Program-made: the position numbers and the translations under genes
Assembly: GCA_015146655.1 (NCBI GenBank)
Contig: VKHL01000084.1
Coordinates: 59,929 to 123,928, forward strand
Reading direction: 5' to 3'
Length of the DNA stretch: 64,000 nt
From: Ochromonas danica
Taxonomy: Eukaryota > Sar > Chrysophyceae > Chromulinales > Chromulinaceae
The notes under the pieces: generated by a model
What the model was told of the DNA's origin: nothing
Database searches by the model: none
Seen by the model: the letters and a program-made list of their open reading frames with translations, nothing else
Shown here: piece by piece, positions 1 to 64,000 of the stretch
Layout of the letters: the number at the start of each line of letters is the position of its first letter
Position numbering within the stretch: position 1 is the first letter of the stretch

Positions 1-3000
1 CGCGTGTGGGAACTGCGAGGAGCCTCCGTGTACATGACGAACAAGAAGCCTCTCTTGGCGTTGAAGGAAGACGAGGCCGTGCTTAGCGCAGAGGAGGCGA
101 AGAAAGGACAGCGCAGTGCTGCGATTGTTCTCGATGTCACTCCTGAAGGAGTTCATGTGCGATTCTTCGGCAAAGCTCGCGGCATTTTGCCGATCGAAGT
201 GCTGACGAAGCAGTCCATTCTCGACCCCGCAGAGTCTTTCCGCCGCGGAGAAGTCGTGCGCGTTGTAGTTCTGGCCAAAAGCAAGCCCAAAGGCAAGGGT
301 AAGGGCAAGAAGAGTCTGTTGTTAGCGTTAGATCTCAATCTCGATGAGGATTCACTGCGGCAGTTGGAGAAAGTGGTGGTGAAGGAGGAGGAGGATAAGA
401 AGGATGAGCCAGAAGGCGAAGAAGAGGAGAAGGACGAGGAGCTGGGAGAAGGATTTGTGGCAGGAACTGTCTATAAGGTGGAGAAGGACGGAGAGGTCAT
501 CTCTGTTCGTTTGGACGACGGCAGGAGCGCGACGACCTCCAAGAATCACTTCTTCGACCTGGCCAGCACTGCCAACGAAATCTTCGCCAGCGCGGACTGC
601 CCGATCAAGACTGGCTACCGCGTTGCCCGCGCTATCATTCTCAGCTCGCAAGAGTCTCATCTCTTTATCACCATGAAGCCTCTCTTGCTGTACGCAGCTG
701 CCGCCAAGTCCAAAACGAAATCTGACGCGACTGAGTCGACTGGCAGCGACGAGATCATTCTCCCAGCACACGCTGCTGACCTGTCGCCCGGCCAAATCGT
801 GGTTGGTTACATCTACAAGGTCGAGTCCTTCGGTGTTTTGGTGCGCTTTGCCGAAATGCTGACGGCGTTAGCACCTCGTCCCAACCTCGCCGACCGCTTC
901 CTCGGTAGTGCCCAGGGCCATTTCCATGCCGGAGACTCCATGCGCTGCATGGTGCAGCGTGTCGACTTGACTAAGTCGCGCATCTTCGTGACGTTCAAGC
1001 CTTCTCTTCTCACTCCTTCCGTGCAGACTTTGCCATCTCCCGTGCATTACCTCGCTGCTTGGTTCAGAGAACGATTCCAGATTGCAGGAATGCAAGCGAA
1101 GGCACAGGAGAAGCTCTTGCCAGCCTGGGAGACCTTTCCCATTGGAAGTGTGGTAAAGGCGACGGTCACGTCGGTGGAGTCGTTTGGCCTGGTCCTGCTC
1201 GGTGCCGACCAAACCACTGTCATGCTTTCTTCTTCTATTTCTGGCGCAAAAGTTGGTCAGGAAGTGCGCGTGTTGATCTTGGATGTCGATCTTGAGCACT
1301 TTGTCCTGCAAGTTATCGTGTTGGAGAGCGGGAAGAAGAAGAGCCGAGGAGAGAAGAAAGAGCGAAATCACAACAAGGCTGGGGAGCGCCTCCAGCTGGA
1401 AGTGGCGCTCTTGAAGCAAAACTATGTCGTGGCTGTGGATCGCGAGACTGCGACTGTGGCGTTCATTGCTTTGGCTGATTTCCATCAACCAGAGCCCGGC
1501 ACGTCAGATCTCCAAGTCGGCTCCATCGCCTCCGTGGAAGTCGTCTCGGCCCCCGAGGAGAAGAAGAAGAAGAAGAGAGAAGGTGAGGGAATGTCCTTGT
1601 TTGATGGACTGATAGAGGCAGAGGGTTGACGTTGATGATGTTTGTTGTGCCAGCAGTTGGTTCATTCCCTCACGAAAAGGTTCTGTGGGTTCGTTTGCTG
1701 CAAGATGGAGTGAATGACATGCGCAAGAGAGTTCAAGAAGAAGACCAGGAAGAAGAAGCGGAAGAAAGCCTCACATCCAAAGAGAAGATCGCGCGACGAC
1801 TCAAGGTCGGCTCTCGAGGGAAGTGGATCGTCCAGAGCATCAGTGCCAAGGAAGTCAGACTGTCTGCGATTGGGTTGGATGGCGAGAAGGTCGAAGGCAG
1901 AATTGACATTTCCTCCGCGCCTCTTCCCTCGCACAATGGCGCTTCTTCTTATGACGGCCTGAAAGAGCAATTGCAGAGCGTGGCACATGGAAGTGCAAGA
2001 GAAGGACTTCATCCGCTGCATCCCTTCGCCCATCTGGTCATCGGCAAGTCTGTGTGGTGCCAAGTACTCCAAGTCCGCGGCTTGTCCTCCGAAGGTGGCG
2101 ATGAGGTTGAAAACGAAGGCAATGACCAGAAGGAAGAGGGCAGCGCTGGAACCATCCACGTCTGGCTGCAACTTTCGGTCAAAGACGAAGGAGGTCCCGT
2201 GCCTCACCTGCTGCAGCTGCACGGTCGCGATGGCGTGCATAGAGGCCATTGGACACGCGCAGTCGTCACTGCCATGGACGCCAAGGGCTGCTACCTCGCC
2301 CTCAGCCCCTATGTCACTGTTCGCATGCCTTTGGTCGATGTCTCTCGTGACGAACAACTGCTGGAGTCTTTCCGCGCCAATAGTTTCGTCGGTCTGTCTC
2401 TCTACGTTGTGGTGGTCCAGGCTGCGCATATTCATCGCAAGTCGAACAAGATCTGCGTCTCTCGTGCGATGATCGAGCCACTGCTCAACTCGAATGGATC
2501 GTCTTCTTGTGAGCTTCTAAATTACAAGGACAAGGCCATGGTTCGCTACCTTTCGCAACAAGAAGAGAAGCAGTTTGCTAACGGCAACGTGTTGTACGGA
2601 TGCGTGCAGCTCAAGACGAGCAACATCTTCCGCCCTCCTGCCTTCGCCATGCAACTACCAGCAGGTCGTCAAGGCCGTATTTGCGCGACTGAACTTGCCG
2701 AGCCCAGCGAGTGGAGCGATCTCAGCGCTTTCTTTTCGTCTTCTAATTCGGCGGAGAGCAAATTGCCTAACGGCGTGAAGGACGGCGCCATCTTGCGTTG
2801 CTGTGTGTTGTCTGCCAAACAGCCCGAGAAAGATGGAGAAGACAGTATCGTGGAGCTGTCTTTGCGGTCAAGTCGTCTGGAGCAATCTGATGTGCAAGAC
2901 GATGCCGCGCCCAGACCTGGCGCTCTTGTCCGCGGCTTTGTGGTCTCTGTGTCGTCCAAGGGGTGCTTTGTGCGTCTGTCTCGCGGTGCAACAGGCCGCG

Positions 3001-4843
3001 TGCTTGTGAAGGACCTTGCGGATCACTTCGTAGAACAACCCGATAAGCTCTTCCATTGTGGACAGCTTGTTCAAGCGCGAGTGCGCAGCGTTAACGGCGA
3101 CAAGATTGCGTTGTCCTTACGTGCCAGCGAAGTGTTGGGTAAAGCTGAGGCGAACAGTCAACTAGCCAACATGCAAGAAGGAGATGTGGTGAAGGGTGTT
3201 GTTGAACGTGTCAATAACGATATTGGCGTCTTCGTCCAACTGAGCAACACCTTGGTGGTTGGTCTGGCGCGCAAGGAACAAGCCGTCCATGATTCGCGAC
3301 CTCTCAGCGAAGTCTTCTCCGTGGGAGATATCGTGCGGGCGAAGATCTTGCACATCAGTCGAGAATCTGGTAAAGTGGCGTTGGGTCTCACCGAGAACTT
3401 CTTCCGCTCAGCTGCCTCTGCCCAGCCTGTCTCCCTGCCCGCCGCCGCCCAGCCTGTCGTCGTCGATGACATCGAAGAAGACCAACCTACTGGCAAGGAC
3501 GTCAAGAAGCGCGGTCGCTCTGGCAGCGATGCTGTTGACACTAAAGCGAAAGCCCAGGTAGGTTATTTCTGCTCGAGTCTTGTTTGATTTCCAGTCACTA
3601 GACTGATCACTTCCTTGCTCTCAAACACAGAAAACCTCGACCAGCAGGAAAGAAGCCAACAAGGCCATTGAGTCACTGGACGACGAAGATGAAGACGACA
3701 TCGGCCCCATTGATTGGGGAGATAAAGTGAGTTCATTGGCCAATGCCTCATGGCGTTGTTGAAGTCATTAATTTTCCTTTCCGATGCGATGTGATAGATT
3801 CTGCCCGCATCCGGCAAGCATGCCATCCACATGGACAGCTCCAGCGACGAAGAAGAGGAGCAAGAAGATGGCCACGGCAAGCTGCGTTCCAAACAAAAGG
3901 ATGCCTTGCGCAAGAAGGAGGAGCAAGCCATCCGAGAGAAAGAGGTGAGCTTGTCTTTGAATTGGGGCATTGTATTGCTTTGGTGTTGACGGCTTTGTTC
4001 GCCTGTTTGTAGAGAGCTTTGGCAGAGGGAAGTCTCGTGCCTCGGCAAGCGGAAGACTTCGAGCGCTTATTGCTCGAGGAGCCCAATTCCTCGATGCTTT
4101 GGGTGCAGTACATCGCGTATTACGTCAACAGCGCAGACATTGAAGCAGCGCGTCTGTTAGCTCAGAGAGCGTTGCGATCCATCCACTTCCGCGAGCTCAA
4201 GGAGAAGTTCAACGTGTGGATGGCTTGGCTCAATCTGGAGTACAAATACGGCTCGAAGGACTCTCTGGATCAAACCCTCCAGCAGGCGCTGGTCGAGAGC
4301 AAGGGCAAGGACATCTACTTGGCTTTGGCTCACACCTTCGAGCAGGCTGCGGACTTCAAGAGTGCTGAAGCATTGCTTTTGAAGGCGTTGAAAAAGGCTC
4401 AATATAAGAAGTCCAAGAAGGTTTGGATGGAATTGCAGCGTTTGCAGCTCCGAGCAGGTCAGTTCGAAGCAGCGCGCAGCAGCTTGACTCGCTCTCTGCA
4501 GAGCTTGTCCAAACACAAACACGTGGAGACCATTTCCCGCTTCGCGCTCGCCGAGTTTGAATTCGGATTGGCCGACAAGGCCAGACTACTCTTCGAGGAC
4601 CTGCTGGATACTTATCCCAAGCGGACGGATCTCTGGCATCTCTATGTCGACCGAGAAGTCAAGATGGGGAACATTCAGCAGGCGAGACAGCTCTTCGAGC
4701 GCATGATTGTGTCCAAGTCCAACACAAGGAACATGAAAACAGTCTTCAAGAAGTACCTCGCGCTCGAGATGCGCTTTGGAGACGAAGTTAGTCAGCAAGC
4801 TGTCAAGGAGAAGGCCGCGGAGTATGTCAACAGCCTTGCTTAG
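1..4843 (+). CDS. RRP5: Rrp5/PDCD11 ribosome-biogenesis protein, 5' partial
   Basis: Nucleolar pre-rRNA processing factor needed for both ribosomal subunits, with S1 RNA-binding repeats followed by HAT (half-a-TPR) repeats. Exons read 1-1582, 1654-3557, 3631-3726, 3798-3944 and 4013-4843; all four introns have GT-AG ends and consistent phase, giving about 1,519 residues in the window. At the first acceptor 1657 is an equally possible exon start. S1-like units are visible around 120-300, 450-690, 790-1010, 1130-1320, 2900-3130 and 3170-3400. An acidic/lysine linker lies around 3640-3950. The HAT region begins with AEDFERLLLEEPNSS, the characteristic Rrp5 junction. The stop at 1627 lies inside the first intron, so it is not a frameshift. 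The N-terminus is outside the window. Convergent with the ATM gene, 112 bp away. Family identity is confident; exact exon borders are inferred. Confidence 0.9.
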
Positions 4844-4955
4844 GGTCGAGAAGTAAGATTAACTACAAATGTGATTTAACTGTTCAATTCTCCTTTGCTA
4901 GCATTGTTTACATGGTCATGGTCATGGTCATCGCTGTAGACGACGCAAGGGTCCC

Positions 4956-7900
4956 TCACAGCCACGGACTCCAGCCTGGAAAGATTCGACAAAGATTGGC
5001 GGGCTCGCGCGCCGCGTTGATGGTGACGCTGACCAACTCCTCCACGCTCAGCGCCACGTCTCCAGCGCTCAGTTGCTCCTCGAAGCCTTGCAACTTCGCT
5101 CGTATTCGTGACAAGGTCTTATTGGCAGCATCGATATGAGTATTGCTTGTTGGTAGATCAGGTGGGGTCGGGGCGGCATTTCTTGCGGGCAATACCATTC
5201 GATGAGAGCGACGGGGAGGATCGGGATCCTCGGCATTGGCCGCTTGCTCCAAATGTTGTTTGTTGCGAGCTTGCAAAGGCGACAAACTCCATTTGAAGAG
5301 AGGATCGAAGATGACCACTTCCAAGATAACCATGAGGTTAGCCGAGTGCTCTTGCAAAGTGCGCAAGACATGCTCGCAGCATCGTCTAAACTTGCCTTCC
5401 ACTCCCATCACGCCCATTCCATCCACCACATCACGAGTTAATCGGAAAGGCACAACTTCAGGCACAGTCAGCAACTGTCCTTGCTCGAAAACGATTCCGA
5501 AGTCAATGTGAATGAGCTCTGCAGTGTTCAAGTCCAGCAAGATGTTGTGGGCATGGCGGTCACCAATGCCGAGCACGTAGCCCACCATGCTGTTAACTGC
5601 CGTGCTGTGGATGTAATTGCATCTGCTGGCATACCAAGCGGCTGGATGGCGATATTGCTCCAGAAAGAAGTAGCGGAATGCAGGCTGGAAGTGCTGATAG
5701 ATCTCTACGAAGCGAGCCAGCTTGTTCTCTCCGGAGTCTTCGGCGTTCTTCAGATGCTCGCGGCAATGTGCATGAGACCAATCCTTTGGACGATGCCGAC
5801 TATGAAGACCTAGCTTTGCAAAAGGCAAGGCCTGTTTATTGTGAGCGGGAGGATCGCAAAGAATGCCTCCAAACGCTGCAGTGTGTCCAACAAACTCCAA
5901 AATGCCCGTTTGAGCAGTTGTTGGGATCACTTTGTAAGTGCGAATGCGCATTGCCTTGTAAGGCTCTTCGTCTTGATGCTGCAAGGGAGGATGGCGCTGC
6001 AGAGTGAGATTGACAGTCGCAAAGACTTGTTGCATGACTGCATCTTGTCGAAGATCATCTCCTCCTTTCACCAACTGCTTGTATTGTTGGCCATCACTGC
6101 CAATGAGGGTAATGATCTTCGGACGACTGATGCCAGTGTCCGTGACGTCAAACTTATCCACACAGCCCACTATACCAACGAAACTCTTCCCAGCTGTCTG
6201 AGGACCCGACAATGAGACAGGGATATTGGTCGTGAGAATAGGCAGCGAGGCGATGGAAATGCACTGTTGAAGCTGTTCGTTGAAGCGCCGCCCACGCAGT
6301 TGGACATCTCCGAATCGAATGCCTTTCGATCGACCGCGACTGTGCAGATCGGAAGTGCTGGTTCTGGCCAGCATGATATACTCCATCAATAGCTTCTGCA
6401 TCTGATTGATGGTATTGTCTTGATAGCCGAGAGACTCTTGTCTCTTTTGGTGGATTGTGGAGAGAACATGCCAAGTCACTGTCTGGCGATCGTCTTGTTG
6501 GCAATTGTCCGCATGCCGTGTGGACGAGAGAACACTTAAAGACTGCAGCCTCTCAAAGAATGACTGCTCCGTGCCAGCAGAAGCAGAAGACGCGTTGTCG
6601 ATATTGTTGTGCAGCAAGGAGAACAGTGTGGGCAGGATGTGGAATGGAAAAGCAGTTCCGAGCGCCACGGCCAGGCTGCGGATGGCTTCCTGCATGGCCT
6701 CGTTGGCCTTCCGATCTGCTTCTTCCATCCCCTTCTGTGCACTTCCCAACCGGGACAAGATCTGCTGATGCAAGGGGATGAAGTGGTGGAGGGGAATCTG
6801 ATTGCCTTGAATGTTCTCCAAGAGGTGCTCGCTGGCTGCTTGCAAGGCATCCGCCAAAGACGTTTTGTCATCGCGTGTGGCCGCAGTATTCGTTCCAGAC
6901 AGCCACAACCCAACGAGACGAAAAACTACCTCGACATCTTTGATGGCAGTTGAAGCGGAGGAAATGAACTTGAGCGCCGAGACGTAGTGCTTGATGCCCG
7001 ACAACAAACTCTCTTTGCGCATGGCAAGCACGCTGTCGCGCTCCTTGGCGTCCATCGCGATCTCTCTTTTCAAATTGATACAATAGCGAAACAACATCTT
7101 GCGCTCTTTCTCGTTTTCTTCCATTTGCTGAGCCACAGCCTTTGATTTGGGTGTGCGATTATTCTCCATTTCCTTCTTCGCCTCGGCAGTCAATTGCTCG
7201 AGAAGTCTGCTGCACTCTTCTAACTCTGCGCTTCGATCATTCAAATGCTGCTGCCGTTGGTGCCACTCGCGACTCATTACCTTGGCTTGAAAGTTGTGAT
7301 ATTTCTGTTCGAAGTAGCAAGCCATGGCCAGATGGCAGCGGAGTTGAGTGCGTGCGGCCTGTGCGGACGCATCGAGCAGCCACCAAGTCTTCGCGGAGCT
7401 CATCGTTTGTAAATGAACTTGGCACTGAACACTCGCAGCCAAGGCTGGCTCGAGGTGTTCGTCTATCACTTCTGTCTTGGAGTGACAACCCTTTTCTCCC
7501 AGCCAGACCCCTCGGGTCAGCAGCGCTTCGCTGAGAAAGAGTTGACTGGCCAGCGTGAGGCTCTGGTCCATCTTTTTGGAAGATCGAAAGCGATCCACAC
7601 TGTCTTTGAGTGATTCGCAAACTTGGCAATCGATCTTCTTCAATGCGGCATCTTTCAAGCCTTTCTGCCAGAGGAAGAGAGACTCTTGCATGTCCAATTG
7701 TGCGGTCAGCATTCGATTTCCAGCCTCAGCATAGAGTTGCTCCGATAGCGACCCGCTAGTGCAACGCTGACGAGAGATGAGCTCCCTGACATTTGACCAG
7801 AAGACATAAAGCTGCGGCCCATCAGCAAGGATGTTCCGTTCTCTGCCATCGTCCATGCCTCGCCTCATAGGCGTGTCACTTCCAGTCTGTAAAAGACGAT

Positions 7901-10900
7901 TGGCCACTTGCAGCAGTGCAAACACTCGGCCAAGATCCAATCCATCACTAGGTGAAGTACGAGATATAGCAGAAGAGAGGATGGACAGCTGCGAAGAGAC
8001 GGAAAGAAGACCCAGGGAAGCGAAATGTTTGGGGGAACAGTTCTCCGCTTTGACCTCAGAAGCGATCTGATGGCAATCCAACTCCATTTTGTTCAACACG
8101 ATCTTCCGCAGCCCATTGGATAAGATCGAGGCACTTTCCTTCAGTATCACATTGTCTGATAAGTGCCGCAAGGAGTTGCGGAGATCTTCTTGGAGGCCGT
8201 GCAATCCTGGCACTTCTTGGCGCAAGGAGGAGGCGCGCGTGTTGTCGACGTCAGGCAAAGACCAGACTTGCAAACTCTTCGAAGCGCTTTCGTCCGTCAC
8301 GCAGAATTGCGAGGCGTACAATTGAGCTGCGCTCTTCGCACCGAGACCAATGAGCGCAGACATCACTCCCCTCTCAGCCTCCAGACTTGGTTGCGGACCT
8401 CTGACTTGCAAAATCGTCTCGTACACGGAGAGCGCTTGATGGAATTGCTTTGCATTTTGATACAGCATTGCTTGCAACCGCAGGTCAGACCCAACATCCA
8501 GTGCATAGACCATGTCTTTGTCTTCAATGGTTTGAGAAGCGACCAGCTCTGTGAGGAGATCCTTCACCATCATCACGCGACAGCTGCCTTCGCTTCTCTT
8601 CGCCCAATAGTCAATGACGCCAAGTTTTCCGTCGACCTTGCCTAGAGTGCCTCTCTTGCTATCAGCAACCTCTGCGATTAATTCGATTAATAGAGACGCA
8701 GTGTAGCAATCGCCAGCCTGGATCGCCGCCCTGGCCACCGGGATGAGCGATTGCTGATTGTCAAGCCATTGGGAAAGAACAGAGAAGCCCACAGAAAAGT
8801 CGCTGACCCCATCATTTGGCGGTTGATTCGAAAGAATAATTCGGAAAATCTTGAAATCGCTGCTGAGGACTCGCAATAAAAGAGTCACCGCCTTGCCGCC
8901 CAGCTTGCGCCCTTCGCTGTGCCGTGAAGAGCAAAGCAAGGAGAGCTTCTGGAAGACGAGAGGAATGGTGACCAAGCTCTTCAGCTGCGGCGACAGAGCC
9001 AAGCATGAAAGAATTTGATAGAGCACGAGAAGAAAGAGCTTCTCCGCGACAATCTTGTCCACAAGCGCGACCCCTAATGCCGCAGACAAAAGATGATGAG
9101 AAAGAACCCGCGGCGCGTCATTGAATACTTTCTTTCCATCGCGAATGTAATACTGATAGAACAGAAGGATGTGGAAAGAGAGTTTGCAGACAAAGTCGTC
9201 AAAAGAGATCAATCCGTCTAAACAACAATCGGCATCGTCGCCGAAGGAATGGCCATGCGTCCAGACCTCGTCGCTCCAAGCAGCCTCTGCCATTTTCTTC
9301 ATGACATTTGACAGCTTACTCCCACCACATAGAGAGCGGCTATCTACGCTAGGGTATAGTGGAGGGCTGTAGCCGAAGAAAATGGAGAACTGGCTTACAA
9401 ATGAACAGTGTGGGGTGGACATCGAGCCTTTCCTCTCCACATATCCACGAGCAAAGTGGTTGAGCATTGGATCGAGTTGTTCCGACAGAGTTTGTTCTTG
9501 CGCCACATTAACGAAGATGTTGTCAAAGAAATCCTCCAACAAACTCAAATCCATCAAGCCCTTCTGACTACTCAAAGCAATGCGAAACAAGTCATCAAAC
9601 AAAGACTTCCACAATCCTTCGAGTTGCGGCTTCTCGATGTCATCGCAATTGCCTTCAATTCGCAGAGAAGGAGGAATTGCCATCACATCGTTGGCCACCA
9701 AATTGACACAATGAGACGTCAGGACAGACAAGATGTCCACTATCATATCCACCATCTTAGCGTAGTTCGGATGAAGCTGAGGAATGTGGCTAATCGAAGC
9801 AAGAACAGCAAGCAGAAACTTCCCCAAAGCATCGAATCGCTCGTCGGGGAAAATCGCATCGCGACTCTCAGACAAAAGGAGGCGTAACTCGAGTAATTGG
9901 ATCAACAGAGTATGAACGCTGACTTGGTTTCCTTGCACATATCTCTCAGCACTGCCGATAACAAGATCCAGCAGATCTTCGACTGCGAATGGAGTTTGTC
10001 GCAGTTCCGCCTTGATGTAACTATTGCTCATGGTGAGCATGAACAATCGACAATGATGCAAGTGGTTTAACCAGACATTGTTCTCCTTTGGCAGCGATTG
10101 CGTCAATTTGAGAGTGAGTTGTGATGCGAAACTGTTTCTGTCGACGACCAAGTCGATGTTTGGAATATTGCACGCAAACAGCATCGAAAGTGCGTCTGAA
10201 ATCAAGTCTGCCGTGGTGTCGGTCATTCTGGAGAGAAGGCAATCGATGAAATGTGGAACAACAGACACAGCTGCAAGTGAGATGGATGTGTTGGTCTGAG
10301 TGCCGACAAAGCCATCTATTGTCCCCAGACAAAGAGAAGCCACAGCCACTAGTTGAGCAGGCGAGCTCTGCTCCACAAGATACATCAGTAGCGCCAATAT
10401 CTTAATCGCTTGGCCCTCGATTACATCCTCTCGGACCGTGCTTTTGACATGACTCACAATGCTGGGAGCATTCACTTCTTCGAACATTGCCGTAACGGAA
10501 GGCCAGAGCAGCCACTTAGCTATCTGCTCAAATATGTCCTTCACAACGCTCTGCTTGATACTCACACGATTCCCCAGATCAGCGAGATCCTCTCTGGACC
10601 AGCGCTCTACGATCTCTTCGTCGGAAGGCATCGTCAGTCTGTTTTGGAGCAGCATGGCTCTGACCACTGCGATTACGAATGCTGTGGCACTCTCCTTATC
10701 TACATTCCGACTGCTTTCTCGGGAAGTCAGAACTCTTTCTAAAAAGCCCGACACATAGTTCAACTCTGCCTGTGGGAATTGAGGAGACCAAGCGGAAAGC
10801 GCCTTGTCTTCGAACTCCACAGATCGAATGAAAACCAATGCATTCCGAACAAGCTCGTAGATATTCTTGTCTGCAGCACCTCCGAGAAGCAGAAGGCTCA

Positions 10901-13900
10901 ATTCTCCAAGCAGTTGCCAGCGTCGATTCGACGGAGTAATGCAGCAAAGCGTGGCCACTATTCGAGGCTGTAGACTCTTCATTATCTCAACGCCTTCCAT
11001 TGGCTTCACACCATCATTTCTGGAGAAGGCAAAGAAGGGAAATTCTTTGATTGAAAGCCAAGCTGCCGCTGGATCGGTCCTTCCTTTATCTTCCACCTCT
11101 TGAGTTAGCCAATGGTAGACCATCCATTCTATGTGCAGCTCCAGGGCCTCCAAGGAAGTCGAATAGCCGAGCGATTTAGCGAAAATCTCCACAACATAAG
11201 CAGCAATGTGCTTCCACACAGCACTTTCTCCTTCGTCTATACCACTTCCTGAGGACATTCGATTGTGAAGAACGACGAGGATATCCATTAATGCGACTTT
11301 CCAAAGAAGCCTTCGGCAGTACTCGCTGAGTCCCAGGTTGCAAGTAACAATAACAGCTGTGACAACGAGGAAAGAGCTTTTGTTGCAGGCAGAAGGACTC
11401 GATAAAGCCTGACGAGCGATATTCACTAAGGAGTCGTACACTTTGGTCGGCTTTTTGAAATGCTTCAGCAATAGGTGCATGCTCCGCGCGGCTATCAATC
11501 GCACTTGCGCAGCAGAGTCTTCTAAGCCGCTGCTCAATATGGCCACGATTTCTTCCTTCACCTCACTCACATTGTCACTTCTAGCGAGGATTATGCCACA
11601 GCATTGCAACTGATAAGCTCGTAAGTGCCACGACCGTTGGAAACATGCGCTTTTCTTCTCGTCAACTGGTATTATCCAGTCGAGCAAGAGTCGGAAAGCT
11701 TCGCTTTGAACATCAACAGATGGACATCTCACGAGGTAAGCCAGCATGGACTGCAAGATTCCACAATACCCCAGAAATCCCCACTCCTCCATCAAAGACA
11801 AGTCCGAGTCAATACACCAGTGCATCAGCTTCGGTTGTCCAACGAGAGCCATTCTCAGGGAGAGAGAAATCTTCTGTTCGCTTGCGAGAGTTTTGTCGAG
11901 ATCACTCGCGATATCTTTCATCAAGAGCTTCCCTTCGTCTAGGATGGCAAGTTGGTGGATTGAAGCATAGAGCTCCACTATAGCAGCAAAGCAGTCTTGC
12001 ACGTTGTCATTGTCTTCTTCAGAACATCGCGTGGATGCCCGACTTCCTTTCGAAGGAGTTCTCGGCTGGGAACTGAGTTGAATCCCTTCGCTAAACTCTT
12101 CGTCCTCTTCAAACGATATTTGCTCAACATGGGACTGTCTTCTTCGACTACTGCCGCTGTGGACCTTGTCCATCATGACAGCTCGTCCCAGCATCTGCAC
12201 CACACGCAGCAGCTGCTCCTCACACTTTTGGGTCACGAAAGCTGCAATCGTCTGATCAAGTAAACCCATTCGTCGCCACGCTTCATTCAAAGTTTGTAAG
12301 GAAAGATAGACCATGTCGAACATTCTCTCAACAACTAACTGCGAGACTAACTCTAACGCCATGGAATACATGGAACACAAGGTCAACATGCTCTTCTCTT
12401 TATCAATAGAATAGACCCTATGAAATGAGCAACAATAGCAGCTCAGAAGGTTGAGAAGCGCCTGCAGCCATGAGCACTTCTCTCTCTCTTCAACAACTTC
12501 CTCTGCTTTGAGATGGACAAGAAAGTCGAAAATGGCATGCAGACCTGCAGATAGAGATTGATCAACTTTATCATCCATGCTATCAGAGTGGGGCTCCTCG
12601 CTATTTCCGATGAAATGGGCATAGGAGTTTGAATTGCAGATGACTTTGAAGAGGAACAGTTCTGACGGTTGCAGCCATGAGATCTGTGTTTGTTCGTTGT
12701 CAGCAGCTCTCGACATTGAAGCTTCACTGTTCTTGTAGTTTAAGTCCATTGCATCGCCCCTGAACAAAGTCAACAAGAAGCGACTCTGCTCATACAGTCT
12801 GTCCATGGCTGCTGTTAAATTCGATTGTTCCAACTTGACGGCAGAAGCAACGAGAGGCCTCAGAATCCACAGACTGACCACCAACAAACGACCATTCCGC
12901 TCGAATAAGGCGGTCGGAAGCAAACGAGAAGCAGGATCATCGAGCACTGCTTTGCGTGTAGCAGCAAATGCAGGCAGCAAGTCTGCGCTGCTGTGGCAGC
13001 TTTCCATAAATACCAGCAAGCCTAAGAAAGTGTTCGGATCAATGAACTGTGAAGCGTTTGCGAAGAACGACGTCCAATCACTCAATAATCGACTACACAT
13101 CTTCTTTCGATCAGGCATGGCCAAGTGAGGATGGATCAGGCACGACAGCAAAACAGACAAAAGCAATTGTCCCGCAGATTTGCTGAAAGGGGCGCTCGCG
13201 TTTTGCGGTAATTTCACAAATCTCTCGATGATATTACCAGCTAAATGAGAAATACCATCGGGAAGTGAATTATTCTCGCTGGACATCAGGCAAGAAGTGT
13301 TTGACGCAGTCTTTGTTCGGCGGTTTGTTGTTTCAGCGGGCGATTGCAAAACCGCTAAAAATGCCAGCAATGCACTTTCAGAAAGCACGCTGTCGTGCAC
13401 AGAATCGATAGCGAGATTCAGCACATCTGTCAACGACGTCAGGCTCAGATGCAAGCATCGCTTTCTGTACAACTGCGGTGAGATGGCGGGCACAGCGGGC
13501 AGCAAGTCGTCAAACAAGCAGCCTTCTTCATCCTGCGGTACAGCGAACTTCAATATTAGCAAACAAGCTGACAGTAAGCTAGTGTTGTTCAGCTTGTTCT
13601 TATGCTGCAACTCCATGGAGGCGCCTTGCTCAAGCAAGCCATTGCTCAAGAGCGAATAGATCTCTTTGATGCGACTCCACAACGACATTGTTGGCGAGTC
13701 TACCTTGGCTCTTTTCAAAGGTCGTTCATTGCCACTCGCTATATTGGTCTCCTCCCTGGACGAGGAAAGCATCGCGTGCCACAGGAGCACTTTGCTCAAG
13801 ACGTCGAAATACGACGAAATCCTGTCGTCAGATTGCAGCAACAACACTTCTTTGTCAGCCCTACCTTTGCCTGTCTTCTTGGTCAACGATGTCATAATAA

Positions 13901-14903
13901 ATAAAAGGAAAGATTCAGATAAAAGAGAAGATAGCACGTTGTCCATTGCTGTGAACAAAGAAGTCAAATCAGAGGTCCGACTCAAGGCGAAGAGAGTCAA
14001 TTTCATCTCCTCCCTCATCGCCAGCGGAGGCTGCAGTAGAAAACTCATATCATGAATATGGTCTTTGTTGCTTGAAACAACAGGCCAGCGTGGCAAGGCC
14101 TCCATAACAGCTTGGATGAACTTCATGAACAAATCCACGTGAGTCTCCTTGGGCACGCCAAAGGCAACCTTGCCGTGCAGCTTCTCCATCAACCCGCTCA
14201 ACAGCGAAGAGGCTTGCATCACGAAAGCAAGTCCATGGTATTGCAATAAGACAGTGCAGCACTCCAAGCAGGTCAATAGCACTGCCAGCCCGCCCGCGTC
14301 ATGTCCTGTTTCACTCTCAACCAGTCCGCCCACCAAGGCGACCACTTGGCTGGTCAGATCCTCTTCGTCCTGCAAAAGACACGAACAGAAGCTTCTCAGT
14401 AGCTTCAATATGAGCTGGTCTTTTCGACGCGTTGTGTCCAGCAAGGCTGACCGCAAGAAAAGGAAGAGCTCTTGGAGGCCTTCCTGCTGATCTCCTCCCT
14501 CCCAGCGGTGAGTGAATCGAGGGGTTAAGACCTCGATCAAGATGCTAATATGAGTGCTGCGGAAAGAGTTGGTCCACGACTGACTGTTGAGCACGTTCTG
14601 GACGATGTGGTCGGCCAGCACGAGGACGTGTTGCGAGTACATTTGCCCATATCGCATGCAAAAGCGAACTACGCGCCTCATGAACTCGCCAATTGTCAAG
14701 TCCAGGTTCCTAGCTCTCAGCTCTCGTGTGTGGTACTCAACCACGGCGTGGAGGAGGCCCACAGTGTTGGAGGGACTGAGCGTCTCGTCCTCTTCCGAGA
14801 ACTGGGCGATCATTCTCTCACACAAGCGACGGCCTTCTTTGCGCACAGTGGCCTTCTCTGAGCGAAGGTTGAGACGAATGGTGTCATGGTCATAGATACT
14901 CAT
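4956..14903 (-). CDS. ATM: ATM/Tel1 checkpoint kinase, single exon
   Basis: PI3K-related Ser/Thr kinase that signals DNA double-strand breaks. Uninterrupted frame of 3,315 residues, close to human ATM length (3,056) and slightly longer. The N-terminus carries a TAN-like motif (SEKATVRKEG, residues ~15-24), which separates ATM/Tel1 from ATR, DNA-PKcs and TOR. Residues ~30-2150 are helical-repeat-like and poorly conserved; a FAT region follows. The kinase domain lies at about 2900-3200, with LVKGGDDLRQDAVMQQVF (~2943), the catalytic loop GIGDRHAHNILLD (~3110) and HIDFG (~3133); the activation segment reads TVPEVVPFRLTRD. The C-terminal FATC ends in LCRIFPGWSPWL. No key kinase residue is missing. 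The start ATG at 14903 is the first in frame and lies directly before the TAN motif. Absence of introns over 9.9 kb is notable, since neighbours have one to four. Confidence 0.95.
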   Translation of the reverse strand: MSIYDHDTIRLNLRSEKATVRKEGRRLCERMIAQFSEEDETLSPSNTVGLLHAVVEYHTRELRARNLDLTIGEFMRRVVRFCMRYGQMYSQHVLVLADHIVQNVLNSQSWTNSFRSTHISILIEVLTPRFTHRWEGGDQQEGLQELFLFLRSALLDTTRRKDQLILKLLRSFCSCLLQDEEDLTSQVVALVGGLVESETGHDAGGLAVLLTCLECCTVLLQYHGLAFVMQASSLLSGLMEKLHGKVAFGVPKETHVDLFMKFIQAVMEALPRWPVVSSNKDHIHDMSFLLQPPLAMREEMKLTLFALSRTSDLTSLFTAMDNVLSSLLSESFLLFIMTSLTKKTGKGRADKEVLLLQSDDRISSYFDVLSKVLLWHAMLSSSREETNIASGNERPLKRAKVDSPTMSLWSRIKEIYSLLSNGLLEQGASMELQHKNKLNNTSLLSACLLILKFAVPQDEEGCLFDDLLPAVPAISPQLYRKRCLHLSLTSLTDVLNLAIDSVHDSVLSESALLAFLAVLQSPAETTNRRTKTASNTSCLMSSENNSLPDGISHLAGNIIERFVKLPQNASAPFSKSAGQLLLSVLLSCLIHPHLAMPDRKKMCSRLLSDWTSFFANASQFIDPNTFLGLLVFMESCHSSADLLPAFAATRKAVLDDPASRLLPTALFERNGRLLVVSLWILRPLVASAVKLEQSNLTAAMDRLYEQSRFLLTLFRGDAMDLNYKNSEASMSRAADNEQTQISWLQPSELFLFKVICNSNSYAHFIGNSEEPHSDSMDDKVDQSLSAGLHAIFDFLVHLKAEEVVEEREKCSWLQALLNLLSCYCCSFHRVYSIDKEKSMLTLCSMYSMALELVSQLVVERMFDMVYLSLQTLNEAWRRMGLLDQTIAAFVTQKCEEQLLRVVQMLGRAVMMDKVHSGSSRRRQSHVEQISFEEDEEFSEGIQLSSQPRTPSKGSRASTRCSEEDNDNVQDCFAAIVELYASIHQLAILDEGKLLMKDIASDLDKTLASEQKISLSLRMALVGQPKLMHWCIDSDLSLMEEWGFLGYCGILQSMLAYLVRCPSVDVQSEAFRLLLDWIIPVDEKKSACFQRSWHLRAYQLQCCGIILARSDNVSEVKEEIVAILSSGLEDSAAQVRLIAARSMHLLLKHFKKPTKVYDSLVNIARQALSSPSACNKSSFLVVTAVIVTCNLGLSEYCRRLLWKVALMDILVVLHNRMSSGSGIDEGESAVWKHIAAYVVEIFAKSLGYSTSLEALELHIEWMVYHWLTQEVEDKGRTDPAAAWLSIKEFPFFAFSRNDGVKPMEGVEIMKSLQPRIVATLCCITPSNRRWQLLGELSLLLLGGAADKNIYELVRNALVFIRSVEFEDKALSAWSPQFPQAELNYVSGFLERVLTSRESSRNVDKESATAFVIAVVRAMLLQNRLTMPSDEEIVERWSREDLADLGNRVSIKQSVVKDIFEQIAKWLLWPSVTAMFEEVNAPSIVSHVKSTVREDVIEGQAIKILALLMYLVEQSSPAQLVAVASLCLGTIDGFVGTQTNTSISLAAVSVVPHFIDCLLSRMTDTTADLISDALSMLFACNIPNIDLVVDRNSFASQLTLKLTQSLPKENNVWLNHLHHCRLFMLTMSNSYIKAELRQTPFAVEDLLDLVIGSAERYVQGNQVSVHTLLIQLLELRLLLSESRDAIFPDERFDALGKFLLAVLASISHIPQLHPNYAKMVDMIVDILSVLTSHCVNLVANDVMAIPPSLRIEGNCDDIEKPQLEGLWKSLFDDLFRIALSSQKGLMDLSLLEDFFDNIFVNVAQEQTLSEQLDPMLNHFARGYVERKGSMSTPHCSFVSQFSIFFGYSPPLYPSVDSRSLCGGSKLSNVMKKMAEAAWSDEVWTHGHSFGDDADCCLDGLISFDDFVCKLSFHILLFYQYYIRDGKKVFNDAPRVLSHHLLSAALGVALVDKIVAEKLFLLVLYQILSCLALSPQLKSLVTIPLVFQKLSLLCSSRHSEGRKLGGKAVTLLLRVLSSDFKIFRIILSNQPPNDGVSDFSVGFSVLSQWLDNQQSLIPVARAAIQAGDCYTASLLIELIAEVADSKRGTLGKVDGKLGVIDYWAKRSEGSCRVMMVKDLLTELVASQTIEDKDMVYALDVGSDLRLQAMLYQNAKQFHQALSVYETILQVRGPQPSLEAERGVMSALIGLGAKSAAQLYASQFCVTDESASKSLQVWSLPDVDNTRASSLRQEVPGLHGLQEDLRNSLRHLSDNVILKESASILSNGLRKIVLNKMELDCHQIASEVKAENCSPKHFASLGLLSVSSQLSILSSAISRTSPSDGLDLGRVFALLQVANRLLQTGSDTPMRRGMDDGRERNILADGPQLYVFWSNVRELISRQRCTSGSLSEQLYAEAGNRMLTAQLDMQESLFLWQKGLKDAALKKIDCQVCESLKDSVDRFRSSKKMDQSLTLASQLFLSEALLTRGVWLGEKGCHSKTEVIDEHLEPALAASVQCQVHLQTMSSAKTWWLLDASAQAARTQLRCHLAMACYFEQKYHNFQAKVMSREWHQRQQHLNDRSAELEECSRLLEQLTAEAKKEMENNRTPKSKAVAQQMEENEKERKMLFRYCINLKREIAMDAKERDSVLAMRKESLLSGIKHYVSALKFISSASTAIKDVEVVFRLVGLWLSGTNTAATRDDKTSLADALQAASEHLLENIQGNQIPLHHFIPLHQQILSRLGSAQKGMEEADRKANEAMQEAIRSLAVALGTAFPFHILPTLFSLLHNNIDNASSASAGTEQSFFERLQSLSVLSSTRHADNCQQDDRQTVTWHVLSTIHQKRQESLGYQDNTINQMQKLLMEYIMLARTSTSDLHSRGRSKGIRFGDVQLRGRRFNEQLQQCISIASLPILTTNIPVSLSGPQTAGKSFVGIVGCVDKFDVTDTGISRPKIITLIGSDGQQYKQLVKGGDDLRQDAVMQQVFATVNLTLQRHPPLQHQDEEPYKAMRIRTYKVIPTTAQTGILEFVGHTAAFGGILCDPPAHNKQALPFAKLGLHSRHRPKDWSHAHCREHLKNAEDSGENKLARFVEIYQHFQPAFRYFFLEQYRHPAAWYASRCNYIHSTAVNSMVGYVLGIGDRHAHNILLDLNTAELIHIDFGIVFEQGQLLTVPEVVPFRLTRDVVDGMGVMGVEGKFRRCCEHVLRTLQEHSANLMVILEVVIFDPLFKWSLSPLQARNKQHLEQAANAEDPDPPRRSHRMVLPARNAAPTPPDLPTSNTHIDAANKTLSRIRAKLQGFEEQLSAGDVALSVEELVSVTINAAREPANLCRIFPGWSPWL

Positions 14904-15215
14904 CGATCTTCAAGCAATTCTTCGCCTCCAAACCCTTGACTTTCTCTCGCAGGAGGTTCTCCCACGCACTACAACAATAGTTAACAATTTGATGGCATCC
15001 TCATCTTGAAAACCTCAAAATTCATCTTTTAAACCCTCAAAAGAGACGAAGGTTCGCTGGGTTGGTTTCAATCTCCGGGAAGATTCGTCATTCCCACGCA
15101 AGTAATAATATCAAGAGAGGATCGAGGCATGCCATCCCATTGCTTGCTGTCTGCAAATCTATTCCATAGCCACCCCGCCCCTTCTCTTTTCCTCCCCCTC
15201 TTCTTACCGTTTACC
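14904..15215. promoter_or_regulatory. Divergent promoter region ATM / ATP-grasp gene
   Basis: About 310 bp between two divergently transcribed genes, so it should hold both promoters and 5' UTRs. A loose direct repeat (AAAACCTCAAAA near 15008 and AAACCCTCAAAAGA near 15033) is visible. An in-frame upstream ATG at 15129 could extend the ATP-grasp protein by 29 residues. No other gene is seen. Confidence 0.4.
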
Positions 15216-18200
15216 ATGGAATTTGTGCATAAGAAAGGTCTTACTCGAGCTGTCACTTTTGATGATCGTAAGCGTGAAAATCACGGAGGAGGGTTCACTC
15301 GTCTCTCGAAGCGCGCGCAAACCTTCGTGGGCAAAACCGTTTCCGAGAAGAATGCCGAGGACCGACCTCTCTTTCCAGACATCATCTACAGAAGATATTT
15401 CGGCATGGAAGGACACAATACGCCTCACATCCCGCCCTTGAATCAGAACAAAGCCGTCCCTCTGGACCACAGCGTGACTGCCGAGGCCGGACCCTCGCAG
15501 ATCACAGAGAGAGACGCCGTGGTGGTCGTCGACACCTTCAGCACTGCGGCTATTCTTGCCAGCAGGCTCTATCACATGGGGTACAAGGTTATTTGCGTGC
15601 TGTCTGGCGACTTGAAGGATCTGCTCGCGATGATGCCCGAAGGCGTCGACCTCGTCTTCGAAGCCACTTTCGTCTTCAACACCGATCAAGAGCCTGACCT
15701 CGCTCTTGCCACTCTCATTAACCAAATTCGCTCGCTAGATCTGGACGTGAGAGCTGTGTTTGCTGGAGCAGAGACCGGTGTCGAGCTGGCTGACCAACTC
15801 TCCGAGCAAATGCACTTGCGTACCAATGGTACTGCTCTCAGTGAGGCCAGAAGAAACAAGTATGTGATGGGAGAAACGGTTCGATCAGCAGGTATCCGTG
15901 CAGTGAAGCAGTTGAAGGCGACGTCTTGGGGCGAGATTGAAGAATGGATCGAAGCATGGAATCCTGACCCTTTCAAAGTGATTGTGAAGCCCATGGATAG
16001 CGCGGGCTCTGACGATGTGACCCTTTGTCACAATCTCGAAGACGTGAAGCGAGCTTTTGGCAATATTATGGGCAAAGTGAATGGGCTTGGTATTGTGAAC
16101 AGAGCTGTCCTCGTGCAGGAGTACTTGGAAGGCGATGAATACGTCATCGACATGGTCAGTCGAGATGGAGAGCATAAGGTGATGGGCATTTGGGTGTATG
16201 ATCGCAGGGCTGTAAATGGAGCAGGTTTCGTGTGCTTTGGTCAGAAGTTATTGACGATCAACGATGAGCATTGCCAAGAGCTGGTGGAGTATCAGAAGAA
16301 GGTAATCACAGCGTTGGGCATAAAGAACGGACCAACCCACGGAGAGGTGAAGTGGTGCCGAGGAGAGCCCGTGCTTGTGGAAGTGGGGGCTCGTTGTCAT
16401 GGTGGAGATGGTTTGTGGGTGCAGATCGCCGAGGAATGCTATGGCTACAGTCAAGTCCAGGGAACCATCCTTTCCTACTTAGATGAAGCCAAGTTTAGGT
16501 CTCTTCCTCCTGTGGTAAGGTTTCCATATTAGCATATCTCACTGTGCGGTTGATGTTCTCATGGGATGCTGTGCGCAGCCAAGCGATGTGCTGGCCTACG
16601 GAAGGCTGAAGTGGTTGATTAACTACAAGGCGGGTACCTTTAACAGTGTGAGCACTGCAGGTTTGGAAGATATCAAAGCATTGGGCTCCTATCGCGGCCA
16701 TCAGATCTTCTTCGCTCCCGGAAAGAAGGTACATAAGACAAAGGACTGTTTTACTTGGGGTGGCTGCGCTATGTTGGCCAACAAATCGAAGGAAGTATTG
16801 CAAGCCGATTACTCGCGGTACTGCTGAATTGTCGTTCTTGCTGCGATTCCAATCATGTTAAGTTTTCATTTGTACTGTTGCATAGAATTGAACAATTGGA
16901 GAACAGCGATCTCTTTGATGTGGACGTAATCCAGGAACCTGTCGGAAGATCTCTTGTTGCCGTTGTTGATCCCTTTTCTACTGGCGCTGTACTTGCGGCC
17001 GACCTTGCCAAAACTGGTTACGGTATTGTGGCGGTTTACAGCGCCAAGCTCGAACAATTGGCGAATCTGCAGAATTTAGTTCCGGCTGGACTGACGATCG
17101 TGTTCGAGAGCATCATTGCATATGATGAAATCAACGTCATGGTCGACCAGCTTCGCAGTTGTGGAGAAATAGTTGCCATTTTCGCTGGAGCAGAGACCGG
17201 TGTCGAGCTGGCTGACCAACTCTCCGAGCAAATGCACTTGCGTACCAATGGTACTGCTCTCAGTGAGGCCAGAAGAAACAAGTATGTGATGGGAGAAACG
17301 GTTCGATCAGCAGGTATCCGTGCAGTGAAGCAGTTGAAGGCGACGTCTTGGGGCGAGATTGAAGAATGGATCGAAGCATGGAATCCTGACCCTTTCAAAG
17401 TGATTGTGAAGCCCATGGATAGCGCGGGCTCTGACGATGTGACCCTTTGTCACAATCTCGAAGACGTGAAGCGAGCTTTTGGCAATATTATGGGCAAAGT
17501 GAATGGGCTTGGTATTGTGAACAGAGCTGTCCTCGTGCAGGAGTACTTGGAAGGCGATGAATACGTCATCGACATGGTCAGTCGAGATGGAGAGCATAAG
17601 GTGATGGGCATTTGGGTGTATGATCGCAGGGCTGTAAATGGAGCAGGTTTCGTGTGCTTTGGTCAGAAGTTATTGACGATCAACGATGAGCATTGCCAAG
17701 AGCTGGTGGAGTATCAGAAGAAGGTAATCACAGCGTTGGGCATAAAGAACGGACCAACCCACGGAGAGGTGAAGTGGTGCCGAGGAGAGCCCGTGCTTGT
17801 GGAAGTGGGGGCTCGTTGCCACGGAGTGGAGGGCATGTGGCAAATTGTTGCCAATTATGGTTATGGCTATAACCAAGTCCAAGGCACAATTGATTCTTAT
17901 CTCAACTCTGCTGCCTTCAATGCTTATCCTTCAGCGGTAAGATTGCCTCTTTTTGTTATCTCTTTCAAAATCCTGACTCGTTGCTTGTCTGCAGCCTACT
18001 GTTTTGAGGAATTATGGGCGCATGTTGTTCTTGATCGCTTTTGACGAAGGCGTTTTGAAGGAAGTTGATCCTTCGCTGTTGGAGGAGATTCGTCGCATGC
18101 AGTCCGTTGTTGGAGTCGATTTGCTCGTCAAACCGGGGACATACGTATATAAAACCATCGACTGCTTTACCTTTGGAGGTGTTATTCGCCTCGTGAACGA

Positions 18201-18279
18201 AGATTTGAGTCAGCTCGAGCGCGACTACAATCGCATCCGCGAGATGGAGAAGAGTGGTCTCTTCGTATTTGAGGAATAG
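15216..18279 (+). CDS. Tandem two-module ATP-grasp ligase
   Basis: Predicted carboxylate-amine ligase of the ATP-grasp superfamily (carnosine-synthase / L-amino-acid-ligase-like); substrate unknown. Exons 15216-16514, 16579-16817, 16886-17936 and 17995-18279 give 957 residues. The ATG at 15216 is in good context (accATGg); 15129 is an alternative. Each module has an N-terminal VVDxFST segment, KPMDSAGSDDVTLC (nucleotide-binding strand), EYLEGDEYVIDMVS and the metal-site strand VLVEVGARCHG. An in-frame TGA at 16825 would end module 1, but splicing 16817 to 16886 restores DYSR-IEQLENSDLF, which matches the end of module 2 (DYNR-IREMEKSGLF) and continues straight into module 2. The donor there (GTACTG) is weak, so two separate genes cannot be fully excluded. 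The equivalent intron (16515-16578 and 17937-17994) sits at the same place and phase in both modules, showing module duplication. Confidence 0.8.
15762..16396 (+). repeat. Identical ATP-grasp core, copy 1
   Basis: 635 bp that I could match base for base with 17184-17818 (offset 1,422 bp), covering residues about 183-394 of the two-module protein. Sequence on both sides of the block differs strongly between the modules, including third positions and introns. This is the pattern of gene conversion within one gene. Confidence 0.9.
17184..17818 (+). repeat. Identical ATP-grasp core, copy 2
   Basis: Second member of the pair with 15762-16396, covering residues about 612-823. It ends at the codons for ARC, immediately before the glycine-rich turn where the modules diverge (HGGDG in module 1, HGVEG in module 2). 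Confidence 0.9.
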
Positions 18280-18342
18280 AGAAGTAAACAGAGAAGAAGG
18301 TGTTGTAACTATGATTTACTTCGCTAGATGCGTGCTTTCTGT

Positions 18343-20157
18343 TTAGTTGCTGTCCACAGAGACCACGCCCACACGATGTGCGGCAACCACTAGTTTCTTC
18401 AATCCCTCTTCAACCTCCACGCCAGCGATACCCTGCGTCCTTCCTACCTCTAACAAGTCTCGCAAGGTGAAGAAATGCCGTGACCAGCAGCCTGAAGCAT
18501 TTTGGTAAGCTTCGCGGCGGGCAGCGCGGAATGTCGTGGTCAAGCTGATGACGTGCTGCCACGCCCAAACCAGCTCAGCGGGCACGAGAAGAGTCGCTCG
18601 AGTCAAGGACTCCAACGTCTCGTTCCCATAGCCACAGTGAATAACATAGAGCTTGCCTTCTTCCTCCTCTTCCTCTTCTTTCTCCTCCACGGCAGATTCC
18701 AACTCTTCCCCCGAGAGAATCATGGCCAAGGGGTTGAGGAAAAAGTGAATTTCATCACCTCGAGGCTTCTTCGAAGGAGGCGACACTTTGTTTGAAGCTT
18801 TCCTCTTCTTGCCCTTGTCTTGTCGCCCTTCTTCCTTTCGCTCTTCGTCCTGCTGGGAAGTGAGTGAGGAGGGCGATGATGCTTGACGAACTAGTGCCTC
18901 GAAGTCTTCGTCTGAAAACTCCTCCACACTCACAATTGCTTCTTCCTCCACTTCCTCGAACTCATCTTCCTCTTCTTCTACCTCAGAACCTTCAGCTTGT
19001 TCACCATCATCTTCGTCGACTACTTCCTCTTCTTCCTCCTCAGCATCATCATCTTCATCATTCGCGTCCTCATCGCGGACATTGGAGTCGCCGTGGATGA
19101 GGGCAGGGTAGGGTAATACATCACTTGAAGTAAGCTTCTGAACGATATTGGGTAGTGAGGTGAGCAGGGACTGCATGACTTGAAGGGCCTGGCGTGGCTC
19201 AGAGGAGACGACCGCGCGCCAGGCATGATTCTCCATCAAGACCTGCTGGAGCGACGAGCACAAGACCTCAGCATAGGAAGCACCGGTGAGGGAGATGTTG
19301 ATCGAGATGGAGTCTTCTAGACAGACCACCTTATGCCAGAGGCCTGCGGGATGGTAGAGCACATCGCCTGGCCGCAGCACGACAGACGAGCTGCTGCCGC
19401 CTTGCACTTGACTTGCCGAGAAGTTTTCGTCACCCAGTCGCAGCACTTTCAGTTGCTGCTCAACGACGTCGCGTTCCTTTTCATCATTGAAGTGAGGCGT
19501 GCAGCCTCTCAGAGGATGTGTGGCCGTGCTGTCGCGGAAGATCCACTCCTTGCTGCCCGCCAGCTGGATGGTGAAGTTCTCCTGGAAGTCAGCATGGAAC
19601 TCAGTGACGTGGCCTGCACGGGAAAAGAAAGTCTCGACCTCTCCTCGGCGGAAGCGATCCGTGGATCCCACCGCGCCGAAGCGCATTTCCTCCAATGCCT
19701 TGGCCACGAGCGCCTCCTCCACCTGCGCTGGTGCACGGCAATAGAGTGAGTGACCAGCCATAAAGAGCTTGTAGGCCTGCTCCGCATCGTCCACCGTGAT
19801 GCTGTCCAGCGACGCCTTGTCTCTCCGTGGCAGCCAGACGTGGATCTGCTCTGAGGAGGTCTGAGCCAGCAGAGCCTTCACATCCAGGCCTAGCATCGCT
19901 TTCTCGAGAGCACTGATGGAGGCGTTAGAACACACCGCGGGGTTCTTCTGGAAAACCTTCTCCTTGAAGAGAGAGACGGAGTCCTCCGAGGCGAAGAGAG
20001 TCTTCAACAAGGAAGCCTCCCCCTGGCCCTCCACCTCCTCAGAGGCGCCTCCTCGAAGAATGGCATCAAACCCTCCAGATGGAGGCAAGGTCTTTGATGA
20101 CTTCTTGGCCTTCGGATGAGGAGGCAACACAACCACCTCACTGTTGATCATTTTCAC
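18343..20157 (-). CDS. JmjC/cupin-type 2-oxoglutarate oxygenase
   Basis: 604-residue single-exon protein with a JmjC (Cupin_4-like) Fe(II)/2-oxoglutarate dioxygenase fold, related to the ribosomal oxygenases (NO66/MINA) and bacterial YcfD-type hydroxylases. Visible iron ligands: H188 and D190 in EFHADFQENFTIQL and H275 in YHPAGLWHKV. Residues ~365-420 are an extremely acidic Asp/Glu stretch, followed by a Lys-rich patch (~445-470) with a plausible nuclear/nucleolar signal. The C-terminal ~110 residues (VPAELVWAWQHVISL onward) look like a small helical domain. Function is inferred: protein hydroxylation, possibly of a ribosomal protein. Histone demethylase activity cannot be judged. The start at 20157 is followed 6 bp later by a second ATG. 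It is divergent from V-ATPase subunit C across 214 bp. Confidence 0.8.
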   Translation of the reverse strand: MKMINSEVVVLPPHPKAKKSSKTLPPSGGFDAILRGGASEEVEGQGEASLLKTLFASEDSVSLFKEKVFQKNPAVCSNASISALEKAMLGLDVKALLAQTSSEQIHVWLPRRDKASLDSITVDDAEQAYKLFMAGHSLYCRAPAQVEEALVAKALEEMRFGAVGSTDRFRRGEVETFFSRAGHVTEFHADFQENFTIQLAGSKEWIFRDSTATHPLRGCTPHFNDEKERDVVEQQLKVLRLGDENFSASQVQGGSSSSVVLRPGDVLYHPAGLWHKVVCLEDSISINISLTGASYAEVLCSSLQQVLMENHAWRAVVSSEPRQALQVMQSLLTSLPNIVQKLTSSDVLPYPALIHGDSNVRDEDANDEDDDAEEEEEEVVDEDDGEQAEGSEVEEEEDEFEEVEEEAIVSVEEFSDEDFEALVRQASSPSSLTSQQDEERKEEGRQDKGKKRKASNKVSPPSKKPRGDEIHFFLNPLAMILSGEELESAVEEKEEEEEEEGKLYVIHCGYGNETLESLTRATLLVPAELVWAWQHVISLTTTFRAARREAYQNASGCWSRHFFTLRDLLEVGRTQGIAGVEVEEGLKKLVVAAHRVGVVSVDSN

Positions 20158-20371
20158 TTATTTTTTGTTGTGCAGGGAGTGGATGGTAGCAGTTATTGCG
20201 CTGCGCGGGACACTGTCAGAGTATTCTCTATTGTTGTGATGCGCGGGAGTAAGATTGTGTTATTGTGTTGCGTGAGGCGGATAGGCCTCACTCACTGTTG
20301 TTTGACTCCTTTGGCTCGAAGGATCATTGACCAGTCTCTTTCATTAAGCCGCTCTCTCCAGAACCACCTTC
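20158..20371. promoter_or_regulatory. Bidirectional promoter, JmjC oxygenase / V-ATPase C
   Basis: Only 214 bp separate the two divergent start codons, so both core promoters must lie here. No clear TATA box or repeated motif was recognised. Confidence 0.4.
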
Positions 20372-21778
20372 ATGTCGCATCTCTGGTTAGTTACCTTGCC
20401 TAAAAAGAAGGATAAGGCCAATGCTGCTTTTACTGCGCTGGCGGGGGAAGTTCAATCGGAACACTGCCAAGTCAATCGCTTCGACATCCCCAGCCTCGTA
20501 GTGGGCACGCTGGACACTCTCCTGGGCCTGTCCGACGACCTCACCAAGATCAGCGCACAAGTTGAGGTATGATTAATAACCCCCTGCTGCCCGTCTCTCT
20601 CCTGCTCATCGCCTGGTCTCAACCTCCTGCTGTCTGTCTCCTGTCTGACTCAGAATGTCGTCAAGAAAGTCGAGCGCCAATATATTGAGATCTCTGGCCC
20701 TGAGCCAAAGCCTTTGCGTGTAAACGAGACCACCATCGAGACATTTTTCCGCAACTTCCAGTGGGACTTCGCGCAATACCAGAATCAAGGCAAACCTCTC
20801 GCCGAGCTGGTGGCACAGGTCCAGGGCATGGCAGGCAAGACGGAGGACGAGCTCAAGATGCTCGCCACATCTTTCCAAGAGAAAACTGTGGCGCTTGCCG
20901 CGGCGAAGAGAAGGAAAGCGATCAACTTGAGCACGTCAGACTTCGAAGACTTCCTTCGCCCGGAAATGCTCGCCAAGGTGGACTTCCTCGACACCGAGCA
21001 CCTGCTGACCGTCACCGTCGTCGTCCCCAAGGCCATTGAGAATGAATTCTTGCAGACCTATGATCGGATAGGTTCAGAGATCGCCGGCTACGGCGGCCCT
21101 GACTGGACCAAGGGACAGTCCTCCCTGGGACAAGCAGATAATAAGTTTGGACCCGCCTTGGATCGCTCCAAAGTCAAGGGAAGCCCTGTTGTTCCTGGCA
21201 GTGCTAAGGTCCTGGTCGAAGACGGCGACCTCATCATGTACGCGGTTACCATCCTGCGCGGCCAATACCAGTCGGGCATCTACGTGGACGATGTCTTCAC
21301 GCCCGGCACTTTCGTCGATTACCTGGAGCCTGTCAAGGCTGCCTTCCGAGAAAAGCGCTTTATCGTACGCGAGCTTGTCTATGACTCCACCAAAGCTGGA
21401 GGAGTTGACGCCGCCATCGACCAGGCCACGAGCGAGTTGAAGCAAGTGCGTGCCACGACATTGAGATGGTGTCGTGCGCACTTCGGAGAGGTCTACAGTG
21501 GATGGGTGCACCTCAAGATCATCCAAGCCTTCGTGGAATCCGTCCTTCTCTATGGCCTGCCCGCTGAGTTCATTGCTTTCTTTGCTACAGTAGAGACCAA
21601 AAGTGAGAAGGACGTAAAAGCTCGTTTGACGCGCTCGGTGCTGAACCTTCGCCCCGAGCTGCGCCCCAAGAAGGCTTTAGCAGTCGAGGAAGAAGAGGAG
21701 GGAGAGAACTCCGAGAGCAGCTGGCCGTTCGTTTGTCTCAGGCTGCCATTGATTGGAGTTGCCTCCAGCAATACCTAA
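20372..21778 (+). CDS. ATP6V1C: V-type proton ATPase subunit C
   Basis: Peripheral-stalk subunit of the V1 sector (yeast Vma5), which links V1 to V0 and is released on reversible disassembly. Two exons, 20372-20566 and 20654-21778, phase 0, 87-bp intron; 439 residues, slightly longer than the usual ~385. The N-terminus MSHLWLVTLP and the segments FRNFQWDFAQY, DEYxL-equivalent DGDLIMYAVTILRG and HLKIIQAFVESVLLYGLP are typical of the family. The C-terminus ends in an acidic insert followed by WPFVCLRLPL, corresponding to the family's terminal strand, then a short non-conserved tail. Acts on acidic organelles. Confidence is high because homologous segments are seen along the entire length. Confidence 0.93.
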
Positions 21779-21876
21779 AGCAAGCGTGTAGATTGATGAT
21801 CATGGGATAAAGAGAAAGACAGACTAGTAGAAGAGAGGAAGGATCTGTCATGCTTGTTATAGCATTGTTGGATAAA

Positions 21877-22980
21877 TTAAAAGGTGATCAGAAAGTGTGC
21901 GGCGATGTCAGCGCCTACGAGAGAGAGGAACTCACATAGCACACCTCGCAGACTATCTTGGCCGCGCTTTGTCAAATCACTCAGATGAAAGTGGCCAATG
22001 CTTTCCGCGAAGAGCGACAGGGTGTCGACCAGGTTTGCGTCGGGTACTGAGGGTAGGAAGGCTTCGAGGTCTTGCGGCGATGCGTTGGCTCCAAGCAGCT
22101 CTCGCCTCGATGCCAATCCTGGTTCTAGAGGAGTAAAGGCAAACCTCTCCAAGAGTGGTTGGCAGTTTTCGATGGGATGCCACGAGAGCGAGGCCGGGCA
22201 GAGCAGCTGGGAGGGCGAGTACTCCGCCTTGTACGCCATCTTGGGACAGCTCTGGATGTAGAAGCCCATATAGTAGTACTCATATCCATGGTCACGGCAA
22301 TAGTCGATCTCTTTCAACGCGGTGTACTTGCCCAGGGCGATGGAGCGCAAGGCGGGGTCGTAGAAGCAGTAGACCGAGGACAAGCCCGAGGGCAGCAAGT
22401 CCACCACTCCCACGGCCACCAGGCGACCCTGCAGCCGATAGCATTGGTGGAAAGTACCCAAATCCTTGTCTCCCTCCACAGAGTGAAGGAGAGGAGAGTC
22501 GATGAGAAAGCGAGTGAAGCCCTCGCGGGTGACCTCGTCCTCCTTGTCCTTGTGCACGGCCACCTGATACCTGCGATAGAGGTCGAACTTCTCCTCCGAG
22601 AAAGAAGCAGGCTCGGTCACAATCGACATGGTCTCTCTGGTCTCTTCTCCTAGAGAAGGGTTAGGGTCCGTCGCTGTGGTCGGCGGCGCTTTCCGCAGCA
22701 CTTTCTTCTGTGCTCTGGAGGGCTGGAACTGCTGCACAGGCAGGCGAATGGTGTAGGCGGGACAGCAAGTCTTGTGCATAATAGGCTTGTAGAAGTAGGC
22801 GCCTGACCTCCTCCATCCGCGCAACATGAGCACTTCGTAGTCACGCACGGCCAGGCGCTGGGCAGTGAAGCCAAAAGATCGCGAGGAGGCTGTGGCCCGC
22901 CCACAGTAGCCGCACTCACTCACGTTCTCTCCATAGACGGTGATCCTGGAGGTCTTTACCTCATCATTGGCACCAACCAT
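21877..22980 (-). CDS. ATE1: Arginyl-tRNA--protein transferase
   Basis: Transfers arginine from Arg-tRNA to acidic N-termini, committing proteins to the Arg/N-degron pathway. Single exon, 367 residues from the ATG at 22980; this start leaves 22 residues before the first conserved cysteine. The four N-terminal-domain cysteines known in ATE1 to bind a metal or Fe-S centre are present: C23 and C26 (CGYC) and C72-C73 (KTCCP). The ATE_C signature is clear: YEYYYMGFYIQSCPKMAYKA followed by EYSPSQLLCP. Somewhat shorter than animal ATE1 (~518), consistent with reduced linkers in protists. No sign of truncation. Confidence 0.93.
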   Translation of the reverse strand: MVGANDEVKTSRITVYGENVSECGYCGRATASSRSFGFTAQRLAVRDYEVLMLRGWRRSGAYFYKPIMHKTCCPAYTIRLPVQQFQPSRAQKKVLRKAPPTTATDPNPSLGEETRETMSIVTEPASFSEEKFDLYRRYQVAVHKDKEDEVTREGFTRFLIDSPLLHSVEGDKDLGTFHQCYRLQGRLVAVGVVDLLPSGLSSVYCFYDPALRSIALGKYTALKEIDYCRDHGYEYYYMGFYIQSCPKMAYKAEYSPSQLLCPASLSWHPIENCQPLLERFAFTPLEPGLASRRELLGANASPQDLEAFLPSVPDANLVDTLSLFAESIGHFHLSDLTKRGQDSLRGVLCEFLSLVGADIAAHFLITF

Positions 22981-23338
22981 CGATTGCTCTGCTGTGTTCC
23001 CTATTCTTCGCAATTCAATTCAAGCAATCATCTCTCAGCCCAGAATCTAGCGATCTGGGTATTTAGCCTAGAAGTCGGGCTGGTCTAGGACCACGTGATT
23101 AAGGTTACGGGTTACAGTACACATACCTAACAAACACATGAACACAACGTGGTGATGTTTCCATCAGGAGGTGAGAAAGAAATGGGAAAGTGGCCATGTC
23201 AATAGAGAGCCACGGATAAAAGAAAGGAAGATAAGACAAACCAAGCCTTCTCCAACTAGAAGAAGGTTGATTCGTCCGAAAAAGTGCAGGAGGAAGAACA
23301 GGTAACTTCGAGCTGAGAGGTTTATACTATGCGATCGA
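22981..23338. other. Intergenic: ATE1 promoter / RRM gene A 3' end
   Basis: About 360 bp between two minus-strand genes. It should hold the ATE1 promoter and the 3' UTR of RRM gene A. Homology to the inverted copy B stops at 23324, only 15 bp beyond the stop codon. No other element recognised. Confidence 0.5.
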
Positions 23339-26006
23339 TCATGCCGAAGAGTTCTCAGAGGTCGAAAGCATCTGATGGATCTTGCGACTGGCCGAGCGAT
23401 GAGCTTTGGGCTTGACAGAAGCTGCCGCAGCAGCAGCATCGCTCTCTGAAGAGGGCTGGAGGGCAATCATGTTCTCATTGCTACTGCCATGAGCATGGCC
23501 TGACGTGGAAGTGGAGGGAGAGGTGGGAGCCTTCGAGAACGGAGGTCGACCTTGTTGATGGCCACTGCCAGGTTTGAAGCGACTATTCTCTGAGAAAGGA
23601 TAGACAAAAGGAGACTCTTGGGGGTTGAGCGAAGGGAAAGGAGAGTAAGGAGAGGCATAAATAGGAGAGGCACCCATCATGATGGGAGGGACGGGCATCA
23701 GACTGGGGCTAGCCATGTATGCCGCAGGCATCGAATTGTTGCCCATGGGAGAGGACAAGAAGTGCAAGTAGCTCAGCTGCTCTTCCTTCAATGAGTCGCT
23801 TGACACAGAGCTCAGAGAAGGACTTTGTTGTGCCATGAGAGGCATGCCCATCATTAGTCCGCCTGGAGGACCAGCAGGCATCATCATGGGGCGAAGCTGA
23901 CTGCGCATCGTCTGACTCGGCGAGGAATAGGCGCGGTAGAGCTGCACAGGGCTTGGCACCATGTGTGCTTGGGTTGTAAAGAGGGTGCCATCTCTTGCCA
24001 GAGACACAGAGAGACCACCTGGAGGAGGGGCAGCAGTCGAGAAGGGACCAAGAACATTTCCAGCGGGAGGGGGCGGAGGGCCTGACAGAGGAGCGCCAGA
24101 TAATCCTGATTGATACCCCATCGGTCCAGAAGCTATCCCTGGGAGAGATGGTAAGAAGTTGCTATAATTGGTTGGAGGGCTAGGGGTAAAGGCTGCCATG
24201 GGCAAGGAGAGCGGCACAGCGTAATCAACCAGAGCTGCTGAAGAAGGACCGCCCAAAGAGGACATTTTATAACCACCCTCCGAAAGGCCTAGCTGCTGAT
24301 TTTGCTGTTGCTGCTGGAGCTGCTGCATTTGTTGGTGTTGGTGTTGTTGGTGTTGTTGCAGCTGCAACTGCTGCTGTTGCTGAAGCTGCTGCATTTGTTG
24401 TTGGTGCATGAGTTGCTGTTGTTTGTGTTGCAGTTGTTCTTGTTGCTGCTCCTGAAGCTGCACTTGTTGATGTTGTGGGTGCTCTTGCTGCTGTTCTTCT
24501 GACGTCTCTTGTTGTTGCTCCTGCTGCTCCTGTTGTTGCTGCTGCTGTTGCAACTGCTGCCGTAGTTGATGCCGTAGTTGCTGCTGAAGCTTTTGCTTTT
24601 GTTGCTGTACTCGCTGTTGCTGCAGTTGCTGCAGCTGTTGTTGCTGCTGCTGTAGTTGTTGTTGCTGCTGCTGTAGTTGTTGCTGCAACTGCTGCTGTTG
24701 TTGCTGTTCTAACCGCTGTTGTGCTTGTTGTTGCTGCTGCTGCAAAAGCAGAAGTTGTTGCTGCTGCAACTGCTGTTGCTGCACTTGTTGTTGCAGTTGC
24801 AACTGCTGTTGTTGCTGCTGTTGTTGCTGCTGCTGTTGTTGTTGAAGCAGGTTCAGCGCTGGTGCTCGAGGCAGGGTAGATCCAGGTACTGTCATTGGCG
24901 GAGGATGAGAAAGGCTGTGCAGTCCACTTGGTCTGCCACCTGCTCCTCCTAGTGATCCAAGCTCTCCCAAACCACGAGAACTGTTTGATTCAAACAAGCC
25001 AACGCCCCTCGTAGATGGAGATGGCTTGTACTCTCCAGCTCCTCCGTCTGGTACAGTATTTGAGGCTGAAGTGAAGGATTGTGTTGGTCTCAGCATAGGT
25101 GCCATCGGTGTCGGAGGAGCGAGTGGAACAGGAGGCGGAGTGGTAGAGACAGAGGACGAGCCGGAAGAAGAGGAAGAAGGAACAGGGCCATTTCTGCCCT
25201 CCAAACTCAGAGAATCCATGGGCACAGACAAATCCAACGGAATCTCTCTGTTCAGATACTTCAACAGAGTGTGGGAGAGCGAGCACTTGTAGTTCACTTC
25301 TTCAATCGTGGTATCTTGCAGAGCCTGGGCAGCGTCGATGGCAGCACGCACACCTTCCGCAGACATGTAGTAATAGACAAAGCCATAGCCACTCTGCTTG
25401 TTACCGCTACTGTCAATCACCGACTTCTTGATGCTGACATCTTGTACCACGCCATAGCGACGGAAGAGCTGTCGCAACGACTCCTCAGTCACCAGGTGGT
25501 GGAGCTGGTAGGAGATGAAGGAGACGTGGACAGGAGAATTGTGCACGCCATCAATGCGTGTCTCTCGCGAAGGTAGTTTGTTCTTATACGCCGCCCAGTT
25601 GATTCTAACAAGCCACAAGAGATACGACAGCAAGCACAAGAGGAACAAGAGCATATCATAATAACAATAGCGACAGGAGCAGCGCATAGAAGAGAAAGCA
25701 AAGGGAGAGAGAAAGAGCAAGACATCAGAGAGGTGAGGGACGATGATTGATTCACACTGTTGATCAAGCTCTCTACCTGATGGGACGACCACAAAAGACC
25801 TTGCCATTCAGCTGATCCATGGCCTCTTTCGCAGCAGCCGCGTGGACGAACTTGATGAAGCCATAGGAGAGGTTACGATTGGTCTCCTCGCTGCGCATGA
25901 TCTTGATCTCGGCGATCTCGCCGAAGGGGCGGAAGGCCGTTTCAATATCTTTCTCAGTGCAGAAGATGGCCAGGTCTCCCAGGAAGAGAGTGGTCTTGTT
26001 CGCGGG
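23324..26006 (-). repeat. Inverted duplication, arm A
   Basis: 2,683 bp matching 39669-41991 on the opposite strand. The edges fall inside codon 7 (first shared codon CCC) and 15 bp after the stop. Coding sequence and the 172-bp intron agree in all stretches I compared; the only large difference is 360 bp more in the CAA/CAG tract of this arm. Confidence 0.9.
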
Positions 26007-26024
26007 ATTTTGCAGAATGCTCAT
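23339..26024 (-). CDS. Two-RRM, polyglutamine RNA-binding protein, copy A
   Basis: RNA-binding protein with two RRMs and a long disordered C-terminus. Exons 26024-25777 and 25604-23339 with a 172-bp phase-2 intron give 837 residues. RRM1 has RNP2 LFLGDL and RNP1 LSYGFIKF and ends GRPIRINWAAYK as in TIA-1/PABP-like proteins. RRM2 has VHVSFISYQL and SGYGFVYY. A Gln-rich tract of about 187 residues (24293-24845) is followed by a Pro/Met/Ser-rich region and a basic tail, KPKAHRSASRKIHQML. The likely role is post-transcriptional regulation, perhaps in condensates; that is inference. It is almost identical to the plus-strand copy at 39627-41976, except for a different N-terminal hexapeptide (MSILQN) and 120 extra Gln-rich residues. 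The intron is identical in the two copies. Confidence 0.88.
24293..24845 (-). repeat. CAA/CAG polyglutamine tract, expanded
   Basis: Mixed CAA/CAG repeat (seen as TTG/CTG on the plus strand) coding about 187 Gln-rich residues interrupted by Leu, His, Arg and Glu. Copy B has only about 67 residues here. The mixture of both codons shows it is not a pure recent triplet expansion. Confidence 0.9.
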
Positions 26025-26844
26025 ATTTATCTACAGATTATTTGTTATATTTGAGCTGAGTCTGGCACCAATCGAAGGAAAAGAAACAGACACAAAATAA
26101 TTTTATTGGATGACAGAAAAGAACAGAGAAAGAGAAACCAAGATACTACGCTGAGAAAGACTCAGAGAGTGGGTGGAGGGAGAATGGGAGGGTCGGTCAC
26201 AATGAGACCCAGAGAGGGAGAAGGAGGAAAACTATCAGACAATAGGTGAGGAAGGAACTTCTTCTTCCAAGCGTTTTCACTAAGGGAATACAGAACAAAG
26301 CCAATGTAATCCAGGACAATTACTATCCGCTCTGCTGTTATCGGCCACCTGCTTGCTCACACTCCCCTGCCAGCCTGGCCTGCACTTGGTGGCACTCACT
26401 CCCACGCACAACAAGAAGGGCGGGGACACGCAAACACAACACACACAGAGCCAAAAGTTCTGGCTGTGGGCCACAGAAATTTCACCCAAAATTTTGACAG
26501 CGAAGTCCCAACTTTTTTCATCTCTTTCTTCACGAACTAAACAAATGACAGAAGTTAATAATGGTAAATTTAAGTCTTGCGCGGAATGTCAGGGGGCGGT
26601 GTGGCTTCACACAAATGCACCACACACTGCACACAGATTAGACTATTTCCTCGACTACATTACATCCGTTGCGAACTTTCATTGTATTCAGTCAGTAGTA
26701 GATGTGGTGAAGATGTGATGTTATGAATGATACAAAAGCAAATGGGCTCTACTCAATGCCCTACGAACTAACGAGCCTGGTTCCGCTCTGCAAGTCCACC
26801 ACATACAAAAACAACAAACTATACAGTAGAACACACAGTGCTTA
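26025..26844. other. Intergenic: RRM gene A promoter and array 3' flank
   Basis: 820 bp between RRM gene A and the first phosphatase copy, both on the minus strand. The part from about 26717 to 26832 is a diverged relative of the spacer sequence that follows each later phosphatase copy (for example shared ACGAACTAACGAGCCT). The part before that shows CA-rich low complexity around 26425-26450 but no recognisable gene or RNA. Confidence 0.5.
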
Positions 26845-27750
26845 CTATTGCACATCAACTTCGACTAGTTTTGAGAAGTTGTGTAGATCGCCTCCAGCTT
26901 CATTCCATGCTGCCAAGAAGCGATTCACACTGCGAAAATGGAAGACCTCGTTTTCGACGACAGCACGCTGCTTCTTCAACAACACTTTGGCCTCTTCCGG
27001 TGCCAGTCCCTCGGCCACAAGGAGACAGAAAGTGAGAGCAGCCGATCGACCTCGTCCGGCTTTACAATGGACAAATACCTTTCCCCCGCCTTTAATTGCT
27101 TGCTTGGCGAGGATAACGCCTCGTGCTAGATCGTCAAACGACGGCTCGCAAATGTCTGGCGTGGGCAATCGCAGCTGCTGGACCTTGCAAAAGTCATAGT
27201 CCTCCTGAGGTCCACCATACTCTCTGCACAGGTTGACGACAAACGACACCCCATTGGAGACCAGGAAAGGAACATCTCGTGCCAAGGGCATCGAGCCGAT
27301 GGCCAAGTTGGTCGTCACTTGGGAGTAGAATGGACACAGTGCACGACCGCCCAGTCCATCCATGATATAGACCCAGCCAAGAAGTGGGACATCCCAGAAG
27401 ACCGTCTGCAGCATAAGGAAGAGCGAGCTGGCTGGCTGGTGTGGTTGTTTGTAGAAGACCACGCCATTAATTGGCAAGTAGACCAGCAGAAGGAAGAACC
27501 TGCCCAGCAGGAAGCTGAGAGGCCAAGTCAAGGTGAGGGTATAGACTATCCAGATGACTGAGAGGAAGGCACCAGTTGTCACGGTGAGACGTACCCCCAA
27601 TGTGGTCAGCGCGAAGTAGGGCAGCAAGGCGAAAAGCTGAGGCAGTTGAGGGAAGAAGAGAAGGTAGAGGAAGGACAGGAAGGGGACGATGAAGGCCAAG
27701 AGTTTCTTTGAACTGGACATGACTTTACTAATTACATCAGTAGAGCTCAT
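26845..27750 (-). CDS. Membrane-anchored dual-specificity phosphatase, copy 1
   Basis: 301 residues. The N-terminal ~100 residues are hydrophobic with three or four predicted membrane segments (about 16-34, 38-60, 62-76, 78-100). The C-terminal cysteine phosphatase domain is like that of PTPMT1 and related phosphatases: signature HCKAGRGRS with nucleophile C229 and R235, and general-acid candidate D199 in LPTPDICEPS. PTPMT1 relatives dephosphorylate phosphatidylglycerophosphate or phosphoinositides; a lipid substrate would suit the membrane anchor, but this is inference. All catalytic residues are intact. The downstream 3' flank differs from the other copies by many substitutions and indels, although the coding region is identical to copies 2-4. 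Confidence 0.85.
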   Translation of the reverse strand: MSSTDVISKVMSSSKKLLAFIVPFLSFLYLLFFPQLPQLFALLPYFALTTLGVRLTVTTGAFLSVIWIVYTLTLTWPLSFLLGRFFLLLVYLPINGVVFYKQPHQPASSLFLMLQTVFWDVPLLGWVYIMDGLGGRALCPFYSQVTTNLAIGSMPLARDVPFLVSNGVSFVVNLCREYGGPQEDYDFCKVQQLRLPTPDICEPSFDDLARGVILAKQAIKGGGKVFVHCKAGRGRSAALTFCLLVAEGLAPEEAKVLLKKQRAVVENEVFHFRSVNRFLAAWNEAGGDLHNFSKLVEVDVQ

Positions 27751-28426
27751 GACTCGCTGTTAATTGATATAATGGGCATGACAGCTTTTCCGTGGCAAAA
27801 CCTGAATTGTGGAATTACACAAAACCTTTGCGACAAGTTTGGCGTAAACCTGTGTATACTGCCGATCTGTAAAGATTCGAGACCACATTGCAAAGACCGC
27901 GTGATTTTGCTCCTTCCATCTTTCCACCTTTGTGGGTGTTAAGAGTCGGATAAGCGAAGTTTTGGCAATAAAATACACTCTAGCTGAGTGTTGGGAGGTC
28001 GTCCAGCATCTCATCGTAGGACATAGATGTCAGTACGATAGCGTTGGTATCTAAGCAGGCGCTTACAGAGGGGCGAAGAGTATCTGCTGCGTAAGCGAGA
28101 GAAGAAGAGGGTGGGTCGAAAATGAGCGATAGTTGAAAGGAGAATTCTCTTTTTGTCAGCATGTTGCCGCTGGTAGAAGCGAATATTGGCCGTCTGACAT
28201 TCGGAAGATAGCCTTTGCCAGATCGATGTTAGTATGGCATAGATAGTGAATGAGAGACAATCAGCAGGAGGCAGAAAAGTACACTATTAATGATAGAAAA
28301 GTGAGCAGGTACTCAATACCCTACGAACTAACGAGCCTAGTTCCGCTATGTAAATCCACCATATACAAAATCACAAACTATAGATATACAAAGTGTGCAG
28401 TCACCAAGCAGTATACACAGTGCTTA
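27751..28426 (-). other. Array spacer (repeated at 29333, 30915 and 32497)
   Basis: 676-bp spacer between phosphatase copies, repeated identically four times. It must carry the promoter of the downstream copy and the 3' end of the upstream one. It holds short minus-strand frames of 84 and 60 codons that resemble nothing known and have no supporting features, so I do not call them genes. Confidence 0.6.
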
Positions 28427-29332
28427 CTATTGCACATCAACTTCGACTAGTTTTGAGAAGTTGTGTAGATCGCCTCCAGCTTCATTCCATGCTGCCAAGA
28501 AGCGATTCACACTGCGAAAATGGAAGACCTCGTTTTCGACGACAGCACGCTGCTTCTTCAACAACACTTTGGCCTCTTCCGGTGCCAGTCCCTCGGCCAC
28601 AAGGAGACAGAAAGTGAGAGCAGCCGATCGACCTCGTCCGGCTTTACAATGGACAAATACCTTTCCCCCGCCTTTAATTGCTTGCTTGGCGAGGATAACG
28701 CCTCGTGCTAGATCGTCAAACGACGGCTCGCAAATGTCTGGCGTGGGCAATCGCAGCTGCTGGACCTTGCAAAAGTCATAGTCCTCCTGAGGTCCACCAT
28801 ACTCTCTGCACAGGTTGACGACAAACGACACCCCATTGGAGACCAGGAAAGGAACATCTCGTGCCAAGGGCATCGAGCCGATGGCCAAGTTGGTCGTCAC
28901 TTGGGAGTAGAATGGACACAGTGCACGACCGCCCAGTCCATCCATGATATAGACCCAGCCAAGAAGTGGGACATCCCAGAAGACCGTCTGCAGCATAAGG
29001 AAGAGCGAGCTGGCTGGCTGGTGTGGTTGTTTGTAGAAGACCACGCCATTAATTGGCAAGTAGACCAGCAGAAGGAAGAACCTGCCCAGCAGGAAGCTGA
29101 GAGGCCAAGTCAAGGTGAGGGTATAGACTATCCAGATGACTGAGAGGAAGGCACCAGTTGTCACGGTGAGACGTACCCCCAATGTGGTCAGCGCGAAGTA
29201 GGGCAGCAAGGCGAAAAGCTGAGGCAGTTGAGGGAAGAAGAGAAGGTAGAGGAAGGACAGGAAGGGGACGATGAAGGCCAAGAGTTTCTTTGAACTGGAC
29301 ATGACTTTACTAATTACATCAGTAGAGCTCAT
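28427..29332 (-). CDS. Membrane-anchored dual-specificity phosphatase, copy 2
   Basis: Protein identical to copy 1 (301 residues, same C229/R235 signature). Spacers on both sides are identical to those around copies 3 and 4, so this unit lies inside the homogenised part of the array. Confidence 0.85.
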   Translation of the reverse strand: MSSTDVISKVMSSSKKLLAFIVPFLSFLYLLFFPQLPQLFALLPYFALTTLGVRLTVTTGAFLSVIWIVYTLTLTWPLSFLLGRFFLLLVYLPINGVVFYKQPHQPASSLFLMLQTVFWDVPLLGWVYIMDGLGGRALCPFYSQVTTNLAIGSMPLARDVPFLVSNGVSFVVNLCREYGGPQEDYDFCKVQQLRLPTPDICEPSFDDLARGVILAKQAIKGGGKVFVHCKAGRGRSAALTFCLLVAEGLAPEEAKVLLKKQRAVVENEVFHFRSVNRFLAAWNEAGGDLHNFSKLVEVDVQ

Positions 29333-30008
29333 GACTCGCTGTTAATTGATATAATGGGCATGACAGCTTTTCCGTGGCAAAACCTGAATTGTGGAATTAC
29401 ACAAAACCTTTGCGACAAGTTTGGCGTAAACCTGTGTATACTGCCGATCTGTAAAGATTCGAGACCACATTGCAAAGACCGCGTGATTTTGCTCCTTCCA
29501 TCTTTCCACCTTTGTGGGTGTTAAGAGTCGGATAAGCGAAGTTTTGGCAATAAAATACACTCTAGCTGAGTGTTGGGAGGTCGTCCAGCATCTCATCGTA
29601 GGACATAGATGTCAGTACGATAGCGTTGGTATCTAAGCAGGCGCTTACAGAGGGGCGAAGAGTATCTGCTGCGTAAGCGAGAGAAGAAGAGGGTGGGTCG
29701 AAAATGAGCGATAGTTGAAAGGAGAATTCTCTTTTTGTCAGCATGTTGCCGCTGGTAGAAGCGAATATTGGCCGTCTGACATTCGGAAGATAGCCTTTGC
29801 CAGATCGATGTTAGTATGGCATAGATAGTGAATGAGAGACAATCAGCAGGAGGCAGAAAAGTACACTATTAATGATAGAAAAGTGAGCAGGTACTCAATA
29901 CCCTACGAACTAACGAGCCTAGTTCCGCTATGTAAATCCACCATATACAAAATCACAAACTATAGATATACAAAGTGTGCAGTCACCAAGCAGTATACAC
30001 AGTGCTTA

Positions 30009-30914
30009 CTATTGCACATCAACTTCGACTAGTTTTGAGAAGTTGTGTAGATCGCCTCCAGCTTCATTCCATGCTGCCAAGAAGCGATTCACACTGCGAA
30101 AATGGAAGACCTCGTTTTCGACGACAGCACGCTGCTTCTTCAACAACACTTTGGCCTCTTCCGGTGCCAGTCCCTCGGCCACAAGGAGACAGAAAGTGAG
30201 AGCAGCCGATCGACCTCGTCCGGCTTTACAATGGACAAATACCTTTCCCCCGCCTTTAATTGCTTGCTTGGCGAGGATAACGCCTCGTGCTAGATCGTCA
30301 AACGACGGCTCGCAAATGTCTGGCGTGGGCAATCGCAGCTGCTGGACCTTGCAAAAGTCATAGTCCTCCTGAGGTCCACCATACTCTCTGCACAGGTTGA
30401 CGACAAACGACACCCCATTGGAGACCAGGAAAGGAACATCTCGTGCCAAGGGCATCGAGCCGATGGCCAAGTTGGTCGTCACTTGGGAGTAGAATGGACA
30501 CAGTGCACGACCGCCCAGTCCATCCATGATATAGACCCAGCCAAGAAGTGGGACATCCCAGAAGACCGTCTGCAGCATAAGGAAGAGCGAGCTGGCTGGC
30601 TGGTGTGGTTGTTTGTAGAAGACCACGCCATTAATTGGCAAGTAGACCAGCAGAAGGAAGAACCTGCCCAGCAGGAAGCTGAGAGGCCAAGTCAAGGTGA
30701 GGGTATAGACTATCCAGATGACTGAGAGGAAGGCACCAGTTGTCACGGTGAGACGTACCCCCAATGTGGTCAGCGCGAAGTAGGGCAGCAAGGCGAAAAG
30801 CTGAGGCAGTTGAGGGAAGAAGAGAAGGTAGAGGAAGGACAGGAAGGGGACGATGAAGGCCAAGAGTTTCTTTGAACTGGACATGACTTTACTAATTACA
30901 TCAGTAGAGCTCAT
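30009..30914 (-). CDS. Membrane-anchored dual-specificity phosphatase, copy 3
   Basis: Protein identical to copies 1, 2 and 4. It is the central unit, with no distinguishing base noticed in gene or spacers, so it cannot be told from copies 2 and 4 by sequence alone. Confidence 0.85.
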   Translation of the reverse strand: MSSTDVISKVMSSSKKLLAFIVPFLSFLYLLFFPQLPQLFALLPYFALTTLGVRLTVTTGAFLSVIWIVYTLTLTWPLSFLLGRFFLLLVYLPINGVVFYKQPHQPASSLFLMLQTVFWDVPLLGWVYIMDGLGGRALCPFYSQVTTNLAIGSMPLARDVPFLVSNGVSFVVNLCREYGGPQEDYDFCKVQQLRLPTPDICEPSFDDLARGVILAKQAIKGGGKVFVHCKAGRGRSAALTFCLLVAEGLAPEEAKVLLKKQRAVVENEVFHFRSVNRFLAAWNEAGGDLHNFSKLVEVDVQ

Positions 30915-31590
30915 GACTCGCTGTTAATTGATATAATGGGCATGACAGCTTTTCCGTGGCAAAACCTGAATTGTGGAATTACACAAAACCTTTGCGACAA
31001 GTTTGGCGTAAACCTGTGTATACTGCCGATCTGTAAAGATTCGAGACCACATTGCAAAGACCGCGTGATTTTGCTCCTTCCATCTTTCCACCTTTGTGGG
31101 TGTTAAGAGTCGGATAAGCGAAGTTTTGGCAATAAAATACACTCTAGCTGAGTGTTGGGAGGTCGTCCAGCATCTCATCGTAGGACATAGATGTCAGTAC
31201 GATAGCGTTGGTATCTAAGCAGGCGCTTACAGAGGGGCGAAGAGTATCTGCTGCGTAAGCGAGAGAAGAAGAGGGTGGGTCGAAAATGAGCGATAGTTGA
31301 AAGGAGAATTCTCTTTTTGTCAGCATGTTGCCGCTGGTAGAAGCGAATATTGGCCGTCTGACATTCGGAAGATAGCCTTTGCCAGATCGATGTTAGTATG
31401 GCATAGATAGTGAATGAGAGACAATCAGCAGGAGGCAGAAAAGTACACTATTAATGATAGAAAAGTGAGCAGGTACTCAATACCCTACGAACTAACGAGC
31501 CTAGTTCCGCTATGTAAATCCACCATATACAAAATCACAAACTATAGATATACAAAGTGTGCAGTCACCAAGCAGTATACACAGTGCTTA

Positions 31591-32496
31591 CTATTGCACA
31601 TCAACTTCGACTAGTTTTGAGAAGTTGTGTAGATCGCCTCCAGCTTCATTCCATGCTGCCAAGAAGCGATTCACACTGCGAAAATGGAAGACCTCGTTTT
31701 CGACGACAGCACGCTGCTTCTTCAACAACACTTTGGCCTCTTCCGGTGCCAGTCCCTCGGCCACAAGGAGACAGAAAGTGAGAGCAGCCGATCGACCTCG
31801 TCCGGCTTTACAATGGACAAATACCTTTCCCCCGCCTTTAATTGCTTGCTTGGCGAGGATAACGCCTCGTGCTAGATCGTCAAACGACGGCTCGCAAATG
31901 TCTGGCGTGGGCAATCGCAGCTGCTGGACCTTGCAAAAGTCATAGTCCTCCTGAGGTCCACCATACTCTCTGCACAGGTTGACGACAAACGACACCCCAT
32001 TGGAGACCAGGAAAGGAACATCTCGTGCCAAGGGCATCGAGCCGATGGCCAAGTTGGTCGTCACTTGGGAGTAGAATGGACACAGTGCACGACCGCCCAG
32101 TCCATCCATGATATAGACCCAGCCAAGAAGTGGGACATCCCAGAAGACCGTCTGCAGCATAAGGAAGAGCGAGCTGGCTGGCTGGTGTGGTTGTTTGTAG
32201 AAGACCACGCCATTAATTGGCAAGTAGACCAGCAGAAGGAAGAACCTGCCCAGCAGGAAGCTGAGAGGCCAAGTCAAGGTGAGGGTATAGACTATCCAGA
32301 TGACTGAGAGGAAGGCACCAGTTGTCACGGTGAGACGTACCCCCAATGTGGTCAGCGCGAAGTAGGGCAGCAAGGCGAAAAGCTGAGGCAGTTGAGGGAA
32401 GAAGAGAAGGTAGAGGAAGGACAGGAAGGGGACGATGAAGGCCAAGAGTTTCTTTGAACTGGACATGACTTTACTAATTACATCAGTAGAGCTCAT
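31591..32496 (-). CDS. Membrane-anchored dual-specificity phosphatase, copy 4
   Basis: Protein identical to copies 1-3. The spacer between its start codon and copy 5 (32497-33172) is the standard one, so its promoter should be equivalent to those of copies 1-3. Confidence 0.85.
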   Translation of the reverse strand: MSSTDVISKVMSSSKKLLAFIVPFLSFLYLLFFPQLPQLFALLPYFALTTLGVRLTVTTGAFLSVIWIVYTLTLTWPLSFLLGRFFLLLVYLPINGVVFYKQPHQPASSLFLMLQTVFWDVPLLGWVYIMDGLGGRALCPFYSQVTTNLAIGSMPLARDVPFLVSNGVSFVVNLCREYGGPQEDYDFCKVQQLRLPTPDICEPSFDDLARGVILAKQAIKGGGKVFVHCKAGRGRSAALTFCLLVAEGLAPEEAKVLLKKQRAVVENEVFHFRSVNRFLAAWNEAGGDLHNFSKLVEVDVQ

Positions 32497-33172
32497 GACT
32501 CGCTGTTAATTGATATAATGGGCATGACAGCTTTTCCGTGGCAAAACCTGAATTGTGGAATTACACAAAACCTTTGCGACAAGTTTGGCGTAAACCTGTG
32601 TATACTGCCGATCTGTAAAGATTCGAGACCACATTGCAAAGACCGCGTGATTTTGCTCCTTCCATCTTTCCACCTTTGTGGGTGTTAAGAGTCGGATAAG
32701 CGAAGTTTTGGCAATAAAATACACTCTAGCTGAGTGTTGGGAGGTCGTCCAGCATCTCATCGTAGGACATAGATGTCAGTACGATAGCGTTGGTATCTAA
32801 GCAGGCGCTTACAGAGGGGCGAAGAGTATCTGCTGCGTAAGCGAGAGAAGAAGAGGGTGGGTCGAAAATGAGCGATAGTTGAAAGGAGAATTCTCTTTTT
32901 GTCAGCATGTTGCCGCTGGTAGAAGCGAATATTGGCCGTCTGACATTCGGAAGATAGCCTTTGCCAGATCGATGTTAGTATGGCATAGATAGTGAATGAG
33001 AGACAATCAGCAGGAGGCAGAAAAGTACACTATTAATGATAGAAAAGTGAGCAGGTACTCAATACCCTACGAACTAACGAGCCTAGTTCCGCTATGTAAA
33101 TCCACCATATACAAAATCACAAACTATAGATATACAAAGTGTGCAGTCACCAAGCAGTATACACAGTGCTTA

Positions 33173-34078
33173 CTATTGCACATCAACTTCGACTAGTTTT
33201 GAGAAGTTGTGTAGATCGCCTCCAGCTTCATTCCATGCTGCCAAGAAGCGATTCACACTGCGAAAATGGAAGACCTCGTTTTCGACGACAGCACGCTGCT
33301 TCTTCAACAACACTTTGGCCTCTTCCGGTGCCAGTCCCTCGGCCACAAGGAGACAGAAAGTGAGAGCAGCCGATCGACCTCGTCCGGCTTTACAATGGAC
33401 AAATACCTTTCCCCCGCCTTTAATTGCTTGCTTGGCGAGGATAACGCCTCGTGCTAGATCGTCAAACGACGGCTCGCAAATGTCTGGCGTGGGCAATCGC
33501 AGCTGCTGGACCTTGCAAAAGTCATAGTCCTCCTGAGGTCCACCATACTCTCTGCACAGGTTGACGACAAACGACACCCCATTGGAGACCAGGAAAGGAA
33601 CATCTCGTGCCAAGGGCATCGAGCCGATGGCCAAGTTGGTCGTCACTTGGGAGTAGAATGGACACAGTGCACGACCGCCCAGTCCATCCATGATATAGAC
33701 CCAGCCAAGAAGTGGGACATCCCAGAAGACCGTCTGCAGCATAAGGAAGAGCGAGCTGGCTGGCTGGTGTGGTTGTTTGTAGAAGACCACGCCATTAATT
33801 GGCAAGTAGACCAGCAGAAGGAAGAACCTGCCCAGCAGGAAGCTGAGAGGCCAAGTCAAGGTGAGGGTATAGACTATCCAGATGGTACAGAGGAAAACAC
33901 CACCAGCCATAGTCGTGTACACTCCATTAGCGATCAGCGCCAAGTAAGGCAGCAAGGCGACAAGCTGTGGTAGTTGAGGGAAGAAGAGAAGGTAGAGGAA
34001 GGACAGGAAGGGGACGATGAAGGCCAAGAGCTTTTCCGAAATGATCGGGGCTTTACTTTTAGTATCAGTAGAGCTCAT
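33173..34078 (-). CDS. Membrane-anchored dual-specificity phosphatase, copy 5 (divergent N-terminus)
   Basis: 301 residues, identical to the other copies from about residue 65 onward, including the whole catalytic domain. Residues 6-64 differ: it starts MSSTDTKSKAPIISEK and has LIANGVYTTMAGGVFLC where the others have LTTLGVRLTVTTGAFLS. Within this stretch short blocks (residues ~17-39) remain the same, so the N-terminus is a mosaic. Being the outermost upstream unit, it has its own promoter (34079-34343), unlike copies 1-4, whose upstream sequence is the array spacer. The altered membrane region could change localisation. Confidence 0.85.
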   Translation of the reverse strand: MSSTDTKSKAPIISEKLLAFIVPFLSFLYLLFFPQLPQLVALLPYLALIANGVYTTMAGGVFLCTIWIVYTLTLTWPLSFLLGRFFLLLVYLPINGVVFYKQPHQPASSLFLMLQTVFWDVPLLGWVYIMDGLGGRALCPFYSQVTTNLAIGSMPLARDVPFLVSNGVSFVVNLCREYGGPQEDYDFCKVQQLRLPTPDICEPSFDDLARGVILAKQAIKGGGKVFVHCKAGRGRSAALTFCLLVAEGLAPEEAKVLLKKQRAVVENEVFHFRSVNRFLAAWNEAGGDLHNFSKLVEVDVQ

Positions 34079-34343
34079 GGCTCGGCGTTAATTGATAATG
34101 AGACATGGAGTGGATCTTTAGTTGTTCTCCTTCTCCTGGGAACTAATTCTCCTCATTGCTCGCCACCCCCGGCCACCAACAAACAGCAAACCTGAAACTT
34201 CCCATTCCATAACTCACATTTCAAGAGATAGAAAGCCAACTCCGACTACACTTCCATCAAACCAATCTCTTTAGTATTCGCACGCAACACAATAATATCG
34301 AACACACCCAAATTCGCAGTTGCCCAAACCTCAATCAAAGGCC
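34079..34343. promoter_or_regulatory. Divergent promoter, phosphatase copy 5 / orphan gene
   Basis: 265 bp between divergent start codons. The first ~25 bp next to copy 5 still resemble the array spacer (GTTAATTGATA); the remainder is unique. No core promoter motif recognised. Confidence 0.4.
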
Positions 34344-35081
34344 ATGATTCAAGAAGACGCTCTGAATCCGACAGTTGAGACGAAGCTTGCCGTCCTATCT
34401 CAATGGTGGCAGCGCCACTGTCAAGCCTTCAGTCTTTGGTTTCTCGCTCTGTCAGACGCGCAGAGAGAAGAAGTCGTGCTGCGTGCCTGTCCAGACCTGC
34501 CCAGACAGTCGCCCTTCACGCGAGAGGCCGCTGGAGAAGTTCTTCGGCCCACAGACATTATCCTTCCCGAGTTCTCTCAGGAGGGAATGTTCGCGTCACA
34601 AGGGCGCATCTTCATTTTGTTCGTGACGCGCAGGCTGAGCTCTCGCGACCGCTGCATGGCCGACGACGTCAAGCTCTTGTCAGATCTCTTTGGTAAGGGC
34701 CATCTGCCTTCGTTTTCAAACCACGCCTTGGATAGTATGGACACTCCCTTCGTCGACCCCGTGGACCCTGAGGAGAACATTCGCTCTTTGTCGGCGGCCA
34801 CGACGGCCGAGTCCAGAGCGTTGGTGTCCAGCCATCTCAGCACGGGTCGCCTCATTCATGCTGAAGTCTGGCTTGCGCTCAAGATTCGGCGGTTATCCAT
34901 TTGTTCGTTGCTGGAAGCCGTGGCCGAGGAGCACTACAAGGCGGCGCAGACCAAGCCGTCGCCTTCCTACGCCTCACTGCTGGCTGGCGAGTTGGAACAA
35001 CAAAAGACTCTCTTGGAGGAGGAAGCGTTGGCAGCAGAGGAAACTACATCGAAAGAAGATAGCACCGAGCACAACTCTTAG
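34344..35081 (+). CDS. Conserved-looking protein of unknown function
   Basis: 245 residues from the first in-frame ATG (34344), single exon. Not recognised. The N-terminal ~110 residues look folded and tryptophan/leucine-rich (VLSQWWQRHCQAFSLWFLAL, then DIILPEFSQEGMFASQGRIF), with no signal peptide or membrane segment. The C-terminal ~60 residues are a Glu-rich predicted helix (ELEQQKTLLEEEALAAEE). Codon use is like that of its neighbours. It is divergent from phosphatase copy 5 and convergent with the next minus-strand gene, 85 bp away. Likely a real gene because the frame is open throughout with sensible composition. Confidence 0.65.
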   Translation: MIQEDALNPTVETKLAVLSQWWQRHCQAFSLWFLALSDAQREEVVLRACPDLPRQSPFTREAAGEVLRPTDIILPEFSQEGMFASQGRIFILFVTRRLSSRDRCMADDVKLLSDLFGKGHLPSFSNHALDSMDTPFVDPVDPEENIRSLSAATTAESRALVSSHLSTGRLIHAEVWLALKIRRLSICSLLEAVAEEHYKAAQTKPSPSYASLLAGELEQQKTLLEEEALAAEETTSKEDSTEHNS

Positions 35082-35166
35082 TTTAAACGTTCTCAATAGT
35101 AATGAATCCTAATGAGATCAAAAGAAACCCCCTGGGAGACCTTACATAGTGATGACTCACTAAGTC

Positions 35167-37275
35167 TCACTTCAGAGCTGAAGTAAACAGAGTGATGGAA
35201 TCATCAATCGACTTGCTAGGATGTAAGATGTAGGGTTGAGCCGCAACACGGAAGGCCTTGACTTGTCGTATGAAGTCTCTGAGCAGCGCCTCGTGCTGCA
35301 CGAGTCCTGTCAGCATTTCCTCCGCGCTGATCGTATCGACGGCACCACACGATTGCACAAAAGGTCTTAACAACTCCTCAATGCTCTTCTCATCCTCGGG
35401 ACTAGAAGAGCAGCAAGTCAGTAGCTCTTGCAAGTCGCCTACAAGCATTCTTGCCTCTTCTGGACTAGTGCTTTTGGTGGGATCTCGGTCATCAAATCCA
35501 AGACATTCGCAGTACAAACGATGAAGGAAGCGCAAGACAAACACTTCCGCTTTCAACTCGGAATAATCAGGGAGCTGTCTCCAAGCCTTTCCCCCCGTGC
35601 GATCGAGACTGACCGCCAAGCTGGCCATGGCGGGCTCGAAACAGGCCAGCAGAGTGCCAGTTATCCGCACAAACCGCAAATAGCCAGTATTCGTGTTGTC
35701 AAAGGCGAGGAGTAAACGATCGATTGAAGATGCCTCGGCCCAGGGCAGCTCAGACTGGATGACTCCGTGCAGTTGTTTGCGACTCAAGAGGAAAGGATTC
35801 GTGCTCAAGGTTGCATTGCTTATGCAGGCACGATGCAAGGTGAATATCGCCTGTAACCCTGGGGTGCGATGTTTTGAATCCCGTATAGCGCGGATGAGAG
35901 AGCCGATCTCGACAATGCGTGCGCTGTAGCAGATTATCTGCTTGCGAGTGATGTCGAAGAGCGCCTTGGTGAGCTCTCGCTGGCTCGGTGCGCTGCCGAT
36001 GCCAAGACTCGGCATAATACAAGCGTTGAAGTTGCCAGTCGAACGAACAAAGAGGTTATCTTTGTAATCTAGTGAGTCAGTAGGCTTCACTGTGCGGGGC
36101 AGTCTACGCGCAAAGCGAACGCTTTGGTGTTGATGCGCTCGAGTGATGCGGAAGGGATTCAGACTGTTCGCAAAGGTTTGCACTTGCAGGTCCTTTAGAT
36201 AAGCCATTTGAGGATCGTCGTCGAGCTCTCTGTTCTTCGTCTGCACTTGAGACATCAATCTGCCTTGAGTCAGGCTGGACAGTTGAATCCAAGAGTCTGC
36301 CTCAGACTGCGACAGCGTGGATTGAGTCGCCACCGACTGACTGGAGGAGGGAACCCTGTCACCGTCTTTGACAAGCGAGTCATTCTCCAGGTGATGCCAT
36401 GACTCGCGATTGCCATAGCCTTGTTTGAGCCAGGCCATGTGTTCCTCCAGCGCTGCTTTGCGTCTCCTCAGCGCTCGATTGACAGCCTTCACCGTCTTCT
36501 TCTCCTCCAACTGATCCACCAGACGAAGTCGACCACACTGAGAGAGTGTCTCTTGAAGAGCACTAGACTTTCCTTCTCGCACGACCACCACCCCCACAGG
36601 AGGCAGGGCAGGCGAGGAGGAGGAGGAGGAGGAGGAAGGTAGTAGTTGCTGTTGTTTGGAGCAAGGATGATCCGCTGGGAAGGGAGAGAGAGACTGCTTT
36701 GACGTCTGCTTGCGCAGATTCTTCCTATATGATTTCGAGCCGAAGGAGTGCGAGTCTGAAGACTGTGCGAGCGAGGCGTTGAATGGCTTGTGTCTGGAGG
36801 AGGAGGTGGTGGGGTACTGCACCTCTGCTGGCCACATCTTGGGGGTGTTCGTGTTGAACATGCTCTTGGACGGCTGGCCCACCAGGGGACTCTCGTAGTC
36901 CTGGGCCACCACGGGGATGTGGTACTTCCCTCCTGGGAGGGCGTTGAGTGCCTGGAGGGTGCTGGCGGTGGACAAGACGGCCGGGGGGTGGGAGGGCAGC
37001 AGACTCCTCCTCCCCGTCCCTGCCACTGCCACTGTATCTCCCTTGGGCAGACTGTCAGAACGAACGCGACTTCCATACTTGGTTCGTGCAAGGACGTCTG
37101 GGTCGTCAGTGCCCGTGTTGAACAATCTGCCCAAACTCTGCGCTGTTTTGCTCTGGATGGGGTCTGGAGGAACAATTCCATCTCGAATACTCTGCTGCCA
37201 GACCTCTTGATGAACAGCAAAGAGGTCAGGCTTGAGCCTCTCATTGGGAGGAACAAACAGCAATCCAAAACTCAT
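35167..37275 (-). CDS. Large orphan protein with EF-hand-like segment
   Basis: 702 residues, single exon; family not recognised. The N-terminal 40 residues (SFGLLFVPPNERLKPDLFAV) look conserved. Residues ~80-260 are low-complexity Ser/Pro-rich. Residues ~270-300 are basic and helical. The C-terminal half (~430-700) is helical with one EF-hand-like unit, LLLAFDNTNTGYLRF, whose first two loop acids fit (D, then N) but lacks a clear position-12 Glu, so calcium binding is doubtful. This layout is common among flagellar-associated proteins, but no function is assigned. A TTCCATGG palindrome lies 63 bp upstream of the start. Confidence 0.65.
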   Translation of the reverse strand: MSFGLLFVPPNERLKPDLFAVHQEVWQQSIRDGIVPPDPIQSKTAQSLGRLFNTGTDDPDVLARTKYGSRVRSDSLPKGDTVAVAGTGRRSLLPSHPPAVLSTASTLQALNALPGGKYHIPVVAQDYESPLVGQPSKSMFNTNTPKMWPAEVQYPTTSSSRHKPFNASLAQSSDSHSFGSKSYRKNLRKQTSKQSLSPFPADHPCSKQQQLLPSSSSSSSSPALPPVGVVVVREGKSSALQETLSQCGRLRLVDQLEEKKTVKAVNRALRRRKAALEEHMAWLKQGYGNRESWHHLENDSLVKDGDRVPSSSQSVATQSTLSQSEADSWIQLSSLTQGRLMSQVQTKNRELDDDPQMAYLKDLQVQTFANSLNPFRITRAHQHQSVRFARRLPRTVKPTDSLDYKDNLFVRSTGNFNACIMPSLGIGSAPSQRELTKALFDITRKQIICYSARIVEIGSLIRAIRDSKHRTPGLQAIFTLHRACISNATLSTNPFLLSRKQLHGVIQSELPWAEASSIDRLLLAFDNTNTGYLRFVRITGTLLACFEPAMASLAVSLDRTGGKAWRQLPDYSELKAEVFVLRFLHRLYCECLGFDDRDPTKSTSPEEARMLVGDLQELLTCCSSSPEDEKSIEELLRPFVQSCGAVDTISAEEMLTGLVQHEALLRDFIRQVKAFRVAAQPYILHPSKSIDDSITLFTSALK

Positions 37276-37337
37276 TCTTCTTTCATGACATGGAAATGGG
37301 CCCAGATATTCTTATTAAGTTAAAGGGAAACGGCAGT

Positions 37338-37350
37338 GATTCCATGGAAT
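37338..37350. promoter_or_regulatory. Palindromic motif GATTCCATGGAAT
   Basis: Near-perfect palindrome 63 bp upstream of the EF-hand-like orphan gene. The same core occurs in three other intergenic regions (39231, 44790, 60340). A promoter role is inferred from position only. Confidence 0.35.
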
Positions 37351-37469
37351 GAATACGCCCAACCAGTGTGGAATTGGGTGGACACATGATCAAAACATGA
37401 AATTACAGGGTATAATGCATACATACCTTCAATAATACTACAATATTCACAATTTCTCAACTTTATTCG

Positions 37470-39056
37470 CTAATAAATAGGAGTGATTCGGAAGACCCCT
37501 CCTTTTTGTAAGTCGAAATGTGTTTGGCCAGAGTTGGTCTCCCACACTCCCCACAGACCGTCGCTAGCCTTCGCAGCGAAGAAAGCCAAGTGGCTGACAT
37601 GAGCATGAGCGACACTAGAGGCAGATCGTGTTGGTTGACTGTCTTGTCTGTAGGTCTTGTGGAAGATCAGCACGTCATCGGCTATGTCGCGCTCGCGTTG
37701 CCCGCGAAGGGAAAAGGCGCCAACGCTGTCTTCGCCCTGCCCCGCCACTCGCCTGCCCGCATCCATCCAGCACAGCTGCACTTGAGAAGAGTCTCTCAAT
37801 AGACCCGACTTGTGGAAGTAGGTCAGCTCGTAGATCTCTTGCAAAACCTCCTCCTCCTTCTTCTTTCCTCCAGCATCTCTGCCGCTGTCTTGTTGATCAG
37901 AGACCGAGGTGTGAGGGTAGTACAGAGAGATGAGAGCTCGACTGGCTTGCTTGCAACAAACACCTTGCACCGTAGCTGATGCCCGGCCGCCGCCAAGGTG
38001 GATACAAGCCGATGGCGAGGTGAGCAGCGAAGACAATTGCCGCGGACCATTCAAACTGCGGAGCAACGCGGCCACCGTCGCCGAGGTCATCCCCTGACCC
38101 CTCTGTGCCTCCCAGTATAACAGATTGGCCAGGATATGGCATGCATAATTCTGCACCATGGCCTCTTCATTGGCCAAGAGCGCCAACAAGACCGTCACGA
38201 TCCCTTCGCGGACCAAGCGGTCGCAGAAGTTGTCGATGAGAAGAGAGGTGAGGCGCATGATGATTTGCAGTGTGCGATGCGTCAATGCGCGGAAATCGCT
38301 GTTCAATGTTTCAGCACGAGACATGACGAGGTCGTTGCTGGCGTTGAAGAGCAGCGGGTGAGTCACGGAGGTCTCACTGCGAGAATACCTTCGTGGGGAG
38401 GTCTGGTTGTGTCTCGGCAAGCAGCGCTGCTCTTTCAACGCCTGTAGGAAGGTCAGACTGCGCTGTGCGTCTTGCAAGTAGGCTGCGATGGCGCGATAGA
38501 CTTCTTCATACCTGAGGCTGCCGCTACTGCCACATGTGATGCTGTTATGAGTCTGCAGGTTCAGGAAGGAGAAGTGTTCGCGGTAGCAATCCATCCAGAA
38601 GGGCACAGAAATGACTGCAGATCGCCACAAACGGCTAGCACAGCACAGCTGCAGGCATCCCTTCACTCCGAGGAAGACCATCAACAGCCCCAAGCAGTCG
38701 TCGGGCAGGGCAGGCAGGAAGAAGAAGCTGCGGCTTCGCACAGGTGGCGGAGAAGGAGGATTAGCAGTAGTAGAGGTAGTGGTAACAGTGGTAGAGGTAG
38801 TGGTATCAGTAGAGGTAGAGGTAGTGGGGGTAGCGGAGGAAGTGAGAGAGGCTCGACGCAATTTCTCCTCGAGGTTTGTCACTCCCTCACACAGCTGTGA
38901 TAGACGATCCTCAGTCAGACTGTGCTCGCGTCGACTGGCTTCGATCTTCGATCGCATGCGAATGACCCAGGAAGGCAAATAGGAAGGCTTCGCTGGCGAG
39001 AGACTCTCCTCCGCCCTTCCTCCTTCCTCTTCACCTTCTACTACTTCAGCATCCAT
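37470..39056 (-). CDS. F-box protein with ARM-like repeats
   Basis: 528 residues, single exon. A short N-terminal coiled segment and a Thr/Ser-rich linker (~71-100) precede an F-box at ~115-158 (LPDDCLGLLMVFLGVKGCLQ, then CCASRLWRSAV). Two armadillo-like helical repeats follow (LVREGIVTVLLALLANEEAM, then VQNYACHILANLLYWEA), then a C-terminal beta-rich domain with DSVGAFSLRGQ, IFHKTY and GLWGVWE, a combination seen in several eukaryotic F-box proteins. The expected role is substrate recognition for an SCF-type (Skp1-cullin) ubiquitin ligase; the substrate is unknown. Divergent from RRM gene B. Confidence 0.7.
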   Translation of the reverse strand: MDAEVVEGEEEGGRAEESLSPAKPSYLPSWVIRMRSKIEASRREHSLTEDRLSQLCEGVTNLEEKLRRASLTSSATPTTSTSTDTTTSTTVTTTSTTANPPSPPPVRSRSFFFLPALPDDCLGLLMVFLGVKGCLQLCCASRLWRSAVISVPFWMDCYREHFSFLNLQTHNSITCGSSGSLRYEEVYRAIAAYLQDAQRSLTFLQALKEQRCLPRHNQTSPRRYSRSETSVTHPLLFNASNDLVMSRAETLNSDFRALTHRTLQIIMRLTSLLIDNFCDRLVREGIVTVLLALLANEEAMVQNYACHILANLLYWEAQRGQGMTSATVAALLRSLNGPRQLSSLLTSPSACIHLGGGRASATVQGVCCKQASRALISLYYPHTSVSDQQDSGRDAGGKKKEEEVLQEIYELTYFHKSGLLRDSSQVQLCWMDAGRRVAGQGEDSVGAFSLRGQRERDIADDVLIFHKTYRQDSQPTRSASSVAHAHVSHLAFFAAKASDGLWGVWETNSGQTHFDLQKGGVFRITPIY

Positions 39057-39626
39057 CTACTATTTTCTCAGAGAAAGAGATTCAGGTTGACATATAGTAG
39101 AGATTGGCGATGATAAACATAACCTAATTTAGCACTGTAATGAAGCAGAAGTGGAAGAAGATGGTTTGTTTCGTTCCATCGATTCCATCGGAACTCAGTG
39201 GATTCCATTAAATCCAATTGGAACTCAGTTGATTCCATGGAATCCATAGGTCGGTGTTGTGGCGCGGAGCAATCAAAATCAATCGAAATCCATTCCATCA
39301 CCACCAAAGACTCACTCGAAGATCTGCAGACAGACAGACATTGTCTCTTTGAATCATTTCCACTGTTCTTTACGCGACTATTTTCATGTCTTCCCTCCTC
39401 CATCCTTCACTCCAGCTCTAATCCCAAGTTTTCTTTTCCCTTTTCTGACCAATTCTTCGTCTTCTTGACCAATCAATCAATTGCTACTCCACCAGAGAGA
39501 AGATTCTTTTTTAGATCATAATCCACACTATCCGTTTCGGGGATCATCTCTTTTGAATAGTGAACTCCCTTCCCCTCCAATCAAACGAACAACGACGAAA
39601 CAATAATCTGACACATCACATCTGAC
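39057..39626. other. Divergent intergenic, F-box gene / RRM gene B
   Basis: 570 bp between divergent start codons. It holds the motif cluster at 39177-39250, a downstream block CAATCGAAATCCATTCCATC near 39280 that resembles one at 60430, and a pyrimidine-rich stretch leading to RRM gene B. This region shares nothing with the upstream region of RRM gene A, so the duplicated genes have different promoters. Confidence 0.5.
39177..39250. promoter_or_regulatory. GATTCCAT repeat cluster with palindrome
   Basis: Half-site GATTCCAT at 39181, 39201 and 39231. The last two belong to a 30-bp direct repeat beginning GAACTCAGT (39191 and 39221), and the last extends to the palindrome GATTCCATGGAATC (39231-39244). 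Clustering of half-sites at regular spacing between divergent genes suggests a transcription-factor binding region; not proven. Confidence 0.4.
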
Positions 39627-41976
39627 ATGATGAACAACAACATGATGATGATGAACAATCATCACCACCCCGCGAACAAGACCACTCTCTTCCTGGGAGA
39701 CCTGGCCATCTTCTGCACTGAGAAAGATATTGAAACGGCCTTCCGCCCCTTCGGCGAGATCGCCGAGATCAAGATCATGCGCAGCGAGGAGACCAATCGT
39801 AACCTCTCCTATGGCTTCATCAAGTTCGTCCACGCGGCTGCTGCGAAAGAGGCCATGGATCAGCTGAATGGCAAGGTCTTTTGTGGTCGTCCCATCAGGT
39901 AGAGAGCTTGATCAACAGTGTGAATCAATCATCGTCCCTCACCTCTCTGATGTCTTGCTCTTTCTCTCTCCCTTTGCTTTCTCTTCTATGCGCTGCTCCT
40001 GTCGCTATTGTTATTATGATATGCTCTTGTTCCTCTTGTGCTTGCTGTCGTATCTCTTGTGGCTTGTTAGAATCAACTGGGCGGCGTATAAGAACAAACT
40101 ACCTTCGCGAGAGACACGCATTGATGGCGTGCACAATTCTCCTGTCCACGTCTCCTTCATCTCCTACCAGCTCCACCACCTGGTGACTGAGGAGTCGTTG
40201 CGACAGCTCTTCCGTCGCTATGGCGTGGTACAAGATGTCAGCATCAAGAAGTCGGTGATTGACAGTAGCGGTAACAAGCAGAGTGGCTATGGCTTTGTCT
40301 ATTACTACATGTCTGCGGAAGGTGTGCGTGCTGCCATCGACGCTGCCCAGGCTCTGCAAGATACCACGATTGAAGAAGTGAACTACAAGTGCTCGCTCTC
40401 CCACACTCTGTTGAAGTATCTGAACAGAGAGATTCCGTTGGATTTGTCTGTGCCCATGGATTCTCTGAGTTTGGAGGGCAGAAATGGCCCTGTTCCTTCT
40501 TCCTCTTCTTCCGGCTCGTCCTCTGTCTCTACCACTCCGCCTCCTGTTCCACTCGCTCCTCCGACACCGATGGCACCTATGCTGAGACCAACACAATCCT
40601 TCACTTCAGCCTCAAATACTGTACCAGACGGAGGAGCTGGAGAGTACAAGCCATCTCCATCTACGAGGGGCGTTGGCTTGTTTGAATCAAACAGTTCTCG
40701 TGGTTTGGGAGAGCTTGGATCACTAGGAGGAGCAGGTGGCAGACCAAGTGGACTGCACAGCCTTTCTCATCCTCCGCCAATGACAGTACCTGGATCTACC
40801 CTGCCTCGAGCACCAGCGCTGAACCTGCTTCAACAACATCAACACCATCAAGTGCAGCTTCAGGAGCAGCAACAAGAACAACTGCAACACAAACAACAGC
40901 AACTCATGCACCAACAACAAATGCAGCAGCTTCAGCAACAGCAGCAGTTGCAGCTGCAACAACACCAACAACACCAACACCAACAAATGCAGCAGCTCCA
41001 GCAGCAACAGCAAAATCAGCAGCTAGGCCTTTCGGAGGGTGGTTATAAAATGTCCTCTTTGGGCGGTCCTTCTTCAGCAGCTCTGGTTGATTACGCTGTG
41101 CCGCTCTCCTTGCCCATGGCAGCCTTTACCCCTAGCCCTCCAACCAATTATAGCAACTTCTTACCATCTCTCCCAGGGATAGCTTCTGGACCGATGGGGT
41201 ATCAATCAGGATTATCTGGCGCTCCTCTGTCAGGCCCTCCGCCCCCTCCCGCTGGAAATGTTCTTGGTCCCTTCTCGACTGCTGCCCCTCCTCCAGGTGG
41301 TCTCTCTGTGTCTCTGGCAAGAGATGGCACCCTCTTTACAACCCAAGCACACATGGTGCCAAGCCCTGTGCAGCTCTACCGCGCCTATTCCTCGCCGAGT
41401 CAGACGATGCGCAGTCAGCTTCGCCCCATGATGATGCCTGCTGGTCCTCCAGGCGGACTAATGATGGGCATGCCTCTCATGGCACAACAAAGTCCTTCTC
41501 TGAGCTCTGTGTCAAGCGACTCATTGAAGGAAGAGCAGCTGAGCTACTTGCACTTCTTGTCCTCTCCCATGGGCAACAATTCGATGCCTGCGGCATACAT
41601 GGCTAGCCCCAGTCTGATGCCCGTCCCTCCCATCATGATGGGTGCCTCTCCTATTTATGCCTCTCCTTACTCTCCTTTCCCTTCGCTCAACCCCCAAGAG
41701 TCTCCTTTTGTCTATCCTTTCTCAGAGAATAGTCGCTTCAAACCTGGCAGTGGCCATCAACAAGGTCGACCTCCGTTCTCGAAGGCTCCCACCTCTCCCT
41801 CCACTTCCACGTCAGGCCATGCTCATGGCAGTAGCAATGAGAACATGATTGCCCTCCAGCCCTCTTCAGAGAGCGATGCTGCTGCTGCGGCAGCTTCTGT
41901 CAAGCCCAAAGCTCATCGCTCGGCCAGTCGCAAGATCCATCAGATGCTTTCGACCTCTGAGAACTCTTCGGCATGA
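39627..41976 (+). CDS. Two-RRM, polyglutamine RNA-binding protein, copy B
   Basis: 725 residues from exons 39627-39898 and 40071-41976 (172-bp intron, phase 2, identical to that of copy A). The N-terminus is unique, a Met/Asn/His-rich run (MMNNNMMMMNNHHH) that replaces MSILQN of copy A; both join at the same proline codon before RRM1. The Gln-rich region is only about 67 residues (40826-41024) with a compact junction LLQQHQHHQVQLQ. RRMs, Pro/Met-rich region and basic tail match copy A. Different promoter and different polyQ length mean the two genes could have divided expression or condensate-forming behaviour. Confidence 0.88.
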
Positions 41977-41991
41977 TCGATCGCATAGTAT
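39669..41991 (+). repeat. Inverted duplication, arm B
   Basis: 2,323 bp matching 23324-26006 in reverse orientation, about 13.7 kb away. The length difference of 360 bp is explained entirely by the Gln tract. Confidence 0.9.
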
Positions 41992-43148
41992 TTAGCCAGC
42001 GTTTCTTAAGTCCTGTTCTGTTTTATTTTGTGTGTCTTCTGTTTGTTATATCTCGTGCCAGGTTGTAGTCTGCTGTTTCAGACAGTTGGAGTGCTCTCTG
42101 CTGTCTTCTTCTTCTTCCTGGCTGGCTGGCCCTCGAGCTGGAGGAGAGATCGATCTGATCTGTCTTCCTTGTCACATCATCATCATCATCATCCTCCTCC
42201 TATTCGCTGATATGATAGGTCGCTCTATTTCTCTCCTTTTGCTTCTACTTGTTATTCCTCTCTTGTTGTTCCTTGGGCCTTCTCTCTTTCTTTCTTCTAC
42301 TTCGTCATTCTGTTTTTCTTTGCTTGGTTTCTGCTTGCTTGCTTCTCAACATCTTCTTTTCTTTTCTTCTCCCTCAGCTTGGGTTGTTGGTTCTGGATTA
42401 TTCCTTTTTGAGCGTATTGTTGACTAGTGTGTTTGTGCTGGCAGTGGACTATGTTTCATACCTGCTGTCGCTTAGTCTGGTTTGTTTGGTTAGGTTATGT
42501 TGTGTTACGTTGGTTAGGCTTGGTTAGGTTAGGTGTGCTCATATTGATTTGTCGATAGATTAGCTCAGCGTTGTGCTCTCGTGCTTTACTATTAGCGAGA
42601 ACAAGATGAAACTGAGAAACAATGAAAGCTTTAATTGGAAGAGAGAGAGACAGGCCTAATTTATTCTAATTAGCAACATTCTTCCATCTCTTCGCCACAG
42701 TTGCAATAATGTGTGCTGCATTATTCCTAGTGCGATGACAGAAGCACCAGATCCCACGACCCCCAACAGAAGTGCAAACAATATTTCAACTAGACTATAC
42801 CAAATAAGTACAACATCAAACAGAAAAGATCTGTCCTGGTCAGAAGGCGCAAATAGCTACGAATCCTGTTCATCATAGTGTCCTCTCGTATCAAATCACC
42901 ACCAAACATATGATACAAGATACACTATACTGTGAACAATGAGTGCATCATACACAAGTCAAAAGGGCAAGGAACAGAAATAGAAAACAAGAACGGGATG
43001 ATACAATATAGGCCGGAGAACGAAAAAGATCGCCTCCACCCCAGGAATAGCACAGGTAGAATCAAGAGAACAGACAATGTCGGCGGATCGCAAATGAATT
43101 GTTCAGAGAGAATGCAAAACCAACAAAAAAAAGAATTCAGAGGGCTTC
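41977..43148. other. Gene-poor interval, 3' regions of RRM genes B and C
   Basis: 1.17 kb between convergent genes. The first ~450 bp are strongly pyrimidine-rich (TTCTT, CTCTC runs) with a (CAT)n stretch at about 42175-42191. Hydrophobic open frames here follow from this composition and are not called. A GGTTAGG-rich patch lies at 42488-42533. The rest is unique AT-richer sequence with no recognisable RNA. Confidence 0.5.
42488..42533 (+). repeat. Degenerate GGTTAGG (telomere-like) repeats
   Basis: Units GGTTAGGTTA, GGTTAGG and GGTTAGGTTAGG within about 46 bp, separated by TG/TT-rich sequence. They resemble a TTAGG/TTAGGG telomeric repeat but are too short and irregular to be a functional telomere; possibly an interstitial remnant or chance low complexity. 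Confidence 0.35.
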
Positions 43149-44509
43149 TCAAAAGAGTTTGCCGTAGGAACTCCATTCATCTCTGCTTACAGGATCAGAA
43201 GAAGAAGAAAACAAGAACCCTGGGGCTGCACTGGCAGAGGAAGAGAACTCTGAGCCAAAAGGGAGATAGAGGCCTTTCTGGTCTTTCTCGCTCTCGTGAT
43301 CGTCTGTCGATAGGCGAAGGAGGTGGTCATAAAAGGCCAAATTGCCGGTATTGTTGTCACGCAGAGGACTGTTTAAAGGATGAGGAGCACTAATAGCAGC
43401 AGTGACGGCCGCATTGCCCGTGGAAGAGGATGAGAGAAGGCCAGGCAGCAGGTCGGTCTTTGGTTGAGGTTGCTGTGGGTGGGTATTCATCCAACTCTGG
43501 GAATGCGGCACTCCTGTCTGGAGTGTAGATATCGATGGCATTTGGTGGTGATGCATAGGTGCAAGAGAAGATCCAGGACCAACAGCAGGAGGAGGAGGTG
43601 GTGGCAGGGAGGGAATGCCCCCAGGGAAGTTGAACTCGTCCTGCAGGCCCATGTTAGCCATCCAACGAGAAGAGGAGTGGTCGTGCACATTGTCAACGGT
43701 GCGCGACTTCCACTCCATTCCACGATCCGCCATCGCGGAGTGGCCGTTATATGGAGTAGAAAACCTGTCCATGGAGTGCATGGTCATCATTGGCTCAGAT
43801 CGGACGTGGCTCTCGTGCAATTGTTCAATACGCTGGCTTTGCATATCTACCAAATGCTTCTCTAAATTGTGTGAAATAGAGCATTTGTAGCACACACCAT
43901 CAATAGTGGTATCGTTCAAAGCAGCCACAGCAGCTAGAGCAGACTCGATTCCCTCTGGCGAGCAAGAGTAATGTACGAAACCATATCCGCACTGGCGATT
44001 GATGGACTCGTCGATATAGGACTTCTTGATGGAGGTATCAAGCACCACTCCATAGGCACTGAAGAGCACACGCAGAGACTCCTCGGTGATCAGTCTCTTG
44101 AGCTGGTACGAGATGTAGGAGACGTGGATGGAGGAGGACTCGATGCGGTCGTGGTGGAAGGCAGTCTTGGGCTCCTTGCGATTCTTGTAACTCGCCCAGC
44201 CGATCCTATTCAGACAAGGAAGTGAGCAACCTAGTCATCTCAAGCGAGTAGAAGGAAGCGTGGCTGTTACCTTAAATTCCTTCCACAGAAGAGCACGCCA
44301 TTCAATCCATTCATGGCCTTCTTGGCTGCCGCGGGGTGGGCGAACTTGATGAAGCCATAGGAGAGGTTGCGGTAGGTCTCCTCGCTGCGCATGATCTTGA
44401 TCTCCAGGACTTCACCATAGGGTGCAAAGACGTTGTGGATGTCTCGCTCTGTGCAGAATGTGGAGAGATCTCCTAAGAACAAGGTAGTCTTATTGTGGGC
44501 CATCATCAT
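43149..44509 (-). CDS. Two-RRM RNA-binding protein, diverged paralogue C
   Basis: 431 residues from exons 44509-44271 and 44205-43149 (65-bp intron). The intron has the same position and phase as in copies A and B (splitting the Arg codon before IGWASYKN / INWAAYKN), which shows common origin. RRM1 (LFLGDL, LSYGFIKF) and RRM2 (VHVSYISYQL, CGYGFVHY) are clearly homologous to A and B. The C-terminal half is a different Pro/His/Ser-rich disordered region without polyglutamine. Divergent from the DUSP12 gene. Confidence 0.85.
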
Positions 44510-44887
44510 TCACTCAATAGGATGCACTAGAAGGGTCAAGAGTGAGCAAGGAAAGAGGAGTGAAGAGGTTCCTAGCAGGTTTGCTTGGAGGATTTGAATC
44601 GATCCGATGGGGTGGAGAGGAGCAGGAAGGCTTTGCTTGTCTTTGGATTTCATCTGCTGGGGGGGGGACACTGTGTGGATGAACCGACAAGAGGCAAATG
44701 CGACTTAAAACCGATAATATTAGACTTTTCCCTCTCCGCTCCACCGAAGGAACTTCCACTTCTTGGAGTTGGAACTTTTCCATTGGAATGATTCCATGGA
44801 ATCATCTCAACCAGATTCGTTAACTTAAGAGAGGAGGATTGCAATGGAATGGCGAAGCGAAATTGAGAAATTGGCAGGAGGAAGAGA
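44510..44887. promoter_or_regulatory. Divergent promoter, RRM gene C / DUSP12, with palindrome
   Basis: 378 bp between divergent starts. It contains GATTCCATGGAATC at 44790-44803, preceded by CCATTGGAAT, about 85 bp upstream of the DUSP12 start, and a run of nine G at 44651-44659. The palindrome matches those at 37338, 39231 and 60340. Confidence 0.4.
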
Positions 44888-45913
44888 ATGAAGGAGATTG
44901 CTGACGAAGGGATCTTTGTATCCGACCTAGAGACGATGAATCTCCTACTAAGTCAAGGAGGTGGAGCTCTGAGGGAAAGTGAGGTGGGAGCGATCATTTC
45001 CATCGGATGCTCCTTGTCCTTGTCCTGCACTGCCCCGTGCGTGCAGGATAACTGGATTTCCACCGTGGAGGTGGTGTCTTTCCCTGACGTAGCTGATGAC
45101 CCCTGCGTCTGCTTGCTACCTCTCTGGACGATAAGCAATCAAGTCATCTGTGCAGCGCGCAGTCGCGGTAGGAAAGTTGTGCTGCATTGCGTCTACGGCC
45201 AGTCGCGCTCTGCGGCCACGGCGCTGGCCTTCCTCCTCATGGAGCGAGGCTCTTCCTTCTCCGCGGCCTTTGAGAAGGTGAGCACAAGTCGCCATGGCGT
45301 CTGCATTAACCCGGGCCTCCTCGCGCAGCTTTGCTTTGTTGAGCGCCGAGCTGACCACGCGGCAGCCTTCCGCGCCATGCGCCATTTCTACTCCCCGTAT
45401 ATCGCCTCGCCACGGGTCTGCCGTCTTGACGGCTCATCGATCGAGACCTCTAGCTTGACAATCGCTCAATCAACGCAGTCGTCAGCAGCAGCTGTCTTGG
45501 GAGGAGGGCGAGTGCTGGCGTGCAAGAAGTGCCGCGCCATTCTGTGCGATGAGACAGACCTCATCGAGAAGTCCTGCGACACCTCATCCTTTGTCGATCA
45601 ACATGTGAATGCCTATTGGAGAAACGTCTGGCAGTATGATATCTCTCGTCGCTACCTGAAGCTCGAGGCGGTGCAGCCCCCAGCACGGAATGGATGGATT
45701 GTCTGTCCGCAGCCCTGGATGAAGGATCAGCAGGTCAGAGCTCCGCCACAATCCGCAGGCCCAGGTCACGATAGTCAATGTGTTGCCTATTTATCGTGCG
45801 AGTGCGGCCAAAGGGTTGGCAGCTGGCGCCGCGATGCCTTGTTGCTGTGCTTCCCGCTGCCTTTGCTGTGCGACCTTTTCCTCCTGGACCCCGCCAAAGT
45901 CAGAAGATATTGA
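44888..45913 (+). CDS. DUSP12: DUSP12/Yvh1-like dual-specificity phosphatase
   Basis: 341 residues, single exon. N-terminal phosphatase domain with signature HCVYGQSRS (nucleophile C101, R107) and an acidic loop FPDVADDP (~66-72) in the general-acid position. C-terminal zinc-binding region: ACKKCRAILC (~212-221) and SCECGQRVGSW (~304-314), corresponding to the Cys motifs of Yvh1/DUSP12, with a final KVRRY like the family's end. Yvh1 releases Mrt4 from pre-60S ribosomes through its zinc domain; the same role here is inferred. Unlike the array phosphatases it has no membrane segment, so the two are not recent relatives. Confidence 0.8.
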   Translation: MKEIADEGIFVSDLETMNLLLSQGGGALRESEVGAIISIGCSLSLSCTAPCVQDNWISTVEVVSFPDVADDPCVCLLPLWTISNQVICAARSRGRKVVLHCVYGQSRSAATALAFLLMERGSSFSAAFEKVSTSRHGVCINPGLLAQLCFVERRADHAAAFRAMRHFYSPYIASPRVCRLDGSSIETSSLTIAQSTQSSAAAVLGGGRVLACKKCRAILCDETDLIEKSCDTSSFVDQHVNAYWRNVWQYDISRRYLKLEAVQPPARNGWIVCPQPWMKDQQVRAPPQSAGPGHDSQCVAYLSCECGQRVGSWRRDALLLCFPLPLLCDLFLLDPAKVRRY

Positions 45914-46051
45914 TGTTGATGCGTTGAATGACAGTGATTGAAGCAAAGGATAGGTGTGTGGGTGTGCCATATCGTGATCGTACACTTCGATTATCTATCA
46001 CTATATACAGTGTGCATGGAAGAAGAAGATAATGATGATTCCATGCAGTTT

Positions 46052-47662
46052 CTATCCCAACGAAGAGAGAGAGACTTCCTTTCGCATCTGCTTTGACTGC
46101 TTTGCCAGCTGCTGCTGAGAAACACTGCGCTGCATGACAGTCGCGGAGGAGATTCTGAAAACTTCGTCTTCCAACGCCTGCTGGCTGGACGGAGAGGCCG
46201 TTGGGGAAGGAGCTGCGGGATTGCCCGACGAATGTGCTTGCTGACTTGATTTGGGCACAACAAAAGACTTCAACGTGTTGGTCGCTCGACTGGTCGCAGA
46301 GGCTGGGGCCAAGGCTCGTGCGGCATGCGCAGAGCTGGCTCTTGCGGGGCGAGGCTGCTGTTTGGTTGCAAAGGCAAAGGAATCTTCAGTGCTGCGAGCG
46401 GTGAGAGGAGTCTTTGGAGGCAACTCGTCAGCCGTCTCTCCTGCCAAGACTCGTCTATCATACCCAATGCCTCCTGGCTTGATCTCGAAGTAAAGGGGAG
46501 TGTCTACTTTCGCAGTCACTCCCACAGCTTCGCGAAGAGGTTCAGGACTATCTGGTGGCAAGGAATGAGAAGTCTCCACCTGGCTGCTTTCCTTTCCTTC
46601 TTCTCTATTGCTACTGCTACTGCTGTTAGCCTGTTGTTGCTCTGACTGTGCGAGAGGAACTGCCCAATCAAACGCACGAGTCTTCGCCTTCGTGACCTTG
46701 ACGTCAAGGAAGGTGACTTGGTCTGTGATTTGCTCCGTGGGAAGCGTGGGGAGGGAGGCTGAGGCATTAGGCTGTGGGGCCTTTATCCTGGTCCTTCCTG
46801 CTGTCTTGCTTCCTGTCGCTATTGTTGGCGCCGCCTCAGAGGTCAGATCTCCCTCCTCTGCCAGCTTCATCCTGCTGGCTTTGGCGGGACTGCCAGTCCG
46901 CGCGAGATCTTCTCTCCGCTGTGACAGTTGCTTGGCTGACTTGCTCGCAACTTCCTGCTCTTCCTGCAAGACCTGTTCCTCTTCATCTTTGGTCGTGGTG
47001 ATGTTGTCCAAAGCCTGTGTGAGCTTCGCCATTCTCTCTTGCTGGGCTCGGGATACCCTGGCAGGCTGAGGAGAAGGAGGGAGCGGGGCGAATGAAGAGG
47101 AAGGAGAAGGTTGAAGACGGTCTGCGAAGGAGAAGACCGTCGCCTTCAGTGTCGTCTTGGCCTTGTGCAGCAAGTCGCGGAAGATTTGCTCTTTCTCGAG
47201 GATTTCCTCCTCGCTGGCCATGGGCTGCAAGGTCTTCTGCAAGGCATCAATCTTGGCCTCGCCTTCTCGGTCTGAGTCCGTCTTGCCTGAGTCCTGCTGC
47301 TCTTCCTTCTTGGACGAGGAGGCTGAGGACTGCTTCTTCTTCTTGTTCTTCTTGTTCTTGTCGTGCTCGTCGTCTGACTCGCTGCTGTAGTCCGCGGCAG
47401 TGGGCAGACCTTGTAATTGGAAGCCTTTGACATTCGTGGACCACTGCTGTTCTGCTGCAGTTTCTTTGCCGTCCTTCTCTTCCTTGCGCAGGTCGAGCGA
47501 GGCGGCGCTGAGGACGGAGGATTGGTCGTCATCCAGTGACCACGTGTGGAAAGGCTCTTTAGGCAGATCGACGCGGACTTTGCCTTTACCACCTTTGGGA
47601 GGTAGCGCAGAAGACTGTGTCTTGCTGGCTGTGGCTGTGGCTGGTGCCTGGCTTTTCTTCAT
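46052..47662 (-). CDS. Low-complexity orphan protein
   Basis: 536 residues, single exon, not recognised. Mostly disordered: Lys-rich run (KNKKNKKKKQ, ~103-112), Ser/Glu-rich and Ala/Ser/Thr/Pro-rich segments. A predicted helix with SEEEILEKEQIFRDLLHKAK (~150-170) and a basic C-terminus QQLAKQSKQMRKEV are the only structured-looking parts. A short motif-like segment, VTKAKTRAFDWAVPLA, near residue 330 may be a binding site. No signal peptide or membrane segment. The open frame over 1.6 kb with biased composition supports coding. Confidence 0.6.
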   Translation of the reverse strand: MKKSQAPATATASKTQSSALPPKGGKGKVRVDLPKEPFHTWSLDDDQSSVLSAASLDLRKEEKDGKETAAEQQWSTNVKGFQLQGLPTAADYSSESDDEHDKNKKNKKKKQSSASSSKKEEQQDSGKTDSDREGEAKIDALQKTLQPMASEEEILEKEQIFRDLLHKAKTTLKATVFSFADRLQPSPSSSFAPLPPSPQPARVSRAQQERMAKLTQALDNITTTKDEEEQVLQEEQEVASKSAKQLSQRREDLARTGSPAKASRMKLAEEGDLTSEAAPTIATGSKTAGRTRIKAPQPNASASLPTLPTEQITDQVTFLDVKVTKAKTRAFDWAVPLAQSEQQQANSSSSSNREEGKESSQVETSHSLPPDSPEPLREAVGVTAKVDTPLYFEIKPGGIGYDRRVLAGETADELPPKTPLTARSTEDSFAFATKQQPRPARASSAHAARALAPASATSRATNTLKSFVVPKSSQQAHSSGNPAAPSPTASPSSQQALEDEVFRISSATVMQRSVSQQQLAKQSKQMRKEVSLSSLG

Positions 47663-47870
47663 CTAACCAACCTCTGCCTTCTGATTGTTGACAATTCCGC
47701 ATGTCAACCTTTCGCGCAGGCAATAGTATGACTTATAACCCTGAAATAATAGTTTATGATAGTGAAAGATGTGACTTCCGAAAACCCAACGGTTAGCAGC
47801 AGTTTTGCTTGAGATTAGAACAAGAACGATTTATCTCCAGGACCCAATCAAAGCATCATCAATCATCAAT
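47663..47870. promoter_or_regulatory. Divergent promoter, orphan / anoctamin
   Basis: About 208 bp between divergent start codons. The anoctamin 5' UTR side has an ATCA-rich stretch directly before the ATG. No named motif is seen. Confidence 0.35.
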
Positions 47871-50495
47871 ATGGCAACGAAGAACTTGAAAATATGGGAT
47901 TGGGCACCTCGAGATTGGGAGAAGTACGACCTCTGCCTGGTCTTCCCCGTGCAGAAAAGAACTTTTCGGCTGGAGGCGGAGGCCGTGCTGGTCATCAAAA
48001 ACCTCTGCAAGCTGCTGGGCAAGCGCTATCTCTACGCCTTCTACAGTGAAGACAGTAGTAAGATCTACCTGCTCATCCGCACTCGACTGAAGCTGTTGCG
48101 GGCCAAGGCTCACTCGGAGGGCTGGGCGCTGCTGCTCGATGAAGACCTTTGCGCCCTCGTGGCCTACGCGGGCAATGAGGCCGACCTGGTCGACTCCTTC
48201 GCGGTTCCGCATCGGCCTGACATCACTGCCTTCCATCCGTTCAAGTACATCTATGCCAGGTACGTGTCGGACAAGGCGGTGGACGAGCTGTACCATCGCA
48301 GAGAGAACATGCGCCACCCCTTCCACAAGACCTTGCGCCTCAAGATGCTGGAAGACTTCCTACGACGTTTTCCCATGGCACATGAATATAACCTGGCCTT
48401 GGATCATCTGCAGAGCCAAGGCTTGGTGAAGGAGTTTTTCGCCGTGCACGACCCGCGCGACTTGCACGGCCTGGCGACTGCCTGGCTGGACTACTTGCCC
48501 ACCCTCTTGCCACTGCAAGACATACGACACTACTTCGGAGAAAAGCTTGCCTTCTACTTCGCCTTCTTAGATGGATGCTACTACTGGTCTCTCCCCATCG
48601 CAGTGGTGGGCGTTGGATTGGAGATTCCTGCCCTATTATACAACACATTCTCTCGGCCAGAAATACCAGCTTTCTCCTTCTTCATCATGACCTATGCCAT
48701 CCTAGGAGCTCAGTATTGGAAACGCTGTCAACAGATTGAAGCAACGAAGTGGAATGTTCTGAATTGTGAGGAGAGCAGTCGTCTGCAGGATCACGTGCGG
48801 TCGTCATACTCGGGCGCGCTCATCACTTCCTTCATCGATGGCAAGCAGATGCTCTACTTCCATCCAAGAAAGAGATGGTGTCTCTATTTCGTTTCCTTTC
48901 TAGGCTTTAGCTTGTCTCTGGCCTTGGCGTTGATTGGCGTGGCGGCGATTTATTTTGGTCGTTGGCAGTTGACTTACGCCCCGCTAGTGCCGCCGTACAA
49001 ACAATGGATTGCAGGCGGAGCCACGGCTGTACAGATCATGCTTTGTAATTGGTTCTTCTACCACATAGCAAGAGGCTTGACCTATTGGGAGAATCATCGC
49101 CTGGAGATGGACCACGAGCTTTCTCTGACAGGTTAGACGATGATAGACGATAGTTAATAGATGAATGCATTTGATGATTGATAGTCTGACCATTTCCTTC
49201 TGTGCCTTGCAGTCAAAGTCTTCCTCTTCCAAACGACCAATGCTCTCTCTTCATTCTACTATCTAGCCTTCGCAGCAGAGCATATGAAGAAGTACAACGA
49301 ACCCGAAGACAGCCTTGGCGAATGTGGTTTTGACAACTGCATGCAGCCCTTGGCCATTAATATGACCGCCGTCGTGGGCACGCTTGCGGCTTATCGCGCG
49401 GTCGGCCACTTCTTGCCCAGTGTCTTGAACTACAAGATGCTGGCGGGTTGTTGCGGTCGCTATCGCGGGGCAGCGGCGGCAGTGGCCACGGCATCTTCCA
49501 ATGACAACCAAATGCAACCAATCTTAGAGCTGCAGCCCATGAAGCTGGACCACGAGGAAGAAGACCACCTCCATGATATTGAGTCGCACATTGAAGAGGA
49601 GCACCACGAAGGCAATAACGATGATGATGAAGGTGAACACGTGATGGTGCAAGATGATGATTTCGATGACGAAGATCTGCAATCGCCACCCAAAAGACGC
49701 ACTCTGGCCAATTACATGGAACATCAGCAAAGCGCAGTCTGGGTAACAGAAAGAGGCGAAAGGAAGAAGAGCGCAGATGATGAAGAGTCCAACGCCCCAC
49801 AGCCTCGCCGCCAATCGGAAGAGTTTCGGCCTTTGCAAACGACGACAACAGCAACTAATGCGTCGCTTCATCGAAGCCACTCCCATTATGATAGTCATAC
49901 CATAGCCTCTGAATCGCACATGGATGAGAAGGAACATGCTGACGGAGAGAATGCTTCCGAGGAGGAAGAAGAAGAAGTGGCGAACCCGTTCGTTTGCCCT
50001 CGTCCAGCCATGGAAATCAATCAATTCCTCATTCGAAACTATTCCCATCTCTTCACCTTGCTGGCCATTGCGATCTGCTTTGGATCCACACTGCCTGCTG
50101 TCTTTCTGATCTTAGCGGTCTACCTTTACATCGAAAACCGCGGACAAGCCTGGCAGTTGATCTTTCTCTACCCGCGCTGTCTGCCCGCCATTGCCAGCGG
50201 GATTGGCTTGTGGGCATCTTTACTCGACCTCCTGCTGGTCACTGGCACGCTAACCAATGCCTCGCTCATCATCTTGACCATGAAGCAGTTCAAAGACTGG
50301 AGCATGACGCATCGATTAATGCTCTGGATTGGCATTGTCGCCTTCCATCTCGTCTGGCATGTCTTCTGGCATTGTTTCTTCGCCAGACTGCCTGATGAAA
50401 CAGTGATTCAACGGCAGAGGATGCAATTCATCACCAGCAAGTTGATAGAGCGCCTGCCAGATAAAGAAGACACGCTACCCATCGATCTGCTGTGA
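47871..50495 (+). CDS. Anoctamin (TMEM16 family) membrane protein
   Basis: Multi-pass protein of the TMEM16 family, whose members are Ca-activated chloride channels or lipid scramblases. Exons 47871-49131 and 49213-50495 (81-bp phase-1 intron), 847 residues. Family hallmarks: DIRHYFGEKLAFYFAFLDG before the first membrane helix, AQYWKR, and YWENHRLEMDHELSLT running across the intron into VKVFLFQTTNALSSFYYLAF. Hydrophobic helices lie near 240-260, 272-287, 336-362, 378-400, 421-440, 697-728, 740-775 and 789-811. A large cytosolic insert (~530-690) is very rich in Asp, Glu and His (for example QDDDFDDEDLQS). Whether it is a channel or a scramblase cannot be read. The ATG at 47871 is preferred. 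Confidence 0.85.
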
Positions 50496-50903
50496 GGAGG
50501 AGGTGAAATGAGAAAGTGTATATAGTCATCATTGCTGCCACCGTTCGGATCCTTTCCATCGGACAGCATCTGTTAGTAAATAAGAATAGTAATAGTAGTG
50601 GTAGTGGTAGACGAGTCGTACAGTGTAATTGTATAGCATCGACTTGAGAAGTGTTTGTGATAAGATGAGAAGAAAAGGTGATTTGGCTTAACAAGAAGCA
50701 TAACAGAGAAGACCGTAACCTCGTCATCATCATGGAAGAAGGAAGAGAAGAAGAAGAAGTCAATCAATCAACCATTCAATCAAGTCGTCGAAGCAAAAGC
50801 AAAACATTTAAAAGAAAGACCAAATTATCCAAAAAGTAAATCAACCTGGGCTCGAAAGGAAAAGCAAGAAAGAAAGGAAAGAAATCAATCTTTTTCGTCA
50901 AGG
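50496..50903. other. Convergent 3' region
   Basis: 408 bp between convergent stop codons of the anoctamin and the coiled-coil gene. AT- and purine-rich (AGAAG, AAAGAAAG runs); no gene seen. Confidence 0.5.
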
Positions 50904-53900
50904 TCAAAGGGATGAAAAGCTCTGTAGATCTGCCAATTGATTCTGCAAAGTGCCGAACTCGTCCTGGAAGCGTGACATCATCATCGTCAGCGCCTCTTGG
51001 TACTCGACCAGCTCGCCCTCCAAGCGACTCTTCTCTCCGCGCAGCTGCTCAACCATCTCACTCGCGTCGTCTAAAGCGGCTTCTTGTTGCTTGATCAACT
51101 GACTGGCTTGGTCCAAGTCTCGCTTCTTGCCGAGCAGAGTTTGGTTGACCTCGTCGAGCTCGTAGCGCTGCCTCTTCATCACTTCATTCGCTCCTTCAAG
51201 AGCCTGCTTTTGCTTCAAAACAATCCCTTCTGCCCGTTCCAGGTCACGATGAAGGCTTTCAAGCTGATGAGCAGCCTCGCTTTGACTGGCTTGGCTTCGC
51301 TCATAATCTTCCTTCGCCTTGTCCATCTTCCTCTTCTGGTCCTCCACGATGATCTTCAAGGCTTCCAGCTCTTTGCGATCTTTGTATGTGATCTCTTTGC
51401 ATTGTGTGATTTGATTCGTTAAGTTGGTAATATCTTCTTCAGCATGATGTAAATCCTCTCCTCGACGATTGGCCTCCGCACAGGCGCGGGCATATCCGTG
51501 GCAGAGATCGTCGACCATCGCCGCCATGCCCTCCAAGCGACTCATCAGCTTGTCCAAGTCTTGAGATACGTCAGCGTTTGTTGTGTTGATATCTCGAGGA
51601 GAAAGACGAGCACTCACAGTAGCTCGTGGACTGGTCAGAGAGGAGCCCGCGGGCCCATTGCGAATGACTGAAGTTGCCATTTCGATGTGATCGCAGAGAC
51701 TGGACGACTTCCAAGTGAGTTTGGTCAGCCAGGTCCTCCATTCATCTGATTGCGCATGGAGTTGCTGCTGTGTGGTTGTTGTCTCCTTTTCTCTCCGCTC
51801 TAAGCGCTCTTGCAGAGATTGAATAGCTTGCTCGAGCTCGCCTTTCTCTATTGAGATGGTCTGGTGGCGGGAAGAGAGTGTCGCATGGGAAGCTTTCATG
51901 GACTCGACCTCATTCACCAAGCGCTTTACTTGCGATTGAAGTGAAGTCTCGCTCTCCTCCTTCTGGCGACGGAGTTCCTCGTTGTCCGCCACCAACATGT
52001 TGCAGCGAAGATCACTGTCCTTCAGACGAAGCTCCACCTCTTCTTTCTCCTGCTGGCAGCTCAACAAGCGACGCTGCATCGCCTTCAACTCCTGGATGCC
52101 TGCACTCAGACGAGAAGACACGTCCTCGTACCGCTTCGACAGCTCCTCTTGCACCTCCTTCTCCTCCGACACCTGCTGGAGGTAGTCCTCGCACTTCGAC
52201 TGCAGCGCTGCCAACGCCTCTTCACTCGACGCCCGCTGGCTCGCTGCTTGCTTCCTCTCTTCGCTCAGAGCCACATCCAAACTCTTCGCCTTCTCCTCCC
52301 AGTCCTCCTTCTGCTTCCTCAGCTTCGTCAACGATGACTCACACTCATCCTCTCGCTGCTTCCATCGACGTGCTGCTTCTTCACTGGACTCTTCTTGTCT
52401 CTTCAAACGCTCTTCCAGCTCTTGTAAAGTGATCTGGCAGTTCTGCACAGCAGCAGCATGTGCACTGTCTGAGCTCTCTTGTTGATGCATCTGCTCTTCA
52501 AGCTCTTGCTTCGTATTCAACAGCTCAGTGTGCACAGCCCGCAGCTCGGCATGCAGTCGTTTACTCTCCGCCTCAGCGTCTTGTAAGAGTTGACGAAGGC
52601 TGTTTTGCTCTGCTTCGGCATTGGCAAGTGCAAACTGTCTCTCAGATAGCTCTGCCTTGAGTGATTGAACAGTCCTCTCGTGTGATTGGCTCCTCAGGGT
52701 TGCCTCGGCGCGGTGATCGGCGATTGCCTTCTCCAGCTCAGAGACTTTGAACGTCATCGACTTCAAACTCAATGCTTTGCTCTTCAGAGAGGCATTCACC
52801 GCCTCCAGCTCTGCGGTACAGCGCTTTACTTGCGATTGAAGTGAAGTCTCGCTCTCCTCCTTCTGGCGACGGAGTTCCTCGTTGTCCGCCACCAACATGT
52901 TGCAGCGAAGATCACTGTCCTTCAGACGAAGCTCCACCTCTTCTTTCTCCTGCTGGCAGCTCAACAAGCGACGCTGCATCGCCTTCAACTCCTGGATGCC
53001 TGCACTCAGACGAGAAGACACGTCCTCGTACCGCTTCGACAGCTCCTCTTGCACCTCCTTCTCCTCCGACACCTGCTGGAGGTAGTCCTCGCACTTCGAC
53101 TGCAGCGCTGCCAACGCCTCTTCACTCGACGCCCGCTGGCTCGCTGCTTGCTTCCTCTCTTCGCTCAGAGCCACATCCAAACTCTTCGCCTTCTCCTCCC
53201 AGTCCTCCTTCTGCTTCCTCAGCTTCGTCAACGATGACTCACACTCATCCTCTCGCTGCTTCCATCGACGTGCTGCTTCTTCATTGGACTCCTCTTGTCT
53301 CTTCAAACGCTCTTCCAGCTCTTGTAAAGTGATCTGAAGGTGTTGCACAGCAGAAGCATTCTCACTCTTCAAATGGCTTTGGTTTCTTTCCAAACTATCT
53401 CTCTGGCGCTGTGCATCTTCAAGCTGTTGCCTCGTATTCAACAGTGCAGTTTGCACAGACTGCAGCTCGGCATGCATTCGTTTACTCTCCGCCTCAGCGT
53501 CCTCCAATGCTTGGCTCATGTTGGTCTGCTCTGCTTGACTGGAAGCGAGCTTGTACATCGCTTGAGACAACTCTGCTTTGACTGACTTTAGCATTTCTTC
53601 CGTGGAGTTGATTTGATCGGTCAGCTTCTTGGTCTTGGAGCGACTTTTGTTTTTCAAGATTTTGATTGTATTGTTGAGATTGTTGATGGTGTTGAAGAGA
53701 TCCTCTGTCTCTTGGGAGAGCAGGGAGGAACTCTCGTTCAAGCGCAAGAGATCAAAGATGTTTCCTTCCAGTTTGTTGCGACTGGTTGTCAGCGCGCTGA
53801 GGGACGTTTGATAAAAGCTCTGCTTCTGCGGGAGCTCTTCGATGGCTTTCGAGCAAAACTCTGCCAAGAGGTCTTTAAACCTGTGTAGTATGAAGTGTTA

Positions 53901-54529
53901 TACCGAGTCGAGTCGAGTGCGGGAGGTAAACTGGACTGACCTGGCTTGCTCCGCGATGACCAGCGCAGAGATGTGAGTCGTCTCTCGCAGTCGCTTGTCG
54001 GCCTCAATCTTCGCGATGGAGAGCACAGACTCGAGCTCCAGGATACGACTCGTGGCGGTGTCGAGGTTGGTGGAGAAGTCCAGCTGGACGGAGGCGAGCT
54101 TGGTGTTTAGCGACTCGTTCGTGTGGATGAGCTCCGAGATCTGCTCCTTCTGACTCTGCAAGAGTGCGTCAGACGCCCTCAGCTTCTCTTGAAACATGAT
54201 CTTCTGAGCATCGCCCAGCTTGATGCGATGGTTCAATTGCTGCTCTAATTCGCCTATTTTCAGTGTTTGGAGGGAATGTGCGAGTTTGATCGCCTGCACT
54301 TCCTCGCTGGCCACTGCCTTGGGTGTTTTATCTCGAGGACTTGCCTCTGGGATCGCTGATGGTGTGCTAGGAGTCACTGCAAGAAGCAGCAGGGAGGAGA
54401 CAGGAGGAGAAGGCAAGGGTTAACTGTCAGTTGGCAAACAGAAGCGACAGTGCTAGGGAGAGGGACAAGAAAGCACTTACCATCATCATTCCTGCTTCGA
54501 TTACTCTTTTTAGGTGGTGTAGGAAACAT
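50904..54529 (-). CDS. Long coiled-coil protein with internal duplication
   Basis: 1,153 residues from exons 54529-54481, 54376-53941 and 53880-50904 (introns 104 and 60 bp, phases 1 and 2; the join reads EQA-R-FKDLLAEF). A short Pro/Ser-rich N-terminus (MFPTPPKKSNRSRN) is followed by almost uninterrupted Glu/Gln/Lys/Leu-rich heptads to the end. No motor, kinase or GRIP-type domain is seen, so a structural role (centrosome, golgin-like or cytoskeletal tether) is only a guess, supported by its divergent arrangement with the centriolin-like gene. It contains a nearly perfect 172-residue repeat at ~343-515 and ~643-815. Confidence 0.75.
51921..52436 (-). repeat. Internal 516-bp repeat of coiled-coil gene, second copy
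   Basis: Partner of 52821-53336. The 300-residue period keeps the reading frame but is not a multiple of seven, so heptad register must be corrected between the copies. Confidence 0.9.
52821..53336 (-). repeat. Internal 516-bp repeat of coiled-coil gene, first copy
   Basis: Matches 51921-52436 at a distance of exactly 900 bp with only two differences noticed (near 53284 and 53292). It encodes segments such as RRWKQREDECESSLTKL. The sequence between the copies is only loosely similar. Confidence 0.9.
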
Positions 54530-54828
54530 GGTCAATGAGGTGTGGGGTGGAGTGTCAGAGTTATCTCATGGCGTTATCCGACAAGCAGTCGATGAGGATT
54601 GGATTTCTCGATTTGATCATCACATGCCAGACTGCCAGATACCCAGATGTCAGCGGATGATTAGTATAATGCGTAGTAAGTTGTGTATTTGCTTACCTTT
54701 CGCAATGTGGCAACAATCGAAAAGTCGTTTTCTGGCGGCGAAGCGTGTTTTTCATCCCCAAAATCAAATCATTGGCGATTTGAATCGGATGAAAACCGAA
54801 AAATCGCTTTCTTCCTTCAATTTCAACT
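54530..54828. promoter_or_regulatory. Bidirectional promoter, coiled-coil gene / centriolin-like gene
   Basis: 299 bp between divergent start codons of two coiled-coil genes. The block near 54770-54808 contains GCGATTTGAATCGG and ACCGAAAAATCGC, an imperfect inverted arrangement of CGATT sites. It may give co-expression of the two genes. Confidence 0.4.
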
Positions 54829-57800
54829 ATGAGTTTCGATGTTGAGATTGTTCCCATCACTTCAGACCTCATTACAGAGGTGACAGGCTATGCAGCTTCT
54901 GATTTTCCTCGATTGCGTGCCTTGGATTTACATCTTCGTGGAAAACACAAAAACCAGAAAATCCGCCGCGTCGACTCTCTAGCCTTATTGCCCAATCTCT
55001 TGCAGCTCAACCTCAGCTACAACCTAATCACCAAGATAGAAGGTTTGGATCGTCTTGTGCATCTGGTCGAGCTCAACTTGGCCGAGAACTCGATCAGCGC
55101 GATCGAGGGATTGGATCACATGAAAAGCCTCGAGCGACTCAACCTCTCGGGCAATAAAATAGAGCGCATCCCTCCATCCACAGTTAACTTGATCAGCTTG
55201 ACTCATTTTCGCATTGCAAGGAATCAGCTGGCCGTGTTGTCTGATATTCAGTCATTGGGGCAGTTGGAGAAGCTCAAGAATCTGCGGCTGGACAACAATC
55301 CCATGATGGAGGAGGCGGAGGAAGCCTCTCTCTTCGTGATCTACCACATCCGATCACTCCTCTCTTTAAATGGAGTGGAAATTACTGCAGATGATCGAGA
55401 AGAAGCGCGGTTGCGGTTTGCCACGGACGAAGTCGCGCATTTGAGGTGAGCCTTGCCGTCCTCACTGAGGTGCTGGCCTTCTTGATGGTGTAGACCTTAT
55501 GCTATTTTAACTGTGTCTCTTGTAGGAGCCAGCTGGCTACGGAACAGAATCGTTTGACTCACCTGAGGCGAGAGCTGAACCAATCGCCTGAGCGCGCGGC
55601 AGTATTGCGGCCAGAACAATCGCTTTCTCCTGGTCAACAGGCTCATCTTGATGAACAGGCACAGTGGTTGACGCTAAAACTGGACGAGATCCAAGAAACA
55701 GAGAACAAGGTGATCGAATTGAAGGCCGTCCTGCAAGAGAAGGAAGAAGAGCGAAGAAGCGGCGAGACCACGCAGTCGTCTCAAGGGAAGCGCTTGGGAA
55801 CTCCGCGGTCCCGCGTCCGAGTCAAAGGACAAGATGAAGAAGGAAGCTTTGTCTCACCCGATCCAACGAATCGTCTGCGAAGCTCCACGAATACTCCCCT
55901 TCATCGCAGCCAAAGGCCAGCCACAGCCGGAGAGCCTCCGCCTCCCCCGCCTCCTCCACGCGCACCTTCTCCACCTCCTGCTGTCATGGCGGAAATCCAA
56001 AGGTTGAGAAAGGAACTCGAGCAAAGTGAAGAGCAGCTGGGCGAAGCTCTGCAGGCCGCACAAGCTGCCCAAGAGGATCTCCGAACGCGAGAGAAAGATC
56101 TCGCAGAAGCAGAGAAGCAACTTCGACAGAGAGACGAGCAGCTCGTTAGGTGCCAAGAGAGTCTCTCTTCGTTGAAAGAAGAGCATGAAAATGTCCTCAA
56201 GGATCTTTCCTACTACAAGTCGCTGAGTGAGATGAGACCTTCCAGGGCCTTGGAAGACCGTCGCGTGCAGGAGATTCACAACGAGACCACCAAGCAACGG
56301 CTAATGGCGGAGGATCTACAAGTTAGAAACAACCTCCTCAATAAAGAACTAGAAGAGCGATTGAAACAAATAACTCAACTGACGGACAATCTCATTGCCA
56401 GCCAGCAAGAAGCCGAGCGATGGAAAACCCGCGCGAGAGAACAGCAAGCAGATCATCAACAGAGACTTTCGCAGCTCGAAGATGATCTTCGCATGTCGAG
56501 GGATCAAATAGAGGATCTCCGAAAGGACAGTCGCCGCTATCAGGCAGAGAGAGATCATTACCAAGCCTGTCAGCGCAGGGCGGAAGCAGATCTGAACGCG
56601 ATTGTCAAGGCCAAGCGAGACACACCAATCAAACCAACACATTTCTCTGCCCGCAGTACAAGGCACCGTATGGCTAAAAGAAACAGTTATTTGGAGATTG
56701 CCTCCACTGATTCTGAAGATCCAGCAGATAGCAGAGAATTGGAAGGAGGAAGTAGTCCTGCTGCGACGACTGCGGCCACTCCCAAGGGTTTGAAATCTCG
56801 CGGGGGTAGTGGCATCTTTCGTCGTAGTGCCGCCACCAAAGGTGATCGTCTGCCACCACTTGGTCATTTAGAGCGTAAGGCAGGTGAGATCATGGCGCAT
56901 ATCCTCATGGAGGAACTGAGTGAGTCCAAGGTGAAGTCAGTTCAAGCGGCTTCGTCAAAGATTGACGCTCTCAAGGAGGCCTGCATCCGTGCGGTTTTGC
57001 GTTTGCTTCATAGCAATGGCTCATCGATCTCCATGGACGACTCTGCGGAATCTTCTGTTCTGGAGGCCGAAGATGTTTCGCCATTTCAACTGCTGGGCAG
57101 TCGTGATTACCTCTCCAAGTTAGTTGCGGAGACTTATAACAACATGGCGGTCTTGGAGGATGCGGAGGATGTCAAGCAAGAGATAAAGCAATTAGAGGTT
57201 TGTATCCATACTAACGTCTCTGTTGGAGGAGCTGTTCTCATGCTGTTGGTGTTGTTGTTTTGTTGTTGTTGTTCTGAATAGAATGTGATCTACGAGATGG
57301 AGAAGAAGTCAGATGGACTTGATTTCACTATTGGTGAGAAGCAAAGCACTGTACAGAGTCTGGAACGACAAGCAACGGAAGCAAAGAAGTAAGCATCATA
57401 TCCAGCACTTTCTTATACCCTCCTCACTTCTTTCTGACACTTCTTTCTCTTGCAGGAAAGTCGAGTCCGCCCTCTCTGAACTCGAACAATTAACTCAACG
57501 ACTACAAAGCCAACGCAATGAACTCCTTCAAATCAATGCCCAACAACAAATCACACAACGAGAAGTGGAGATCAACAAATCCAACCTCAAAGAATTACAT
57601 TCCATCTATCAATTAGAAGATCAGAATCTATCGAAACTTCGTGAGAAAGTCTCTCAAAGCAAGCAGGAACAAAGCAGTTTAGACCAGCAAATACATGCAC
57701 AGCGTGAACTTCTTCGCAAAGAAGAGCAGAAAGTGAAGACCGTGAAGTACATGACACAAGAACAATTGTACTCCCTGCAGCAAGAGGTCAACACCTTGCA

Positions 57801-59991
57801 ATCCACTTTACTCTTGAAGCAGCAGAGTATTGAAGAATTGGAATCACTTCGTCAGCGTCTGGAAGAGGAAGTGGATGGCAAGCAACGAGACTATCATTAT
57901 CAAAAGCAAAACCTCGGACAGCAGCTGCAGGATGACTTGCACAAACTTCAAACCATGAAGAATGAGTTGAGAGTGACACAAGTCTCTTATGATCAGCTGC
58001 AAAACAAAGTCAAGCAGAGTGAACAAGATCTGACGAAGTTACAAGATCAACTCACCGCAGCCAGTCAACAGTTTGAAATCATCAAACTAGAGCACAGCAA
58101 GAAGCTTGAGAGCTATGAGAAGAAGATCGAACAAAGCGAACAACGACTCAAAACCATCAAAGAGCAGCGAGTGACTTTGGAAAACGATCATCTTCTCCTC
58201 CAGCATCAAGTGGAGGAGTTGCGAAGGCAGCAATACGATCTTGACAAACTCTCCCAACACCGCCAGAAGAATGCTGAGAACGAGTTGTCCAGTTTGCAAC
58301 ACCAAATCCAACTAAATCAACGACTAATCAAGCAAACCACATTACAATACGAGCAAAAACAACATGAATACAGCACTTTGCAACATGATGCACAGCTTGT
58401 GGAGGAGAAGATCAAAGAGAACAAGAAGACGTTGAGCCAGCAAGACAGTTCCATGTTCCAGCAACAAGATCTCTTGAAGAAGCTCGCCTATCAGGTGGAG
58501 TCCTTGACCAAAGATCTTGCTGTCATGAAGAGGGAGCAGGACAGTCTGCAATCTGACCACACCAAGCTCAAAGGAAGCATCCAATCCGAACAAGCTCAGT
58601 ATGATGAATTGAAGCGCAGAATCATCATATTGAGGCAAGAGGAGGAGAGCATCGTGAGCCATGAGAACCAAATCAAAACCAGTTTGCAAGGATTCAAGCA
58701 GTTGGTCGATGACCTTCGCCAGGAACACGACCAGCTGTTAGCCTCGAAAGACCGTGAGAACTACGTCATCAAAGAGTTAAATGGCAAGAAGCAGCAACTC
58801 GAGAACGAGGTGCAGCGCCTGGAGAATATCGTCAAGATGCATAAGGAGAGAGTCAGTCATGACTACCTGCGTAAAGAAGAAGTCGATCAGAAGGTCTTGC
58901 AGACTGTGGAAGAGATGCATAGGCTACAAAAGGAGCAACTCGCTTTAGAGCAGAAGCTGCGTTTGTATGAAGAGAAAGCGAAGCACCACGAGATGCAAGA
59001 ACAACAGCATCGCACAGCATTGCAGAAGATCACGTTGGAAACAGACGCCATGAAGGAATTCTATCAGAAGGAGAAGCTCTCCCTGGACAAACTGCGCGAC
59101 GAACATCGCCAACTTCACCTCACAGTCAGTCGCAACAAGGAAGAGTTAGCCTATCTTGATCAAGAGCTTCAGTCCAAGCAACTCAACGTGGAGCAGTCCA
59201 AATTCCATCACACGCAACTTGAGCAACAAAAGAATGCTCTCTTGCAAGAGCTGCAGCAGATCAAAGATTCATCCCAACGCGAGCTAAAGCGTATTGAGCA
59301 CCTCGAGGATACTTACAATGCGGTAGACAAGAGGCTGTCCAAGCTGCGTGAAGACCTGGTCAAAGCGGAGACTGCTGTGGAGGAGACGAGGTCTCTGTCC
59401 AAAGAAGAGCACCAGAAAGTCTCCCACTATCAAGACTTGATTGCATCCTCTGTCTCTGAGTTGAAGAGTCTGGAGAGAGGAATTGATGAAGCGAGGCAGC
59501 AATTGCAATCGGAACGGCAAAAGGCGATCCAAGAGATGGGTCTGTTGGATCAGGCCAAAGCCACTGCGCGCACGCAAATCTTGCGCATGGAGGAGACGCA
59601 GCGCAAGATTGAAGATCGAGCCATTCCTGTTGTCAAACCTGCTACTTCTGCTGTCGCTTCTCTGAGCTCAATGGGGCGGATCAATCCTTCTGAAAGATCT
59701 GTGGCGGGGGTAATAAACCCTCCCCGATCTTCTATGCAACCTCTTGCAAGCGCTTCCACACGACAACCGCTGAATGAACCCAGTGGCTCCTCTGTCCAAG
59801 CAAAGAGAATTGGCGCCTTGCCAGCCGCCTCTCGACCCAGCACATTCGACTTCCGCGCCTTTAACAACAGCACGGGGCAGGTGAGCGATGAGTCTTCCTT
59901 CGCAGAGGGTGGCCCCATGAACTCCTTGAAACAAGCTGTCGAGCAGCTGCGACAGCAAAGCTCTGCTGCATTAGCTTCTGTACAAAGGTAA
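54829..59991 (+). CDS. CNTRL: Centriolin-like LRR/coiled-coil protein
   Basis: Likely centriole/centrosome component. Exons 54829-55445, 55526-57197, 57282-57388 and 57456-59991 give 1,643 residues. N-terminal SDS22-type leucine-rich repeats (LLQLNLSYNLITKIEGLDRL, LVELNLAENSISAIEGL, LERLNLSGNKIERIP), then a cap, VIYHIRSLLSLNGVEITADDREEA, that closely follows the human centriolin cap. The rest is coiled coil with a Pro-rich break (~365-380) and a disordered C-terminus. The last exon may instead splice at 59987 (donor GTAAGA) to 60192, replacing the stop with YLVPFINHLSRS and ending at 60231; I keep the simpler model. LRRCC1 is an alternative relative. Confidence 0.75.
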
Positions 59992-60585
59992 GATATGATA
60001 GGACCAACGTTGGTAGTAGATAGATAGGTAGCGCACTGTGGTATCCTTGATAATTCACATTATTAGCTGGGAAGAAGCATTGTATTGACGAAATGCTAGG
60101 TTCGTTCTAAGAGCGTTTGCTTGGGCCAATTTCATTAACTTCACTAACCAGTAGCATATCAATTACATCTCTACATCTCCTAATTGCCCAGGTACTTGGT
60201 GCCTTTTATCAATCATCTGTCGCGCTCTTGATACCATGAAGTAAACACTGTGATGGCCATCCACACTATATCGCCCGTAATTTGACTACATAAGAAGGAA
60301 GGGTCGTCTTCAGACTTCATAGGGGACTATAACGTGCTGGATTCCATGGATTCCACTGAGCCCAAAGGCTGCCGTTTCGCCGGGGGAGAAGGTTAACTTG
60401 TCACGACAGTTGCATCGCGAGGAAATCAAATCATCGAAATCCAATCCATCCATAGAAGAGAGAAGTTCATCAACTATTCTTTGATCAGCCTTGAAGACGA
60501 TTGATTCCATTATTCTATTCATCTTCCCTGCATACATCAACGTTGTAATAGTGTCATAATACTTTTATTTTGAAACATCATCATC
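59992..60585. other. Intergenic upstream of EMAP-like gene, with palindrome
   Basis: 594 bp. A possible extra terminal exon of the centriolin-like gene lies at 60192-60231. GATTCCATGGATTCCA at 60340-60355 matches the palindromes at 37338, 39231 and 44790, and ATCGAAATCCAATCCATCC near 60434 resembles the block at 39280. Probably the promoter of the downstream gene. Confidence 0.4.
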
Positions 60586-63500
60586 ATGGGGCAAGTCAAT
60601 GGAAGTGCGACGCCTCAACCCACAGTCACGGCCTTCATCAACCTGCCCAAGGAAGCCATCCTAGGCTTGTGGCTGTCCTACAACCTCTTAGGCGAGGGAT
60701 GGGCTCTCACAGCGGATCAGTTCGTGAGTATTTTCAAAGAATCGTCTTTCCTGCAAAGCCATTACGCGCTTTCAGACGATCAGCTGGCTAGACTGTTCGC
60801 TACCTTCGATACAGACAATAATGGACTCATTGACGCCTTGGAGATGTTGGTCACTATCGGGCTGTTGTCGGGTAAGTCTAACCCTCACCCTCCCCTCCGC
60901 GTCATCACCACAGGCTTTACCCTTTCCTTCCACTACAGGCATGGACGCTTTGGACAAGGTGAACTTCGCGTTTTCGGCGTTTGACTTTGAGGGCAAGAAC
61001 AGTCTCTCAAGAGACGAGACCAATCTTCTCTTCCGCTCTGTCATCAAAGGTCTGCAGAAGATTGCCAGCACGAGCAGCGGATTCAGTGAAGCGCTGCCAA
61101 GCGATGGCGCCAAGTTTGCTGATCTTGTCTTCGAGGCCAATGGACGAGAGAAATGGTACGGTCGCATTAATGTAGGAGAGTTCCAAGAGTATTGTGTCTC
61201 GCATCCAGTCATCAGCAGTTGGTTGAAAGCAGTTGCGGCGTTTGACGAGAAAGACCGAATAGTCGACGCGGCAGTGAAAGATCCTGATGCGAGAAATGAG
61301 TGGATCTCTGCATTAGACCAAATCTTTGCTCTTCGTAATGCCGACGAGAGAAGGGCCAGGCGACACGTGCTTTCTCCGGAAGACATTCTGTTGGACTTGG
61401 CCAATGAAGCCAAAGAAGCGGAAAGGAACAGCATCGACCATCTCGCCCAGCCTTGGGTAGAGAAAGTGCAACTGCTGAAACCTGAAGAGTTGCCCGCCCC
61501 TCAGCGGTGGGATCTCCCGGAAGACGCCGTTGAATACTCTTGGCTGGCTGGAGTGAATGGCCGCCGAGTTGCGCTTCCTGGACACGTGCACTCCTTCGAA
61601 GAAGACCATATCCATCACAGTGTGCGTTATCGCAACACAGAGAGCGATGCTATTCTCTTCTCGGCTGGAAGCAATATGGTGGTGATGAAGAAGAACGAAG
61701 AGACGTCGCAATGGTCGCAAGAGATTGCTAACGCACACAATGCCGCCATTTCTTGCTTCGATCTGCACTATAACAAAGACCTTCTCATCACCGCAGAAAT
61801 CAGCTTACCAGATGTCTCCCAGCGAGAGAGTCATCTTGTTTTGTGGAAGTTGTCTACTCTCACTGTGCGCAAGCGAATCCGTTGCCCCTATGGGGTGAAG
61901 TTCATCAACCTCAATGCCAATGGCAACCTTGCAGTCGTAGTCTATGAAGATACGCTGAGCACATTAGCAGTCATTAACCTGGATAGCGGACTGGTCGTCT
62001 TTACCAAGCAGCTGCTGCTAAACAACAGTCTCGAAGATCGTGTGACGGATGTGAGCTTCTTCGGGACTGCTTCTTTGATTGCAGTGTCCTCGATCAAGCT
62101 TGGCCTTCGCTTCTTTGTCAATGAAGAAGCTGGAGTCATGGGCAAAGACAATATGCAGCTATATGAAGAGCGCAACCCAATCTTTGGTGCGTTGGGCAAG
62201 GAAGTGAAACATGCGTCCATCTTGTCGTTGACTCGTTTGGATGCCATCGATGAATTAGTCTGCGCCACGGCCAGTGGACAGTTGATTGTTTGGAGAGGTC
62301 GAACAGTGGCTCAAGTCATTGAAAGCGTTCATAATGGACCGATCTTGTCCTTGGATTTCAATCAGTCGACGAAGACTTTGGTCACTGGAGGTCAAGACGG
62401 GTCGGTCAAGATCTTCGACGTGGTCGTTCATGCTGATGGTGGACCTGGAAAGAAAGGTCCTAAGCCCGTGCCGACTCGTTCCTTGCTCTGCGCCGCTTCC
62501 TTCGATATCTTGCGCCATCCTATTCCACAGCATGCCATTGGCGCGCTGTCTTTGAACAACGATGGCAGTCGACTTCTCGTAGTGACCTCCAGCTGTGATA
62601 TCCTGGAAGTTCGCAGTAAGATTGCTCCTCCCACAGAAGCAGAGCTAGAAGAAGCAGCGGAAGCGCCTGAAGGCGAGGATGGAGTTCCAGCCAGCAAAGC
62701 CCAGCTGGGAGATGATTTGCACGGCGGCTCCATCATAGCAGCGCATTTCCTTGGTGAGACGAACATTGCAAATGGTTCACTACCAGTTGTGATTTGTGGA
62801 TGCAAATTACCATCTGGTGGCTTCGTGACAAGTGGATCAGACAACACATTCCGTCTTTGGCAATTAGTTGGTGATGGAGAGACAAGCAATGCCTACAAGG
62901 CAGCCAAAACGATTGCTGTTGAATGTCCAGCCAGTGCCTTAGCGGCGACTTCTTCAACACTAGCGATCGCCTTGGAATGCCCTGCACAATCACCTCGCAC
63001 TGGAACCATTCAGTTCTATGCTGTACCTGATGGAACTGTTAGTGGAGAGATCACGGACATCAAGCAGGCAATCCGCTTGTTGACTCTGTCCAGTGAAGGC
63101 AATCTGTTGGTGGCTGCTTGTGAAGGAGGAGACGTCCATGTGCTCGCTCTCAATGAAGGGGTTTGGGCCTCCAAAGGCATTCTCTCTCTGGGAATGACTC
63201 CTGCCTCACTCGACCTCTCCTCTGACAATCAATTCTTACGCTGCTTCTTGAAAGAACCCAAAGATTTGAAAGTGTTTGATATCAATGCTAACTTCGGCAA
63301 GGAACAGTTTGCCATTATTCAAGATCTCATGGCCAATGCCCCTCAGCCTGCACCACCCTCGGGAGAAGATGAAGAAGAGGCAGAGAACGCAGAGCCTCCT
63401 GTCAATCCCGCTGCTGGCATGATTGAAGCACTCAAAGCTCTCACTTGGAACTCCAACAACTGTCCCTATGGCTTTGACACAGTCGGCGTGAGAGCTGCCT

Positions 63501-64000
63501 ATGACTGTGTGCGTTATTATGATCGATCTAATGCCTTGCTGCTCAGTTCATTGGAGGATGGTTGTGTCAATATCAGTCGTGCTCCTAGCTTTGCATTGGC
63601 AAGTCGATTGCAACAGAGAAGTCTTCCCGCACATGTCGGCCCTCTGTCCGCTCTCTTCTTTATTGAGGAAGGCGGGGCGAAGATGGTGACGGTTGGTCAG
63701 GTTGACAATATCATTCGAATCTGGAAGGTAACCTATGACACAGACGAGCCAGAGCCTGATCTACCCGATCCTGTGCCCGAAGAAGGCGAAGAACCGCCAC
63801 CAGCTGAGGAGGGAGAGGAAGGAAAACCTGTCTTGCCGAAGATCTATGACAGCGGCGAAGAAGATGATCTCTTGGACCTTGCGGCCATGAAGAAGCACTT
63901 GAATCTCCTCTCGTCCTCCGCCGCCGCCATTGCGATGACTGAGGAAGTGATTGAAAGCAGCGAGAAGGAAGTGCAAGAAGAGTCCGCAACTCTTGCCTCG
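60586..64000 (+). CDS. EF-hand/WD40 EMAP-like protein, 3' partial
   Basis: Exon 60586-60871 joins by a 67-bp phase-1 intron to exon 60939 onward, open to the window end (about 1,115 residues seen). EF-hand 1 at ~74-86 is canonical (DTDNNGLIDALE). EF-hand 2 at ~110-122 (DFEGKNSLSRDE) keeps D1 and E12 but lacks the position-6 Gly. From residue ~290, WD40 propellers of the EMAP/EML type follow: HHSVRYRNTESDAILFSAG, VTGGQDGSVKIFD, VTSGSDNTFRLWQL, VGQVDNIIRIWKV. Two Glu/Pro-rich acidic linkers interrupt them. Such EF-hand plus WD40 proteins are typical of ciliary axonemes (WDR49/CFAP337 and EML relatives), so a calcium-responsive microtubule role is inferred. The C-terminus lies outside. Confidence 0.82.

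Follow-up and report, generated by a model that had tools for sequence, protein, structure and literature searches.

A tandem array of five membrane-anchored phosphatase genes with mosaic ends in an alga, probably shaped by unequal crossing-over and gene conversion

As assembled, the window (the whole 64-kb stretch of DNA that was analysed) carries a head-to-tail array of five phosphatase genes, 7.4 kb in length. With a probability of about 0.6, we consider that this array arose by unequal crossing-over between two diverged paralogues, L and R, together with gene conversion of their core, and that it encodes membrane lipid phosphatases of the PTPMT1/planctomycete branch at a raised dose.

Self-comparison of the window revealed a perfect period of 1,582 bp over positions 26833-33884 (7,052 bp, or 4.46 units), and the exact self-match at lag 1582 runs unbroken for 5,470 bases (26833-32302 against 28415-33884). 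Five minus-strand open reading frames (ORFs) of 301 codons each follow one another with a start-to-start distance of 1,582 bp; the gene sequences of copies 1-4 are identical, and all four spacers are one 676-bp sequence. These data bear out the initial annotation, which had described a five-copy array with this period and identical copies 1-4 and spacers; furthermore, the weaker homology ends at about the outer limits given there, 26717 and 34105. The features of the array are as follows.

26723-26832, strand not assigned: diverged 3' flank of copy 1 (L type), by alignment to the R-type flank of the unit
26833-33884, strand not assigned: perfectly periodic core of the array, 4.46 units, by exact lag match
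26845-27750, minus strand: copy 1, TM plus DSP phosphatase, 301 aa, by ORF and domain search
27751-28426: spacer 1, 676 bp, upstream region of copy 1 and 3' flank of copy 2
28427-29332, minus strand: copy 2, equal to copy 1, by ORF and sequence comparison
29333-30008: spacer 2, same as spacer 1
30009-30914, minus strand: copy 3, equal to copy 1, by ORF and sequence comparison
30915-31590: spacer 3, same as spacer 1
31591-32496, minus strand: copy 4, equal to copy 1, by ORF and sequence comparison
32497-33172: spacer 4, same as spacer 1
33173-34078, minus strand: copy 5, codons 66-301 equal to the other copies, 46 nt different in codons 6-65
33885-34078, minus strand: diverged N-terminal coding part of copy 5 (R type), mosaic
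34079-34319, strand not assigned: upstream region of copy 5, between copy 5 and the divergent ORF starting at 34320 (plus strand)

Both ends of the array are mosaic. On the left, the 3' flank of copy 1 (L) is 82.3% identical to the 3' flank of the unit (R) (102 of 124 aligned positions, 42 gap columns aside). On the right, 46 of the 906 nt of copy 5 are different from those in copies 1-4, and every one of these sites lies within nt 16-194, an arrangement with p of about 1.6e-32 for one such stretch if random placement is assumed. Over codons 1-66 the divergence of copy 5 from the other copies amounts to a dS of 0.43 and a dN of 0.23; the last 712 nt of the gene show no differences, and codons 66-301 are the same in all five copies. 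The diverged part is itself patchy, with 3 synonymous and no amino-acid differences in codons 16-39 and strongly diverged blocks on either side. Past the first 27 bp or so, the upstream region of copy 5 bears no relation to the 676-bp spacers, so that the earlier suggestion of a phosphatase amplified with its own promoter applies at most to copies 1-4, where the promoter is putative, and fails for copy 5. A scan of the spacer with bacterial-type promoter and terminator models, which are unsuited to a eukaryote, gave results near chance, and no RNA elements were found in 20000-46000 at gathering thresholds.

Besides the five array copies, a search of the genome returned a disrupted remnant on contig C32, as well as DSP paralogues at a greater distance; the search took the best candidates, and the count is a lower bound. 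The host assembly is that of a eukaryotic photosynthetic alga and comprises 31.2 Mb in 337 contigs. The C32 copy, a decayed relative of the array gene, is 89% identical to the array core (178/201; dS 0.26), and its 3' flank matches the R type at 80% in a local alignment (93/116) or 76.6% in a three-way alignment (111/145), and the L type at 67.6% (92/136). The L and R flanks are somewhat closer to each other than either is to C32. With flanks at 82% and an N-terminal dS of 0.43, divergence of the core would be expected too, and none was found; the array units are closer to one another than to this outgroup copy while the ends are diverged, the pattern of concerted evolution.

We infer a crossover history whose starting point would have been a pair of older paralogues that lay side by side, L to the left of R, and had already diverged. 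Unequal crossing-over between them would have produced the tandem array, and gene conversion would have spread the catalytic core between L and R. The repeated unit would then combine a 3' flank of R type with the shared phosphatase core, its N-terminus and upstream region would be of L type, and the outer ends would be the sole places to keep the old L/R divergence. The array has the look of an ordinary gene amplification, probably a young one, and not of a new kind of system, and the near-identity of its copies appears to be kept by DNA exchange between them. The initial annotation had offered a very young or an actively homogenised array as alternatives; the unit does look recently amplified, but the either/or does not hold, because the diverged end copies carry the core too, which calls for an exchange in addition to recent amplification. 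One could instead dispense with conversion and postulate two L/R crossovers, one near codon 65 and one just past the stop codon, whose product was then amplified. Two breakpoints are formally enough, and recent amplification yields such a perfect unit; however, a double exchange inside a paralogue pair is hard to distinguish from a conversion tract, and both the patchy N-terminus of copy 5 (codons 16-39) and other perfect cores in the genome favour conversion, and we regard this scheme as improbable.

Perfectly identical cores of 413-1,170 bp were found in three other paralogue groups (LHC, RRM and ATP-grasp). LHC genes on contigs C23 and C224 share 413-440 bp exactly within alignments of 88-96% identity, an ATP-grasp pair shares 635 bp, and an inverted RRM pair shares 1,170 and 1,143 bp. 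The survey of exact duplicates covered 131 kb, namely the window and loci picked for their matches, and is a non-random sample; some of these identical cores may stem from recent duplication and not from conversion. LHC genes form a second exact tandem array on C224 (a 6,646-base match at lag 2407). Conversion mediated by cDNA is not favoured, because the identity of the RRM pair also spans an intron-like stretch, which sits between two RRM-bearing ORFs and is presumed to be an intron. The recurrence of the pattern in the LHC, RRM and ATP-grasp groups suggests that conversion may often occur in this alga; both the dating of its gene families and the stability of introduced tandem transgenes would be affected. 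A wider proposal, that ectopic conversion homogenises paralogous genes throughout the genome and tends to cover their coding or catalytic cores and to leave N-termini and flanks diverged, with the phosphatase array, in which copy 5 has an N-terminus and upstream region of its own, as one instance, is tentative and in our view rather doubtful; if it were true, a protein family would combine a single core sequence with various targeting or regulatory ends.

The same data bear on whether the assembly misled us, in that the true array is shorter or longer and its units owe their number and perfect identity to expansion or polishing, not to biology. As such an artefact would have it, no difference separates the internal units, not even in non-coding DNA, and the all-or-nothing pattern recurs in the LHC array on C224. 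Conversely, the 64-kb window contains no N, the contig continues from the 7.4-kb array into unique sequence at either end, for which bridging data should have been needed, the end versions of about 80% identity were kept separate, and loci with different flanks on two contigs (C23 and C224) likewise share perfect cores. We judge an artefact to be unlikely, though a serious contender. If the units are real, the locus offers a clean natural example, a probably young array with both parental versions at its ends, from which the order of crossing-over and conversion can be read.

In known tandem arrays under concerted evolution, units are homogeneous and ends diverged, as in the phosphatase array; rDNA is one such array. 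For the LHC genes of Symbiodinium and Euglena, gene conversion has been put forward, and in a dinoflagellate long identical arrays are described for PCP genes (PMC4351107). The phosphatase array differs from the rDNA and antenna-gene arrays in being short (five copies), in having a single-gene unit and in making no bulk product.

In the array protein, PF22784, PF22785 and PF00782 (DSPc) score above their cut-offs within residues 147-270, and the C-x5-R P-loop and general-acid Asp of a DSP are both present. H228, C229, K230, A231, G232, R233 and R235, together with D199, are invariant in 20 of 20 rows of an alignment of 18 of the 23 loci L027-L049 and two proteins of the window; C229 and R235 lie within the P-loop HCKAGRGRS, D199 is likely the general acid, and the dual-specificity phosphatase domain is catalytically complete. 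AlphaFold2 with 20 sequences gave 10-residue pLDDT means of 94-98 from residue 141 to 290 and block means of 42-75 for the N-terminal helices; a single-sequence model (mean pLDDT 45) was discarded. The hydrophobic N-terminal helices span about 130 residues, with three hydrophobic segments in a hydropathy scan versus five helices in the model, and the protein would be anchored in a membrane. The transmembrane-plus-phosphatase form reported in the initial annotation is thus recovered as hydrophobic N-terminal helices and a DSP domain above Pfam cut-offs. Foldseek matched DUSP23 (TM-score by target 0.83) and PTPMT1 (0.77), and a weak NCBIfam match to PRK12361, a hypothetical protein (34 bits, with the cut-off at 505), is uninformative on function.

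Fold and catalytic residues are those of mitochondrial PTPMT1 (PDB 3rgo) and DUSP23 (PDB 2img/4erc); however, with 28-32% identity, similar scores and about equal E-values (3.8e-9 for DUSP23, 1.2e-8 for PTPMT1), the array protein is assignable to neither. Relatives were the best 80 of 112, all found via one peptide pattern around the P-loop, and bacterial ORFs were chosen by script, with starts unchecked. A tree of 55 rows was built from 49 of the 80 loci, four proteins of the genome and two PDB chains, trimmed around the domain except for C15 and the PDB parts; nearly all of the 31 loci left out are Rhodobacterales-type. In this tree the array protein belongs to a group of 28 rows, mostly planctomycete PTPMT1-like proteins (support 88/95), which joins the mouse PTPMT1 group at 86/90 to form a 35-row group, neither branch being starred; within the subgroup the array protein is placed with the long-branch rows L057 and L068, a position flagged by the program as possibly false. 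Its closest prokaryotic relatives found are planctomycete PTPMT1-like proteins, with 30-43% identity in the 13 best bacterial matches listed and the patterns N-x-C-x-E and HCKAGR-x-R-S in common. Unlike the array protein with its helices, 22 of the 23 loci L027-L049 (ORFs of 147-232 aa) have no hydrophobic segment at the threshold used, and each of the 7 planctomycete genomes searched has one match, compared with five copies in the array. The PTPMT1-type gene of the genome is C46 (top match PDB 3rgo, E 4.2e-14), which groups at 92/85 with mouse PTPMT1, four chlamydial rows and one verrucomicrobial row. The earlier label "PTPMT1-like" is therefore apt in the broad sense of the 88/95 and 86/90 groups but not in the strict sense, since among the DSPs of the genome compared C46 is closest to mouse PTPMT1 and is the best candidate. 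A viral origin was rejected, with no relative among phage records or, by a single-protein query reaching close relatives only, among viral contigs.

The array protein most likely dephosphorylates a membrane phospholipid (phosphatidylglycerophosphate- or phosphoinositide-like), an activity suggested by its P-loop pattern and clade. The lysine-bearing P-loop CKAGRGR is typical of lipid-acting members. It is possible, though less probable, that the protein is instead a protein-tyrosine or dual-specificity protein phosphatase in membrane signalling, a question of function alone that does not compete with the explanations of the array's history. DUSP23, DUSP28 and others score as high as PTPMT1 by sequence and structure; against this stand the lysine-bearing P-loop, the planctomycete PTPMT1-like proteins as best prokaryotic relatives found, and a mammalian-type PGP phosphatase reportedly described by Teh in 2013 in the planctomycete Rhodopirellula baltica. 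Among 20 neighbouring ORFs scanned (105 listed) near the planctomycete homologues, no phospholipid-synthase family was found, and 7 of the 20 are AhpC/TSA peroxiredoxins. In the algal genome, C205 matches the PGP_phosphatase family PF09419, which we take to be of the GEP4 type, and because of this match and the PTPMT1-type C46 the housekeeping PGP phosphatase role is not vacant. For a lipid phosphatase, extra gene copies would raise the dose, and the copies would presumably be expressed to some benefit. This membrane-anchored form of a planctomycete-related branch may be of use for understanding algal membrane lipids.

The host is probably an alga whose antennae resemble fucoxanthin or violaxanthin proteins, and not a typical diatom. 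PsaA/B and 5.8S rRNA models gave no match in the genome. A weak silicon-transporter match was present (E 1.3e-11), and LHC matches numbered 47, counted per exon; the best single-domain LHC match in the PDB was 9m4f chain XLH12, with seven multi-unit 9vfj chains ranking higher.

The window covers positions 59929-123928 of contig C84 in a genome assembly totalling 31.2 Mb on 337 contigs, in which 47 matches to light-harvesting proteins, counted exon by exon, indicate that the source is a eukaryotic photosynthetic alga. Five minus-strand ORFs of 301 codons each are spaced at 1,582 bp, and the sequence matches itself at a lag of 1582 over 5,470 bases with zero differences; the region 26833-33884 is thus perfectly periodic. 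The gene sequences of copies 1-4, numbered from left to right, are identical, as are all four 676-bp spacers between the genes. In the assembly, these data bear out both the exact five-copy period and the identity of copies and spacers described in the initial annotation, which was right in what it observed and right only in part in its interpretation. Among the best candidates of a genome search, no further full array copy was found elsewhere. The following features lie at the array ends and on contig C32.

About 26720-26832: left flank, a diverged version of the inter-unit 3' flank
34320 (start): divergent ORF on the upstream side of copy 5
G000:C32:57843-58233 (L016 4353-4734): broken relative of the array unit, retaining a portion of the core, the final codons and 3' flank

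The left flank and the inter-unit 3' flank share 82.3% identity across 124 aligned bases (42 gap columns). Copy 5 departs from the other copies at 46 sites, all in nt 16-194 (codons 6-65; dS 0.43 and dN 0.23 over codons 1-66), its last 712 nt show zero differences, and spacer homology upstream of it ends after about 27 bp. The two inferred older paralogues, left (L) and right (R), after which the flank types are named, have identical cores (codons 66-301) despite diverged flanks, whereas the core of the C32 remnant differs from that of the array at 11% of sites (178/201 identical over the 201 bp kept). The remnant also retains the final few codons and some 116 bp of 3' flank (93/116 identical to the R type), and most of its catalytic part is gone. 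The three-way flank alignment (L-R 82.3%, C32-R 76.6%, C32-L 67.6%) indicates that L and R resemble each other somewhat more than either resembles C32, yet are far from identical. The simplest reading of this history begins with an older pair of neighbouring paralogues: unequal crossover would have produced a unit with an R-type 3' flank and an L-type N-terminus and upstream region, this unit would then have been amplified, and the core would have been converted across all five genes, or exchanged by an equivalent double exchange. Zero differences in the 5,470 matched bases set an upper limit of about 5e-4 changes per site (3/5,470) on the last homogenisation.

Exact duplicates of at least 400 bp were surveyed in 131 kb comprising the window and selected loci, a non-random sample, and were present at several other loci.

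C224, about 8240-17292 (L021/L022): tandem array of LHC genes, period 2,407 bp, exact 6,646-base self-match
C23 versus C224 and within C23: LHC cores, exact over 413-440 bp, in alignments 88-96% identical
15762-16396 and 17184-17818: ATP-grasp gene pair, perfect 635-bp common core, diverged ends
23324-26024 and 39669-41991: inverted pair of RRM-protein genes, identical over 1,170 + 1,143 bp
51920-53283: coiled-coil gene, internal duplication at lag 900, 464 bp exact, within one gene

The inverted RRM genes flank the phosphatase array, one per side; they differ mainly in a glutamine-rich stretch, and detectable similarity stops near the ATG and about 15 bp beyond the stop. A third RRM-related stretch, 75% alike, lies at 44283-44494, and the first 5,491 positions of contig C224 are N. 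These perfect duplicates make the phosphatase array one example of a local tendency, and its identity is therefore less special, though recent duplication, not conversion, may account for some of them. In Symbiodinium and Euglena, gene conversion was proposed earlier for LHC genes (PMC4351107); no title describing such a phosphatase array was found among open-licence full texts.

The TM-plus-phosphatase form reported initially was recovered: residues 147-270 match the dual-specificity phosphatase models PF22784, PF22785 and PF00782 above cut-offs, the catalytic residue set is complete in alignment, and a hydropathy scan gave three clear hydrophobic segments. In an AlphaFold2 model built with 18 planctomycete sequences, the phosphatase domain is confident (10-residue means 94-98, residues 141 to 290), and N-terminal helices are predicted at low confidence (3-32, 38-50, 57-74, 78-95, 109-132). 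The arrangement is not unique to the array, since chlamydial proteins L062 and L066 (255-270 aa) carry two hydrophobic segments preceding the domain, resembling the array proteins and the alga's own C46, in which hydrophobic stretches ahead of the domain were judged by eye; C46 is 32% identical to chlamydial L085 over 250 residues, nearly its full length. The array supplies 5 of the 20 above-cut-off DSPc matches in the genome (25 in all). About 11 kb from the array, at 44888-45913, lies another ORF for a dual-specificity phosphatase (DSPc, 52 bits).

The proposed likeness to PTPMT1 held in a broad sense, with PTPMT1 and DUSP23 practically tied as first Foldseek matches. In a 55-row tree it was C46, not the array protein, that joined mouse PTPMT1, along with one verrucomicrobial and four chlamydial rows (92/85). 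The genome's own C14/C15 pair and the array protein fell within a 28-row group (88/95) otherwise planctomycete, save the other bacterial record L045 and long-branch rows L057 and L068. Planctomycetes were likewise the best relatives in a scan of bacterial and archaeal genomes (22 of the top 23 loci, L027-L049, E 1e-32 to 2e-20, the exception being L045), and each of seven planctomycete genomes searched gave a single match at E ≤ 1e-8.

A PGP phosphatase has reportedly been published from Rhodopirellula baltica (in a work cited by PMC5573378), and it probably belongs to the array protein's clade; a phospholipid substrate is thus the first guess for the planctomycete branch. A housekeeping PGP role is opposed by the presence of C46 and of a PF09419 (PGP_phosphatase) match in the same genome, and by the lack of any match to a phospholipid-synthase family among 20 planctomycete neighbour ORFs scanned. 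For these reasons, the preferred reading is a lipid phosphatase of the membrane in a specialised role, at about even odds against a protein phosphatase at the membrane or some other substrate. Of the 20 neighbours scanned, 7 (at L030, L032, L039, L043, L045, L048 and L049) are peroxiredoxin (AhpC/TSA) ORFs situated upstream of the planctomycete PTPMT1-like gene.
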